Source: Lucinisca nassula
Taxonomy: Eukaryota; Mollusca; Bivalvia; Lucinida; Lucinidae
Assembly (NCBI GenBank): GCA_963580285.1
Contig: OY757010.1
Span: 223,839,234 to 223,903,233, forward strand
Direction: 5' to 3'
DNA length: 64,000 nucleotides
The translations under genes were made by a program, and so were the position numbers. Positions 1 through 64,000 of this stretch are shown here, piece by piece; position 1 is the stretch's first letter; every line of letters starts with the position of its first letter. The notes beneath the pieces are model-generated. The model worked only from the letters and a program-made list of their open reading frames with translations, was not told the DNA's origin and did no database searches.

Positions 1-287
1 TTTCTAGCTGGGCTCATAGTACTTGTCAGAGCTCCATGTAGAACGTTTCTAACTGGGCTCATAGTACTTTTCAGAGCTTCTTGTGGAACGTTTCTAGCTG
101 GGCTCATAGTCCTTGTCAGAGCTTCTTGTAAAAGTTTCTAGCAGGGCTCATAGTACTTGTCAGAGCTCCTTGTACAACGTTTCTAGCTGGGCTTATTGTA
201 CTTGTCAGAGCTCCTTGTACAACGTTTCTAGCTGGGCTTATAGAACTTGTCAGAGCTCTTTGTAGAACGTTTCAAGCTGGGCTCTGA
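1..287. repeat. 45-bp tandem minisatellite
   Basis: Six to seven head-to-tail units begin with TTTCTAGCTGGGCTCATAG at 1, 46, 91 and onward, giving a 45-bp period. Units differ by a few substitutions. The array runs off the left edge, so its true length is unknown. No coding potential is seen. Confidence 0.95.
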
Positions 288-526
288 TGTGACTCACAAC
301 ACATCATGAAGTCAAATCGGTGTAGTAAAACTCCTTGTAAACTAGTCTTTATGCAGAAAAAGTAGGTTTTACAAGGGTATATGACATTGTACTATATCTG
401 TTCAGAATAATCGTTTCAATAGTCTTAATTTATATTCGCAAAATTCTGAGGGACATATCACACCTTTCGATCAAAAATGAATTTAGGAGCCATAAAATGC
501 AACAATATCTCACATTGCCTTTTTAA

Positions 527-1015
527 CCGTGCGCACTGCTCAAGACATAAGTTTGCAATTTTGTTACACTTGATTCCGTTCCATGACATTTTGTTGTGTA
601 TCTATCTATCTATCTTCTTATACTGAGTCGGTCATATTTGGCCATTACCTCAGTTGGGTGCGTAGCTAAATTTAGAATTTAGCTTAAAAAATGTAGCATG
701 GGTGAGGGTGACAGTCGATAATTGATCACATACATTATTACATCAGTTGCACACCCTGGTAATTCCCCGCTTTATTTCAGCAAAATGTTGCGTTTATCAA
801 GATTTACGTTAATGCTTATTGACTAAACTGATATCTAACCATGCGCACTGCTCAAGACATAAGAACTCGTAATTTGATACAACTGTTTTGTTACTTTCGT
901 TACATTTGTTTCTGTTCCATGAATATTTGTTTTGTAGCATAGGTGAGAAAGACAGTCGATATAATGAATAGTCCAACAGATGTGATCACATACACAATTG
1001 CATCCATTGCACACC
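527..1015. repeat. Diverged ~310-bp direct duplication
   Basis: The block at 527-760 (GTGCGCACTGCTCAAGACAT, later GTGACAGTCGATAATTGATC) recurs in diverged form at 841-1015. Both halves keep the order of the motifs. A 17-base A run follows at about 1091. No gene was recognised in 290-1240. Confidence 0.7.
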
Positions 1016-1247
1016 TAGACAATATACATGTACTGCAAAATTTCTTTCACTTTTGCTTGAAAGTATGCAGGAGCTACGCACAGTTTTCTGAAAAAAAAAA
1101 AAAAAAACACAGAAAAAAGTGTTTGAGGAATTGTTCTTTCCAGACTTATTACTAACAATTTCATATTTGAAACCACTTGACACAGATCTATCTTTTTCTG
1201 CCATCTTTAATTTTGAGTTTTGACCTAAACGCAGGATTAAGCAAGTG

Positions 1248-1456
1248 CAGTAAAATTCCGCTAATATTAAAACCACCTAAAATCGAGACTAAATTTGCTT
1301 TTAAAAGTTTATTTGGAAGAGTTAAGTTATTCTTACATTGTGTTTTCTACATCCAGTGTCTCCTAATAAGAGTCCACCTATGGATCATTTCATAGGTGGT
1401 CTTAAAGACCACTTTTGAACAGTCCCAAATGTGGTTGTAATATAGGGAGTTTACTG
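1248..1456. mobile_element. MITE-6, Tc1/mariner-like, degenerate
   Basis: The ends read CAGTAAAATTCC and a diverged inverse of it (GGAGTTTACTG). The interior has GGTGGTCTTAAAGACCACTT, itself a short hairpin. It matches the cleaner copy at 22817-23008, which is flanked by TA. The left target base pair is altered here, suggesting an old insertion. Confidence 0.7.
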
Positions 1457-1969
1457 TATTATATGAGACCGTGGAAGTCAAAATAAAATTAACTGGGCTA
1501 TTATATTGGACAGTCAGGCAAACATGCTGCTAATTGGCAATTCTTCACGCACCAACTAAGTTAGGATCCTCGCTCAAGCTTCCTTTGTACTAAATCACGA
1601 GATGGAATCAAGCAATGTGAAATTAAGATTGCTTTAATTGCGCATGCTCGAACATTTATAGGGTTCAGCCCCAAAACTTTTGTTTGAAGCTTGGTCAAAT
1701 TACATATGAAATATGCGTGGAACGCGAATACGAGTACCTGCACATGCAGCCTTATCTAATACTCTTGATTTTGCCTATGCAGTACTTGTCCTTTCGACAG
1801 GAGAAGGCTTAATCTATTTTATAATTAAATATTTCAGTCAATTTGTCACAAGATTCAGAATCAGCCACTGATAAAAGAAGTTTGAGAATCCTGTATCTTA
1901 AATTACAAGGCCAAATTTAGGAATTCCCAAAACAGTGAAAACTTCAGCTGAAACCTAAAAATACCTGTG

Positions 1970-2275
1970 TTTCCGCTAAGTAGCTCGGTCGGATGCGCGT
2001 CTGACTGGTGATCAGGAGGTCTCGAGTTCTATAACTCCAAGGTTAGGAACATTTGTTCGTCGAGATTGATCATGGACATTTTTTAGGTCATTATCTCTCT
2101 TGCTGCTAATTCAAGAACGGTAGTTATCAATTTCTGGCGAAAGAATGTGCTCTGTACTTGTAAACCGTTTATGTATAAGGCTGTCCAGGAAAAGTGCTGT
2201 TAGGTAAACTTACGGACTCGATTTGACCTAAATAGCGTTGACTGGATCGTTGAATTCTAAATAAACAATCACAAA
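1970..2275 (+). mobile_element. SINE-A, tRNA-derived
   Basis: A tRNA-like head with an A-box-like TAGCTCGGTCGG and the segment TCTGACTGGTGATCAGGAGG is followed by a conserved body (TTTCTGGCGAAAGAATGTGC). The tail resembles the CAAA-repeat end of the copy at 3080. The B box is damaged, so this copy is probably inactive. Confidence 0.8.
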
Positions 2276-2513
2276 TACAATATGTCTTGAAACTGACACG
2301 GACAAGGCCTCCTATTTTTATAATTAAAATTCACAACAAACTGTTTTTTGCACATTAATGCATGTCGTCAGTACAGACTGTACTCGTATTTCGATAGTGA
2401 CGCCTTATAAGATTGACAAGAAACTGACACACACAGACAATGTGAAAAAGTTCGTTAACTGATAGCTACATCAATGTTAGTACTAAAATTTGGTAAAACA
2501 TTGTTGCAATTTC

Positions 2514-2874
2514 TTAACCCTTATCTTGCTGTTCACGACAACCCCTATCTTTGCAAACAGTGTAGATCCAGATCAGATGGCTTCTGAAGAAGTCTTATCT
2601 TGCTGTTCACGACAACCCCTATCTTTGCAAACAGTGTAGATCCAGATCAGATGGCTTCCGAAGAAGCCTTATGTTGCTGTTCACGACAACCCCTATCTTT
2701 GCAAACAGTGTAGATCCAGATCAGATGGCTTCTGAAGAAGCCATCTGATCAGGATCTACACTGTTTGGCATTTAGTTTATGAATTTGTAGCAATAAATTA
2801 TATCAAGTAATTTGATTGGTTGATAGACAGAAATGGGTGTGGCTTAAATGAATATTCAGCAAGATAAGGGTTAA
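2514..2874. mobile_element. MITE-5 in TTAA, with internal triplication
   Basis: TTAA lies at both ends, followed by inverted termini CCCTTATCTTGCTG and CAGCAAGATAAGGG (written on the right strand order as TCAGCAAGATAAGGG). The left half, a ~70-80-bp block ending GATGGCTTCTGAAGAAG, is present three times in a row before the single right half. Other copies (5942, 6610, 55324) have it once. TTAA targets are typical of piggyBac-type elements. Confidence 0.85.
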
Positions 2875-3079
2875 GGTTGTACTTTCAACACTTCTGAGTT
2901 TAATAAATTGTCTGCAATGTCCACCTTACCATGGGGTAGCCCCTATGTGCTTATAGCGCCCGGTTACCTTAAAAACCAGTTCAGTCAGTCAGCCACCTTA
3001 CCATTACATTTTTTTCCATGGAGGACATTTCTTTTTCTCTGTAGTGAATATAGAATGAGTGTGTTATTTCGTTAGAACA

Positions 3080-3361
3080 ATCGGCGTCGGCAGCTCAGTC
3101 GGATGCCTGTCTGACTGGTGATCAGGAGGACGCGGGGTTCGGCAACATTCTTTCGTGGCGATTGATCGTGAAATATTCTCTCCCTTCCGCTGATTCAAGG
3201 AGTGCAGTCGTCAGTTTCTGGCGAAAGAATGTGCGCTGTACGAACTGGTTAACCGTTTACGTATAAGCCTGTCCAGGGAAGTGTGGATAGGTAAACTGAC
3301 CGGCTCAAAAATGACCTAAATAGTGTTGACTGTGCCATTAAACTCCAATACAAACAAACAA
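3080..3361 (+). mobile_element. SINE-A with 14-bp target duplication
   Basis: The element is flanked by perfect copies of ATTTCGTTAGAACA at 3066-3079 and 3362-3375. The tRNA-like head has CAGCTCAGTCGG (A-box region), the middle carries CTGGCGAAAGAATGTGCGC, and the tail ends AATACAAACAAACAA. This is direct evidence of LINE-type retroposition. Confidence 0.93.
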
Positions 3362-3545
3362 ATTTCGTTAGAACAGCCACAGTGGAGCGTAAAGATAATG
3401 CCCGTTACAACAGCCGTAAATTGTCAGTTCTAACGAGTACTGGCTGTTTTAGAGCAAAAATAAGAAAAGTATAATGCAAAACATTGTTCCTAGTGGACAC
3501 ACTTTAAAAGTTCACTGTATAATAAATTATTACAGGGTAGTTCTT

Positions 3546-3757
3546 TTAATCCTTTTTGGTAACTAACGGAATCTTCCACCTTATATATAGCATGAGTCCT
3601 TTTCAAAAGTTAGGGGTGGAAGGTTGAGTTTTTCTTCAAAATTTTACTTGGAAAATGACTGAACTTTATGCAAACATTGTAGGCTCTGATCATACGCCGT
3701 GTTCCGCACTGTTTACCAAGGTATCCCTTTAAGGGTTTCTGGTACTGAATGGGTTAA
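3546..3757 (-). mobile_element. MITE-4 in TTAA
   Basis: TTAA at both ends; internal features GGAATCTTCCACCTTATATA and TTTCTGGTACTGAATGGG match the reverse orientation of the copies at 26065 and 54286. The central GC-rich palindrome typical of the family is degraded here. Confidence 0.75.
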
Positions 3758-4137
3758 GGACGTGTAAGCGTAATGCTGAACAGATGAGTAAATGCACCCC
3801 AATGAGAAAATTGCATGTCATGCTGTCTAATGTAAAAGGTAACAATGCTTTAATATCTCACTTTCTCTATTGAATCTTGTATAAATTAATTTTCTTTCAT
3901 TTCAACATGTCTATATCTGCAATGGTTTTTATGAATTTGAAACATGATGTTAGACTAATTTTCTCGATCTTTGTCAATCTCAAGATTTAACTTCAAATTC
4001 AAATAGGTTTGCGTCTGCTTCAAGCACGTCGCGAGTGGATATGTACAATACCCTTTACAAAAATGACAAGAAGAAAAATTTTATTATGTGCTACATGTAC
4101 TGAATATGAGATGAATTACTTTCATCACGCAAAGCGG

Positions 4138-4560
4138 CCCCCGCCCACCGGGGCTTGAAGAATAGATGGGCTGCATGATGCTTCCACGCAGAGCTGAAAC
4201 CGACGGCACACGAGTACTGGTAAACCGCTTAGAGGGTCTAAACTAGAAGTAGAGGCAATGATCAGGAATCGATACAATTAACCCACAGCTCCCATCAGAG
4301 ACACCAAAGGGATAGAAACACAAACATGAAGTAACAAACAGACCCCAACGGAAACACCAACAGCAGAAAGCCAAAAGAACAGTTACTTTCCCACAAAATG
4401 GCCAAAAGGCTAGCCAAAATAAAATAATATAAGCGACACAAACACCCAAAGACAAACCATAAGCCATCTCAATGTCGGGTAAAAGTTACACAAAATTGGA
4501 AGCAACGTTTCAAAAATGACCTATACAGTGTTGACGTTAAACCTCATATCAAACAAACAA
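4138..4560 (+). mobile_element. SINE-B split by a LINE-T tail
   Basis: The left part (GGGCTTGAAGAATAGATGGG to about 4242) and right part (about 4463-4560, ending CAAACAAACAAAACAAA) together make one SINE-B copy. Between them lies the minus-strand LINE-T end at 4243-4462. A stretch of the SINE middle is missing, so a deletion accompanied or followed the insertion. Confidence 0.8.
4243..4462 (-). mobile_element. LINE-T 3' end, 5'-truncated
   Basis: Plus-strand text begins AGAAGTAGAGGCAATGATCA and continues through the family 3' UTR (CACCAAAGGGATAGAAACAC, then ACTTTCCCACAAAATGGCC). Read on the minus strand this is the last ~220 nt of the LINE. There is no coding sequence. Confidence 0.85.
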
Positions 4561-4577
4561 AACAAATTCATAACTTA

Positions 4578-4835
4578 AATATGCCTATATAGTTTTGACC
4601 CCCTTGAACCCCACGTTTTTACAATAAAACTGGGCATACAGGGGTAAACCTATTTTTTCTTACTTCTGCTCTAATATTTAGTTTGTGGCTACTCGTTAGA
4701 ACCGCCTCGATGAGGCGGTTCTAACGTGTACCCACAATCTATATTTTGAATAGAAATAAGAAAAAATATCATAATGTTTCGTCTTAATTTTTCATTTTTA
4801 CGGCGGTAAAATTTATAGTGTGTTTTAGTAATCAC
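4578..4835 (+). mobile_element. MITE-1 hairpin element
   Basis: It has the family order: GCCTATATAGTTTTGACC, a CCCC...GGGG hairpin around ACAATAAAACTGG, TTTTTCTTACTTCTGCTC, then a near-perfect central palindrome (ACTCGTTAGAACCGCCTC and its inverse) and the mirrored flank. The outer ends are worn. Confidence 0.85.
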
Positions 4836-4864
4836 GACTGAATACACTTGTTAACGTATTGATA

Positions 4865-5035
4865 CGTTCTTCATGTGGATAACACACTCCATAGTTTCAT
4901 TACGGTATCACTCCCGTATGACAGAGTACATTCTTACCTATCCCCAAAATGGTTACTTTTCTGATGGTAATTTGTGATATTTTACTTATTTATACTTCAA
5001 ACATAGGTTGTGGGTGCTCGTTGGAACCGCCTCAT
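4865..5035 (+). mobile_element. MITE-2, left half only
   Basis: It runs from GATAACACACTCC through AAATGGTTACTTTTCTGATG to the first arm of the central palindrome (GTGGGTGCTCGTTGGAACCG) and then stops. The right half is absent. Confidence 0.75.
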
Positions 5036-5066
5036 TTGGAACTCAACAAGGATTGTCTCCATTGCA

Positions 5067-5072
5067 AATTAA

Positions 5073-5115
<43 letters not shown>
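5067..5115. repeat. (TAAA)n microsatellite
   Basis: About 12 uninterrupted tetranucleotide units. Confidence 0.97.
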
Positions 5116-5204
5116 GCATGAATAAAAAGAAAATATGTAAGGTGTAGCTTTTTCCTTAATGGTTCTTCTGTTGTGATTTATTAGTCTTTGCATTATTTTA
5201 TTTT

Positions 5205-5345
5205 GGGTAGCCATTTGGCCATTTTTGTGGGAAAGTAACTGTCCTTCAGCTTTCCGCTTTTGACATATTCATGATCGAGAAGATTTTTTGTTGGCGTTTC
5301 TTTCCCTTGAGATGTGAAGTAATATCATTGTCTTCACTTCTATTT
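5205..5345 (+). mobile_element. LINE-T 3' end, diverged
   Basis: The text GTAGCCATTTGGCCATTTTTG, GGGAAAGTAACTGTCC and TTGTCTTCACTTCTATTT follows the last ~140 nt of the LINE-T 3' UTR in the plus direction. It is more diverged than the other copies. Confidence 0.7.
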
Positions 5346-5381
5346 GGTGGATGTGGAGGAGACCAATAATATGACACTAGA

Positions 5382-5542
5382 GTGAGTGAGTTTTAGTTTT
5401 ACGTCCCACCAACAGCTAAGGTCATACGGAGACGGGACCTCGGTTTAAAGACTCATCCGAAAGTCTGGAGAAGCCCGGGATCGATCCTGCGATCCCTGGT
5501 ATACAAGGCGAGTAGCGTAACCACTGCACCACGGAGGCTTCT
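5382..5542 (-). mobile_element. SINE-C, tRNA-derived, with 14-bp target duplication
   Basis: Flanked by perfect AATATGACACTAGA at 5368-5381 and 5543-5556. On the minus strand it starts AGAAGCCTCCGTGGTGCAGTGG (tRNA A-box region), has a B-box-like GGATCGATCCC, and ends in ACTC repeats. Same family as 17745, 51258 and 53280. Confidence 0.93.
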
Positions 5543-5639
5543 AATATGACACTAGAATGTCTTGGAATACAGGACCAAAAAAAGTCTCATCAAGCGGTAC
5601 CACTTAACATTTTGAATGTTTACTCAAAACACTTCCAGC

Positions 5640-6260
5640 TACAAACTCCAGAGACTAAGTTACTTTCTTAAAGGCGCTAAAGGCCCTCAAAACTGAAAAC
5701 GTTAAGCGCCCTAAGGTACTTTCATAAAAGGCGCTCAAAGTGCCTCAAAACTGAGAACTTTCAGGCACAGAGACATTTCAAGCTCAAGCTTATTTACAAT
5801 ATGTCAGAGACAATGACAAGAGACTAAGTTATTTCAAGCTTAGTCAAAGTTTTGTTCCTGAAAATCAGAGACAAAGACTAAGTTTTCAAGCTCAGTCAAT
5901 GCTTTGTCCCTAAAACATTCAGGGACAAAGAGTAATTTATTTTAACCCTTGTCCTGCTGAGCACGGATATGCCTTATCTTTGAAACAATGTAGATCCAGA
6001 TCAGATGGCTTCTGAAGAAGCCATCTGATCAGGATCTACATTGTTTGCCATTCAGATTGTGAATTTGTTGCAATAATTTGCATCAAGTAATCTGATTGGT
6101 TGATAATCGGTAGTGGGTGTGGCAGATTGAAATATTCAGCAGGACAAGGGTTAAGCTTAGTCAGTTGTCCCTAAACATTTCATGGACACAGACCAAGATA
6201 TTTCAGACTTAGTCCCTCAACATTTCAGGCACAAAGACTAAGTTATTTCAAGCAAATACT
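5640..6260. repeat. ~50-60-bp minisatellite, interrupted by MITE-5
   Basis: Repeats of the kind TTTCAGGGACAAAGACTAAG and CAAGCTTAGTC recur irregularly on both sides of the MITE at 5942-6154. The unit length varies, so this is an old, decayed array. Confidence 0.75.
5942..6154. mobile_element. MITE-5 in TTAA, intact ends
   Basis: TTAA, then CCCTTGTCCTGCTGA; the right end is TCAGCAGGACAAGGG then TTAA, a near-perfect terminal inverted repeat. The centre is an ATGGCTTCTGAAGAAGCCAT palindrome. It sits inside the surrounding minisatellite. Confidence 0.92.
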
Positions 6261-6329
6261 AACTCCATCTCTGAAGATACCCAGCAGAAGACATTTAGCA
6301 TAGTCAAGGTAGGGATGGCACAAACTTAT

Positions 6330-6600
6330 AGGGACAACACAACAAACTGTCCCCAAAAAGTTGTCTCTATAAGTTTGCCCTCAAAATGACCCCCTATACT
6401 ACTGTTATACTTTTCTTCTCCAAGACACAGGTTGTGGGTACTCGTTAGAATGGCTTCAATTAGGCGAGTCAAACGAATACCCACGGCCTATCTTTGGAGT
6501 ATGAATTGAAATGTATCAGAATTGCTTGTAAGAAAAATAATCGTTTTTGAGATATGAAATGCCGTCACACGGATGTGTTGTCACAAGGATTTCATCGTAC
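6330..6600 (-). mobile_element. MITE-2, diverged
   Basis: It carries the central motif GTGGGTACTCGTTAGAATGG with a worn inverse, TTCTTCTCCAAGACACAGG on the left, and GTCACACGGATGTGTTGTCA on the right, as in the better copies at 24043 and 60336. Confidence 0.7.
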
Positions 6601-6609
6601 TATTCAGTC

Positions 6610-6809
6610 TTAACCCTTCTCGTGCTGAATATTCAGTTAAGCCACACCCATTTCTGACTTTGGACCAATCAGATTACTTGATATAATTTATTCCTCCAAA
6701 TTCATAAATTGAATGTCAAACAGTGTAGATCCTTATCAGAAGCCATCTGATCTGGACCTACACTGTTTCCAAAGATAGGGATTGTTGTGAACAGCAGGAT
6801 AAGAGTTAA
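6610..6809. mobile_element. MITE-5 in TTAA, inverse orientation
   Basis: TTAA at both ends with CCCTTCTCGTGCTGAATATT and an AACAGCAGGATAAGAG right end. The middle keeps CAGTGTAGATCC and the hairpin around AGAAGCCATCTGATC. Confidence 0.85.
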
Positions 6810-7157
6810 TAGATGAAACCAGAATCATCTTATTTCATGTTGGACCGTTTGCATTTGCCGGAAAAGGTACGATTACTTTTCTCTAATCTTTACAATTACT
6901 GTTCTATCCTTAAAAATCACACGGCAGTAGAATTTCTTGAATCCGGTTGAAGTTTTAGACCAGTGTTGTGTCCTGAGCATAAGATGAGTGGGCCATTAAC
7001 TGAACGCATATGAACTATAATTTTCTACCCAGCAGCTTGACTCATTTAAGCATTTAAGATAAGTCTGATTTTATTAATTGATTATCCTGTATTAACCAAT
7101 ATTAACCGGGGATCAAAATTCATAAATCATGTTTTTTAATTGTGTAAATTAATAAAA

Positions 7158-7300
7158 TTGTCATTAATCGAGTAATTTCGTATTGGCCAAGTAACAGGCC
7201 CTCGGTCAGCTGTATTGGCCTCGGCCTTCGGCCTCGGGCCAATACAGCAGACCTCGGACCTGTAACTGGGCCAATACGAAATTACTTGATTAATAACATT
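7158..7300. repeat. ~70-bp-arm palindrome (fold-back element)
   Basis: Arms starting ATTAATCGAGTAATTTCGTA and its inverse at the right edge meet at a GGCCTCGGCCTTCGGCCTCG centre. The whole block could fold into one long hairpin. Its GC-rich centre resembles that of the palindrome at 42863-42980. The class is unknown. Confidence 0.85.
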
Positions 7301-7319
7301 ATAGTATTTATCAACATGT

Positions 7320-7775
7320 CTGTGGTTAATAAAACTACTGGCATGACTCTGACAAGACCCCGCGTTATGCAGTCACTAATCGTGGTCCTCACTGTTACAT
7401 AATGCCCCATTTTAGAACACTTTGTATTAATTGGTTATAATCAGTCCTTCTAGAAAATTTTGGTTGATTCCACAGGTCTCACGACTAATTTTGATTCAGC
7501 TGCTAAATTATGTAATATTATGCGTGCAGCAGGTTAATTTCATCTTGGGTGTATCAGATATTCAATTAATCAGATTTGAGATTTGTGTGCTTCTGGTTTC
7601 ATCAATATTATGACTGAAGAATAATGAACTCATTAACACAGGAATGAAAAACGGAACGAAATATATGTATAAAAAAGAAATCTATAGTTCGAAAATGTCG
7701 AATGTACCATAAAGAAGTTCAAGGAATAGAACAGATTAGTGTAGAGAACAGTACCGCACAGTACAGGACAGTACA
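7320..7775. other. No recognised feature
   Basis: AT-rich sequence without a convincing gene. Short open frames here show no protein-like character. A CAGTACAGTACC-type simple repeat appears near 7750. Confidence 0.5.
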
Positions 7776-8097
7776 GTTTTTGTTTTGTTTGATTTGAGGT
7801 TTAACGTCCCCGTCAACACTGTAAAGGTCATTTTGGAGACGTTGCAACCAATTTTGTGGGATTTTTACCCGACATTGACTTTAACCCGACACTGAGATGA
7901 AATGAAATCTCAAGCCCTGTCGCCCAATAAAACCAATAGGGGTTATAAGCATGGACGGGCTGACTCGCACCGCTTTGCCTAGGCAAGCTCAGATCCTCTA
8001 AGCGGTTTACCTGTACTCGTGTGTGGATCGGTCTCAGCTCTGCGTGAAGCATCATGCAGCCAAAAATTTCTTCAAGCCACGGTGGGCGGGAGCCGGA
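7776..8097 (-). mobile_element. SINE-B, near full length
   Basis: From the inverted CAAA-repeat tail (TTTTGTTTGATTTGAGGTTT) through CATTTTGGAGACGTTGCAAC, ACCCGACATTGA and CTAAGCGGTTTACC to AAGCCACGGTGGGCGG. The order equals the other SINE-B copies read backwards. No clear tRNA head is visible, so the promoter type is unknown. Confidence 0.9.
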
Positions 8098-8456
8098 GTA
8101 CAGTACAGTAGAGAAGTGTAGTGTAGTATAGCGTAGAGTAGAGTAGAGTAGATAAGAATAGTGTAGAGAGAGTAGAGTAGAGTAGACTTTAGTAGAGTAG
8201 ATAAGAGTAGTGTAAAGTAGAGTAGCGTAGTGTACAGTATTGTAGAGTAGATTAGAATAGAGCAGACTAGAGAAGAGTAGTGTAGTTTAGTGGAGTAGAG
8301 TAGTGTAGAGTATAGTAGTGTAGAGTAAAGCAGACTAGATTAGAGCTGTGAAGTGTAGAGTAGTGTAAAGTAGAGTAGAGCAGAGTAGAGTAAAGTAGAG
8401 CGTAGTAGAGTAGATAAGATTTGAGTAGAGTAGGGTAGAGTAGAGTAGAGTATGTA
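8098..8456. repeat. GTAGA-type low-complexity array
   Basis: About 360 bp built of imperfect GTAGAGTA and TAGAGTAG words with GTGTAGT variants. It starts directly at the SINE-B border. Confidence 0.93.
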
Positions 8457-8912
8457 GATATACCGTTAGTAAGGGCTTCATGTTAACATTTACATTGGTT
8501 CACATTAAAAATACCGAAACTTTACAGGCACATATCAAAAAAGAGAGAAACACATGTCAGCATCTTTTAGTTGTAAGTTAATTGGTAAATTTAAATTGTT
8601 TATTTTTAAATACAGAAATCTAGTATACAGCAATAAGGGAGCTATAGGTGCTTGGTCTGCAAGGTGTTTATGAACTGTTTGGAAATTTCCAGACTTCAAG
8701 ACAATAAATACCTGACAATTTATAACTAAAGACAACTTTGAAAACTCTATAAGCAGAACAAACAAACACTTCTACGTCTATTTGTGTGTTGATGTGCACA
8801 TGGTTGTGCAGTAAAAATTCCATGTTCGTCTTGATTTGAATTGAGCACAAAAACTTTAAAACCTTGTGCCCTGGCTCGTTGTCGCCACTGTGTGGACTTC
8901 CTATGACCGGCT

Positions 8913-9125
8913 TTAACCCTTTTTGTATCAGAATCCACAACATGGGTAATTAGCAAACGATGCAGGGCCAGATCAGACGCCGCAGAACGCAGCGTCTGAT
9001 CAGGGTCTACAATTTTTACAAGAAGTACAGCCATTTTCCCAATCAGTTTTGAACAAAACACAGCCTGACACCCAAAATTTTGCAATGGACTCCCGCTATA
9101 TATAATGAGGAAGATTCCATTTGGT
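8913..9125 (+). mobile_element. MITE-4 in TTAA, right end worn
   Basis: TTAA then CCCTTTTTGTATCA; centre is a GATCAGACGCCGC / GCGTCTGATC palindrome; then AATGGACTCCCGCTATATAT and GAGGAAGATTCCATTTGGTA. The right TTAA is lost. Confidence 0.85.
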
Positions 9126-9329
9126 ATTTACTTCAAAAACGCAAGCGCGGTCAAATGCGTAAAACTAATTGTCAACCAATTAAACAGGTCCTTACGTAAT
9201 GACATCGGGTCGAAGAATAAACTATCGGAAGTTTTCGACGTTATCCAATCAGATGTCGGGTTACATTCGCAAACACATAAAAATACTAGGTTTCTTGTCA
9301 CAGCCTCAAAACCTACTAACAAATTCGCA

Positions 9330-9605
9330 GTGCACCCCCCCCCCCCCCGCCAATCGGGGCTTAAAGAAATCGATGGGCTTCCACGCAGAGCTGAAATCTG
9401 ACCGCACACGAATACTGGTAAACCACTTAGAGGAGCTACGCCTTCACAGGCAAAGCGGTGCAAGTCGGACCGTTCATAATTATAAACCCTTTTGGTTTCA
9501 ATGGGCGACAGGGGTAAAAGTCGCCCAAAATTTGAAGTAACTTATCCTAAATGACATATACAGTGTTTACGGGGACGTTAAACCTCAAATCAAACAAACA
9601 AACAA
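9330..9605 (+). mobile_element. SINE-B
   Basis: Begins at a C run (about 9335-9348) then GCCAATCGGGGCTTAAAGAA, continues through TCCACGCAGAGCTGAAATC and CTAAATGACATATACAGTG, and ends CAAATCAAACAAACAAACAA. A segment after GGTTTCAATGGGCGACAGGG is shortened. Confidence 0.88.
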
Positions 9606-9609
9606 ATAC

Positions 9610-10590
9610 AAACTCGCAAGGCTGTCATAGTGATACCTACTTCATGTTTGATATGCACAGTTTGTTTGGGAAGTCCATGTGAGGTTTTGAGGTCGCAAAA
9701 CTTCTATACTTGATATACCAATATTTCGCACGGTGTGAGGCTGACTGCTGTTAATTATTTGTTGATGTTGTCTTGTTATGGCCAATGGCGGCCATACAAA
9801 CACATTGTAACAACCGAGCATTTTGCCACAAGGCTGCCACAATGCCGCTGCTACGACAACCAAACATTTACACTGGGGTCACGCAGCAGCCCTGTGGTAG
9901 CTGTTAGACTTCCTTCTCCGTGAAGGTAAATCCGTTTAGACCACCCAACACACATTGTCGAGATTTCAGTCAGATAACATCTCTGAAATTATATGAAGTT
10001 TACTTTATCATGCGGGCACAAATCAAAGCTGAAAATCCCTGGAGATGCTGAAACATGTGGAGCCTCCAAAAAGAGCCCACGTCCATCTAGCTTTCTCAGA
10101 TTCAGGAAGTATGTACCTATCACAGGAAGTGGTCAACACGGGAGCGTCTCGTCGGCAATTATCTTCAATTCATGCCCTTACTTGGTGCGAATTTGTACCA
10201 TTAATGCACAAAGTAAGGCATTCGTTCTACTGCCCTGCAAAGTTGTGGGTTGTGAGGTGGACGCAGTAATATCATACAAATTCTTAAGACGACCTTCTGA
10301 CAGTCTTGTAAATTTGCTCGGCAGCGTCATGTGACAGTTTTTCAAATATCGCAAAACGCCGTCCTGTTGTCGTTTCATATGTCTGCCACAAGTCCGGCAA
10401 CCCAGTCCAGCGAATCGTAAGATCACAAAATCCTACGGCTGATGCTAATGGACTTTTGATATGTACATGTAATTAATACCTTTGAACACCGTATGTGTTT
10501 GTGGGCTTTGCATGGGTATGAATCGATCTTTATTTTTGCTGTAGAAATACAAAGTTTGAGGCATTGCTGCCGAGAGCCCAAAATCTATGT
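9610..10590. other. Unassigned single-copy-looking stretch
   Basis: No repeat family of this window is seen here. Open frames up to 113 codons lie on both strands (plus 9993-10334; minus 10178-10426) but overlap each other, and none is recognised. A minus-strand frame around 10440-10290 reads GFCDLTIRWTGLPDLW and later GRRFAIFEKLSHDAAEQIY, which looks protein-like but ends at a stop. It may be a decayed exon or transposon fragment. Confidence 0.35.
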
Positions 10591-10604
10591 TTGCAACCAG
10601 ACTT

Positions 10605-10968
10605 AATGCGGACTGAACAAATTATTTGTCTAAATCGCGACGGAAGTAAGGGCGAGGATTGTGGCCACGTAAAATCGATTTAAGCCCCCCCCAGTGGAAA
10701 TCTTCCACTGACCGTTCCAAGGCGGCTCTTCTGTGGCGATTTATTTATGTTGTTGTTTGTTACTTACTGTGTGTATCACTTGTGTCTTTTGGTTTTGGAT
10801 GGCCATATGGCCATTTTGTGGGAAAGTAACTGTCCTTATGGCCTTCCTTTGTTTAGGTTTCCATTATGGTCTGGTCGCTTAATGTTTGTATTTCTTTCCC
10901 TTTGGTGTCTTTTATGGGTGGAGTAAGTTAATTGTATCAATTCCTGATCTTTGTTTTACTTCTACTTT
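10605..10968 (+). mobile_element. LINE-T 3' UTR copy
   Basis: From GGACTGAACAAATTATTTG through GGCCACGTAAAATCGATTTA, GGCCATTTTGTGGGAAAG and the terminal TGATCTTTGTTTTACTTCTA. The last bases run straight into the next LINE-T copy, so one inserted at or near the tail of the other. Confidence 0.9.
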
Positions 10969-11136
10969 AAAATCGTAAAATCATTCTTCGATATAAAAAA
11001 GATTGGGTACAACATGGATGTTATACGACAGACTGCATGCATGGTAGTTAACCCAATCACGGTTGGCAACTTTGCTTCCCTCTTTAATTGCACGCCGGTG
11101 GGTCAGGCCTCAGACTCTATGACGGCTCCAACGTAA
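10951..11136 (+). pseudogene. C-terminal fragment of LINE-T reverse transcriptase protein
   Basis: About 50 codons match the C-terminus of the minus-strand frame at 63403-63891: KKIGYN, IRQTA, MVVNPITVGN, ASLFNCTPVGQ. The first codons of the open frame belong to the tail of the preceding LINE copy. No catalytic region is present, so it is a dead fragment. Confidence 0.8.
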
Positions 11137-11722
11137 AGGCGTATTGAGAATTAGAGAGATCTAATTCTTGGTAATGTTGGTTGGTGTCTGATGCTCTGTC
11201 TCTGGTCGGGCCAATCGGAGTCTAACTGTTGGTTTTCGTTTGCTCCAGCATTTCAGTGGTTTCTTGCTGTCGAGTCCTCACCGTTGTCTCACCTCTGTGG
11301 TTCTTTGATTTTTTGTGTTCACGGAGATGTTGCACTGATGAGTTAGGAGGCCTTCATGTGGACTGAACAAATTATTTGTCTAAATCGCGACGGAAGTAAG
11401 GGCGAGGATTGTGGCCACGTAAAATCGATTTAAGCCCCCTACTGGAAATCTTTCCACTGACCGTTCCAAGGCGGCTCTTCTGTGGCGATTTATTTATGTT
11501 GTTGTTTGTTACTTACTGTGTGTATCACTTGTGTCTTTTAATTTTGGATGGCCATATGGCCATTTTGTGGGAAAGTAACTGTCCTTATGGCCTTCCTTTG
11601 TTTAGGTTTCCATTATGGTCTGGTCGCTTAATGTTTGTATTTCTTTCCCTTTGGTGTCTTTGGTGGGTGGAGTAAGTTAATTGTATCGATTCCTGATCTT
11701 TGTTTTGCTTCTACTTTAAACC
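10969..11722 (+). mobile_element. LINE-T copy with RT C-terminal codons and full 3' UTR
   Basis: It starts within the coding tail (KKIGYNMDVIRQTACMVV about 11000-11050, then CTPVGQASDSMT, stop about 11134), followed by the complete 3' UTR to CTTCTACTTT. This copy links coding tail and UTR in one molecule and so defines the family's 3' end. It is 5'-truncated, as is usual for non-LTR retrotransposons. Confidence 0.88.
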
Positions 11723-11783
11723 AATATCACAAGTTTCCATCAGATTAGCTTTGAAGCCATAAACATTCACTTTGTCAAACTCA

Positions 11784-12013
11784 ATACGAAAACATGCCTA
11801 TACAAATACATTGTAAATTTTATTGCCGAAAAAAACAACAGATGAAATATTGTGATATTTTTCTTATTTCTGCTCAAAGTATAGATTAGGAGTACCCACA
11901 ATCTATATTTTAAAGCAGAAAAAAGAAAATTAAGGTTTATCCCTGTAAACCCCAGTTTTATTATATAAAATGGGGTTTAAGGAGGTCAAAATTATATAGG
12001 CGTGTTTTCGTGA
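11784..12013 (-). mobile_element. MITE-1, central hairpin partly deleted
   Basis: Ends are AATACGAAAACATGCCTATA and its inverse TATATAGGCGTGTTTTCGTG. Between them: ACATTGTAAATTTTATTGCC, ATTTCTGCTCAAAGTATAGA, AGTACCCACAATCTATATT and a CCCCAGTTTTATTATATAAA hairpin. The first palindrome arm is mostly lost. Confidence 0.88.
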
Positions 12014-12369
12014 TGGATGTGTTATCAACATTTTCTTGAATATAAGAGATGAAAAAAGAAGTACTAAATTTTCGAGAAAGACCAAAATGCACTAAAGATT
12101 ACTCGTTTGGCGTCTCTTGGTCTTGCATGATAAGAGGTGAACAAACATTCTAGCCTATATCTATAATCAGTTGTAAAAGCTTTATTCTTTTTAGTGCAAA
12201 ACGTGATTATTTTTTCAAACTTTTAGCTGTTATGAAAATGTCTGCAGACAAAATATTATGTTATGCACCCCCGTAAATGGTAAATAAACACATATTTCTC
12301 GATACGTTATATCTAAGTGGATAAAGGGGATGTTTTCTGAAAATTTGACTGAGTACAACTTAGCTGACA

Positions 12370-12700
12370 ATGAAAAGAAACCAAAGATCAAGAATCGATA
12401 CAATTACCTCATACCTAACCCTAACCCTAACCCAAGACAACAAACGGAATGAAACACCGACATAAAACAGCCTCGCCGTAATTAAAACAGAAACCCCAAA
12501 ACAGAATTTCTTTCCGACAAAACGGCCAACACGACCATACAAAATAATAATAATAATAAAAGACATTAACAACATGCATGCCTTGACAAACTACCGCAAC
12601 AAAAAGCACCGCATTGGATATGTCAATCAATGCATGTTACTGGGGGGCTTAAACCGACTTTACGCGTTGGTTATGTCGAGGTTTGAAGCACACGTTAAGG
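12370..12700 (-). mobile_element. LINE-T 3' region, diverged, with telomere-like units
   Basis: The start AGATCAAGAATCGATACAAT and later GGGGGCTTAAACCGACTTTA follow the LINE-T 3' UTR on the minus strand. At 12412-12433 three CCCTAA units (TTAGGG on the other strand) replace family sequence. Short AAT repeats lie at 12547-12560. This copy is clearly older than the rest. Confidence 0.6.
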
Positions 12701-12718
12701 AAAAAACTAGTTTTCTAG

Positions 12719-12950
12719 GCATCACGAAAACACGCCTATATAATTCTGAGCCCCTTGAACTCAAATTTCTATTTTTACAGGGATAAACCTTATTTTTTCT
12801 GCTATCAAATATAGATTGTGGGTACTCGTTAGAATCGACAATCTATATTTTGAGCAGAAATAAGACATATATCACAATTGTTTCATCTTAAAAGTTTTGT
12901 TTTTATGGCGGTAAAGTTTACAATGTATTTGTATAGGCGTATTTTCGAAG
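12719..12950 (+). mobile_element. MITE-1, central hairpin shortened
   Basis: ATCACGAAAACACGCCTATA on the left and GTATAGGCGTATTTTCGAAG on the right. One arm reads GTGGGTACTCGTTAGAATCG and then jumps into ACAATCTATATTTTGAGCAG, so most of the palindrome is deleted. Confidence 0.88.
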
Positions 12951-13023
12951 AACAATCAATCAGGTATTGAATTCTGTAGCAGTGCATGTGAGCCAATGCA
13001 AGTAAAAACCTACACACATATTT

Positions 13024-13084
13024 GAGCGATCAGCGAACACACAGATCAGACTTCGCGCAGTCTGATCTGAGTCTTCGCTGATCG
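13024..13084. repeat. Short GC-rich hairpin
   Basis: GCGATCAGCGAACAC and CAGATCAGACTTCGCGC pair with GCAGTCTGATCTGAGTCTTC and CGCTGATCG. It resembles the centre of MITE-4 but lacks that family's ends. A weaker relative lies at 41100-41150. Confidence 0.65.
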
Positions 13085-13363
13085 AAATGAGCCCTCTTTA
13101 GCCTCAGACTATCCAGAAAGAGATAAGAAAAACGGTTTCGCAGTACTGAGTGTAGGTGCAGACTGATCTAAGTCTTTGTTGACTGTTAATGACTTATTGT
13201 ATGTTTCTTTGTTCACAGGGTAAGTGCAAGTGTCTAATTAAATTTGCATGTTTAGGTGTGTAGTCATATTTGATTCATGCGCTTCATGTTTCAACAATAT
13301 CATGACTTCTACAATTAGGGTTTTAATTAAAGGATAAAATAATTGGGTCAGGAAGTCAATACG

Positions 13364-13950
13364 TTTAGATATGGGCAAAACACAATATGTTCTATATTAG
13401 GGTTATCCTTTGGAAGCAATAACTGCACAACAGAAATGAACTGTATGGACTGCACATGTTTTACAGGCCAGACTCGCTAGTTTCGGCCAAATAGGCCTCA
13501 TCAATTTTCAAAATTCCACAATGGAACCAATGGTCCTTAAGGACAAGAAAATATAAACTACACTATGATGAAGGGCATGGAGACATTTTTACGACGTTAG
13601 ATATGTTCTATGTTAAGGCTATCTCTTGGAAGCAAGGATTGTAAATAGATCTGAAAACTATGGAATGTACATGTTTTCCAGGCGAGACTAGCTAGTTTCG
13701 GCCAATTAGGCCTCGTCAATTTTCAAAATTCCACAATGGAACCAATTGCCCCTAAGGACAAAATATAAACTACACTATGGTGAAGGGCAAGGAGACATTT
13801 TTACGACGTTAGATATGTTCTATGTAAGGGTTATCTCTTGGAAGCAAGGATTGCACAATAGATCTGAAAAGTATGGAATGTAGATGTTTTCCGGGCCGGA
13901 CTAACTAGTTTCGGAAAATTAGGACTCATAAGTGACTCTCGAATATATTC
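13364..13950 (-). repeat. Retrozyme-like tandem array, three units, decayed ribozymes
   Basis: Units of 216 and 212 bp (repeat of ATATGTTCTAT at 13385, 13601 and 13813) belong to the same family as the arrays at 20732 and 57671. On the minus strand each unit has a hammerhead-like block at 13465-13507, 13679-13721 and 13893-13938. All three have broken cores: CTGATGA reads ATTGATGA, TTGACGA and CTTATGA in turn. GAAAC and the stem II GGCC arms are better kept in the first two. Confidence 0.85.
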
Positions 13951-14525
13951 AAAATTCCACAGTGGAATCAATGGGAATTCGGAAAAGGGGATTATTGGAT
14001 GATAGCGCCATTCTTCTGACAACCGCATCTCCTGCGTCTATCAAAACCTCCCACGTGTCACATCGCTGCAATATTCAGGCCGAATGCAATCAAATCTTGT
14101 CTGTAATCTGCCTTTGGCTTCGCTCTGATCGCCACGATGAATCATTCATGCATATCACTGGCCAGTTTTGTTTGTTATGGAAAACATTGACTGTCACCAG
14201 CAATATGAATTGAGTGTTTGTCAGATCTTCATGAAACTTCAGGTGATATGGACAGACATACAATCTCGGATGTGATTGAACGGTTCAATTTTGTAAGTTT
14301 GAATGCAAAATATGATCATCTTGACACCAGCATCCACTTTCCGATTTTGAATCCTGTTAAAACTTGGAGCCAACTAGGACACGAATAAAGTCCATAGTAA
14401 GCTTTAAACTTTATCAGACTCGATACCTAAATAGAAGTGAAGGCAGTGATCAGAAATCGATGAGATTCTAATTCATCAGTGCTATATGTCCGAGGATATA
14501 AACTCAAACGACTAAAGAGCTGAAA
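13951..14525. other. No recognised gene; small LINE-T scrap
   Basis: An open frame at 13932-14213 starts inside the repeat array and has no recognisable domain. At about 14432-14465 the text AATAGAAGTGAAGGCAGTGA matches the last bases of LINE-T on the minus strand. Confidence 0.45.
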
Positions 14526-14529
14526 CAAC

Positions 14530-14809
14530 CATCACGAAAATATGTCTATACCAGTTTGACCCCATTGAAACCCACTTTTATTTAGTAAAACTGGGGTTTG
14601 CGGGTGTAAACCTTATTTTTCTTATTTCTGCTCTAAAATATGGATTGTGGGTACTCGTTAGAACCGCCTCATCGAGGCGAATCTAACGAGTACCCACAAT
14701 CTATATTTTGAGCAGGAATAAGAAAAATGTCACAATTTTTCATCCTAAAATTTTCTTTTTTTTCGGCGATAAAGGTTATATGTATTTATATAGGCATGTT
14801 TTCGTAATG
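14530..14809 (+). mobile_element. MITE-1, well-preserved hairpin
   Basis: Left end CATCACGAAAATATGTCTAT, right end ATAGGCATGTTTTCGTAATG. The centre is a long near-perfect palindrome, GTGGGTACTCGTTAGAACCG to its inverse, flanked by TATTTCTGCTC and GAGCAGGAATAAG. Good reference copy. Confidence 0.93.
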
Positions 14810-15114
14810 GATGAGAATTCAACAGCACGAAATAGCTCAAAAGCTATGCAGGTGATATTTAACCTAAACAGCATTATTGTTTTCCAACCCATCGGCTTGT
14901 GCACACAGAAACTCCAGGGGCCTTTATAAAATAGATTAGAAATTGACCGGAATAGAGTTTGATACAAATATAGGCTGTGGGTTGAAAGACCCAATCAAAA
15001 CTAATGAGGATATGTCGAGCCGTTCAGTTTACACAGCCGCTTTTTTCCTGTGCTGGCGTTATGTATAAGCGGTACAGCAGTACAGGTTACATGACATTGT
15101 ATATAAATTCAGAA

Positions 15115-15290
15115 AAGTATATGCTTGCCCGATTTCGTAAAATCTTTCTTCGTTTTAAAAAGATTTGGAACAACATAAAAATGTTGTACGACAACTGCAT
15201 ACATGTACATGGTAGTTAACGAAAACACTGTTGATAACGTTGTTTCCCGCTTTAATTGCACGCCGGTGGGCAAAGTGTTATTCCTCATCT
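15115..15290 (+). pseudogene. LINE-T RT C-terminal remnant
   Basis: The text TTTCGTAAAATCTTTCTTCG to TTTAATTGCACGCCGGTGGG parallels the LINE-T coding tail at 10969 and 63403, with frame-breaking changes (the IRQTA region is altered). No LINE-T UTR follows, so the copy is truncated at both ends. Confidence 0.75.
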
Positions 15291-15299
15291 GCACCAGCC

Positions 15300-16270
15300 A
15301 CTTACCCTCTACGACACATTGTAAGACATCAGAATAAGAGATCAGTCCTGCTGACCAGGTGTGGCGTATTTTTGTAATTTAATCGTCTTATATGAGGTGT
15401 GTGATATGAGTCAATCAAACAGCCGATTTAAAATAATGAGCCAAGAACAGGCTGTTTCGACTATGGTTTCATCCACAGGTTGTCATGTTCGATGCCCAGC
15501 GAGTGCGGACTGTCCGTATATCTACATGATTCTTTTGGGTTGAACGGCGCTTTTCATGCCAATTAGCAGTGCATGAATTGTTAGAGGAGGAACCAAATCT
15601 CTCGATTTGAGTTCCTCCTTTGGACATTCATGTAACTGCTGTGGCATTTGTCTTCGTGCATGTCATTAATTACATATCTGTCGAAACACGTAAAACTGAC
15701 AGTACTAAAGTTTGAGGTCATAGCCTTTTTCATATCTGTGCCAAATATTAGTTTTCATCTCATCTGCAAGCTCAATGTGATTTGAAACAATTAATTGGTC
15801 CTAAAACCTGAGTAATTGCTCTTAAAACCTGATTTAACATTTTAGAATTATAAGTATTCGAATGTCCTTTTCTTACCAAATCGGACATCGTAAAAGTAAA
15901 TCCTAATACGTTTCGTTATATTTTATACCCAGGTAAAAATTACAACTATTAATTTTAGTATTCCTAGACTTTTGTTTAATTTAAGCGTATAAAATGTACA
16001 TAGAATCGTGTGTTTTACATGCTTTATGGGGGCTCATATGAGAGATTAGTACTTTGCACTAAATATGTAATCCTCAAGAAATAAAGACATTATTATTGTC
16101 ATCATTTGACTGCGCCACCGAGGACAGCTGTAATTATAGCTTGAGTGGGTAGTACTATATCAGTTGCAGGTTTCGTCAATCATTACGTGCAGCCAGAGTA
16201 CACTGTGTATTACCCGTGTATATTCGGTAATTTTAAAATTTAATTTCATCATGAAAAATATTATTGTATA
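15300..16270. other. Unassigned stretch
   Basis: No gene recognised. A small hairpin at 15567-15625 (GAGGAGGAACCAAATCTC with its inverse AGTTCCTCCTT) is visible. AATAAA at about 16079 follows GATTAGTACTTTGCACTAAA and may be the 3' end of an old plus-strand retroelement; this is inference. Confidence 0.4.
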
Positions 16271-16274
16271 TGTA

Positions 16275-17420
16275 AAATAGTATTATAAGCATACTTTATT
16301 GCAACAATACATGACAAAACATGCATGCCGTGGGACTGGGTCACAAGTTCTCACAACATTAGTTAGGACCCTTTCCCTACATAGTCACATCGACAAAATT
16401 ACAGTTACATGACAATGACAAAAACATAAATAATTAGCATTCATGCTTTGAGTAGCAGTATATGGTAGAAATAAATAAATAAAATGTGTGTGTGTGTGTC
16501 TATATGTAATGGATGTGTCTTGGTGTTTCAGCGGGTTAGTAAAAGTCATCATGTGAAATGATTCAATGTTTAATCTTATAAGTTAGGAATGCACAGCACT
16601 GAAAATAATCATATTCTCACCAAACGATAGCTCTGTAATACCATAAAGTAGAATACCTAAATTAACAGGGTGAAAGGTGCGGGTTCCGCCTAACAGATTT
16701 AGTGCCTGATGCTCTGTCTATGGTCGAGCCTATCGGAGTCTAACTGTTGGTTTTCTTTTGCTCCAGCATTTCAGTAGTTTCTTGCTGTCGAGTCCTCACC
16801 GTTGTTTCCTCTCTGTGTTTGTTTGATTTTTGTGTTCTCGGAGATGTTGCACTGATGAGTTAGGAGGCCTTCATCCGGACTGAACAAATTATTTGTCTTA
16901 ATCGCGACGGAAGTAAGGGCGAGTATTGTGGCCGCTTAATATCGATTTAGCCCCCCTCCCCCCCCCAGTGGAATCCGTTTGTCTGACCGTTCCAAGGCCG
17001 TTTTTCTGTCGCGGTTTATTTTTGTTATGGTTTGTCTTTGGGTGTGTGTTTCGCTTATATTATTTTGTTTTGGATAGCCAGTTGGCCATTTTGTGGGAAA
17101 GTAACGTAACTGTCCTTTTGACTTTCGGCTATTGATGTTCCATTAGGGTCTAGTTATGTATGTGTTTCTTTCCCTTTGGTGTCACTGCTGGGAGCTTTGG
17201 GTTAATTGCATCGATTCCTTATCATTGCCTTCACTTCTATTTAACATATTTTGAACAACGAAAAAAGTAATGTTCAGCATCCTCATTTTCTAAGTTACAT
17301 TCACATACAGGATTAATTAATAAATGGTAAACATGTAAGTCACTGAACAAGTTACTTCATTTATTTCATATTCTACTATGCATGACATACAAATTTATCA
17401 CCTTGTATATAATATTTCGG
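16275..17420 (-). pseudogene. CR1/L2-like non-LTR retrotransposon, RT C-terminus, split by LINE-T
   Basis: Read on the minus strand, about 17360-17225 encodes CECNLENEDAEHYFFRC. This is the C-x-C...H...C motif found at the C-terminus of CR1/L2/Jockey-type ORF2 proteins. After the insertion at 16686-17238 the frame resumes as FHPVNLGILLYG and GENMIIFSAVHS, and stops at 16583. A 3' UTR follows to an inverted AATAAA signal near 16296-16301. Stops lie further upstream, so it is a dead remnant. The family assignment rests on this C-terminal pattern; the RT core is not recognisable. Confidence 0.7.
16686..17238 (+). mobile_element. LINE-T 3' UTR copy inside the CR1-like remnant
   Basis: From GTGCCTGATGCTCTGTCTAT through GCTGTCGAGTCCTCACCGTT, CTTAATATCGATTTAG and a C run to CATTGCCTTCACTTCTATTT. 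A short TAACA may be the target duplication. It interrupts the reading frame of the older LINE, so it is the younger insertion. Confidence 0.9.
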
Positions 17421-17744
17421 TACTCTATTATTGGTTGTGTAATGACTTTTTATTGCATATTTAATGATTAGTATAAGCAACCTTGCTTGTTTTCAAATCC
17501 TGTTGATCTTCCTAATATGTACATTCTTGTTATATATCTGTAATTGAAAAGAAGTAAATAAAATATTGTTTAAACTAAAAGAATTAAGATTAGAACGATT
17601 GAATAAATTCTCATCCAGGTCATTCTATAATAAAAGAAACGACGGTATACAGGAATTTCAAAATAACTCTGTTCTGCAGGAAGGGATAAGAATGTTATTA
17701 CGGTTTATTTGTGGATAATTAGCGATTTCTCTTTTGGGAGGAGT

Positions 17745-17882
17745 TTGAGTGTTTTAGTTTTACGTCTCTCCAACAGCTAAGGTCATACGGAGACGGGACC
17801 TCGGTTTAAAGACTCGTCCAAAAGTCTGGATAACCCCTGGTTAACAAGACGAGTAGCAAAACCACTACACTACGGAGGCTTC
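17745..17882 (-). mobile_element. SINE-C, internally shortened
   Basis: Matches the reverse of SINE-C: TTTTAGTTTTACGTCTCTCC, GGTCATACGGAGACGGGACC, then CACTACACTACGGAGGCTTC. A short TTTTGGG flanks both sides and may be the target duplication. The B-box region is deleted. Confidence 0.85.
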
Positions 17883-17919
17883 TTTTGGGGTGGAGGAATG
17901 AGATAATTAATATAAAAGC

Positions 17920-18037
17920 AGCCACCTCCCACAAAACGGCCAAAAGGCCATCAAAAACAAAATAATACAAGCGTCACATGCACCCAAAGAAAAACCACAA
18001 CAAAAACAAACCGCGACAGAAGAACCGCCCTGGAACG
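17920..18037 (-). mobile_element. LINE-T 3' UTR fragment
   Basis: CACCTCCCACAAAACGGCCA to GACAGAAGAACCGCCCTGGA is the middle of the LINE-T UTR on the minus strand. It lacks the usual 3' terminus, and MITE-1 sequence follows directly. Confidence 0.8.
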
Positions 18038-18540
18038 CCTTTTTCTATAAGAGGTAAACCTTATTTTTCCTATTTCGGCTCAAAAACATAGATGGTGGAT
18101 ACTCGTTAGAACCGCCTCATTGAGGCGGCTCTAACGAGTAACCAAAATCTATGATTTAAGCAGAAATAAGAAAAAAAAATAACAATTTTCCATCCTAAAA
18201 TTTTCGGGCTTTTTCTGTAGGTTCTTCTGTCACGGTTCCAGTGTAAATGCTTTCTGTCGTAGTTTATTTTTGTTATGGTTTGTCTTTGGGTGTTTGTGTC
18301 GCTTTTATTATGTTATTTTGGATAGCCTATTGGCCATTTTGTGGGAAAGTAACCGTCCTTTTGGCTTTCCGCTATTGATGTTTCCATTAGGGTCTGTTGT
18401 TTCATGTTTGTGTTTCTTTCTTTCTGGTGTCCCTGGTGGGAGCTGTGGGTTAATTGTATCGATTCCTGATCATTGCCTCAACTTCTATTTTTCGGCGGTA
18501 AAGTTTACAATGCATTTGTATAGGCATATTTTCGTAAGGT
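18038..18540 (+). mobile_element. MITE-1 split by LINE-T
   Basis: The left part has the central hairpin (ACTCGTTAGAACCGCCTCAT and inverse) up to CCTAAAATTTTCGG. The right part resumes TTTTCGGCGGTAAAGTTTAC and ends TATAGGCATATTTTCGTAAG. The left terminal part is lost. Confidence 0.88.
18208..18488 (+). mobile_element. LINE-T 3' end, 7-bp target duplication
   Basis: Flanked by TTTTCGG at 18201-18207 and 18489-18495, both derived from MITE-1. Contents: GGTTCTTCTGTCACGGTTCC to CATTGCCTCAACTTCTAT. The insertion is younger than the MITE. Confidence 0.88.
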
Positions 18541-19135
18541 AAGTTACAGACAAGTGGGGGTAATTGTCTTAGCCGAACAGAGAATGGTATTCCGCCTGCT
18601 CACAAATCTTAAAGGCTTTTGGTTAATTGTAAAGATTTATGAGCAAGACAAGCGAATGCAATGCATATTCTTGCGCCAGAAGTTTACATCACCAATCAGC
18701 GAGAGGGAGACTCTGCCTGTAAAATATGTTTCGTGATCAGTCTCTAAGAGAGAAAGTTGCCGGTTCCGGCGGGGATCAAACGCCGTGAGGGTCTCTTCAA
18801 CAAGCCAGAAGTGTCTTTAAACTGGTCTCCCGTCGCCATATGATTTACTGGTGGGTAAAATATAGATTCTAAATAACAACAATAAATGCCAGGATAAAAA
18901 AAACTGAAATACGAAACAAATGGAGATCAGTATGTAATGTCCGGTTTGAAGAAATGAATTCATTTGGCGGTTCCCTAGGGTCCCATACAGTGACTTTAGA
19001 AGCTATAGGACAATGAATAGCTGCCTTCAAGTGCCATTTTCGTGTCTGTTTTATTCGACTAATTTCAGCCGTGTCTTTAGAAACAAACACACGACACTCA
19101 TACGTGTTCAACAAGGATATAATGTAAGATAGACT
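18541..19135. other. No recognised feature
   Basis: Short open frames on both strands have no recognisable domain, and no repeat family of this window is evident. Confidence 0.4.
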
Positions 19136-19139
19136 GTTT

Positions 19140-19945
19140 AATTGCGAATATCAAATCTCAAATCTACAGACGGTTTACATTCGTATATCAGATCTACAGA
19201 TGTTATACATGCGTATATCAAATCTAAAAATGATTTACATGCGTATAACAAATCTACAAATGATTGACGTGCGTATACCAATCTAAAGACGGTAGGATTG
19301 TGGTCACGTAAAATCGATTTAAGCCCCCCCCCCACACACACACACACACACACTTCCAGTGGAATTCGTTTCCGCTGACCGTTGCAAGACGGTTCTTCTG
19401 TCGCGGGATCTTTTTTTTTTTGTTATGGTTTGTCTTTGGGTGTTTGTGTCGCTTATATTATTTTATTTTGGATAGCCTATTGGCCATTTTGTGGGAAAGC
19501 AACTGTCCTTTTGGCTTTCCGTTATTGATGTTTCCATTATGGCCTGTTGTTTCATGCTTGTGTTTCTTTCCCTTTGGTGTTTCTGATGGGAGCTGTGGGT
19601 TAATTGTTTCAATTCCTGAGCATTGCCTCCACTTCTACTTTACATGCGTATATCACATCTACAGGGAGTTGGCATTAGGTGTATCAAATTTACAGACGGT
19701 CAACATGCGTATATCAAATCTACAGATGAGTTACATACGTGTAAAACATCTATAGACGGTTTACATGCGTATATCTAATCTACAAACGGTTTACATGCCT
19801 ATATCAATTGTACAGATTACTTACATCCGTATATATTATCTATAAGCGGTTTATATGCATATATAATATCTACAGATTATCAAATCTACAAATGGTTTAC
19901 ATGCGCATATCAAATCTACAGATGGTTTACATGCAAACTTATTAG
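19140..19945. repeat. ~32-bp minisatellite interrupted by LINE-T
   Basis: Units of the form TACATGCGTATATCAAATCT plus ACAGATGGTT recur before 19291 and after 19641. Unit phase continues across the insertion (ACGGT before, TTACATGCG after). Later units are more variable. Confidence 0.93.
19292..19641 (+). mobile_element. LINE-T 3' end inside the minisatellite
   Basis: AGGATTGTGGTCACGTAAAA to GCCTCCACTTCTACTTT. A C run followed by (CA)n at 19325-19350 has expanded where other copies have only a C run. Confidence 0.92.
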
Positions 19946-20149
19946 GCGAAAGATTCCATTGTCATATATGAGCTAAAACTATAAAGATCTTCAGGCGTAT
20001 ATGGATAATCTGATCATTCTTATAAATCAAACGTCACATGATCTGCTCCACAGAAGTATGGTAACAAAAGTATGTTCTACTTAGGAAAATGTGGCAGCCG
20101 ATATTTTAAAATACATGTATAATGAAACGCAAAGCTTCGAACAATACAA

Positions 20150-20330
20150 ATACAAAGGACGACAATGATCCAGAATCTAAGCAATTACAATTACCTAACA
20201 ACTACCGCCCAAGACACCAAAGGGAAAGAAGGCTGCATTCAAAGGCAACGGCTCCACAATCAAAACATCAGAAGTGGAAAACCAAAAGGACAGAATGCCT
20301 AAACGGCTATACAAGGTTATGTAGGTTTAA
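20150..20330 (-). mobile_element. LINE-T 3' UTR, strongly diverged
   Basis: GACACCAAAGGGAAAGAAGG and GGAAAACCAAAAGGACAGAA keep the order of the LINE-T minus-strand UTR. The open frame 20122-20382 over it is lysine-rich by composition only and is not taken as a gene. Confidence 0.55.
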
Positions 20331-20358
20331 AAATAAACTTCATAACCTAAAGAATTAT

Positions 20359-20594
20359 TTGGGCCCAGTCAAGCGATTTTGATACTTATCGCCTATGCGA
20401 GCAGCGAAGGTTCAGGCGAGCCTGCGCATCCGCCAGAACCTTCGCTGCTCGCCCATACAAGAAATGAATCGAGAGGAACCTCCAGACAGAAAGCCCTATC
20501 CCTGTCCCCTCTGAATGGCTGGGCATGCGCAGTTAAAATTGTCATGACGGAATGCTCGAAGACACAAATTCGCTTGGCGGGGCTCATTTGCCAG
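20359..20594. mobile_element. MITE-3 (GGGCCC ends)
   Basis: Terminal inverted repeats GGGCCCAGTCAAGCGATTTT and AATTCGCTTGGCGGGGCTC. Inside is a hairpin around GCGAGCAGCGAAGGTTC. Identical layout at 21635 and 25336. Confidence 0.9.
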
Positions 20595-20815
20595 AGTATA
20601 TTCTTTATAATCATGTGTAGGAAATTTACATTTTCTGGTGCAGTTTTTACATAACATTATTTTAGGAGGGAAACACCCTGATAAACATGTGCAGCCAGAC
20701 ACATATGGATAAGACGGTGTTATTAGTGTCATCAAATATGTTCTAGAAGGGATATCCTTTGGAAGCAAGGAATACACCATGGAACTGGAAAATATGGAGT
20801 GTACATGTTTTTTCT

Positions 20816-20861
20816 GGGCCAGACTAGCTAGTTTCGGTCAATTAGGCCTCATCAGTGACCC
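20816..20861 (-). ncRNA. Hammerhead ribozyme motif, type I, GUC site
   Basis: On the minus strand, in order: stem I GGGTCA; core CTGATGA; stem II GGCC-TAATT-GACC with one mismatch; GAAA; an 8-base palindrome CTAGCTAG as stem III; then TC and stem I partner TGGCCC (one G-U pair). All invariant core bases are present. The tiny stem III predicts activity as a dimer, as known for hammerheads of animal repeats. Confidence 0.85.
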
Positions 20862-21067
20862 TCAAATATTTTCAAAATTCAACAATGGAATCACTGATCC
20901 CAAAGGACAAGAAAATATAAACTACACTATGTTGTAGGGCAGGGAGACTTTTTACGGCCGCCACCCATTCCCAGACACCAGCTGTAGTGACGTCAAATAT
21001 GTTCTAGTAGGGATATCCTTTGGAAGCAAGGAATGGAACTGGAAAATATGGAGTGTACATGTTTTCT

Positions 21068-21113
21068 GGGCCAGACTAGTTAGTTTCGGATAATTAGGTC
21101 TCATCAGTGACCC
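21068..21113 (-). ncRNA. Hammerhead ribozyme motif, weakened stem II
   Basis: It has the same layout as the unit before it: CTGATGA, GAAA, the GUC site and stem I are kept. Stem II (GACC / ATCC) pairs poorly and stem III reads CTAACTAG, no longer a perfect palindrome. Probably reduced activity. Confidence 0.75.
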
Positions 21114-21189
21114 TCAAATATTTTCAAAATTCAACAATGGAATCAATGATCCCAAAGGACAAGAAAATATAAACTACACTATGATGTAG

Positions 21190-21577
21190 CCTCCAATTAC
21201 TCACAACCAGTAAGGAATATGATCAGACGCAAACACAAAATCAGATCATTGTCTTCGTTGATTGCACATCACTGTGACCTGACCAACCTCTGTACATTTG
21301 CTAAGGGCCAATTTCTCTTAATGTCTATGTTTCTTCCGACATAGTTGTCTCTTAGCAAAAGAGCCACTCTAAATAAGACATTATCAAAACATTGAGAGAT
21401 TTCTGTCTTCGCCTGAACTCATAGAGCAGCTTTGAGAGCCGGTAAACAATAGTCTTTTTGCCCGATTCTACTAATTAATCACATTGCTGGTCTAAACATA
21501 ACTACTTGTAAGCCATTTGATCTGTTTTCTCCGGATATTGATGATATTAAATCTGTGTGGAAACTGACCCTACGAAG
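21190..21577. other. No recognised feature
   Basis: Mixed sequence between the ribozyme array and MITE-1; no gene or family recognised. Confidence 0.4.
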
Positions 21578-22055
21578 GCCATCACAAAAACACGCCTTAT
21601 AATTTTGAACCCCTTGAATCCCACTTTTATATGAGCCCCGCCAAGCGAATTTGTGTCTTCAAGCATTTTGTCATGACAAATTTTAACTGCGCATGCCCAG
21701 CCATGCAGAGGGGCCTTGGATATGGCTTTCTGTCTGAATGTTCCTCTTGATTCACTGCTTGTATGAGCGAGCAGCGAAGGTTCTGGCGAGACTGCGCGGA
21801 TGCGCAGACTCGCCTGAACTTTCGGTGCTCGCAAAGACGATAAGTACCAAAATCGCTTGACGGGGCCCATAAAGTAAAACTGGAGTTTACAGGGGTTAAA
21901 TCTTATTTTTCTTATTTCTGCTGTGACATATAGATTGTGGGTACCGCCAATTTATATTTTGAACAGAAATTATCACAATTTTTCATCTTTTTTTTTTTCA
22001 TTTTACGGCCGTAAAATTTACAGTGTATTTGTATAGGCGTGTTTTCGTAATGACA
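21578..22055 (+). mobile_element. MITE-1 split by MITE-3
   Basis: Left end CATCACAAAAACACGCCTTA, right end TATAGGCGTGTTTTCGTAAT. MITE-3 is inserted within the CCCCAC...GTGGGG-type outer hairpin. The central palindrome arm after GTGGGTACCGCC is lost. Confidence 0.9.
21635..21871. mobile_element. MITE-3 nested in MITE-1
   Basis: ATGAGCCCCGCCAAGCGAAT on the left and ATCGCTTGACGGGGCCCAT on the right form the terminal inverted repeats. Internal hairpin GCGAGCAGCGAAGGTTCTGG pairs with a diverged inverse. The open frame read through it is an artefact. Confidence 0.9.
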
Positions 22056-22211
22056 AGTCCAAATAAAGAACCCCAATAAACACCAACTTTATATAGAGAG
22101 ACGTCGGGTTCTAGTTTGTCTTATTTATGTTCCAAGACACAGACTGCGGACGCATCCGTGGCTCTAATATATATAATTATGCTCTCCAAGAACCTGATCT
22201 CAAATTAAATT

Positions 22212-22546
22212 CAGTGTCACATACGACAGAGGCCACCAACTATCAGGGCTTGAAAAAATAGATGGGCTGCACGATGCTTCCACGTAGAGCTGAAACCGAC
22301 CGCACACGAGTACTGGTAAACCGCTTGGAGGATCTCAGCATGCCCAGGCAAAGCGGTGCGAGTCGGATCGTCCATGCTTATAAACCCTATTGGTTTCATT
22401 GGGCGACAGTGCCTGAGATGTCATTTCATCTCATTGTTGACATTTCATCTCATTGTCGGGTAAAAGTCTCACAAAATTGGAAGCAACGTCTCCAAAATGA
22501 CATATACAGTGTTGACGGGGACGATAAACCTCAAATCAAACAAAGG
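22212..22546 (+). mobile_element. SINE-B, near full length
   Basis: From AGGGCTTGAAAAAATAGATG through CACGAGTACTGGTAAACCGC, ACCCTATTGGTTTCATTGGG and a small local duplication of CATTTCATCTCATTG, to CCTCAAATCAAACAAAG. The local duplication is specific to this copy. Confidence 0.9.
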
Positions 22547-22816
22547 ACAGAATTTTCTTAACATATATTCTGAATATCATATCAAAGTAGTATACATCGA
22601 AGGACACATCACGCGTCAAAGTATTAAAATAAACGAGTCATTATTTGACCGTAACAATTGAGTCCGCATATTTCGGACTTCACAAGAGGACTGCTCCAGT
22701 ATGCGAAAGTGTAGGCAGGCCTGAACCTTTGCCTTTCAGAACAAACCAGGACAGTAGCTTTATTCAGTCTAATATCAACAATAATTGAGTATTGTTATGA
22801 GTATAGGAGTAAATTA

Positions 22817-23008
22817 CAGTAAAATTCCTATATTAAGACCACTTTTGGGACTGTTCAAAAGTGGTCTTTAAGACCACTTTTGAACAGTCCCAAAGGTGGT
22901 CCCGGACCAGAGGGCATTGTATGCAGAAAACACAAAGAAAGGGTAACTAAGCTTTTTAGAGCAAAATTAGTCTGAAATTTAGGTGGTCTTAATAGCGGAA
23001 TTTTACTG
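22817..23008. mobile_element. MITE-6, Tc1/mariner-like, TA-flanked
   Basis: TA at 22815-22816 and 23009-23010. Ends CAGTAAAATTCC and GGAATTTTACTG are perfect inverses. Inside, GGTCTTTAAGACCAC forms a second palindrome. A TA target fits Tc1/mariner; no transposase is present. Confidence 0.9.
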
Positions 23009-23231
23009 TACTTACACTGAGAACACCACAAAACCATGGAACAGTTTGAACCACCTCCCTGACACTCACAAGATGGCTAAAGTGTATAAATGATAGTAAA
23101 GGCCATTTCACATAATTATGCTTTACTACAGTTTTATTTCAAATAACATTTATTATTCAATGGACCCACAGCTCTTTTTCTTAGTCAATGTATGACTTTT
23201 GGCTATATGTCTAAAAGAGGCGATATTGTTT

Positions 23232-23530
23232 ATTTGTTTGTTTGATTTGAGGTTTAACTTCCCAGTTAACACTGTAAAGGTCATTTTGGAGACGTCGCTT
23301 CCAATTTTGTGGGACTTTTACCCGATATTGAGATGAAATGACATCTCAAGCCCTGTCGCCCAATGAAACCAATAGGGTTTATTAGCATGGACGGTCCACC
23401 TCGCACCGCGATTCCTGTACAGGCTTAGATCCTCTAAGCGGTTTACCAGTACTAGTGTGCGGGCCGGATTCAGCTCTGCGTGGAAGCATCATGCAGCCCA
23501 TATATTTCTTCAAGCCCCTATGGGCGGCGA
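23232..23530 (-). mobile_element. SINE-B
   Basis: TTGTTTGTTTGATTTGAGGT to CAAGCCCCTATGGGCGG, the reverse of the family. CCAATTTTGTGGGACTTTTA and GTTTACCAGTACTAGTGTGC are kept. Slight loss around AACTTCCCAGTTAACACTG. Confidence 0.9.
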
Positions 23531-23618
23531 TATTGGTTTAGGTTAAAAGTCTATGATTAAAGCTAAAGTAAGACACGTATCACTATATCATCAGAAATGG
23601 TATTTTTGGTAAAGAATT

Positions 23619-23898
23619 ACATCACAAAAACTGGCCAATATAATTATGGCCCGCTTTAACCGCACTTTTATATAGTAAAACTGTGGTTTAAAGGGGTAAA
23701 CCTTATTTTCTTATTTCTTCTCTAACATATATATTGTGGGTGCTCTTTAGAACTGCCCGATGAGGCGGTTCTAACGTGTACCCTCAATCTATATTTTGAA
23801 CAGAAATAAGAAAAATATCAATTTTTTTCGTCTGAAAATGTTCATATTTTCGGCGGTAAAATTTACAATGTATTTATATAGGCGTGTTTTCGTAATGA
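23619..23898 (+). mobile_element. MITE-1
   Basis: CATCACAAAAACTGGCCAAT left, TATAGGCGTGTTTTCGTAAT right, with the outer CCGCACTTTTATATAGT hairpin and the central ACTGCC...GGCGGTTCTAACG palindrome slightly worn. Confidence 0.9.
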
Positions 23899-24042
23899 GT
23901 GTTGTGCTACTGTCAAAGATTTCACTCTGTATAACACCAAATAGATAACACACACGTCTGTTAAAATAGCGCCTTTCATATCTCTAGAATTGGCTTTTGT
24001 TTTCAGATTAAAACGTTTGATATTTTTCTATTTTCAAGCCCA

Positions 24043-24332
24043 ACCAGACATTAAGATAACACATCCGTGTGATATAGTACATATTTTAAACCTCAAAGAG
24101 GCGATTTTTCTGAAGAAAATTTGGGATATTTCCTTATTTATACTCCAAACATAGGTTTTGGGTGCTCGTTAGAACCGCCTCATTGAGGCGGTTCTAACGA
24201 GTACCCATCTCCTATGTCTTGGAGCAGAAATTAGGAAAGTAATGTTTACCCCCGTGAACCCCAGTTTTCTCTTTATAAAGTGGGGTTTAGAGGGGTGGGG
24301 GTTATCTCTAGGACTTGTTCACGTGATGGACT
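24043..24332 (+). mobile_element. MITE-2
   Basis: ATTAAGATAACACATCCGTG on the left; central palindrome GGTGCTCGTTAGAACCGCCT with inverse; outer hairpin AACCCCAGTTTTCTC / AAGTGGGGTTTAG; right end GACTTGTTCACGTGATGG. Confidence 0.9.
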
Positions 24333-24334
24333 GC

Positions 24335-24510
24335 AGACAGTCGTTAGAAATGCCTATACAAGGCGATTCTAACGACTATACAATAATCAGTTTTAATGGA
24401 AAATAACGAAATATACTCTTGTAAACCCCAGTTTCATTATGTGTTGTTTACACGGGGGAGGGTGTTCATTACATGGACTTGTCAACCTGATAGTCTGTTC
24501 TGTTACTGAA
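24335..24510 (+). mobile_element. MITE-2-related, degenerate
   Basis: GTCGTTAGAAATGCC...GGCGATTCTAACGAC is a reduced central palindrome, followed by AAACCCCAGTTTCATTATG and TGGACTTGTCAACCTGAT. It follows the previous copy directly. Confidence 0.65.
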
Positions 24511-24649
24511 AAATAAGCCGTCGAAGTGTTCTGTGATATTTCACTAAGGGTAACGTGGGCAAAACGCCCAGATGGGATCAGATTTAACAAGAATTCTGCC
24601 GAAGGTCATGCCGCGCCTATGGAGACGCAAAATCAAACACAAAGCCAAA

Positions 24650-25220
24650 CAGGGATGGTTGCATAAAGGTTGCCATGCCTAGATGCGAGCTTATACCAAG
24701 TATCATAAATGAAGCTCTTATAGTTCTTGGGAAATGAACTTGAGTATTAGGTGAACGCAAGGGTTGACATGTTAGCTCACAAAGCCAGTGAACAATGAAA
24801 TGTAGGCCAGTGTCAAGTATGGATGCTTGCATTATAGTGGCAATCCCTAAATGCAAGTTTATATTGTACAAAGTATTATTAATGAAACTTGAATAATACG
24901 ATGAACGCTACTAGGCTCTATTTATGCAATGGTTCAAAGTCAAATATAGGTGCTTGCATCAAATTGCCATCCCTAGATGCGAGTTTGTACTAACTATCAT
25001 TAATGAAGCTCTTACAGTTTTTGCCTGTTTTTATTTTACGGCCCATTCAAGATTATTTCACTTATTCCGAGCCGAACGTTTATCAGAGGTGGACGAAACC
25101 GGAGTACCGGGGGAACTATAGTTCTTGAGAAATCAATTTGACCATAAGGGTGAAAGCTAATGTTATCGCAAATATTGATGGATTGACAAACGGACGGACG
25201 GACGGACGCCAGGCTTAAAG
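24650..25220. repeat. ~150-bp tandem repeat, ending in GACG units
   Basis: Three units share GATGCGAGCTTATAC, CATAAATGAAGCTCTTA and CTTGCAT...TTGCCATCCC. After the last comes (ACGG)n at 25190-25210. An insert at about 25018-25125 (GAGCCGAACGTTTATCAGAG, GAGTACCGGGGG) parts one unit and resembles 61085-61190. Confidence 0.75.
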
Positions 25221-25335
25221 AAGGCTAAACGTGCTATGAATAGAACAGAATACAATAGAGCAGAATATATTATGATTTTGTTTACTGCACAACTATACTC
25301 TATAAGGGTTAAAGCCAAGCCAATACAAACATGGC

Positions 25336-25577
25336 ATGAGCCCCGCCAAGCGAATTTGTGCCTTCGAGCATTCCGTCATGACAAATTTTAACTGCGCATG
25401 CCCAGCCATTCAGAGGGGCCAGGGATATGGCTTTCTGTCTGAAGGTTCCTCTTGATTCACTGCTTGTATGAGCGAGCAGCAAAGGTTCTGGCGAGACTGC
25501 GCGGATGCGCAGGCTCGCCTGAAACTTTGCTGCTCGCATAGGCGATAAGTACCAAAATCGCTTGACGGGGCCCATAT
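25336..25577. mobile_element. MITE-3
   Basis: Termini ATGAGCCCCGCCAAGCGAAT and AATCGCTTGACGGGGCCCAT. The internal hairpin pairs GCGAGCAGCAAAGGTTCTGG with its inverse around a GCGGATGCGC centre. Confidence 0.92.
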
Positions 25578-26064
25578 AATGCATGATACAATGGCATGAA
25601 ACTAGTTTTGTGGTTATTTGAATGAGGAAAAAATAAATTATGTGAAGGGTGTAACGACAAAGCATGTATATTTTATATGGCTTGAAATAGACTAAAACAC
25701 ATAATCTGGTCAAGATAAAGATTGTAGGGGTTAGGGTTAATTCTGTGTCCTTTGATATCATGTTCATTTGACTCGACCAGAAAACACCTGAATGCCCGTA
25801 TAATTCTCGCCATTCCTACTCTATATCACCTTGGCACGTCTCAGCGGGCATACAGCGTGTACGTAACGTTATATCAACAGTGCAACGTCACGATGTTTCA
25901 TTGATGTTCATGCAACGTTGCTCAAACATCATCTAAACAGTGATAAACTTGGTATCAAAAGCCAAAAAATGCGAAATTCTCTGTTTGTACTCTCTGCGGG
26001 ACGGAAATGCAAGTTGCAGTAGGTTTTCGTCATCCGCGTTTACATTTTGTTGGAATTTCAGACA

Positions 26065-26284
26065 TTAACCCATTTCAGACAGGAAACCCCTAAACTGGTA
26101 CCGTGGCAAACAGTGCAGGCCAAGATCAGACGCCGCAGAACGCGGCGTCTGATCAGGGCCTACACTGTTGGCAAAACGTTAAGCCAGTTTCCTGATACAT
26201 TCTGCTGAAATAACAACCCTAAATTTCGAAATGGACTCCTACCATATATTAGGAGGAAGATTCCATTTTGTACAAAAGGGTTAA
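26065..26284 (+). mobile_element. MITE-4 in TTAA
   Basis: TTAA both ends. The centre is a perfect-looking GATCAGACGCCGC-AGAAC-GCGGCGTCTGATC hairpin flanked by CAGTGCAGGCC and GGCCTACACTG. The right terminus is CCATTTTGTACAAAAGGG. Confidence 0.93.
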
Positions 26285-26585
26285 CCGTAAAGACAAACTG
26301 AACCTAAACTTGCTGTCAGCTGTATCTCTTAGCAAACGTTCCGAACATATTTTTGCATCTTGTCAAATACTGTGATCCCTGATCCCAAAGGAGCAGTCTA
26401 ATCTGAGTTCACTCACGAAAACGCGCCTTTTTTATTTATTGGAATCTCAGTCATTAACCGTAAAGACAAACTGAACCTAAACTTGCTGTCAGTTGTATCT
26501 CTTAGCAAACGTTCCGAACATATTTTTGCATATTGTCAAATATTGTGATACTTGATCCAAAAGGAGCAGTCTTATCTGTGTCCAC
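26283..26585. repeat. ~130-bp direct duplication
   Basis: AACCGTAAAGACAAACTGAA to GATCCCAAAGGAGCAGTCTA (26283-26415) recurs at 26456-26575 with few changes. The first copy directly follows the MITE-4 end. Confidence 0.85.
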
Positions 26586-26653
26586 TCTGTTTACGCTTAC
26601 GACTTCTAAAATGCATCAGCAGACGACTGTCGTTATGACTGGCGGGCTATGGA

Positions 26654-26885
26654 TCAACCCATTTTGTACCGGAAACCCCAAAACGGGTACCAGGGCAAAC
26701 TGTGCAGGCCCAGATCAGACGCCGCAAAACGCGGCGTCTGATCAGGACCTACACTGTTTGCAAAAAGTAAAGCCTTTTCCCAAAATAAATTTTGAAGAAA
26801 ACACAACCTGTCACCCCTAAACTTTGAAATGGACTCCTGCCATTTATATAAGGAGGAAGATTCCATTTGGTACAAAAAGGGTTAA
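26654..26885 (+). mobile_element. MITE-4, left TTAA mutated
   Basis: Left target reads TCAA, right TTAA. Termini CCCATTTTGTACC and GGTACAAAAAGGG; central hairpin as in 26065. GGCAAACTGTGCAGGCCC is kept. Confidence 0.92.
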
Positions 26886-28074
26886 AAACGTGTGCCTACA
26901 GCGTCATAACAGGTTATGACAGCCAGCTATTAAAGAAGCAAACGTATGACAGAAATCCAGATGTAATCTTTTCTTTGCACTTAAAACATTGATGCAATTA
27001 TCATTTTAATCAACTCAATTGACATTTCAAATTCCTTTATTAGAATATAAAACGGATGTTAAGCCTTCTGAGATTTGCCTGACTAAATACAAACTAGCCT
27101 AATTGACCTAATGTGATTTAAACGGACCACAATCCCCAGCAATCAGAGACAATCTTAGCAAGCAATCTGTTTATTCATAGTCAGGTGCTACTAAAAGCAT
27201 GATTGAGGCTTCACCAGGAGAAATAGTGATTCGTCATTTGTAAACAACCTGAGGAAATATACGACAGCCACCCGTCACTCGGCTGCAGGAAAACATAAAC
27301 CTGAATGGGATGGTTGGCAATGCATGCGTTAGGAACGTGACAGCTCTTCATAAAGACAGATAAGTTCCTTCTCACGTAAGCTGCCTCTGTTACTAATGAA
27401 TTGACAAGACATTTTAATTGAGACGGGCTTCGGCGAAAATCTACAACATCACGTGAAAACTGGCAATTGTCGTTTTAGCATACACTCCACATAGCCTGCT
27501 CAGGTTCTCGAACTTCCTGTCCAGAGACAGCTAGTCTAAACACTGAAAACTACTGCTCTTGTTACACTGCGCAGATATGGATACCAATCTTTGCCTTGGC
27601 AGTTAGACCGTTTCCTGTCCCCGGGCTAAATGTTTATCTGGTATTGGCACTTTGTCATTCCAAATGATGTAATAATAAAATCTTACAAAACAAGCTGTCG
27701 TCTGATTATTTCAGTCCATACATTACAGCAAAAATAAAAATAAAACAAACTGCACTATGTTCGTACCCCCTCCCTCACCCCTCCACCGAGTTAGCATGAC
27801 TGTGAAATAACACTCTTTTAAACCTGTGTTCAGATGAAAACAACACCGCCCCAACCACGTTAAAGCCCAGATGTTTTTCATTATGATCTTCGGATGTGAG
27901 TATTGCTTGCAGCAATATATGACGCATAGATTGTTTTCCCCATCTTTGATTGTATGCCATTTGATACTTTTGTCATATGCAGGGTATATTGTCTGAAATA
28001 TACAGTTTATTATAAGAAAAAAACTTTTTTTGATAGCCGCCATTTAAATGTGATTTGTCCTTGTATCTTTTTTG
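26886..28074. other. Long stretch without recognised feature
   Basis: About 1.2 kb without any repeat family of this window. Open frames on the minus strand at 27723-28043 show no recognisable domain. This is one of the more gene-compatible spacers, but no exon with convincing splice sites was seen. Confidence 0.45.
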
Positions 28075-28362
28075 TGACATCACGTGAACAAGTCCGTGAA
28101 ATGAAGACCCCCACCCCTAAACCCCATTTCATTTGGAGAAAACTGGTGTTTGCGGGGGTATACATTAATTTTCTTTTTTCTGTTCCAAGACATAGGTTGT
28201 GGGTACTCGTTAGAATCGCCTCAATGAGGAGGTACTAACGAGCACCCACAACCTGTGTTTTGAACATTTATAAGAAAAATATCTCGAATTTTCATCAGAA
28301 AAGAAGCCATTTTGGAGATGTGAAAAATGCAGTATGTCGCGCGGGTGAGTTATCCTAATGGG
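28075..28362 (-). mobile_element. MITE-2
   Basis: CATCACGTGAACAAGTCCGT left and GTCGCGCGGGTGAGTTATCC right. Central arm GTGGGTACTCGTTAGAATCG and a slightly changed inverse, with ATAGGTTGTGGG / CCCACAACCTGTG. Confidence 0.9.
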
Positions 28363-28407
28363 TTTGGAAATCAAACATGCGATACTAACAACAAGGACAA
28401 ATACTCT

Positions 28408-28706
28408 TGCGGCCCCCGCCCATTGAGGCCTGAAGAAATAAATTGGCTGCATGATGCTTCCACGCAGAGCTGAAACCGGCCGCACACGAGTACTGGTAAA
28501 CCGCTTAGAGGATCTAAGCCTGCCTAGGCAAAGCGGTGGGTGTCGGACCATCTGAGCTTATAAACCCTATTGGTTTCATTGGGTGACAGGACTTGAGATG
28601 TCATTGCATCTCAATATCGGGTAAAAGTCCAACAAAATTGAAAGCAACGTCTCCAAAATGGCCTATACAGTGTTGACGGGGACGTTAACTCTAAATCAAT
28701 TAAACA
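28408..28706 (+). mobile_element. SINE-B
   Basis: GGCCCCCGCCCATTGAGGCC to CTCTAAATCAATTAAACAA. All family blocks are present, including TGCATGATGCTTCCACGCAG and CTATACAGTGTTGACGGGGA. Confidence 0.9.
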
Positions 28707-28756
28707 AATACCCTTGTAAAAGCCCGTTTTCAGTGTATAAATGTGAGGTTTATTTC

Positions 28757-29042
28757 CTCTTATTACGAAAACATGCCTATACAAATGCATTGTTAACTTT
28801 ACCGCCGAAAAAACGAAACTTTTAAGATAAATAATTTTGATATTCTTCTTATTTCTGCTCAAACTATAGATTGTGGGTACTCGTTAGACCCGCCTTGTCG
28901 AGGCGGTTCTAACGAGTACCCATAATCTATATTTTAGAGCAGAAATAAGAAAAATTAAGTTTTACCAATGTAAACATCAGTGTTACTATATAAAGGTGGG
29001 GTTCAAGGGGGTCAAATTATAGAGACGTGCTTTCTTGATGTT
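28757..29042 (-). mobile_element. MITE-1
   Basis: ATTACGAAAACATGCCTATA left; central palindrome GTGGGTACTCGTTAGACCCG with inverse; right end ATAGAGACGTGCTTTCTTGA. Confidence 0.92.
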
Positions 29043-29084
29043 GATAGAGTGATGCTTCTGTGACTATCTTTTCCTAACACTGAG

Positions 29085-29550
29085 TGTCCCTGCCGGGGTC
29101 GTCAACATTCTTTCCTGAGGACTGATAATAAAATCTATTCTACGGACATTCTCTCCCTTCCGCTGATTCAAGAAAGGCAGTTGTTAGTTTCTGGCGAAAG
29201 AATGTGCACTGTTTTGGTTAACCGCTTACGTATTTATATAAAGTAGAAGTAAAACAAAGATCAGGAATCGATACAATTAACTTACTCCACCCATCAAAGA
29301 CACCAAAGGGAAAGAAACACAAACATTAAGCGACCAGACCATAATGGAAATCTAAACAAAGGAAGGCCATAAGGACAGTTACTTTCCCACAAAATGGTCA
29401 TATGGTCATCCAAAATATCTGGGCCATACGTATTTATATAAGCCTGCCCAGGAAAGCTGTGGATAGGTAAACTGTCTGGCAAAAAGTGACCTAAATAGTG
29501 TCGACTGGGCCGTTAAACTCCAATACAAACAAACAAAACAAACTAACATT
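29085..29550 (+). mobile_element. SINE-A split by LINE-T
   Basis: The body (CTGCCGGGGTCGTCAACATT, TTCTGGCGAAAGAATGTGCA) stops at 29241 and resumes at 29427 to the tail AAACTCCAATACAAACAAAC. The tRNA head is largely missing. Confidence 0.9.
29242..29426 (-). mobile_element. LINE-T 3' end with perfect 15-bp target duplication
   Basis: TACGTATTTATATAA is present at 29227-29241 and 29427-29441, both from the SINE-A body. The insert is 185 bp: AGTAGAAGTAAAACAAAGAT to the truncation point near GGTCATCCAAAAT. This is the cleanest proof in the window that LINE-T moves by target-primed reverse transcription. Confidence 0.95.
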
Positions 29551-29774
29551 TAGTGAGGTTAATACTGTGTCCATTACTTTGACTAGTGATAGAGGACAAC
29601 AGTTTAAGTCAAAGCCTATAATTTACATCTTTCATATAACGTCAAGAGAGAAAGTAAGTAAATTCTTTATTCATTGAGGGTAATCCAACTGGTTTATCCA
29701 ATCTTGTCCACAACAAAATCACATATTAACAGAAAACTATGTTGTGATCACACATGTAGCAAGACATTGTTACA

Positions 29775-30112
29775 CAAAACAGAAGTGCAGGCAATGGTCA
29801 GGAATTGATACAATCAACCAACAGCTCCCATCAGAGACACCAAAGGGGAAGAAACACAAACATAACTAGACCCTAATGGAAACATCAATAACGAAAGCCA
29901 AAAGAATAGTCAATTTCAAATAAAATGGCCAATTGGCTATCCAAAACAAAATTATATAAGCGATAAAATCAAGACAAGCCATAACAAAAATAAACCGCGA
30001 CAGAAGAACCGCATTGGAACGGTCAGTGAAACGAATTTCACTCGGAGGCTTAAATCGATTTTACGTTGCCACAATCATCGCCCTTACTTCCGTTACGATT
30101 TAAACAATAATG
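29775..30112 (-). mobile_element. LINE-T 3' UTR copy
   Basis: CAGAAGTGCAGGCAATGGTC to GTTACGATTTAAACAATAAT. Carries CATCAGAGACACCAAAGGGG, AAAATGGCCAATTGGCTATC and CTTAAATCGATTTTACG. Confidence 0.9.
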
Positions 30113-30115
30113 TTG

Positions 30116-30302
30116 TTAACAAGTCCGTGAAATGAAGATCTCCCCCTTTATGTAGAGAAAAAATGGTTTACTGGGTATTCTTTATTTTCCTTATTTTTGC
30201 TCAAACGCATAGATTGTGGGTACCCGTTAGAACCGCCTCATTGAGGCGGTTCAAACGAGCACCCACAGTCTATATTTGGACTAAAAGTAAGAAAAATATT
30301 TA
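30116..30302 (-). mobile_element. MITE-2, partial
   Basis: AACAAGTCCGTGAAATGAAG, the outer hairpin in reduced form, and the central palindrome GTACCCGTTAGAACCGCCTC with its inverse. It ends where the palindrome at 30303 begins. Confidence 0.85.
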
Positions 30303-30480
30303 AGAAATAGATCAGCTCTAGCTGTGATTTGTTGTGTAATAAATCAAAGTTTGGAGGTCAGTTGTAAAGTAGACAAATCACAAGCGCGTAGCGCGCGTGA
30401 TTTGTCTTCTTACAACTGACCGACAAACTGTGATTTATTACACAACAAATCACAGACAAGAGCTGATCTATTTCGATTCT
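30303..30480. repeat. ~85-bp-arm palindrome
   Basis: GAAATAGATCAGCTC at the left is the inverse of GAGCTGATCTATTTC at the right. The arms carry TGTGATTTGTTGTGTAATAA and a GCGCGTAGCGCGC centre. It can fold into one long stem. Confidence 0.92.
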
Positions 30481-30955
30481 AACACGCTGAAAATCGGCAA
30501 TAATGTTGTTGTTTCCTTCAAACTGTCACAACATTTCGCTATTGTTAGAAGAAATCCCGCTAAAATTATCGACTGAAACACATACATTTATATCTTTTTC
30601 TTACGTTTTCGATGCGAGAAAATGACGTTACACCGTCTAACGTCAAGGAAATCGACTAGTGACGTCATAAATTGGGAATTGTAATGACGTCACTCGTCAC
30701 GCTCTTCCGAGCTGAGATTTGTTGTAGAATAAAACACAGTTATTTTCCATTGCCTATATAGGCGCGCTGTGTTAGAATAAATATTTTCATCTGAAAAACG
30801 TTAGTTCTAAGGAGAATACAGACGCCATTTTAGCGCACGGGTGTTTACATAATGTAAATCTAATGCAAATTTCTCTTCTGAAATTATTTCAAACTTCTAC
30901 AGCAATATAATCCAATCTAAAATCATTATACACCACAACCTCATTATAACAATGT
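30480..30955. other. Element body with two CRE-like sites
   Basis: TGACGTCA-type sites lie at 30660-30667 (GTGACGTCAT) and 30693-30700 (ATGACGTCAC). Then GAGCTGAGATTTGTTGTAGAAT partly repeats the palindrome arm, followed by a GGCGCGC motif near 30770. It may be the rest of the element whose end is the palindrome. Confidence 0.45.
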
Positions 30956-31049
30956 TCGTCTGCCAACGCCCATCGGGGCTTGAAGAAATAGATGGGCTGC
31001 ATGATACTTCCACGCAGAGCTGAAACCGACCTGCACACGGGTACTGATA

Positions 31050-31405
31050 AAATGGAAGTGAAGGCAATGATCAGGCCCCGAGGTTATAAAACTTTTTTCA
31101 TGCTCAACTCACTTGAGCATGAAATTTGTCCTGCTCACAAATTTTAAAATGCCAACAATTGTTGGCATTTTAAAATTTGTGAGCAGGACAAATAACATTC
31201 TCTGCTACCTGAGAAAGAAAAATCAATCAACTTAGTATTTTAATTTTTATGAGCACCACAAGTTTCATGCTCAGCTGAGTTGAGCATGAAAAAAGTTTTA
31301 TATAACCTCGGGGCCAGGAATCGATACAATTAAACCACAGCTCCAAGCAGTGACACCAAAGGTAATGAAAAACAAACATGAAATGGAAACATCAATAGCG
31401 AATAG
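31050..31405 (-). mobile_element. LINE-T 3' end inside SINE-B
   Basis: AATGGAAGTGAAGGCAATGA then, after the inserted element, GAATCGATACAATTAAACCA to AACATCAATAGCGAA. Only about 115 bp of LINE-T itself is present. Confidence 0.88.
31075..31314. mobile_element. 240-bp TIR element inside LINE-T
   Basis: Terminal inverted repeats of about 35 bp start GCCCCGAGGTTATA and carry CTTTTTTCATGCTCAACT. The site is CAG/GAATCG in uninterrupted LINE-T, and CAG flanks both ends here, suggesting a 3-bp duplication. A second palindrome at 31125-31192 is centred on CCAACAATTGTTGG. No coding capacity. Confidence 0.9.
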
Positions 31406-31619
31406 TGGTAAACCGCTTAGAGGATCTAAGTCTGCCCAGGCAATGCGGTGGGAGTCGACCCGTCCATGCTTATAAACCCTGTTGGTTTCATTAGGCGCCA
31501 GGGCTTGAGATGCCATTTCATCTCAATGTCGGACAAAATTGGAAGCAACGTCTCCAAAATTACCTATACAGTGTCGATTGGAATGTTAAACCTCAAATCA
31601 AACAAACAAACTATGTTAG

Positions 31620-32076
31620 TAAAACACGGTTTTGGATATAACACGGTTTCAAGCTGGCTCCCCAAAATGTATAGATATTATAGAAAAATGACCAAATGTT
31701 CATTGTTCTATATAGTGTAAACATTGTTATTTGGTTATGACACGATTTCTGCTTTTGACCCATAGAGAGGCTGCGGTGTATGATAAACAGAATCCTACAC
31801 AAGGGGAAATTGCATATCGAATGTATGAAACTCATCGGCATGTTCATAAATGTTATACGAAATTGCCACTCGTTAAAGATCCTATGTATTCGAGAATGCG
31901 ATTGTAATTGCTTTATCTTCTAACTGACACCACAGAAATGTTTTGGCAGCTACACTCTCTGTCGCCCACCATTAATTTTACAAGCACAAGAAAAATATAT
32001 ATTTGTGTTACCTATATGCTCATAAGCAACCAACTAAAGCTACACGCAAGCTCTCCCAATGTCTCGTCTACATTTC
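31620..32076. other. No recognised feature
   Basis: AT-rich spacer before the large minisatellite. Open frames reading from here into the array (31908-32354) have no recognisable signal peptide or domain. Confidence 0.45.
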
Positions 32077-32350
32077 TATCAGCAGCACTGAGTCTGGCGG
32101 GACTGAGCCTGTGGGCAGCTATGCCGCCTGTCAGCAGCACCAGCTCTGGCGAGATTGGGCCTTCAAGCAGCAATGGCTCTGGTGAGACTCAGTTTGTCAG
32201 CAGCAATGACCCTGGCGAGATTGAGACTTTCAGCAACAATGACCCTGGCGAGATTGAGCCTTTCAGCAGCAATGGCTCTGGCGAGATTAAGCCTTTCAGC
32301 AGCAATGGCTCTGTCGAAATTGAGCTTGTCAGCAACAATGTCTGGCGAGA

Positions 32351-34267
32351 TTGAGCCTTTCAGCAACAATGGCCGCCCTGGCGAGATTGATCCTTTCAGC
32401 AGCAATGGCTCTGGCGAGATTGAGCCTTTCAGCAGCAATGGCTCTGTCGAAATTGAGCCTATCAGCAGCAAGCAATGGCCCTGGCCAGATTGAGCCTTTC
32501 AGCAGCACTGGCTCTGGCGAGATTGAGCCTTTCAGCAACAACGGCTCTGGCGAGATTGAGTCTGTCAGCAGCAAAGGCTCTGGCGAGATTGAGCCTTTCA
32601 GCAGTAATGGCCCTGGCGAGATTGAGCCTTTCAGCAGCAATGGCTCTGGCGAGATTGAGTCTGTCAGCAGTAAAGGCTCTGGCGAGATTGAGCCTTTCAG
32701 CAGTAATGGCCCTGGCAAGATTGAGCCTTTCAGCAGCAATGACTCTGGCGAGGTTGAGCCTTTCAGCAGCAATGGCTCTGGCGAAATTGAGTCTGTCAGC
32801 AGCAATGGCCCAGGCCAGATTGAGCCTTTCAGCAACAATGGCTCTTGCGAGAATGAGCTTTTCAGCAGCAATGGCTCTGGCGAGATTGAGCCTTTCAGCA
32901 ACAATGGCTCTGGCGAGATTGAGCCTTTCAGCAGCAATGGCTCTGGCGAGATTGAGCCTTTCAACAACAATGGCTCTGGCGAGATTGAACCTTTCAGCAG
33001 CAAGGGCCCTGGTCAGGTTAAGCCTTTCAGCAACAATGGCTCTGGCGAGATTGAGTCTGTCAGCAACAATGGCTCTGGCGAGATTGAGCCTTTCAGCAGC
33101 AATGGCTCTGGCGAGATTGAGACTTTCAGCAGCAAAGGCTCTGGCGAGATTGAGCCTTTCAGCAGTAATGGCCCTGGCGAGATTGAGCCTTTCAGCAGCA
33201 ATGGCTCTGGCGAGATTGAGTCTGTCAGCAGCAAAGGCTCTGGCGAGATTGAGCCTTTCAGCAGTAATGGCCTTGGCGAGATTGAGCCTTTCAGCAGCAA
33301 TGACTCTGGCGAGGTTGAGCCTTTCAGCAGCAATGGCTCTGGCGAAATTGAGTCTGTCAGCAGCAATGGCCCAGGCCAGATTGAGCCTTTCAGCAACAAT
33401 GGCTCTTGCGAGAATGAGCTTTTCAGCAGCAATGGCTCTGGCGAGATTGAGCCTTTCAGCAACAATGGCTCTGGCGAGATTGAGCCTTTCAGCAGCAATG
33501 GCTCTGGCGAGATTGAGCCTTTCAGCAACAATGGCTCTGGCGAGATTGAACCTTTCAGCAGCAAGGGCCCTGGTCAGGTTAAGCCTTTCAGCAACAATGG
33601 CTCTAGCGAGATTGAGTCTGTCAGCAACAATGGCTCTGGCGAGATTGAGCCTTTCAGCAGCAATGGCTCTGGCGAGATTGAGACTTTCAGCAGCAATGGC
33701 TCTGGCGAGATTGAGCCTTTCAGCAGTAATGGCTCTGGCGAAATTGAGTCTGTTAGCAGCAATGACCCTGGCGAGATTGAGCCTTTTAGCAGCAGTGGCT
33801 CAGGCGAAATTGAGCCTGTCAACAGCAATTGCTCTGGCGAGATTGAGCCTTTCATCAGCAATGGCTCTGGCGAAACTGAGCCTGTCAAAAGCAATGGCTC
33901 TGGCGAAATTGAGGCTTTCAGCAGCAATGGCTCTGGCGAGATTGAGCCTTTCAGCAACAATGGCTCTGTCGAGATTGAGCCTGTCAGCAGCAATGGCTCT
34001 GTCGAGATTGAGCCTGTCAGCAGCAATGCTCTGTCGAGATTGCGTCTTTCAGCAACAATTGATCTGGCGAGATTGAGCCTATCGGCTCCAATAGCTTTGT
34101 CGAGATTGAGCCTTCCAGCAGAAATGGCTCTGGCGAGACTGAGCCTTTCAGCAGCAATGGCTATGGCGAGATTGAGCCTGTCAGCAGCAATGGCCCTTGC
34201 GAGATTGAGCCTTTCAGCAGCAATGGCTCTGGCGAGATTGGGCCTGTCAGCAGCAATGGCCCGGTGA
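32351..34267 (+). CDS. Long repeat open frame (doubtful coding)
   Basis: A 638-codon frame made almost only of the 11-residue motif SSNGSGEIEPF (about 55 repeats). It would give an acidic, Ser/Gly/Asn-rich low-complexity protein, a composition seen in some secreted matrix proteins. Against coding: overlapping frames on both strands are equally open, the start codon lies within a repeat unit in a different phase, and there is no unique N-terminus. I list it only because transcription cannot be excluded from sequence alone. Confidence 0.12.
   Translation: MSLSATMAALARLILSAAMALARLSLSAAMALSKLSLSAASNGPGQIEPFSSTGSGEIEPFSNNGSGEIESVSSKGSGEIEPFSSNGPGEIEPFSSNGSGEIESVSSKGSGEIEPFSSNGPGKIEPFSSNDSGEVEPFSSNGSGEIESVSSNGPGQIEPFSNNGSCENELFSSNGSGEIEPFSNNGSGEIEPFSSNGSGEIEPFNNNGSGEIEPFSSKGPGQVKPFSNNGSGEIESVSNNGSGEIEPFSSNGSGEIETFSSKGSGEIEPFSSNGPGEIEPFSSNGSGEIESVSSKGSGEIEPFSSNGLGEIEPFSSNDSGEVEPFSSNGSGEIESVSSNGPGQIEPFSNNGSCENELFSSNGSGEIEPFSNNGSGEIEPFSSNGSGEIEPFSNNGSGEIEPFSSKGPGQVKPFSNNGSSEIESVSNNGSGEIEPFSSNGSGEIETFSSNGSGEIEPFSSNGSGEIESVSSNDPGEIEPFSSSGSGEIEPVNSNCSGEIEPFISNGSGETEPVKSNGSGEIEAFSSNGSGEIEPFSNNGSVEIEPVSSNGSVEIEPVSSNALSRLRLSATIDLARLSLSAPIALSRLSLPAEMALARLSLSAAMAMARLSLSAAMALARLSLSAAMALARLGLSAAMAR
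32700..33830. repeat. 561-bp higher-order repeat
   Basis: The marker GACTCTGGCGAGGTTGAG occurs at 32741 and 33302, 561 bp (17 units) apart. Neighbouring variants (CAGGCCAGATTGAGCC, TCTTGCGAGAATGAGC, GGTCAGGTTAAGCC) repeat in the same order. A block of 17 units was duplicated as one. Confidence 0.9.
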
Positions 34268-35229
34268 GATTGAGTCTGTCAGTTCCAATGCCTCTGGCGA
34301 TATTGAGCCTATCGGCTACAATAGCTTTGGCGAGATTGAGCCTTTCAGCAGCATTGGCTCTGGCGAGATTGAGCCCGTCAGCAAACATGGCCCTGGTGAG
34401 ATTGAGCTTGTCAGCAGCAATTGCTGTATCGAGATTGGGCCCGTCAGCAGCAATGGCTCTGATTGAGCCTGACAACAACAATGGCTCTGGCGAGACCGAG
34501 CCTGTTAGCAAAAATGGCTCTGGCGAGATTGAGCCTGGTAGCATCAATGGCTCTGGCGAGACTGAGTCTGTCAACAACAATGTCTCCGGCGAGATTCAGT
34601 CTTTCAACAGTAATGGCCCTGGTGAGATTGAGCTTAACAGAAAAAATGACTCTGGCAGGATTGAGACTGTCAGCAGCAATGGCTCTGGCGAGATTGAGTC
34701 TGTCGGTAACAATAGCTCTGGCGAGACTGGGCCTTTCAGCAGCAATGGCTCTGGCGTAATTGAGCCTTTCAGCAACAATGGCTCTATCGAGATTGAGCCT
34801 TTCGGCAGCAATGGCTCTGCCGAGATTGAGCCTGTCAGCTGCAATGGCGCTGGCGAGATTGAGCCTTTCAGCAACAATTGCTCTGGCGAGATTGAGCCTT
34901 TCCGCAGCAATGGCTCTGTTCTGATTAAGCCTATCAGCAGCAGTGGCTCTGTCGAGATTGAGCCTGTTAGCAGCAATGGTTTTGGCGAAATTGAGCCTTT
35001 CAGCAGCAATGGCTCTGGCGAGAATGAGCCTGTCAGCAGCAATGGCCCTGGCGAGATTGAGCCTTTCAGCAGCAATGGCTCTAGCGAGATTGCGCCTGTC
35101 AGCAGCAATGGCCCCGGCGAGATTGAGCCTTTCAGCAGCAATGGCTCTGGTGAGATTAAGCCTCTCAGCAGCAATGGCTCTGTCGAGATTGAGCCTTTCA
35201 GCATTAATGGTTCTGGTGGGATTGAGACT

Positions 35230-38200
35230 GAACCTGTGAGCAGCTATGGCGCCTGTAAGCAGCACTGGCTATGGTGAGATTAAACCTTTCAGCAGCAATG
35301 GCTCTGGCAAGAATGAACCTGTCAGCAGCAATGGGCTTGGCGAGATTGAGCCTTTCAGCAGCAATGGCTCTGGCGAGATTGGGCCTGTCAGCTGCAATGG
35401 CCCTGACGAGATTGAGCCTTTCGGTAACAATGGCTCTGGCGAAATTGAGTCTGTCAGCAGCACTGGCTCTTGCGAGACTAAGACTGACAGTAGCTATGGC
35501 GTATGGGGCCTGTCAGCAGCACTGGCTCTGGTGAGATTTAGCCTTTAAGCAGCAATGGCTGTGGCGAGATTGAGCCTGTCAGCAGCAATGGCTCTGGCGA
35601 GAATGAGCCTTTCAGCAGCAATGGCTCTGGCGAGATTGAGCCTGTCAGCAGCAATAGCCCTGGCGAGAGCCTTTCAGCAGCAATGGCTCTGGCGAGATTG
35701 AGCTTGTCAGCAGCAATGGCTCTGTCGAGATTGAGCCTTTCAGTAGCAATGGTTCTGGTGAGATTGAGACTTTCAGCAATAATGTCTCTGTCGAGATTGA
35801 GCCTGTCAGCAGCAATGGCTCTGTCGAGATTGAGCCTGTCAGCAGCAATGGCTCTGTCGAGATTGAGCCTTTCAACAGCAATGGCTCTGTCGAGATTGAA
35901 CCTTTCAGCAACAATGGCTCTGGCGAGATTGAGCCTTTCAGCAGCAATAGCTCTGGCGAGACTAAGCCTTTCAGCAGCAATGGCTCTGGCGTGACTGAGC
36001 CTTTCAGCAGAATGGCTCTGGCGAGATTGAGCCTGTCAGCAGCAATGGCCCTGGCGAGATTGAGCCTTTCAGCAGCAATGGCTATGGCGAGATTGGGCCT
36101 GTCAGCAGCAATGGCCCTGGCGAGATTGAGTCTGTCAGCACCAATGGCTCTGGCGATATTGAGCCTGACAACAGCATTGGCACTGGCGAGATTGAGCCCG
36201 TCAACAAAAATGGCCCTGGTGAGATTGAGCTTGTCAGCTGCAATGGCTATATCGAGATTGGGCCCGTCAGCAGCAATGGCTCTGATTGAGCCTGTCAACA
36301 ACAATGGCTCTGGCGAGACTGAGCCTGTTAGCAAAAATGGCTCTGGCGAGATTGAGCCTGGCAGCATCAATGGCTCTGGCGAGACTGAGTCTGTCAGCAA
36401 CAATGACTCCGGTGAGATTTAGTCCTTCAACAGTAATGACCCTGGTGAGATTGAGCCTAACAGAAACAATGACTCTGGCGAGATTGAGCCTGTCAGCAGC
36501 AATGGCTCTAGCGAGAATGAGCCTTTCAGCAGCAATGGTTCTGGTGGGATTGAGACTGAACCTGTGAGCAGCTATGGCGCCTGTTAGCAGCACTGGCTAT
36601 GGTGAGATTAAACCTTTCAGCAGCAATGGCTCTGGCAAGAATGAACCTGTCAGCAGCAATGGGCTTGGCGAGATTGAGCCTTTCAGCAGCAATGGCTCTG
36701 GCGAGATTGGGCCTGTCAGCTGCAATGGCCCTGACGAGATTGAGCCTTTCGGTAACAATGGCTCTGGCGAAATTGAGTCTGTCAGCAGCACTGGCTCTTG
36801 CGAGACTAAGACTGACAGTAGCTATGGCGTATGGGGCCTGTCAGTAGCACTGGCTCTGGTGAGATTTAGCCTTTAAGCAGCAATGGCTGTGGCGAGATTG
36901 AGCCTGTCAGCAGCAATGGCTCTGGCGAGAATGAGCCTTTCAGCAGCAATGGCTCTGGCGAGATTGAGCCTGTCAGCAGCAATAGCCCTGGCGAGAGCCT
37001 TTCAGCAGCAATGGCTCTGGCGAGATTGAGCTTGTCAGCAGCAATGGCTCTGTCGAGATTGAGCCTTTCAGTAGCAATGGTTCTGGTGAGATTGAGACTT
37101 TCAGCAATAATGTCTCTGTCGAGATTGAGCCTGTCAGCAGCAATGGCTCTGTCGAGATTGAGCCTGTCAGCAGCAATGGCTCTGTCGAGATTGAGCCTTT
37201 CAACAGCAATGGCTCTGTCGAGATTGAACCTTTCAGCAACAATGGCTCTGGCGAGATTGAGCCTTTCAGCAGCAATAGCTCTGGCGAGACTAAGCCTTTC
37301 AGCAGCAATGGCTCTGGCGTGACTGAGCCTTTCAGCAGAATGGCTCTGGCGAGATTGAGCCTGTCAGCAGCAATGGCCCTGGCGAGATTGAGCCTTTCAG
37401 CAGCAATGGCTATGGCGAGATTGGGCCTGTCAGCAGCAATGGCCCTGGCGAGATTGAGTCTGTCAGCACCAATGGCTCTGGCGATATTGAGCCTGACAAC
37501 AGCATTGGCACTGGCGAGATTGAGCCCGTCAACAAAAATGGCCCTGGTGAGATTGAGCTTGTCAGCTGCAATGGCTATATCGAGATTGGGCCCGTCAGCA
37601 GCAATGGCTCTGATTGAGCCTGTCAACAACAATGGCTCTGGCGAGACTGAGCCTGTTAGCAAAAATGGCTCTGGCGAGATTGAGCCTGGCAGCATCAATG
37701 GCTCTGGCGAGACTGAGTCTGTCAGCAACAATGAATCCGGTGAGATTTAGTCCTTCAACAGTAATGACCCTGGTGAGATTGAGCCTAACAGAAACAATGA
37801 CTCTGGCGAGATTGAGCCTGTCAGCAGCAATGGCTCTAGCGAGAATGAGCCTTTCAGCAGCAATGGTTCTGGTGGGATTGAGACTGAACCTGTGAGCAGC
37901 TATGGCGCCTGTTAGCAGCACTGGCTATGGTGAGATTAAACCTTTCAGCAGCAATGGCTCTGGCAAGAATGAACCTGTCAGCAGCAATGGGCTTGGCGAG
38001 ATTGAGCCTTTCAGCAGCAATGGCTCTGGCGAGATTGGGCCTGTCAGCAGCAATGGCCCTGACGAGATTGAGCCTTTCGGTAACAATGGCTCTGGCGAAA
38101 TTGAGTCTGTCAGCAGCACTGGCTCTTGCGAGACTAAGACTGACAGTAGCTATGGCGTATGGGGCCTGTCAGCAGCACTGGCTCTGGTGAGATTTAGCCT

Positions 38201-39095
38201 TTAAGCAGCAATGGCTGTGGCGAGATTGAGCCTGTCAGCAGCAATGGCTCTGGCGAGAATGAGCCTTTCAGCAGCAATGGCTCTGGCGAGATTGAGCCTG
38301 TCAGCAGCAATAGCCCTGGCGAGAGCCTTTCAGCAGCAATGGCTCTGGCGAGATTGAGCTTGTCAGCAGCAATGGCTCTGTCGAGATTGAGCCTTTCAGT
38401 AGCAATGGTTCTGGTGAGATTGAGACTTTCAGCAATAATGTCTCTGTCGAGATTGAGCCTGTCAGCAGCAATGGCTCTGTCGAGATTGAGCCTGTCAGCA
38501 GCAATGGCTCTGTCGAGATTGAGCCTTTCAACAGCAATGGCTCTGTCGAGATTGAACCTTTCAGCAACAATGGCTCTGGCGAGATTGAGCCTTTCAGCAG
38601 CAATAGCTCTGGCGAGACTAAGCCTTTCAGCAGCAATGGCTCTGGCGTGACTGAGCCTTTCAGCAGAATGGCTCTGGCGAGATTGAGCCTGTCAGCAGCA
38701 ATGGCCCTGGCGAGATTGAGCCTTTCAGCAGCAATGGCTATGGCGAGATTGGGCCTGTCAGCAGCAATGGCCCTGGCGAGATTGAGTCTGTCAGCACCAA
38801 TGGCTCTGGCGATATTGAGCCTGACAACAGCATTGACACTGGCGAGATTGAGCCCGTCAACAAAAATGGCCCCGGTGAGATTGAGCTTGTCAGCAGCAAT
38901 GGCTATATCGAGATTGGGCCCGTCAGCAGCAATGGCTCTGATTGAGCCTGTCAACAACAATGGCTCTGGCGAGACTGAGCCTGTTAGCAAAAATGGCTCT
39001 GGCGAGATTGAGCCTGGCAGCATCAATGGCTCTGGCGAGACTGAGTCTGTCAGCAACAATGACTACGGTGAGATTTAGTCCTTCAACAGTAAAGA
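35230..39095. repeat. 1,328-bp higher-order repeat, about 2.9 copies
   Basis: ATGGCGCCTGTA/TTAGCAGC recurs at 35246, 36574 and 37902, exactly 1,328 bp apart, with near-identical contents. 1,328 is not a multiple of 33, so each copy carries the same indels and the same frame breaks (GTGAGATTTAGCCTTTAAG). Copies differ by only a few bases. The third diverges near 39095. Confidence 0.95.
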
Positions 39096-39690
39096 CCCTG
39101 GTGAGATTGAGACTGTCAGCAGCAATGGCTGTTGAGAGACTGAGTCTGTCAGCAACAATGGCTCTGGCAAGATTGAACGTGTCAACAACAATGGTTCCAG
39201 CGAGACTGACCCTTTCAGCAGCAATGACTCTGGCGAGATTGAGATTGCCAGCAAAAATGGCTCTGGCGAGATTGAGCCCGTCAGCAGCAATGGCTCTGGC
39301 GAGATTGAGCCTGTCAACTGCAATGGCTCTGTCGAGATTGAGCCTGTCAGCAGCAATGGCTCTGGCTAGATTGAGCCTGTCAACAGCAATGGCTCTGTCG
39401 AAATCGAGCTTGTCAGCAACAATAGCTCTGGCGAGATTGAGCCTGTCGACAGCAATGGCTCCGTCGAGATTGAGCCTGTCAGCAGCAATGGCTCTGGCGA
39501 GATTGAGCCTGTCAACAGCAGCGGCGCTGTGAGATTGAGCCTGTCAGCAGCAATGGCTCTGGAAAGATTGCCTGTCAGCAGCAATGACTCTGTCGAGAAT
39601 GAATCTGTCAGCAACAATAGCTCTGGCGAGATTGAGCCTGTCAGCAGCAATGGCTCTGGAAAGATTACCTGTCAGCAGCAATGGCTATTG

Positions 39691-39980
39691 AGAATTTGCT
39701 GTATTGCTATTAATTTTTATTATTATTTTGGTGTCTTGGATTGGAAGTGTGTGGTAATTGTATTGATTCCAAGTCCTTTGGGATCATTTAGTCCACTCCG
39801 GAATTTTTAAAATATTTTAGGGTCACTTTTGATGCCTAATTGGCCGAAAATAGCTATTCAGGCCCAGAAAATGTTGCACTCTCAACGGTTTTCCGTTCTT
39901 TGTTGCAGTTCTTGCTATCAAAGGATTAACCTTTTTATAGAACATTTACAAATCATTACATGGATATGCTATCAAAATGC
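39691..39980. other. Array flank; possible LINE-T scrap and ribozyme-family scrap
   Basis: TTGGTGTCTTGGATTGGAAG and GTGGTAATTGTATTGATTCC loosely recall the LINE-T 3' end. TTTAGGGTCACTTTTGATGCC and TAATTGGCCGAAAATAG (39818-39850) recall the hammerhead block GGGTCACTGATGAGGCC...GGCCGAAAC, with the core lost. Confidence 0.45.
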
Positions 39981-39986
39981 CCAAAT

Positions 39987-40225
39987 CATTACGAAAACAC
40001 GCCTTTACAAATACATTGTAAATTGTACCAACGAAAAATGAAAATTTTTAAGAAGAAAAATTTCGATATGTTTCTTATTTCGACAAGGCGGTTCTAACGA
40101 GTACCCACAATCTATGTTTTTGAGCAGAAATAAGAACAATAATGTATACTCCTACAAACCCCAGTTTTACTATATAAAAGTGGGGTTTAAGGGGGTCACA
40201 TTTTATAGGCGTGTCCTCGTGATGT
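39987..40225 (-). mobile_element. MITE-1, one palindrome arm missing
   Basis: CATTACGAAAACACGCCTTT left, TATAGGCGTGTCCTCGTGAT right. The text jumps from TTCTTATTTCG to ACAAGGCGGTTCTAACGAGT, removing the first central arm. Confidence 0.9.
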
Positions 40226-40283
40226 AATGTGTGTTCGTTTGAAATATGAGAAGCAGCACAAAAGATGAATGAAAAGTCCACAA

Positions 40284-40387
<104 letters not shown>

Positions 40388-40519
40388 CTATCTCTCTATC
40401 TCCCTTTCTCTATCCCACTCTCTCTTTCTCTCTCGCTGTCTGTCTCTTTCTCTGTCTCTCTCTATCTCTCTCTCTCGCCTTCTGTCTCGCTCTACCTCTC
40501 TTTCTCTTTCGCAAACTTC

Positions 40520-41732
40520 TTGTTTTAGCTTATACGCATTACAAGCTGGCGGTTGATTAAGAAATATCCAATAAAATATTTAACCTTGGTTTTTGTCTGT
40601 CATAATCTTTTGTTTTATCTATAGGGTTACTGAATAAGAGTCAACCTTCTCAGAAATACAATATAGCAATGTCAAATTTGAAATGAAGAAAGAAATACTA
40701 TAGATTGCTTCATAGTTGTTTTGAAATATGCCTACATCATTCAAACAGCTGGTTTTGTTAATAATGCTAAATGTGAACACTTTTCATTTCACTAGTTCTT
40801 ACGTGATTAATTAGTAAGAGAATACCTATGCGTAAATTGATCAAATACCATGTCTATATATTGCTAATAGAAGAACAGATTTCCATGCATATAGTATTAC
40901 TGAATGTTTGAAGTAAAGATATATGAGTGTCCCTGCGGAATTAAATCCTCAATCAACTAAACCTGTGCGCTGCCAAACGTACAGGAACACCTATGTGACC
41001 ATGATATATTTTAATTAGTCTTTACAACTTGAACAGTCTTACAACACACATGCTATAGAAAATTCCCACCGAGTAAAAAGTTCCCGTGTCCAGCAAACAC
41101 TCTGATCAGTCTGCGCGATTAGATTGATCTGAGTTTTTGCAGGTCGCACAGGTTTTGTGTACGTTTTGTCGTGTACCGTCTCAATTCACCTTATATTAAA
41201 AGATCCGTGGCTTTGTGGTTTTCCTTGACTGCAACTTTCAATGGAAGATTGTTTTTCATTAAAGATTACGCCAGTTGGTAACTATTGATCGTGGGTATGT
41301 AATGTTCGTTCATATTATCAGATTGAAGCTTTGAACAATGATATAATTTGTCTTTAATCTCAAGAATGTTCCAGAAGTTAAACAGATTAAGATTAGGCCT
41401 AGTTAAGAAAACAATACCATATGTAGCAGAAAAGTCCGGGAATCTGAAAACATTCCAAAGGAGTAAAATTTCTAAGTTGACCGAAATGCTATATTAGAAG
41501 TGAGCCACGATGTTGTGACGTCATGGACTTGCCTTTAGAGGAGGCACAGTACGTTTGCAAGTCCATATGCAATGAGTACATTCTTGGGTGTCAAAAACAT
41601 GTGCCATCACAACTGACGGAGACCTCTTGTATTATGCATCCCCGATGCCTACTACCTGTAATACCTAGTGAAAACTCCTAACTACAAAGTAAGGGATTGC
41701 ACTCCTTCACTATTGTCTATTAAACCTTTTTG
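40520..41732. other. 1.2-kb stretch without recognised feature
   Basis: No member of the repeat families described here is seen, apart from a weak MITE-4-like centre (CTGATCAGTCTGCGCG) at 41100-41150. GTGACGTCATGG at 41516-41527 is a CRE-like site. No exon was recognised. Confidence 0.4.
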
Positions 41733-41734
41733 TA

Positions 41735-42040
41735 TGGGGCGCCGTTTTACTATTTAATCCGTATTTATAGATATCCATAAATCGAATTATGGATATCCAT
41801 AATTCGATTTATGGATATCCATAAATCAGCCGAATAATGGATATCCATAATTCGAATTTTAGATATCCATTATTCGAATTATGGATATCCATTAACAATT
41901 ATGGATAATTATGGATATTCATAATTCGAATTATGGATATCCATAATTCGAATTATGGATATCCATAAATCAAATTATGGATATCCATAAATAATTATGG
42001 ATATCTATAAATACGGATTAAATAGTAAAACGGCGCCCCA
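41735..42040. mobile_element. 306-bp TA-flanked element with palindromic interior
   Basis: TA at 41733-41734 and 42041-42042. Terminal inverted repeats of about 45 bp start TGGGGCGCCGTTTTACTATT. The interior consists of repeated GGATATCC and CATAATTCGAATTATG words, each palindromic, so many alternative foldings are possible. A TA target suggests Tc1/mariner-like mobilisation. Confidence 0.88.
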
Positions 42041-42349
42041 TATTTTTGGGCAAGGTTCAGATTTACGAGGCAATGCCATTGAATATGTATAACATGTATT
42101 TTCAAGATTGAATAAGAAATCTTATTCAATTCGGATTCAATGTTTTTACACGTGATTTTGTTTACTTTTTATTGCACCTGCGCGAATTAATCCTTCTTGA
42201 AATCTGACACGATTACCGTTCTTCGCGGTTTGCGAGAGCGCCTGATTCCATATAAACACACTACAACAAACGCGCTTATTTCAGTCGACTATCATAGATA
42301 ATGTATGGAATCAGTTAAAATATATCCCAGTACTATCATAGATAATGTA

Positions 42350-42982
42350 TTTTATCATACATTTAGTATAAAATACTTAGTTTTTGAATATGCGATACGA
42401 ACGTGACACGAATGCACGTATCACGCTTTGCACGTGCTGCCATATCGCATGGCCTTTATCATACCCCAAAAATCCATATCACAAACCTTTATCGCACCCC
42501 TAAGCCTTTATCATACCTCTGACGTCACTCTATTCGGAACACGCGGTGTTCTTCCTTTTGCGGCATTTCGCATTTGTTGTTCAGGACGCCATTTGCAATT
42601 TGCAATATTTTCGTCTGTTCGAACTGTTTGGCAAAAAAAAAAAAAAAAAAAAAAAAACATGGCACGGCGCAGCGAATGCGAGAGGAAAATGGGCGAAAGA
42701 ACGATGCAGTGGATTGCTGACAGACTTTTGGATCTCTTAAATTACATAGCTAGACCGAAGATAATGAGATTCTCATTGTAACTTTGGTATTAGGCAGATG
42801 CAATTAATGCAATTTATTTTGAACAATTTTTTTTTTTAAAAGTGAAATGTATGATAAATAGATTACGATATGGCATTTTTCATATCATACCCCATATCAG
42901 CCCTCGGGCCTTCGGCCCTCGGGCTAATATGGGAGTCTCGGGCATGATATGGGGTATGATATGAAAAATGCCATATGATAAT
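42350..42982 (+). mobile_element. Inserted element with promoter-like part and terminal palindrome
   Basis: It has AT-rich left sequence with several CCTTTATCATACC-like words, a CRE-like TGACGTCA at 42520-42527, a 23-base A run at 42634, a short open frame, and at 42863-42980 a long palindrome (TGGCATTTTTCATATCATAC and inverse around CCTCGGGCCTTCGGCCCTCG). A CRE site and a GC-rich palindrome also occur at 30303-30700. The class is unassigned. Confidence 0.6.
42659..42781 (+). CDS. Short open frame in the inserted element, unrecognised
   Basis: Starting ATGGCACGGCGCAGCG after the A run it reads 40 codons (MARRSECERKMGERTMQWIA then DRLLDLLNYIARP...) to a TAA. It is arginine-rich at the start with an amphipathic-looking end. 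GTAACT at its stop could be a splice donor, so it may be a first exon. No family recognised; it could be chance. Confidence 0.2.
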   Translation: MARRSECERKMGERTMQWIADRLLDLLNYIARPKIMRFSL

Positions 42983-43167
42983 CTCTATGAATCAGTTAAA
43001 ATATATCCCAGCAATATCATAGATAATGTATTGAATCAGTTAAAATATATCCCAGTACTATCATAGATAATGTATTGAATTAGTTAAAATATATCCCAGT
43101 ACTATCATAGATAATGTATTATATTTGTAAAAATATATCCCAGTACTTATTCATGTATTTTCTGCTT

Positions 43168-43300
43168 TTGCTTCGGCCCCCACCCGTCGGGGCTTGAAGA
43201 AATAGATAGGGCTGCATGATGCTTCCACGCAGAGCTGAAACCGACCGCACATGGGCACTGGTAAACCGCTTAGAGGATCTAAGCCTGCCCAGGCAAAGTT
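43168..43300 (+). mobile_element. SINE-B, 5' part only
   Basis: GGCCCCCACCCGTCGGGGCT to AGGATCTAAGCCTGCCCAGG, then unrelated sequence. The 3' tail is missing. Confidence 0.88.
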
Positions 43301-43309
43301 AAATTTATA

Positions 43310-43845
43310 TTGAACAAGAAGGCAGTCTGAAGGACAGATACGTGTATATTTCCCGCCGCATTTTAATGAAAAACCTTCGAGGTAAAAAATATATAGAGCG
43401 GACACGAATTCAAGGTTCAAACTCGTGACCTTCAATGTAACCTTGACCCGGTATGGGAGAGACGGGTTCTGCACATTATCTCACTTCTAAGGTCAACATT
43501 CGACTTAAGTTTAATGAAAATCTTTCCAGTATTCACTTGAGTGGGCATGGTTGATTTATGGGTTCAGCACATCATCTCACTTAGGCCAACATTTGAAAAC
43601 AGTTTAATGAAAATCCTTCCAGGGGTGGAGAGATATGGAACTGACACAGAATCCAAGGCTCAAACTCGTGACTTTCAATGTGACCGAGACCTTAAGTCAG
43701 CATGATTTATTTTTGGATTCTGCACATCATCTAACTAGTGAAAATGTTTGACCACAGTTCAAAGATAATCTAAGGGTTCAGGAGATATGGAGTGGACAAG
43801 AAAGTGTTACAGACGGACAGAGGGACGGATGAATGGACGATCTCA
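43310..43845. repeat. ~150-bp tandem repeats ending in GACG-type units
   Basis: AAGGTTCAAACTCGTGAC, TTCTGCACATCATCTCACT and GTTTAATGAAAATC(C/T)TTCC recur about three times. The end is GTTACAGACGGACAGAGGGA. Similar end to 24650-25220, so probably a related retroelement 3' region. Confidence 0.75.
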
Positions 43846-44295
43846 GGGATGGATACTTATGTGGCTATTTTCACACTGGTAAAGGCAAGCGCGCAGGGTA
43901 AGGAACAAACACACCGGATAAGGAAATTTTTCCGCTCAGGATAAAAAAGAAAATGGCGAAATGGGTATCACATGTGCAGGTTTGTTGTTGTTCTAGATCT
44001 GGTGTTATGGTTACTTATCAATACGGCTGCTCCCATTAGCTTCACGGAAGACACATATTATTCACAAATTTATCTTCGATGGTCCGAATTCGACAGTTAC
44101 AGCCAGTCAAACGGAGAACCGGACACAGTGGAGCTACTCCACTGCGAAATCTCATTATTTTACATGAAACGCTCTTCTGGGAAGATGACATGCACTTTTT
44201 TGTTGGTTGTAGACATGCACATGATAAATCGGACTGTTGCAAATACGATTTAAGGAAAATTTGAAATTAGAAGGCCCACAGTGAGAAATCCTAGT

Positions 44296-44544
44296 TCAAT
44301 TTTCAATACAACGCCCACGGGCAAGGAAATGGGTACAACGCATATGATAAGACACAAAATTTTCCGGCGAAAATGGTTCTTGTATGGTCGTAGCACTAGG
44401 AAATTTCCATCTCAGATTAGGTTTTCCGATATTAATAATTAGTCCTACATAGTTTAAAGCACCAATTGAGACCTTTAGGAAACGTTCAAAGTTATGTGCA
44501 TTGTCTTGGCATGTGCATTGCTCTGGTTCTAGCAATATAATCAT
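44296..44544 (-). CDS. 82-codon open frame conserved in both inverted arms, unrecognised
   Basis: It begins MIILLEPEQCTCQDNAHNFE, contains NIGKPNLRWKFPSA, and ends CTHFLARGRCIEN. The copy at 48898-49146 differs by one residue (Ser/Thr). Conservation may only reflect recent duplication of the DNA. No domain recognised; cysteines are spaced without a known pattern. Confidence 0.25.
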   Translation of the reverse strand: MIILLEPEQCTCQDNAHNFERFLKVSIGALNYVGLIINIGKPNLRWKFPSATTIQEPFSPENFVSYHMRCTHFLARGRCIEN

Positions 44545-44784
44545 CCCCTATAAGGGGACAGATGGATTTGGTTCATCGCGATCATGAATTAGAGAAATGA
44601 TATTTATGTCCATGCAGTATTTGTGGTAGAAACAGAACTTGGCGAAACCATGCAAAAGGTATGTCTCACGAATTTGGCGAAGTTATCTATCTTATTTTCA
44701 GCCAAAAGAACAAACATACAATTTTCTACCACAAATACTGCATTGACATAAATATAATTTCTCTAATTCATGATCGCGATATGA
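44538..44784. mobile_element. Fold-back element in the left arm
   Basis: TGTCCATGCAGTATTTGTGG and the flanking CATCGCGATCATGAATTAGA reappear inverted about 90 bp later. The right terminus is cut at CGCGAT, whereas the copy at 48621 is complete. Confidence 0.9.
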
Positions 44785-44865
44785 ATATGACTGATATGTT
44801 GTCTTACGTTTCGAGTTATTCCATCTAATTCCGTCTTTTGAGAACTATAACATGTAAGTATTTGA

Positions 44866-45247
44866 TTTGTTTGTTTGTTTGTTTGTATTGGGACTTAACG
44901 GCCCAGTCAACACTTTTTAGGTCATTTTTGAGCCGGTCAGTTTATCCACACTTTGCCTGGGCAAGCTTATACGTAAGCGGTTTACCAGTACAGTGGACAT
45001 TCTTTCGCTATAGAAGCTGACAACTGCCCTTTTTGAATCAGTGGAAGGGATGATGGTGATGATTTTGTGTTTAACGATGCGTTAACTCTCTTTGTGGTTT
45101 ATAAGCTCAGTGGAAGGGAGAGAATGACCGTAGAAAAGATTTCATGATCAATCTCCACGAAAGAATGGTTGCCGACCCCGGCAGGTATCGAACCCGCGTC
45201 CTCCTGATCACCAGTCAGACGCGCATCCGACTGAGCTACCGAGGCAA
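44866..45247 (-). mobile_element. SINE-A with intact tRNA-like head and an insert
   Basis: Read on the minus strand: GCCTCGGTAGCTCAGTCGGA, anticodon-like region TGACTGGTGATCAGGAGG, B box GGGTTCGATACC, then body and CAAA tail (44866-44882). About 60 bp at 45048-45108 are foreign (TGATGATTTTGTGTTTAACG). Best-preserved SINE-A promoter of the window. Confidence 0.92.
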
Positions 45248-45593
45248 AACAAGGAACAGCTTGTGGGACGTATTAATTCGTCAGTCATTAATGACAATGA
45301 CCAATCTTAATCACATGGGAGAAATGTAACTAAGATAGCCGAAGCTGCAGATAGAGCAAGAGAGGTCAGAGGAGAAAGCTATGTTACAACGCATAATGTA
45401 GTAATGTAGTAATTTCTTCATTTTGAAATTTTTACTACATTATGCGTTGGCATAGTCGACGCGAAATGAAATAAAATGTCGTTTTTACTTCATTATGCGT
45501 CGATACTAAGAGGTTTGAGCAAAATGAAAGAATTATTTCATTTTGCGGCGATGGGTGGCATACTTAATTTTACTTCATTATGCGTCAACAGTT

Positions 45594-45868
45594 TGTTTGT
45601 TTGATTTGAGGTTTAACGTTCCCGTCAAGACTATTTAGGTCATTTTGGAGACATTGCTTCAAATTTTATGGGACTTTTACCCGATATTGAGATGAAATGA
45701 CATCTCAATCGCTGCCGTCCAATTAAAAGCAATAGGGTTTATATGCATGGATGGGCCGACTCGCAGCAGTTTTCCTGGACAGGCTTAGACCTTCTAAGCA
45801 GATTACGAGGACTCATGTACGGGCGGTATCAGCTCTGCGTGGAAGCATCGTGCAGCCCATCTATTTAT
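45594..45868 (-). mobile_element. SINE-B nested in the fold-back element
   Basis: CAGTTTGTTTGTTTGATTTG to GTGCAGCCCATCTATTTATA. Its head is cut by the short segment ACCCCCGGCATACGAAGTAT with a CTGT repeat (45868-45945), another element end. Confidence 0.88.
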
Positions 45869-45943
45869 ACCCCCGGCATACGAAGTATGCAAGGGGGTAT
45901 ATAGTTTTTGTCCATTCTGTCTGTCTGTCTGTCTGTCTGTCTT

Positions 45944-46062
45944 TTGTTTGATTTGTTTGATTTGAGGTTTAACGTCCCCGTCAACACTATTTAGGTCATT
46001 TTGGAGACGTTGCTTCAAATTTCATGGGACTTTTACCCGACATTGAGATGCCGCCCAATAAA
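45944..46062 (-). mobile_element. SINE-B 3' fragment
   Basis: TTTGTTTGATTTGTTTGATT to ACCCGACATTGAGATG and CCGCCCAATAAA. Only the 3' third of the element. Confidence 0.85.
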
Positions 46063-46089
46063 CCTTTTTCTTTGTGATTTTGACCTTCA

Positions 46090-46196
46090 GTGTGCTTTTG
46101 TGGAAGACCGTCTTTTGGACTGTTCAACTGTGGTCTTAAAGACCACTTTTGAACCGTCTCAAATGTGGTCTAAATTGTAGGAATTTAACTGTATTG
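46090..46196. mobile_element. MITE-6 fragment
   Basis: GGTCTTAAAGACCACTTTTG and the right end GTAGGAATTTAACTGTA match MITE-6. The left end is missing. Confidence 0.75.
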
Positions 46197-46391
46197 CTTC
46201 CTAAGTCTTTTCGAAGACAGCTATGTTCTACCATCATTACTTCATTATGCGTCGATATGGTGCATATCAACGCGAAATGAAATAATTTTTTTACTTCATT
46301 TCGCGTCGACTATGCCAACGCATAATGTAGTAAAAAAAATCAAAATGTAGTAATTACTACATTACTACATTATGCGTTGTAACAAAGCTAT

Positions 46392-46640
46392 ATTGCTGTT
46401 TGTGATGCCTTAGTTCTGACTTTGCGCTGTGCAGCTTCGCTGATTCTTTTTGCCTCATATTCATTTGCACCCCTACTGATGAGACCCCGCCACTTTGCTG
46501 TTCCATCGATTCGTTTGGAATGTTGAAGTCCTCAAGGGATGCATTGAGGGTCGGTGTCTCTGTATCGCTTATTCTGACCACCATGCCCATTTCTAGTTTT
46601 CTTTGCCAAACGTTCCTCTGAAATCATGTGGGACGTACAA
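46392..46640 (-). CDS. Possible exon fragment, unrecognised
   Basis: On the minus strand a splice-acceptor-like CATGATTTCAG (about 46617) precedes two alternative frames. One reads ERLAKKTRNGHGGQNKRYRD then a stop, and continues RIDGTAKWRGLISRGANEYE; the other reads MVVRISDTETPTLNASLEDF without a stop. Both run to the fold-back transposon border at 46391, which may have broken an older exon. No family recognised. Confidence 0.2.
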
Positions 46641-46955
46641 TGAACAAGAATGACAACACTTATTTGCTTCAGCTTCTAATTACCAAAATTGAAAACAGCG
46701 GCCAAGATTTGAATGAGTTGGATCGAGTGGCTTGATGCAACGTGGCTCTCTTCGCCTAGCTCCGGGTTGGGTGACTTTGCGTCGATTGTTAATCAGTAAA
46801 TTTGGGTAAATCGACCCAATGTAACTAAACCTACGATTCAGAAGCTTACCTGCGAATGTCCGCGTGATTATCACTGACCAATAAAGAAAAGGCTGGGTAA
46901 TTTGCAGAGAAGATATGGGTAATTTAAGGTTCGGAGGAGGCAAATCCTGCAAAAG
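46640..46955. other. No recognised feature
   Basis: A minus-strand open frame at 46680-46976 has no recognisable domain. No repeat family of this window is evident. Confidence 0.4.
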
Positions 46956-47180
46956 TATTTTTGTCTCCCATGTCAATAGGGGTCAACTCTTAAAGGAAAG
47001 AATTTGCTTCCGATGAGCAAATTCTTTCCTTTAAGAGTTGACCCCCTTTTCAGTGGACAGAAAAGCGAAAAGGAGTCTTGAAAGTTTCCTTCTTTTGAAA
47101 AATGGCGGAAGCTTCTGCTAGATGTTCCCATTCCCCTTAAAGTAAAGAACTTGCTAATAAGGTAAGGGTAATTTAAGTAA
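46955..47180. repeat. Segment duplicated at 47995-48195, with perfect palindrome
   Basis: TTTTTGTCTCCCATGTCAAT to CCCCTTAAAGTAAAGAACTT occurs again at 47995. Here a perfect 26-base-arm palindrome (46982-47042) starts GTCAACTCTTAAAGG, with TTCCGATGA as loop. The other copy has only one arm. Confidence 0.92.
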
Positions 47181-47199
47181 AGAACTTGCTTCCTACCCT

Positions 47200-47478
47200 T
47201 ATCATCAGGAAAACATGCCTATATAATTTTGACCTCCTTGAACCCCACTTTTATGTAGTAAAACTGGGGTTTACAGGGGTAAACCTTATTTTTCTTATTT
47301 CTGCTCCAAAATACAAATTGTGGGTACTCGTTAGAACAGCATCGACGAGGCGGTTCTAACGATTACCCACAATCTATATTTTGAGCAGAAATAAGGAAAA
47401 TATCACAATATCCCAATTTTTTCATTTTTTCGGCGATAAGGGTTACACTGTATTTGTATAGGCGTGTTTTCGTAATGT
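47200..47478 (+). mobile_element. MITE-1
   Basis: TCATCAGGAAAACATGCCTA left and GTATAGGCGTGTTTTCGTAA right, complete outer hairpin and central palindrome with one indel in the loop. Confidence 0.93.
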
Positions 47479-47497
47479 TCTAATGCACTTGCGTACG

Positions 47498-47640
47498 TTT
47501 GTTTGACTTGAGGTTTCGTCTCCGTCAACACTATTTAAGTCATTTTGGAGACGTTGCTTCCAGTTTTGTGGAACTTAAATTACTCGACATTGAGAGAGCT
47601 CTGCCGCCCAATGAAAACAATTTAGGGTTTAAACAAATTC
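47498..47640 (-). mobile_element. SINE-B fragment
   Basis: CGTTTGTTTGACTTGAGGTT to CCGCCCAATGAAAACAAT. The head half is absent; a new SINE-B follows. Confidence 0.85.
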
Positions 47641-47651
47641 AGGGTTTATAA

Positions 47652-47942
47652 TTTTGTTTTTGATTTGAGGTTTAACGTCTCCGGCAACACTGAATATGGC
47701 ATTTTAGAGACATTGCTCCCAATTTTGTGAGACTTTTACCCGACATTGAGATGACATGACATCTCAAGCCCTGTGGCCGAATGAAAGGGTTTATAAGCAT
47801 GGACGGTCGGACTAGCACCGCTTTGCCTGGGCAGGCTTAGATCCTCTAAGTGGTATACCAGTAATCGTGTGCGGTCGGTTTCAGCTCTGCGTGGAGGCAT
47901 CATGCAACCATCTATGTCTCCAAGCCCCGATGGGCGGGGCCG
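47652..47942 (-). mobile_element. SINE-B
   Basis: TTTTGTTTTTGATTTGAGGT to AGCCCCGATGGGCGGGGCC. Complete apart from small losses (CCGAATGAAAGGG). Confidence 0.9.
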
Positions 47943-47994
47943 ATTAAGGTTTATACGCATAGAGGGTCCGACACGCACCACATTGCCTGATTAG

Positions 47995-48200
47995 AAAAGT
48001 ATTTTTGTCTCCCATGTCAATAGGGGTCAAAATTAGCAAATTCTTTCCTTTAAGAGTTGACCACCATTTCAGTGGAACAGCGAAAAGGAAGTCTCGAAAG
48101 TTGTCTTCCTTTGAAAAATGGCGGAAGCTTCTGCTAGATGTTCCCATTCCCCTTAAAGTAAAGAACTTGCTAATAAGGTGTAAAGAACTTGCTTCCTCTT
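47995..48200. repeat. Second copy of the 46955 segment
   Basis: GTATTTTTGTCTCCCATGTC to AAAGTAAAGAACTTGCTAAT. It contains AAATGGCGGAAGCTTCTGCT as in the first copy, but the palindrome is reduced to one arm. It splits a SINE-B remnant (47943-47990). Confidence 0.9.
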
Positions 48201-48235
48201 GAAAAGAGCAAGCCCTTATTCTAATGCACTTGCGT

Positions 48236-48556
48236 ATGTTTGTTTGTTTGACTTGAGGTTTAACGTCTCCGTCAACACCATTTAGGTCATTTTGGGGACG
48301 TTGCTTCCAGTTTTGTGGGACTTAATTTACCCGACATTGAGATGAAATGTAATCTCAAGCCCTGCCGCCCAATGAAACCAATTAAGGGTTTATACGCATA
48401 GCGGGTCCGACACGAACCATACTTTGCCTGGGCAGGCTTAGACCTCCTAAGCGGTTTACCAGTACTCATGTGCAGTTGGTTTGGTTGGTTTTAGCTCTGC
48501 GTGGAAGCATAATGCAGCCCAATCTATTTCTTCAAGCCCAGACGGGCGGGAGCCGC
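48236..48556 (-). mobile_element. SINE-B
   Basis: ATGTTTGTTTGTTTGACTTG to GCCCAGACGGGCGGGAGCC. A GGTTGGTTT duplication lies near 48480. It shares an ATTCTAATGCACTTGCGTA left flank with the SINE-B at 47498, so the pair may come from a local duplication. Confidence 0.9.
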
Positions 48557-48620
48557 ACTTGCGTATGTAATGCGACGTTGGACTATCTGCGACAGTTCTA
48601 CGATATAATCATCCCCTAAC

Positions 48621-48907
48621 AATATAATCATCCCCTACGAGGGGCTAGATTGATTTGGTTCATCGCGATCATGAATTAGAGAAATGATATTTATGTCCAT
48701 GCAGTATTTGTGGTAGAAACAGAACTTGGCGAAACTATGCAATAGGTATGTCTCACGATTTTGGCGAAGTTATCTATCTTATTTTCAGCCAAAAGAACAA
48801 ACATACAATTTTCTACCACAAATACTGCATGGACATAAATATCATTTCTCTAATTCATGATCGCGATGAACCAAATCCATCTATCCCCTCATAGGGGATG
48901 ATTATAT
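48621..48907. mobile_element. Complete fold-back element in the right arm
   Basis: AATATAATCATCCCCTACGA at the left is inverted as TAGGGGATGATTATATT at the right. The long arms hold TTCATCGCGATCATGAATTA. The spacer is about 90 bp. A loose extra ATATAATCATCCCCTA precedes it at 48603. Confidence 0.92.
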
Positions 48908-49571
48908 TGCTAGAACCAGAGCAATGCACATGCCAAGACAATGCACATAACTTTGAACGTTTCCTAAAGGTCACAATTGGTGCTTTAAACTATGTAGGAC
49001 TAATTATTAATATCGGAAAACCTAATCTGAGATGGAAATTTCCTAGTGCTACGACCATACAAGAACCATTTTCGCCGGAAAATTTTGTGTCTTATCATAT
49101 GCGTTGTACCCATTTCCTTGCCCGTGGGCGTTGTATTGAAAATTGAACTAGGATTTCTCACTGTGGGCTTTCTAATTTCAAATTTTCCTTATATCGTATT
49201 TGCAACAGTCCGATTTATCATGTGCATGTCTACAACCAACAAAAAAGTGCATGCCATCTTCCCAGAAGAGCGTTATATGTAAAATAATGAGATTTCGCGG
49301 TGGAGTAGCTCCACTGTGTCCGGTTCTCCGTTTGACTGGCTGTAACTGTCGAATTCGGACCATCGAAGATAAATTTGTGAATAATATGTGTCTTCCGTGA
49401 AGCTAATGTGAGCGGCCGTATTGAAAAGTAACCATTACACGAGATCTAGAACAACAACAAACCTGCACATGTGATACCCATTCCGCCATTTTCTTTTTTA
49501 TCCTGAGCGGAAAAAATTCCTTATACGGTGTGTTTGTTCCTTACCCTGCGCGCTTGCCTTTACCAGTGTGA
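48661..49571 (-). repeat. Right arm of the ~0.9-kb inverted repeat
   Basis: Inverse of 43871-44784. It includes AACTTTGAACGTTTCCTAAA, the 82-codon frame, and CAGTGTGATTTTGG at its outer end. Few differences from the left arm, so the duplication is fairly recent. Confidence 0.95.
48898..49146 (+). CDS. 82-codon open frame, second copy
   Basis: Same protein as 44296-44544 with Thr for Ser in FERFLKVTIGALNY. The start codon lies in the terminus of the fold-back element. Function unknown; coding status unproven. Confidence 0.25.
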   Translation: MIILLEPEQCTCQDNAHNFERFLKVTIGALNYVGLIINIGKPNLRWKFPSATTIQEPFSPENFVSYHMRCTHFLARGRCIEN

Positions 49572-50160
49572 TTTTGGCAGGATAAATACTTAGGTGGCTA
49601 AATTATACACACATAAAATCATTTTAGCAACAGAAAATAACTATTTTATGTGTCTTGACACTTTGCAACAATTGTTTCAAGATGTACATGTTGGTATATT
49701 GTCTTATTCTTAAAAGAAATTGGACTTTTTCATAAAATATAAAAGTTTTGATTTTTTTTTATACATTACCATTCGAACATTTTACTTTTAACATCCTCAT
49801 AATACTATATACCTTTTTATCATCTACAGTTTGACGCTTATGACCCACAACGAGGATCGACGCGTCATTAATCATCATCATCATCATCATCATCATCATA
49901 TCATCATCATCATCATCATCATCAACTCCGTTTCGCGGCGGGAAAGTAATAAGAGACGAGAAGCAGCTTGGGCAAAACGCCCATACTAGGCATTTTGCCA
50001 ACAGTACAGTGGGCGTTTTGCCCCTAATGGGTATCAGTAGCATTATCTAAAATAGTCTCGGAAATTGTACCAGTAAAAAGATTTCGCGACTCTCCTAACT
50101 CTGTCAGTACCTTATATTCCAAACATAAAGTAGCTGAGGATAAAATTTCCAACAGAAGGT
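49572..50160. repeat. Spacer with (TCA)n microsatellite
   Basis: The trinucleotide run lies at about 49872-49923. The sequence GGGCAAAACGCCCATACTAG and its inverse-like GGGCGTTTTGCCCC at 49970-50030 form a small imperfect hairpin. No gene recognised. Confidence 0.8.
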
Positions 50161-50162
50161 GA

Positions 50163-50326
50163 ATTTGTTTGTTTGTTTGATTTGAGGTTTAACGTACCCA
50201 GTCAACACTGTAAAGGTCATTTTGGAGACGTTGTTTCCAATTTTGTGGGACTTTTACCCGACATTGAGTTGAAATGACATCTCAAGCCCTGTCGCTCAAT
50301 GAAACCAATAGGGTTTATAAGCACCA
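50163..50326 (-). mobile_element. SINE-B, 3' half
   Basis: TTTGTTTGTTTGTTTGATTT to CCAATAGGGTTTATAAGCA. It is cut by MITE-2. Confidence 0.9.
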
Positions 50327-50339
50327 ATAACTCCATGTT

Positions 50340-50642
50340 TAACAAATATTTAGGGCCAATAATCAGGTTTACAAGTCTATGCAATGAACACCCCTCAAAA
50401 CCCCACTTTATATTGAGAAACGTAGAGTTTATGGGGGTGTTCATTATTTTCCTTATTTTTGCTCATTTTTTTCCACATCTCGAAAATGGCTTCTTTTCTG
50501 ATGATAATCCATGATATTTTGTTCTTATTTAAACTCCAAACTTATGGTGTGGGTGCTCAATAAGGCAGTTCTAACGATTACCCATAGAAATGTCTGGAAC
50601 ATAAATAAGAAAGATAGTGTATACCCCCCAGTTTTCTTTATA
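50340..50642 (-). mobile_element. MITE-2, rearranged
   Basis: AACACCCCTCAAAACCCCAC, ATTTTCCTTATTTTTGCTC, CCACATCTCGAAAATGGCTT, then GTGGGTGCTCAATAAGGCAG and GTATACCCCCCAGTTTTC. Blocks of the family are in an unusual order, so two copies may have fused. Confidence 0.7.
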
Positions 50643-50818
50643 TACATTACGCAAACACGCCTATACAAATACATTGCCGCCTTTATCGCCGAAAAAAATA
50701 AAATTTCATGATGAAAAATTGTGATATTTGTCTTATTTCTGCTCAAAATATAGATTGTGGGCGCTCGTTAGAATCGCCTCATCGATTTTGGGGACTCGTT
50801 AGAACCGCCTCATCGACA
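50643..50818 (-). mobile_element. MITE-1, left half with duplicated palindrome arm
   Basis: CATTACGCAAACACGCCTAT to TAGATTGTGGGCGCTCGTTA, then a second arm GGGGACTCGTTAGAACCGCC. It stops at TCATCGACA. Confidence 0.85.
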
Positions 50819-50821
50819 CTT

Positions 50822-51642
50822 TATTATGACCCTCGCTGATTAGTCCTATCAGAACATGCCTGCCACCATGACTGTCGCTGATTAGTCCTATCAGAACATG
50901 CCTGCCACCATGACTGTCGCTGATTAGTCCTAGCAGAACATGCCTGACACTATGACCCTCGCTGATTAGTCCTACCAGAACGTGCCTGGCACTGTGACCC
51001 TCGCTGATTAGTCCTACCAGAACGTGCCTAACACTATAATCCTCACTGATTAGTCCTACCAGAAAGTGTTTGACACTATGACCCTCGCTGATTAGTCCTA
51101 TACCAGAACATGCCTGACACTATGATCTTCGCTGATTAGTCCTACCAAAACATGTCTGACACTATGACCCTCGCTGATTAGTTCTACCAGAACGTGCCTG
51201 GCACTATGAGCCTCGCTGATTAGTCCTACCAGAACGTGCCTGGCACTAATTATCCTCTTATAAACCTCCGTGGTGCAGTGGTTACGCTACCCGCCTTGTA
51301 AACCAGGGATAGCAGGATCGATCCCGGGCTTCTCCAGACTTTCGGATGAGTCTTGAAACCGAGGTCCCGTCTCCGTATGACCTTGGCTATTGGTGGCACG
51401 TAAAACTCAAACACTCACTCACTCACTTATTATCCTCGCTGATTATTCCTACCAGAACGTGTCTGGCACTATGAGTCTGCCTGACATTATGACCCTCGCT
51501 GATTAGTCCTACCGGAACGTGCCGGGCACTATGGTCCTCGCTGATTAGTCCTACCAAAACGTGCCTGGCCTATGATCTTCGCTGATTAGTCCTACAAGAA
51601 CGTGCCTGACACTAAGATCCTCGCTGTTTAGTCCTACCAGAA
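50822..51642. repeat. 42-bp minisatellite, interrupted by SINE-C
   Basis: Units hold CTCGCTGATTAGTCCTACCA and GAACGTGCCTGGCACTATGA. About 10 units precede and 5 follow the SINE at 51258-51428. It lies 180 bp upstream of the neuropeptide exon. Confidence 0.95.
51258..51428 (+). mobile_element. SINE-C with 9-bp target duplication
   Basis: ATTATCCTC at 51249-51257 and 51429-51437. Head CCTCCGTGGTGCAGTGG (A-box region), B-box-like GGATCGATCCC, end (ACTC)n. It interrupts the minisatellite, so it is younger. Confidence 0.93.
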
Positions 51643-51817
51643 CATCTTAAACAAATTTAAGGTGTTCGAGCCATTGACCTTTGACTGTTCGTTGCAGTAC
51701 TAGTAACTATATATGTTACTGAAGGCGTTCTACATAATTGAGCGGGGAATATTTGAAGTTTGTTGATAACTGTCGCCACCAAGTTAATTAAATGAACTTG
51801 TTTTTGTTATCGTTTCA

Positions 51818-51819
51818 GC
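51818..51819 (+). promoter_or_regulatory. Predicted 3' splice site of the neuropeptide exon
   Basis: TTTTTGTTATCGTTTCAG ends at 51818, a good polypyrimidine-AG acceptor, 34 bases before the start codon. The overlapping TATAAAA at 51820-51826 is too close to the ATG to act as the usual TATA box. A non-coding 5' exon upstream is therefore expected. Confidence 0.6.
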
Positions 51820-51852
51820 TATAAAACGAGTGCACTCAAAACAGACACAACA

Positions 51853-52281
51853 ATGGTCAGTATGGCCTCCACTCTATCAGCTATAGTAATTCACAGTTTC
51901 ATCATAGTGTTAGCTCTCGAAACAGTCAGAGCATACGTTCCATATGTACCGACATCACATGACGTTGAATATGACGACGACGTCGATGTACAGCCGTACC
52001 AACACTCATCGGACGCCAACATGTTCTTTAGATATCTTAACTCTCTTCTGCTAGATAATTTTATAAATCGCCAAATGGCCAGGAATGATGATAGATACAC
52101 GCCAATAAAGGCATTGAAACGGGCGCCCTCTGACGAAGAACCCAGGAACTCTAAGGAAAAAAGAAAAGTGTTTTGGCAACCCCTGGGATATCTTCCCGCA
52201 GGTGTTCATCCCAATGGGAACCAGGCTTCAGCTGGGGGTGGTAGCGCCGGAAGAGGACCTGTTTTCCGATATGGAAAATAA
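51853..52281 (+). CDS. NKY-like amidated neuropeptide precursor
   Basis: A 142-residue secreted prohormone, encoded in one exon. Residues about 5-27 form a hydrophobic signal peptide (AIVIHSFIIVLALETVRA). An acidic spacer follows (EYDDDVDVQ), then FFRYLNSLLLDNFINRQMA. Two Lys-Arg sites (ALKR and KEKR) precede the predicted bioactive peptide, about 36 residues, beginning KVFWQPLGYLPAGV and ending RGPVFRY. The final Gly-Lys gives a C-terminal Tyr-amide. An N-terminal Lys, an FWQPxGYLPA core and a C-terminal Tyr-amide are what I recall for the NKY family of molluscs and annelids, where it is thought to act as a neural signalling peptide through an amine-type secretory pathway. The ATG context (CAACAATGG) is good. 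A second ATG lies three codons on. No clear AATAAA was found in the next 200 bases. The assignment is from memory of the motif; the prohormone nature itself is clear from the sequence. Confidence 0.8.
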   Translation: MVSMASTLSAIVIHSFIIVLALETVRAYVPYVPTSHDVEYDDDVDVQPYQHSSDANMFFRYLNSLLLDNFINRQMARNDDRYTPIKALKRAPSDEEPRNSKEKRKVFWQPLGYLPAGVHPNGNQASAGGGSAGRGPVFRYGK

Positions 52282-52695
52282 TCAGGACGGTTTAAGGTGG
52301 CTTGAAACAAGCTGTTTACATTAGATATCAAAGAGCTACCTTTTTCAGTGAATTAACAGTTAAATTTATTTTATTCATTTGGTCGTCGAAAAGTGAATGG
52401 GTTAACAAGGCATTTATTCCACCCTGTCTACCAGGAAAACAGCTTTTCCCCGATAAACTTATCTATAAGGGAAGATTTTGCGTCTCTCTATATTAACAAA
52501 AGAAAAAAAAAAGACATTGCTGACGCATTTGTGACCCCTTAAAGTATATGCATTCCCTTTTAAGTTTGTCCTTTGATTTTTATTTTCTGCGCTGATTAGC
52601 AATTGTCTGATCTATGACTATTTCTCTGGCTGTCAAAGTGACTACAACGATCGCCGGTGTGTTGCCTCGGTGTGACTTAGAATTCAAGTCAACCT
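52282..52695. other. Probable 3' UTR and downstream spacer
   Basis: AT-rich, with A-rich stretch at 52499-52513. An open frame at 52302-52496 has no recognisable domain. No canonical polyadenylation signal is evident. Confidence 0.4.
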
Positions 52696-52698
52696 ATT

Positions 52699-53152
52699 CA
52701 TTACGCAAACACTCCTATACAAATACATTGCCACCTTTATCGCTGAAAAAAAAAAGAAAATTTTATGATGAAAAATTGTGATATTTGTCTTATTTCCGCT
52801 CTAAAATATAGATTGTGGGTACTTGTTAGAACAGCCTTGATTTTTCTTATTTCTGCTCCAAATATAGATTGTGGACACTCGTTAGAACCGCCTCATCGAG
52901 GCGGTTCTAACGAGTACCCATAATCTATATTTTAGAGCAGAAATAAGAATTTTTTTCTTATTTCTGCTCTAAAATATAGATTGTGGGTACTCGTTAGAAC
53001 AGCCTCGATTTTTCTTATTTGTGCTCCAAATATAGATTGTTGGCACTCGTTAGAACCGCCTCATCGAGGCGGTTCTAATGAGTACCCACAATCTATATTT
53101 TAGAGCAGAAATAAGAAAAATAAGGTATACCCCCGGACACCCCAGTTTTACT
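52699..53152 (-). mobile_element. MITE-1 with expanded central hairpins
   Basis: After the left end CATTACGCAAACACTCCTAT the segment TTATTTCTGCTC...AATATAGATTGTGG with ACTCGTTAGAACCGCCTC occurs four times in this orientation, and full palindromes close at about 52925 and 53100. The right part stops at CCCAGTTTTACTATATATGA. An internal duplication of the hairpin region is likely. Confidence 0.88.
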
Positions 53153-53157
53153 ATATA

Positions 53158-53534
53158 TGATGTAGACCGGAATCCAGACAAACAGCACAAGCGCTGATCC
53201 AACGTCGCGTACTGCGACGACTGATCAGTGCCTTCACTATCTGCAAAAATAGTAACCTTTATCGAAATAATTTTCTTAGCTTAGAAGCCTCCGTGGTATA
53301 GTGGCTGAGCTACTCACCACATAAACAAGTGGTCGTTGGTTCGATTCCGGGCTTCTCCAGGCTTTCGTATGAGTCTTTGAACCGAGGTCCCGTCTCTTTA
53401 TGACCTTAGCTGATGGTGGGACGTAAATAAAATACACACACACTAACAATAACGGAAACGACACCCCTAAAATTTCGAAATTGACCTGCTAATCATATTA
53501 GGCGGCATATTCTATTTGGGACAAAATGGATTAA
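53158..53534 (+). mobile_element. MITE-4 split by SINE-C
   Basis: The left part has CAGACAAACAGCACAAGCG and a worn palindrome (CAACGTCGCG...CGACGACTGATCAGTG). The right part resumes CGACACCCCTAAAATTTCGA and ends GGACAAAATGGA then TTAA (53531-53534). Confidence 0.75.
53282..53450 (+). mobile_element. SINE-C with well-kept pol III boxes
   Basis: A box TGGTATAGTGG at 53294-53304 and B box GGTTCGATTCC at 53338-53348, both near consensus. The tRNA acceptor arms no longer pair, so it is not a functional tRNA. The body GGTCCCGTCTCTTTATGACC and (CA)n-like end follow. Confidence 0.9.
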
Positions 53535-53703
53535 CAAATGGAATCTTCCACCATACATATAGTACAAGTCCATTTAAAAATTTAGGGATGTCAGGTTGAG
53601 TTTTCTTTAAAATGTATTTTGGAAATGGCTGAACCTTTTGCAATGTAGGTCCTGATCAGACGCCGCGTTCTATGGCGATGATCTGGGCCAGCAGTGTTTG
53701 CCA
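53531..53703 (-). mobile_element. MITE-4, partial, sharing the TTAA
   Basis: TTAA then ACAAATGGAATCTTCCACCA, TTTAGGGATGTCAGGTTGAG and a worn palindrome up to CAGTGTTTGCCA. MITE-2 begins directly after. Confidence 0.8.
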
Positions 53704-53705
53704 CA

Positions 53706-53986
53706 TGACGGTAACACATCCATGCGACAAGGTTCAATTTTTCATGTCTCCGAAATGGCTACTTTTCTGGTGAAAATTCGTGCTATTTTTCTTATTTATA
53801 CTGCAAAATTAGATTTTGGGTGCTTGGTAAAACCACCTCATGGACGCGGTTATAAAGACTACCCACAACCTATGTCTTGGAGCAGAAATAAGAAAAAAAT
53901 GTATACCGTCGTAAACCCCAGTTGTCTCTATATAAAGTGGGGTTTAGGGGGTATTCATTTCACGGACTTTTTCGCGTGATGAATTA
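53706..53986 (+). mobile_element. MITE-2
   Basis: ACGGTAACACATCCATGCGA left, TTTTTCGCGTGATGAATTAT right. CCGAAATGGCTACTTTTCTG and AACCCCAGTTGTCTC are kept; the central palindrome is worn (GGTAAAACCACC). Confidence 0.88.
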
Positions 53987-53989
53987 TCC

Positions 53990-54280
53990 GTTTTGGGGTT
54001 TCCGATACGACATGGTCAAACATGTACTGACTGCTGGCCTACTTTCGTTTTACATGTACGTATGAACATTCGGTTGCGCTAAGAGATTTCATTCCGAGCT
54101 TTTCAAATAGCTTACTTTGTAAGCAATATGATATCACTGGAAACACTCCAGGTCCAACTATCATGTTTTATCAAGGTCTACGGACCTTTTACAATACAAA
54201 ATTTATTAAACAAATAAACTGTCCAAGTGTAGATTTATCAAGTAAAAGGCATGTTTTTATTCAGTGTGCAAAACTATTCA
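53990..54280. other. No recognised feature
   Basis: Short spacer without a recognised gene or family. Confidence 0.4.
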
Positions 54281-54285
54281 CGGCA

Positions 54286-54513
54286 TTAACCCATTTAGTA
54301 CCAGAACCCCCAAAACGGGTACCCTGGCAAACAGTGTAGGCCCAGAACAGACGCCGCATAATGCGGCGTCTGATCAGGGCCTTCACTGTTTGCAAAAAGT
54401 TCAGCTATTTTCCGAATAAATTTTGAATAAAAAACAACCTGACACCCCTAAATTTTGAAATGGACTCCTGCTATATATAAGGAGGAAGATTCCATTTGGT
54501 ACAAAAGGGTTAA
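54286..54513 (+). mobile_element. MITE-4 in TTAA, reference copy
   Basis: TTAA both ends, CCCATTTAGTACC / GGTACAAAAGGG termini, and central GACGCCGCATAATGCGGCGTC palindrome. AAAACGGGTACCCTGGCAAA and CTATATATAAGGAGGAAGAT match the other copies. Confidence 0.94.
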
Positions 54514-54594
54514 TAAGGAAAAAACGTATACCCATCTAAACCCTGTATTTCCCTATAAAAAATTGGGGTTATCATGAACTTAATTCTATAGGGT

Positions 54595-54852
54595 CCTTCT
54601 CATTAAGATAACACACCCGTGCGACATAGTGCATTTTTCGCATCTCCAAAATGACTACTTTCCTGATGAAAAATCGTGATATTTTTCTTCCTTTAACTAC
54701 AAACATAGATTGTCTGTGCTAGTTTTTTACCCACAACCTATGTCTTGGAGAAGAAATGAGAAAATATGGTGTACCCCTGTAAACCCAAGTTTTCGCTATA
54801 CAAAGTGGGGTTTGAGGGTATTCATTTCTCGGACTTGTTCACGTGATGTAAC
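54595..54852 (+). mobile_element. MITE-2, central palindrome deleted
   Basis: ATTAAGATAACACACCCGTG left, GACTTGTTCACGTGATG right. One arm reads ATTGTCTGTGCTAG and jumps to TTTTTTACCCACAACCTATG. Confidence 0.88.
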
Positions 54853-54867
54853 ACTTAGTTTTCCTTG

Positions 54868-55140
54868 CTATGAAGAATGTCAGCAGTGTAGCATACCTGT
54901 ATGACGTAGTACATTCACCGATTTATTTTTGATGAAAATCTGTAACGTAGTTCTTATTATATGCTCTCAACACAGCTTGTAAGGTTTTCGTTAGAACCGC
55001 CTCAATGAGCCGGTTCCAATGAGTACCAAAAATCTATGATTTGGAGGAGAAAAATACCCCGTCAACCTGACGCTCAATATAAAAAGGGGACCAGATGGGT
55101 GTTCATTATACCGACATGTTAGCATGACAGAGTTCCACAC
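54868..55140 (+). mobile_element. MITE-2-related, diverged
   Basis: CTGTATGACGTAGTACATTC, GTTTTCGTTAGAACCGCCTC with a worn inverse, AAATCTATGATTTGGAG, and CCGACATGTTAGCATGACAG. It adjoins the previous copy. Confidence 0.7.
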
Positions 55141-55323
55141 ATTAAACCAGAAAGCTCATTGTCAATGAAATGGCAGATTATACCAACATAAAAGACATGT
55201 TTCAAGACACGGGATTTGTACGCAAATAAATCCAAAACATGTTAAAACTTTGACAATATTCTTGACAGACGCAAACAGAAATGCTGTCCAATTGTATTCG
55301 TAACTGCATGATGTCCTACACTA

Positions 55324-55512
55324 TTAACCCTTGTTCTGCTGAATATTCAAATATGCCACACCCACTACTGATTATCAACCAATCAGATTACTTGATGCAA
55401 ATTATTGCAACAAATTCATGATCTGAATGACAAACAATGAAGATCCTGATCAGATGGCTTCTTCATTGTTTGAAAGTTAAGACATATCCGGGATTAGCAG
55501 GACATGGGTTAA
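55324..55512. mobile_element. MITE-5 in TTAA
   Basis: TTAA both ends; CCCTTGTTCTGCTGAATATT and GATTAGCAGGACATGGG. The central palindrome is shortened to GATGGCTTCTTC. Confidence 0.9.
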
Positions 55513-55928
55513 ACTGATGAATAGAAATATGCCAAATTGAATATACCTAATACACCGAAGCCACCGATGTGGAGATTTACGCAAGGAAACTGACCAAGTG
55601 CAAAATTAAGTTTGCGCATGGGCAAAACTACGTAAAGTAAATTCACCAATATGTAACTGTTTGACTTATGCGAGAATGTTGCTATTCCCCTTGTAAAATT
55701 GTTGATTCGCCGTGCCTTTAGTAGATGTTCTTTGTGGTCAAAGGAAAGAAAGAAACAATGCTGTTTTGGAAAAAAGGGAAAACTCACAGAATACAGCTTT
55801 TGAAACAATGTCCCTTTTTAGCTGCAAAAGTTCACCTTAAGTGCCTGCTGTAAAAGAAATTTGTCAAAGAAGATAATAACAGACACATCAAACAGACCCT
55901 GTCCAAAAGAGCCCTGCCATATTTCTGA
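55513..55928. other. No recognised feature
   Basis: A 99-codon minus-strand frame at 55509-55808 starts within MITE-5 sequence and has no recognisable domain. Confidence 0.4.
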
Positions 55929-55929
55929 A

Positions 55930-56475
55930 AAATAGAAGTAAAGGCAATGATCAGGAATCGACACAATTAACCCACAACTCCCATCAGAGACACCAAGGGA
56001 AAGAAACACAAACATGAAACAACTAGACTCTAATGGAAACATCACTAACGGAAAGCCAAAAGGACAGTCACTTTCCCACAAAATGGTCAAATGGCTATCC
56101 AAAGCAAAATAATATAAGCGATAGACCCACTCAAAGACAAGCCATAACAGAAATAAACCACGACAGAAGAAACGCCTTGGAACGGTCAGTGAAACGAATT
56201 CCACTGGGGGTCTTAAATCGATTTTACCTGGCCACAATCCTCACCATTACTTCCGTCGCGCTTTAGACAAATAATTTGTTCAGTCCCCATGAATGCCTCC
56301 TAACTCATCAGCGCAACATATCCGTGAATACAAAAATCAATCAACCACAAATGAAACAACGGCGAGTACTCGACAGCAAGAAACCACTGAAATGCTGGAG
56401 CAAAAGAAAACCAACAGTTAGACTCCGATGGGCCCAAGTCTGTGAATCAGGCACAGAACCGCTCGTAACATAACA
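55930..56475 (-). mobile_element. LINE-T 3' UTR, nearly complete
   Basis: AATAGAAGTAAAGGCAATGA to AGTTAGACTCCGATGGGCCC and AGTCTGTGAATCAGGCACAG. Covers almost the whole UTR known from 11137-11722; the coding tail is absent. Confidence 0.92.
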
Positions 56476-56479
56476 TACA

Positions 56480-57275
56480 AATATGCTGCACACGTATGTA
56501 ATTTTCCATTTGTGAGAACGCTATGCGTAGCATTTTTTTTTAATAAAATACGGTTATTCTATACTACAAGTTGATACAACTGTCCTTCTGAAAGACATGC
56601 TTAGCACAGATTGCTTGCAAGCTTTGCGAAAATGTGTTTTTCCCTTCCTTCATAACGGGCGAAATATACGCACAAGATGGCTTCTTTAAAAAGAATCCAA
56701 AGAAAGTGCCTGACGCGCCATGTTTGTCTTTTGCAAACATGATCAACCCTTCACAAGTAAAATCAATAATAATCAAAGACTACTGCCATTTGGTAAAACT
56801 CCTTTATTTTACAACAGAAGTCATGCTCACAACTTAGACTAGTTTCTCTCAAGTTGTGGTATTCGCATTTCCTGAATAGGAATCAGAGATAGAATTGGCA
56901 AATACACTAATAAACGTTACATTTTTGCCGTCGCACTTATGTGTAGGAAAAGGGAAAATAAACTAGAGAAAAGAACCAATGAGTCAAGAATTCCATCGGT
57001 AGGTGCCACCATGTATTGCGGAGCAAATTTCCAAGTTAATGACCCTGATCTCAGTTTCTACTTTTATTACCTTAATCCACTTATAGCAGTATCTTTTCTT
57101 CACCCATAAAATGTCCACCTATCAAACCTTATCATAGGTTTAAGGTATGCAATAAAAAGCCAAAACCTAAACAACGCACCCTACCCCCCACACACCAAAA
57201 AAAAAAAAAAAAAAAAAAAAAACACGTTCACAATAATATCTCAATCAGAGTTCAATTGTTGTGATCTTGACAGCA
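56480..57275. other. Unassigned stretch with A run
   Basis: Overlapping open frames on both strands at 56564-56837. One plus frame reads TVLLKDMLSTDCLQALRKCV then a stop, which looks protein-like but is unrecognised. The A run lies at about 57199-57222. Confidence 0.35.
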
Positions 57276-57280
57276 GGAGT

Positions 57281-57464
57281 CATCACGAAAACACGCCTAT
57301 ATACTTTTGACCCCTTTGAACCCCACTTTCATATAGTAAAACGGGGGTTTACAGGAGTAAACCTAGCAGAAATAAGAAAAATATCCTAATTTTTCATCTT
57401 AAAATTTTCATTTTTTCGGCAATAAAGGTTGCAACGTATTTGTATAGGCGTGTTTTCGTATTGC
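57281..57464 (+). mobile_element. MITE-1 lacking the central palindrome
   Basis: CATCACGAAAACACGCCTAT left, TATAGGCGTGTTTTCGTATT right. It jumps from GGAGTAAACC to TAGCAGAAATAAG; the whole palindrome is gone, as expected after replication slippage across a hairpin. Confidence 0.92.
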
Positions 57465-57817
57465 AAATCATTGTTACTAAACTTTTTCAGCTGTAAAGCA
57501 ATACCACATATCAACTGACCTTTCACATAAATATACAACATGGATCATGCGATTTTGTCACTGTGACCTTAACCTTCTGTGTCAGCAGCGGCAGCCACAT
57601 GATTGTAACAATACATTAGCTGCTGTAGGGTATATAATATGATAAATCAGACTTCAATTATTATTAAATTAAATTATTGGTTTAGACTCATATTCTAGAC
57701 AGGTTTTTAATAATTTGGACCCCATTTTGATTTATATCAGTCTTTGAATCGACTGCCAATTCGAAATTCGCAAAATTGCAGTATATTTCCTCTGGCTTTC
57801 TTTGCCGGATCATTACA

Positions 57818-57863
57818 GGGTCACTGATGAGGCTTTATTAGCCGAAACTACGTAGTATGACCC
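57818..57863 (+). ncRNA. Hammerhead ribozyme, type I, GUA site (canonical)
   Basis: Stem I GGGTCA (57818-57823); CTGATGA (57824-57830); stem II GGC-TTTATTA-GCC (57831-57843); GAAA (57844-57847); stem III palindrome CTACGTAG (57848-57855); T-A (57856-57857), then stem I partner TGACCC. All helices pair perfectly and all invariant bases are present. Predicted cleavage is after 57857. The 8-base stem III has no loop room as a monomer, so cleavage should be favoured in a dimeric fold. Confidence 0.93.
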
Positions 57864-58200
57864 ATCTTCTTTCTTATGAATGTTTTCATTGCTCTTAAAG
57901 GAACTCATTTTTGATTTTTATTTGCCTTCACTGCAGCTGGTGTTGTGCCGTGTGGCGGCCGTAAAACGTCTCCCCGTACATCAACCATAGTGCAGTTTAT
58001 ATTTTACTTTTGGTCCTTTGAGATCAGCGTGAATATTCTGAGTAATCAAAAATAAATTATTGGTTTAGACTCATATTCTAGACAGGTGTTTAATAATTTG
58101 GACCCCATTTTGATTTATATCAGTCTTTGAATCGACTGCCAATTCGAAATTCGCAAAATTGCAGTATATTTCCTCTGGCTTTCTTTGCCGGATCATTACA

Positions 58201-58246
58201 GGGTCACTGATGAGGCTTTATTAGCCGAAACTACGTAGTATGACCC
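58201..58246 (+). ncRNA. Hammerhead ribozyme, second copy, identical
   Basis: Base for base the same as 57818-57863, one unit (383 bp) downstream. Cleavage at both sites would release one 383-nt RNA, which could circularise. Confidence 0.93.
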
Positions 58247-58304
58247 ATCTTCTTTCTTATGAATGTTTTCATTGCTCTTAAAGGAACTCATTTTTGATTT
58301 TTAT

Positions 58305-58620
58305 TCAATCCAATCCAGTTGATGAAGAGCAAAACTTTATAATAACTATTCGGTGTATTTGCAGCAGCAGTCACATGACTGGAACTAAACTTTGTCCATT
58401 TGAAGGAATACCAGTTGGGCATTATAAGTTTACAATTAAAGAAACAAACCCAATAGAAAACTAGAAGCCCAAGTGGGCCAGAAATTATTCACCTGGATGA
58501 GGGCGGATCATCATATCTTACATTGTTTCTTGGTGGCCACCTTGTCTCTCAGATTACATTGCCTTTAGCAATTCTGAATCTGCGTGTTGCCTTGATGCTA
58601 CTGAGTATGTTTTTGTGCAG
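58305..58620. other. No recognised feature
   Basis: Intron-like spacer. The last bases (GTATGTTTTTGTGCAG) form the acceptor of the exon below. Confidence 0.4.
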
Positions 58621-58707
58621 GTGATGTTGATGCAGAATGGGGTGTATCGTTTGGCAGGGCGGAGCTATCATTTGCAACCGCTTTTGAAATACTCTCTGAA
58701 CAAAAAG
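58621..58707 (+). CDS. Candidate 87-bp internal coding exon, unrecognised gene
   Basis: TGTTTTTGTGCAG precedes and GTAAAC follows (CAAAAAG/GTAAAC), both good splice signals. With two bases in the first split codon, the exon reads DVDAEWGVSFGRAELSFATA then FEILSEQK with no stop, phase 1 at both ends. The composition looks like a folded helical protein. No partner exon was found in the window, and I cannot name the family. It could also be a chance frame. Confidence 0.35.
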
Positions 58708-58859
58708 GTAAACCAAATCTCCCGATCATGTGAATTCAACTACAACAGAAATAAAGCTATTACAGTCGAACTTCAATGGCTCGAACACCTTTGGAACTAG
58801 GAAATTCTGTTCGAGACAGGGATAGTTCGAGCCACTGTGGGCTACTACCAGGAGGCATA

Positions 58860-59050
58860 AAGGGGATAATTTTGAGACTTCTTTTCGGTGTTCTATAATA
58901 CAAATGTATGCTATGTGTACTCAGTAGAATCGCCTCGTTCTAATGAGTATACACAGCATAGAATCGCCTCGTTGAGACGATTCTAATGAGTACACACAGC
59001 ATACATGTGTAAGATAAAAAATGAAAATATCCTTAATTTTCCCCTCATTA
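58860..59050 (+). mobile_element. MITE-2-related hairpin with repeated arm
   Basis: GTGTACTCAGTAGAATCGCC, then TCTAATGAGTATACACAGCA, and again AGAATCGCCTCGTTGAGACG with inverse. One arm is present twice. The outer ends are not recognised. Confidence 0.65.
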
Positions 59051-59157
59051 TTTATATGTAGATAAATCTCCAAGGACTAAAGAACAGGTTTGACTCAGCC
59101 ATGGTAAACCAGCAATCGGTGTTTGAGCCATCGCAGTTCTACTGTATGTATATGACC

Positions 59158-59462
59158 GACGGCCCCCGCCCATAGGGGCTTGAAGAAATATATGGGCTGC
59201 ACGATGCTTCCACGCAGAGCTGAATCTGGCCCGCACACTAGTAGTGGTAAACCGCTTAGAGGATCTAAGCCTGTCTAGGAACTGCGGTGCGAGGTGGACC
59301 GTCCATGCTAATAAACCCTATTGGTTTCATTGGGCGACAGGGCTTGAGATGTCACTTCATCTCAATGTAGGGTAAAAGTCCCACAAAATTGGAAGCAACG
59401 TCTTCAAAATGACCTTTACAGTGTTGACGGGGACGTTAAACCTCAAATCAAACAAACAAATG
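59158..59462 (+). mobile_element. SINE-B, near full length
   Basis: CGGCCCCCGCCCATAGGGGC to CCTCAAATCAAACAAACAAA. TGTATATGACCG flanks both sides (59145-59156 and 59460-59471), a 12-bp target duplication. Confidence 0.94.
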
Positions 59463-59552
59463 TATATGACCGCTTTCAAAAATCAGGCGAAAGGCACTCT
59501 ATTATTCTTGTGGACTCAGCGAATTTGATATATTCCGGCAGTATCTGAGCTG

Positions 59553-59584
59553 TCCCCCCCCCCCCCCACACACACACACACACC
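59553..59584. repeat. C run plus (AC)n
   Basis: About 15 C then about 16 bp of AC. Confidence 0.95.
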
Positions 59585-59589
59585 CCAAA

Positions 59590-59885
59590 CTTAACTCTGA
59601 TTACTGTACATGTGCTTTGAAGAATCTCAAGATGGTCGCCACTTTTGATATTGGAATGCAACAATTTTAGCAGTTCTAAATCTCTATGTCACCAAAATGC
59701 CTCCCACAAAATTCATCGATCAAAATTAATGCGACTGACCATTTTGGAACAGATGTGGTTTGAAGATTTTCATGATGGCATCTGGAATATCAGAACAGAG
59801 TGGTTCTTACAAATAAGTTCTGAATAGTTGGATCCCTTAGAAGCAAAGAATACACCAAATAAATGAAAACAGCAGATTAAGTTTT
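59590..59885. other. No recognised gene; short retrozyme-family scrap
   Basis: GGATCCCTTAGAAGCAAAGA and ATACACC at 59831-59855 resemble the GATATCCTTTGGAAGCAAGG segment of the 20732 array. Otherwise nothing is recognised. Confidence 0.4.
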
Positions 59886-59889
59886 ATTG

Positions 59890-60172
59890 AAAAATAGAAG
59901 TGAAGGCAATGACCAAGTATCGATACAATTAACCCACAGCTCCCATCAGAGACACCAAAGGGAAAGAAACACAAACATAAACTAACATACCCTAATGGAA
60001 ACATCAACAGCAGAAAGCCAAAAGGAAAGTTACTTTCCCACAAAATGGCCAATTGGCTATCCAAAACAAAACAACATAAGCGATACAAAAACCCAAAGAC
60101 AAACCACAACAAAAACAAACCGCGACAGAAGAACCGACTCGGAACGGTCAATGAAAAAAATTCCACTGGGGA
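59890..60172 (-). mobile_element. LINE-T 3' UTR copy
   Basis: AAATAGAAGTGAAGGCAATG to CGGAACGGTCAATG and ATTCCACTGGGGAG. Truncated at the usual C run. Confidence 0.92.
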
Positions 60173-60850
60173 GTCTGTTAATGACCAGTACTGAAATGTA
60201 CATAAACCGGCCTCACCCTCTAGCATCGGCTTTAGCAGAACTCTATTTTCAAAAAGATTCTAAATGAACTCAATGATCCAAGAGGACCAGAAAATTTATC
60301 TGAACTTTGATGAGGTACGAGGGGTCTTTTTACCATCACGTGAACAAGTCCGTGAAATAAAGACCCACCTAAACCCCACTTTATATAGAGAAAACTGGGG
60401 TTTAAGGGGTATACATTATTTTCCTTATTTTTGCTCCAATACATAGGTTGTGGTTACTCGTTAGAATCGCCTCAATGAGGCGGTTCTAACGAGCACCCAC
60501 AACCAATGTTTGAAGTAACAATATGAAAAATATGACAAATTTGTAGCAGGAAAGTAGCCGTTTTGGAGATGTGAAAAAATGCACTCTGTCGCACGGATGT
60601 GTTATCGTAATGACGGCCGCCACTCGGCACCAAATGCAGTGTAGATAACGTTAGAGGCAAAGACTACACGAAAATAGCAGACTCGGTTTTAGTGAGTCTG
60701 TTCATGACCAGTACTGAAATGAACAAAACACCGACCACGACCTCTAGCACCGGCTTAAGCAGAACTCTATTTTCAGAATAATTGTAAATGAACTCAATGA
60801 CCCAAAGGACCAGAAAAGTTAATCTGCACTATGATGATGTACAGGGAGTC
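60173..60850 (-). repeat. Retrozyme-family-related tandem units, split by MITE-2
   Basis: GTCTGTTAATGACCAGTACTG (60173) and GTCTGTTCATGACCAGTACTG (60696) start two units sharing GCAGAACTCTATTTTCA and AAATGAACTCAATGA. The first unit reads GTCTTTTTAC, then MITE-2, then GGCCGCCACTCGGCACC, rebuilding the TTTTTACGGCCGCCAC motif of the 20732 array. No CTGATGA core was found, so this variant seems to have lost or replaced the ribozyme. Confidence 0.7.
60336..60615 (-). mobile_element. MITE-2, reference copy
   Basis: CATCACGTGAACAAGTCCGT left, CGGATGTGTTATCGTAATG right. Outer hairpin CCCCACTTTATATAGAG and intact central palindrome GTTACTCGTTAGAATCGCCT. It is inserted in the retrozyme-related unit. 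Confidence 0.93.
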
Positions 60851-61214
60851 TGAATCTCCATCTCGCTCGAATTCCCCCATCACATTTCTGCTCAGTCAGT
60901 CGACTTAGAAGATTTTCATGATAACCGCCGGATAATGGAACCATTTTAGCAAATAGTTATTCTGAATCTGGTCAATAAATATCTGCATGTAAAACATATC
61001 AGTATAGTCCTAACGTTTGAAAGTTATACGTCCATAATCAGCCGGTGAAAAATTTGCCTCGGCGTAGCTATAAAAAATATGCATTAGACTTTTTTGTTTT
61101 TGGTTGTACGGCCCTTTAAACATTATTTCTCTCATTTCGAACCGATCGTTAATCAGGGGTGGGCGAAAACCAGAGTACCCAGAGAAAAACCACCTGACCT
61201 TCCGTTACGGAGCT

Positions 61215-61523
61215 TGGTTTGTTTGTTTGTTTGTTTGATTTGAAGTTTAAGGTCCCCGTTAACACTATAAAGGACATTTTGGAGACGTTGCTTCCAAGTT
61301 TGTGGGACTTTTACCCGACATTGAGATGACAGGACATCTCAAGCCCTGCCGCCCAATGAAACCGATAGGGTTTATAAGCATGGGCGGGCCGACTCGAACC
61401 GCATTGCCTGGGCAGGCTTAGATCCTCTAAGCGGTTTACCAGTACTCGTGTGCGGGTCGGTTTCAGCTCTGCGTGGAAGCATCATGCAGCCCATCTATTT
61501 TTTCAAGCCCCGATGGGCGGAAC
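61215..61523 (-). mobile_element. SINE-B, near full length
   Basis: GGTTTGTTTGTTTGTTTGAT to CAAGCCCCGATGGGCGGAAC. All blocks present, including GGCAGGCTTAGATCCTCTAA. Confidence 0.93.
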
Positions 61524-61690
61524 TTCTCACATTTGAGCTAGGCTCAAACCACTCATTAGACAAATCGGTGAGTTCTTGTCAGTGTACATCTGCATGCCAA
61601 ATTTACTGAATACCTTGCGGTTGAATATGTCTGCAATCAATGTGTGAATATTTTGCCTATGTGAGGCTGTTTATATTACGAAATCAGGCA

Positions 61691-61922
61691 TTAACCCTTT
61701 TTTTACCAAATGGGATCTTCCACCTTATATATGGCAGGAGTCCATTTCGAAACTTAGGGGTGTCAGGTCGTGTTTTCTTCAAAATTTATTTCGGGAAATG
61801 GCTTAACTTTTCGCAAACAGTGTAGGCCCTGATCAGACCCGCGTTCTGCGGCGTTTGATCTGGGCCTGAACTGTTTGCCAGGGTAGCTGTTTTGGGGTTT
61901 CTGGTAAAAATCAGTGGGTTAA
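61691..61922 (-). mobile_element. MITE-4 in TTAA, inverse orientation
   Basis: TTAA both ends. CCCTTTTTTTACCAAATGG left; palindrome CCCTGATCAGACCCGCGTTC near the middle with one base missing; GGGTAGCTGTTTTGGGGTTT right. Confidence 0.9.
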
Positions 61923-62582
61923 ATAATATCATTGATTGAGCCTTGTCAGTATACATCGGCATGCCAAAAACCTTATCAGAATATTCTAGCGGTTTGCAAA
62001 TTATAACGGCTGCTCCAGTTAGTGAAGAAATTGACTCGGCCAGGCTATTAATAAAGAAATCAGGAATCAGACGATCTCATTAGTTAGGTCTTGACAATAT
62101 CTAATCTGCATACCAAAAACTACCAAAATATTCTTCGTTGTTTGAAAGACATTGGTTCATAATCAGTTCGGCGAGGCAACTTATGAAGAAATCAGGCATT
62201 CGACAATCACATTGGTTAGGTTTTGTCAATATACATCTGCATGCCAAAACTTATATATCACTAACAGTTTGAAAGTTATACGTCAGTGTTAGATAGGAAA
62301 AATTTGCCTCGACGAGGCTATTTATATCGAAAACAATCATTTGACAATCTCATTGGTTAGATCTTGTCAGTGTCTCTCTGCATGACAATATTTATAAAGT
62401 ATTCCGAGCGGTTTAAAAGCTACATCCCATATTCAGTTTTTGAAAATGTTGGCTCGTCACCTGTTATTTCTGCACAATTAGTTTATTTAAAGAGAACTGA
62501 CACGTTACCCAGTGAAAGCCATAACCGTCATAGCCACCCCACGTCATTAAAACAAAAAACAAGACACTTATCCACACTCAAG

Positions 62583-62838
62583 ACATTACGCAAACACGCT
62601 TATACGAATACATTGCCACCTTTATCGCCGAAAAAATGAAAATTTCATGATGAAAAATTGTGATATTTTTCTTATCTCTGCTCAAAATATAGATTGTGGA
62701 CACCCGTTAGAACCGCGTCATCGAGGCGGTTCTAACGAATACCCACAATCTATATTTTAGAGCAGAAATAAGAAAAATAAGGCATACCCCTGAAACCCCA
62801 GTTTTAGTATATAAAAGTGGGGTTCAAGGGGGTCACAA
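62583..62838 (-). mobile_element. MITE-1 truncated by LINE-T
   Basis: CATTACGCAAACACGCTTAT left, intact central palindrome, outer hairpin CCCCAGTTTTAGTATATAAA, then stop at GGGGGTCAC, where LINE-T begins with no right terminus. Confidence 0.92.
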
Positions 62839-63402
62839 AAGGGAAAGAAACACGAACATAGAAAACTAGAAGTGAAGACACGGATCAGGAATCAATACAG
62901 TTAACCCATACCTCTCATCAGAGACACCAAACGGAAAGAATAACTAAACCCTAATAGAACATCAATAGCGGATAGCCAGAAGGACAGTTACTTTCCCTGA
63001 AAAAGGCCAAAATATTATCCAAAACAAAAAAGATATAGCGATACACACACTAAAAAAATAACATAACAAAAATAAACCGCGACAGAAGAACCGTCATAGA
63101 ACGGTCAGTGAAAAGAATTTCACTTGGCTTAAATCGATTTTACGTGGCCGCAATCCTCGCCCTTGATTCCATCGCGACTTAGACAATTAAATTGTTCAGT
63201 CCACATGAAGGCTTCCTAACTCATTAGTGCAACATCTCCGAGAACACAAAAATCAAACAACCACAGAGATGAAACAGCGGTGATGACTCGACAGCAAGAA
63301 ACCACTGAGTAGCTGGAGGAAAAGAAAGCCAACAGTTAGACTCCGCTGGGCCCAACCAGAGACAGAGCATCAGGTATCAACCAACTTTACATAAGTAAGC
63401 AT
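62839..63402 (-). mobile_element. LINE-T 3' UTR, continuous with coding tail
   Basis: GAAAACTAGAAGTGAAGACA to GAGACAGAGCATCAGGTATC. A short stretch of the same family (AAAGGGAAAGAAACACGAAC) precedes it at 62838, so a partial second copy is joined. It continues into the coding tail at 63403. Confidence 0.93.
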
Positions 63403-63905
63403 TTACGCTAGAATCGTCATAGAATCTGAGGACTGACCCACCGGCGTGCAATTAAAGAGGGAAGCAACGTTATCAACTGTGATTTGATTAACTACCATGT
63501 ATGCAGTCTGTCGAATAATATTTATGTTGTACCCAATCTTTTTATATCGAAGAATGATTTTACGAAAATGGGTACTGAAATCTATGGAAGTATATATTTT
63601 TTTTCTGAAATAATATACTAAGTTACCATAAAATTCGGGTTCCGATAGATCTTGTTTCAGAAGAGGTTTAAGTCCAACATTGAATTTTGAAATTAAATCA
63701 GAATAACGTCTATGAAATTTAGAAAAGGCTTTGGGTAGTTTATGATATCGATAACAATGATAGAGAAATTTAGCAGTTAACAATTTAGTACGAGTGTTGA
63801 AGTCAGTTACATGACTAGACACTCTGACAAATCGAATTAATTGCGAAATATAAACGCCATAGGATGCCACTCGAGGAACATCACCATCCAAGAAAGGAAA
63901 ATTTA
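63403..63905 (-). pseudogene. LINE-T reverse-transcriptase protein, last ~160 codons
   Basis: This is the C-terminal part of the protein of the window's LINE. The frame reads NFPFLDGDVPRVASYGVYIS (just before the first Met), then QLIRFVRVSSHVTDFNTRTK, YRYHKLPKAFSKFHRRY, and ends with VGQSSDSMT, shared with the copy at 10969. I recognise this as the conserved C-terminal block of RT proteins found in many marine invertebrate genomes. The polymerase core lies further 5' and is not present. The copy has a continuous frame but is 5'-truncated at about 63905, so it cannot be active. Confidence 0.85.
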
Positions 63906-63907
63906 GT

Positions 63908-64000
63908 TTTTATGATAAACGCGATGAGTTTGATTTTGAGATTGGAAATTTTCCTTTCTTGGATGGTGATGTTCACGTGCGGTATCCTATGGCGTTTATA
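63908..64000 (+). pseudogene. Second LINE-T coding fragment, head to head, running off the window
   Basis: Plus-strand frame YDKRDEFDFEIGNFPFLDGD overlaps, in inverse orientation, the start of the minus-strand copy (63849-63905 against 63944-64000). The two arms differ at several bases (GTTCACGTGCGG against GTTCCTCGAGTGG), so they are not a fresh inverted duplicate. Confidence 0.85.

Follow-up and report, generated by a model that had tools for sequence, protein, structure and literature searches.

The closest described systems are the retrozymes of animals and plants and the hammerhead-bearing Penelope-like elements. The available text of PMC7229834 describes mussel, coral and axolotl elements with circular RNA in tissues, and counts ∼5,000 hammerheads in the mussel Mytilus galloprovincialis, in repeats of 350–390 bp; duplications of animal retrozymes, if present, are given as > 4 bp. 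As enzymes that reverse-transcribe the circular RNA, the same text proposes those of Penelope-like elements or LINEs, without settling how synthesis is primed; the route and enzyme by which animal retrozymes return to DNA are a standing question there. Plant LTR retrozymes, again in that text, have a type III hammerhead, LTRs with PBS and PPT, circles of 600–800 nt and 4-bp duplications. For PAc of Anolis, the available part of PMC11167929 reports that synthesis by the enzyme begins at an internal site beyond the hammerhead and depends on RNA 3′ of that site; in vitro, mutating the hammerhead left insertion unimpaired, and the substrate was mainly unprocessed RNA.

Here we describe family A of the bivalve Lucinisca nassula, a previously undescribed, very abundant metazoan non-LTR retrozyme. 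We analysed a stretch of 64,000 nt from contig OY757010.1 (the window). A sequence-only reading had called one tandem unit in it retrozyme-like, and this is borne out: it matches the elements in the available text of PMC7229834 in having a type I hammerhead whose stem III is short and palindromic, units of 383 bp in tandem, and copies dispersed by the thousand. Compared by description with that text, the mussel elements also share a low GC content and a non-LTR tandem arrangement; their units measure 350–390 bp versus 383 in family A, and their ∼5,000 hammerheads compare with 14,769 exact motif copies in L. nassula. Unlike the mussel account, family A has a fixed 3′ end by a conserved module and a hammerhead-free sister family, and its putative duplications are short. 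As regards the features by which metazoan retrozymes are recognized, family A has a type I hammerhead with complete core, a unit in the ∼150–450 bp range and a GC content of 0.376 (below 45–50%), and it is non-coding, as judged from frames of at least 150 aa, and free of LTRs; as to the dimer-to-multimer organization, its elements comprise 0.26–5.19 units, many copies having < 2 units and the window copy 1.67.

Plant LTR retrozymes, in the same available text, resemble family A in their hammerhead repeats, their non-autonomy and the circular RNA intermediate proposed for them, but place a type III hammerhead in LTRs, whereas family A has an open stem I and no constant terminal repeat. With the Penelope-like Poseidon of Anolis, compared by description with the available part of PMC11167929, family A shares a type I-like hammerhead, full and partial tandem copies and AT-rich targets. 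The internal start lies 85–92 nt past the cut in the Anolis element, versus 65 nt for the putative start in family A and ∼90 nt for that in a sister family, B; RNA 3′ of the start is needed in the former, and a module lies 3′ of the end in the families here. Unlike Penelope-like elements, family A has no reverse transcriptase or GIY-YIG frame (none of at least 150 aa), and stem III is present. The best account of the family A copies, as those of a metazoan non-LTR retrozyme and at a probability that we put at about 0.78, is a fixed-site reverse transcriptase start on monomer-derived, probably circular RNA, with the enzyme rolling round its template.

Results

Two identical hammerheads in the window

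Two 46-nt type I hammerhead motifs of identical sequence lie 383 bp apart in the window:

57818–57863, forward strand: hammerhead motif 1, type I; 58.3 bits, E 8.1e-16 with the family B model; predicted cut after 57857
58201–58246, forward strand: hammerhead motif 2, type I; 58.3 bits, E 8.1e-16 with the family B model; predicted cut after 58240

In both, stem I is GGGTCA/TGACCC (6 bp), stem II is GGCT-TTATT-AGCC (4 bp) and the core is CTGATGA plus GAA. Stem III is the palindrome ACTACGTAGT, with 3 bp counting A15.1-U16.1 and the tetraloop ACGT. Because stems II and III are loop-closed and stem I is an open helix, the topology is type I. The cleavage-site residue is A in both motifs, so that the predicted cuts fall after A57857 and A58240. 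The claim of two identical motifs with a complete core, paired stems I and II and a palindromic stem III, 383 bp apart, thus agrees with the sequence.

The Rfam scan suggested by the sequence-only reading came out otherwise. At the gathering threshold no hammerhead was found in the window, and at E ≤ 10 Hammerhead_3 alone appeared (20.3 bits versus a cut-off of 48.5, E 0.44), the type I model being absent from the list. That reading had named two outcomes as refuting it, one of them the lack of a match above threshold; since no Rfam match reaches threshold, this one has formally occurred. A model built from five family B motifs and run on the window does find the motif (E 8e-16). It also yields six further hammerhead-like motifs, two of which are members of the training set. 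The other hammerhead elements of the window, which go unmentioned in the sequence-only finding, are as follows:

20732–21183, reverse strand: sister retrozyme insertion, family B, unit of 252 nt; ends read by eye
21068–21113 and 20816–20861, reverse strand: family B hammerheads (family B model)
13465–13938, reverse strand: decayed relative, family C, with three hammerhead-like motifs in a 215-nt tandem array
39820–39865, forward strand: single decayed hammerhead-like motif (family B model, 47.5 bits)

A match to the family B model shows kinship and structural fit of the predicted family A ribozymes, not catalysis. The family B copy in the window ends ∼90 nt past its predicted cut, and in L019 and L026 the aligned family B copies break off at a common unit position (query 117 and 115).

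Applied to the fetched sequence (595,488 strand-bases), a strict structural hammerhead descriptor gave 127 sites, versus 0 once that sequence was reversed; some of the 127 are counted twice, because L001–L008 overlap L009–L016 and L084 overlaps the window. A chance motif was ruled out, the reversed controls being 0 for this descriptor and for the exact 46-mer alike. Hammerhead covariation over eight rows was not above shuffles, and the 93.3% of cells that are paired express fit to the structure, not covariation. The fold of 126 nt around the first hammerhead was no better than shuffles (z 0.39); the 383-nt monomer folds better than shuffles (z −2.5).

Copy number and the window insertion

The exact 46-mer copies are divided almost equally between the strands (7,304 + 7,465) in 2,926,205,003 bases, and the reversed 46-mer has 0 copies in the whole genome. 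Our sample of family A consists of 75 fetched regions, all selected for an exact hammerhead and all on contig C1 (first-listed places), plus the window copy, giving 76 loci (L009–L084). L001–L008 duplicate L009–L016 and were left out of the end-mapping and divergence counts. L050 and L060 share flanks; L060 was dropped in the flank-match, start-versus-cut and conservation tests and kept in the end-mapping and divergence counts. Elements of at least 60 nt were counted after mapping to a majority consensus, whose unit 383 was set by rotation to window position 57923. The insertion in the window is made up as follows:

57666–58305 (640 bp), forward strand: retrozyme insertion, family A, 1.67 head-to-tail 383-nt units, truncated on the 5′ side and ending at unit 382, the fixed 3′ end of the family
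57858–58240, forward strand: 383-nt monomer, GC 0.376, presumably released by double cleavage
58240–58305, forward strand: 65-nt tail from the hammerhead cut to the fixed 3′ end
57924–57998, forward strand: conserved module adjoining the fixed 3′ end on its 3′ side, putative reverse-transcriptase start and recognition site

The module arms in this copy are ACTGCA (57930–57935) and TGCAGT (57991–57996). A direct repeat of 257 nt, 99% identical, surrounds the hammerheads (57666–57922 and 58049–58305), and the element is therefore 1.67 units, not a clean dimer; of the dimeric tandem unit first claimed, the 383-bp head-to-tail units stand and the dimer does not. These terminal repeats are the product of the 1.67 units, such repeat length varies between copies, and no constant LTR-like terminal repeat exists across the mapped family A copies. 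No stop-to-stop frame of at least 150 aa overlaps 57666–58305. The window copy (L084) has a possible flank match, TTCAAT, 8 nt from its 5′ start.

Several other features of the window were recorded. A 7.5-kb variable-number array of 33/66/99-nt repeats, open in several frames, occupies 32126–39686, with a GC content of about 0.52 versus 0.38–0.40 nearby. An ORF at 51838–52278 (forward strand) has no Pfam match; by eye, from its GK end and dibasic sites, we take it to resemble a secreted peptide precursor. The sole Rfam match of the window at the gathering threshold is a tRNA (RF00005) at 45173–45245 on the reverse strand (36.9 bits). Arrays of 42-nt tandem repeats and a palindromic repeat around GATTGTGGGCACTCGTTAGAACCGCC lie at 50753–51643 and 52783–53117, and at 62680–62800 on the reverse strand; the repeat around GATTGTGGGCACTCGTTAGAACCGCC recurs in many fetched loci, with families L046 and L047 inserted beside it.

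Nearly all mapped family A copies share one 3′ end, and 5′ ends are scattered

Within the 76 loci we mapped 86 elements, 78 of which end at unit 375–383, and 75 of these at 381–383 (77 of 85, with 74 at 381–383, when the duplicate L060 is left out). The remaining eight have other end positions; L035, L038, L048 and L072 contain one each, and L064 and L079 two each. The fixed 3′ end lies about 65 nt beyond the hammerhead cut (unit 317) and has the sequence TTTGATTTTTAT plus one or two T, after which the flanks are unrelated. The 5′ starts are spread across the whole 383-nt unit. Lengths of the 78 fixed-end elements range from 0.26 to 5.19 units (mean 1.38), with 43 elements of at least one unit, 16 of at least two and six of at least three. 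As a post hoc observation, many family A 5′ stops lie near the module, 32 of the 86 starts being at unit 1–96 (29 without three alignment breaks at unit 1).

A word search of the available text of PMC7229834, PMC7761336 and PMC8490949 found nothing on retrozymes that have a fixed 3′ end or are truncated at the 5′ end. Likewise, no title or abstract start reporting a fixed retrozyme 3′ end was found in a search that covered few subscription papers and hence speaks only weakly to novelty; the fixed 3′ end with scattered 5′ ends of retrozyme copies may thus be new here.

Matches between the two flanks of 76 elements exceeded the re-paired expectation (at least 5 nt, 21 versus 9.9 expected; at least 6 nt, 10 versus 2.5; at least 7 nt, 4 versus 0.7; at least 8 nt, 0; p 0.003 by re-pairing), and a minority of elements may therefore have short target duplications. 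An earlier test on 43 elements gave a mean score of 3.58 versus 2.77 re-paired, with no score of at least 10. L029 shows an imperfect flank match (22/27), which may be a pre-existing repeat. At L028:1245–4168 two family A elements face each other head to head, and the sequences flanking their 5′ ends are similar; the pair could be an insertion from both strands of one target.

The end pattern bears on two accounts that do without retrotransposition of a circular RNA. If family A were satellite DNA, unequal crossing-over would grow and shrink its arrays and the hammerhead would be a relic; the units are indeed tandem and homogeneous within arrays, but the copies lie scattered over both strands (7,304 and 7,465) and are mostly short, they have a constant 3′ end with unrelated flanks, and crossing-over leaves single-unit and sub-unit insertions unexplained, which makes this account very improbable. 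Hardly credible, in our judgement, is a Helitron-like rolling-circle DNA transposon or an ordinary SINE: one end is fixed and many copies are short, as either would have it, yet the 5′ ends are scattered, the 3′ end, TTTTTATT, does not resemble those of Helitrons, in-phase multi-unit copies are not expected of an ordinary SINE, and the strict hammerhead descriptor gives its 127 sites versus 0 reversed.

Arrays are homogeneous

Divergence between units was 2.2% of sites within an array versus 4.8% between arrays, and 50% of variants were shared within an array versus 4% between arrays. Within-array divergence was below between-array divergence in 36 of 39 multi-unit elements (p 3.6e-7). L028, with 5.19 units, has no private variant at 383 compared sites, and its insertion is for this reason probably recent; family A as a whole has probably been recently active. 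Mixed arrays occur as well, L031 and L063 having 37 private or partial sites each. The array homogeneity is consistent with a single circular monomer behind each array. On a linear monomer whose 5′ end is the cut, synthesis from the fixed start could run for at most ∼65 nt, and a once-cut dimer would give 1.17 units beginning at the cut. Only two of 85 starts lie within 3 nt of the hammerhead cut, versus 1.55 expected; being near expectation, they indicate that templates ending at the cut are not favoured. The further claim that monomer-derived RNA is copied by a reverse transcriptase thus draws support from the fixed 3′ end, the scattered 5′ ends and the homogeneous arrays.

A second way to the same internal start is a template in the form of an uncleaved multimeric linear transcript, copied through several units, with the hammerhead a passenger or used at another step. 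This accords with the Penelope-like enzyme in the available part of PMC11167929, which begins at an internal site beyond the hammerhead and in vitro accepts unprocessed RNA. Each copy would then be shorter than its source and arrays would shrink, yet there are 5-unit arrays with few or no private variants (L028, L056). Half of all variants are shared within an array, which also counts against a linear template, though a homogeneous young source array could give the same. We consider a linear template unlikely, if worth keeping in mind.

Among 52 array units that were not needed for ascertainment, mismatches to the consensus affected 1.0% of catalytic-core sites, 1.9% of hammerhead sites and 2.6% of the remaining sites, and the core was intact in 47 of the 52. 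As the units within an array are interdependent, we read this as mildly favouring selection on the ribozyme.

A module shared with a hammerhead-free family

A module of ∼75 nt directly 3′ of the fixed end is common to families A, B and D, which are otherwise different. Its core, GTGGCGGCCGTAAAA, is identical in all four aligned rows, and D is up to 95% (typically 90–94%) identical to A over 66 nt of it. The arms pair as ACTGCA/TGCAGT in A, ACTACA/TGTAGT in B and CTGTA/TGCAG in D; on four rows, 23 of 24 cells of the helix are paired, one pair with a compensatory change, and covariation did not beat shuffles (89 of 500 reached the score). A 24-nt piece of the module had no exact match in viral_contigs. 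From its place beside the fixed end in three families, the module may recruit the reverse transcriptase.

Family D is found, with module, fixed 3′ end and tandem units, at the following places:

L048:811–1235 and L048:2125–2199: family D examples
L085–L096: family D examples

The 65-nt block of family D has 1,439 genome matches at ≤ 3 mismatches (709 + 730) and 0 when reversed, several of the listed places being 267–281 nt apart. Its 3′ end is visible in 11 of 13 loci, in all 11 at unit 273–276, while L090 and L093 run off the fetched stretch. The A/D comparison gave no counterpart of the hammerhead in D, where a structured block of ∼105 nt replaces it. Two partial D units, in a stretch of 321 nt, fold better than shuffles (z −2.6). 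Little can be read from conservation within the block, because the loci were reached via near-identity to the block or via neighbouring A elements.

Across 12 D loci the hammerhead model matched no D unit in full; its sole strong match (L094:450–477, 38.8 bits) lies just past a D end in a B-type stretch, and the other five had ≤ 10 bits. Rfam at E ≤ 10, on the D stretches of L048 and on L090, returned weak matches to non-ribozyme families only. An HDV-like fold was rejected as a candidate, a home-made descriptor giving 0 on either strand, though this test is crude because 7 of 30 shuffles gave some match; twister and pistol were compared with family D only by eye. At L094:221–651 a D unit ends at the fixed 3′ end and, ∼10 nt on, a 5′-truncated B-type unit begins inside its hammerhead, perhaps by a template jump between two families or a nested insertion.

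Family D shows the same footprint without a hammerhead, and the ribozyme may therefore not be needed, which speaks for the linear template. Tentatively, and with considerable doubt, we raise the idea that D is a retrozyme circularized via an undescribed self-cleaving RNA, the ribozyme being an exchangeable cassette on a common reverse-transcriptase-recruiting chassis.

An abundant reverse-transcriptase-like element was seen in 13 of 77 sources (76 loci plus the window), in the window at 62863–63909 (reverse strand) and in further stretches at ∼10741–19641 and 34008–34761 (coordinates of either strand). A 3′ UTR of ∼543 nt is conserved in this element, which has a fixed 3′ end of its own near ACTTCTATTTT (26 aligned stretches, 10 in the window). 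No hammerhead was seen at this 3′ end, and the fragments had no Pfam match and no meaningful PDB match. The element may be related to Penelope-like elements; we do not claim it as the partner of family A.

Discussion

What we observe is the structure and copy number of the motif, a fixed 3′ end with scattered 5′ ends, homogeneous arrays and a module shared between families. We propose that fixed-site reverse transcription of a monomer-derived, probably circular RNA would link them as follows. Multimeric transcripts would self-cleave at the hammerhead, and the 383-nt monomers would be closed into circles. A reverse transcriptase supplied in trans would recognize the hairpin module and begin synthesis inside the RNA, always ∼65 nt beyond the cut and probably with cut target DNA as primer. 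Having circled the RNA for 0.3 to > 5 turns, the enzyme would stop, and the resulting insertions would share a 3′ end, differ in their 5′ ends and carry near-identical tandem units.

Against this explanation we count the eight of 86 ends that lie elsewhere, the mixed arrays, the lack of an Rfam match at threshold, family D without a hammerhead, the apparent duplications, short and in a minority of elements, the covariation that is not above shuffles, the selection of all family A loci by an exact hammerhead and from contig C1 and, from the available part of PMC11167929, the hammerhead mutants that were unimpaired in vitro.

A fixed start site, an adjoining module and thousands of young copies would together permit a direct test of binding and priming with defined RNA. 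The hammerhead-free family D is either a candidate for a new RNA processing element or a sign that the hammerhead is dispensable for spread.
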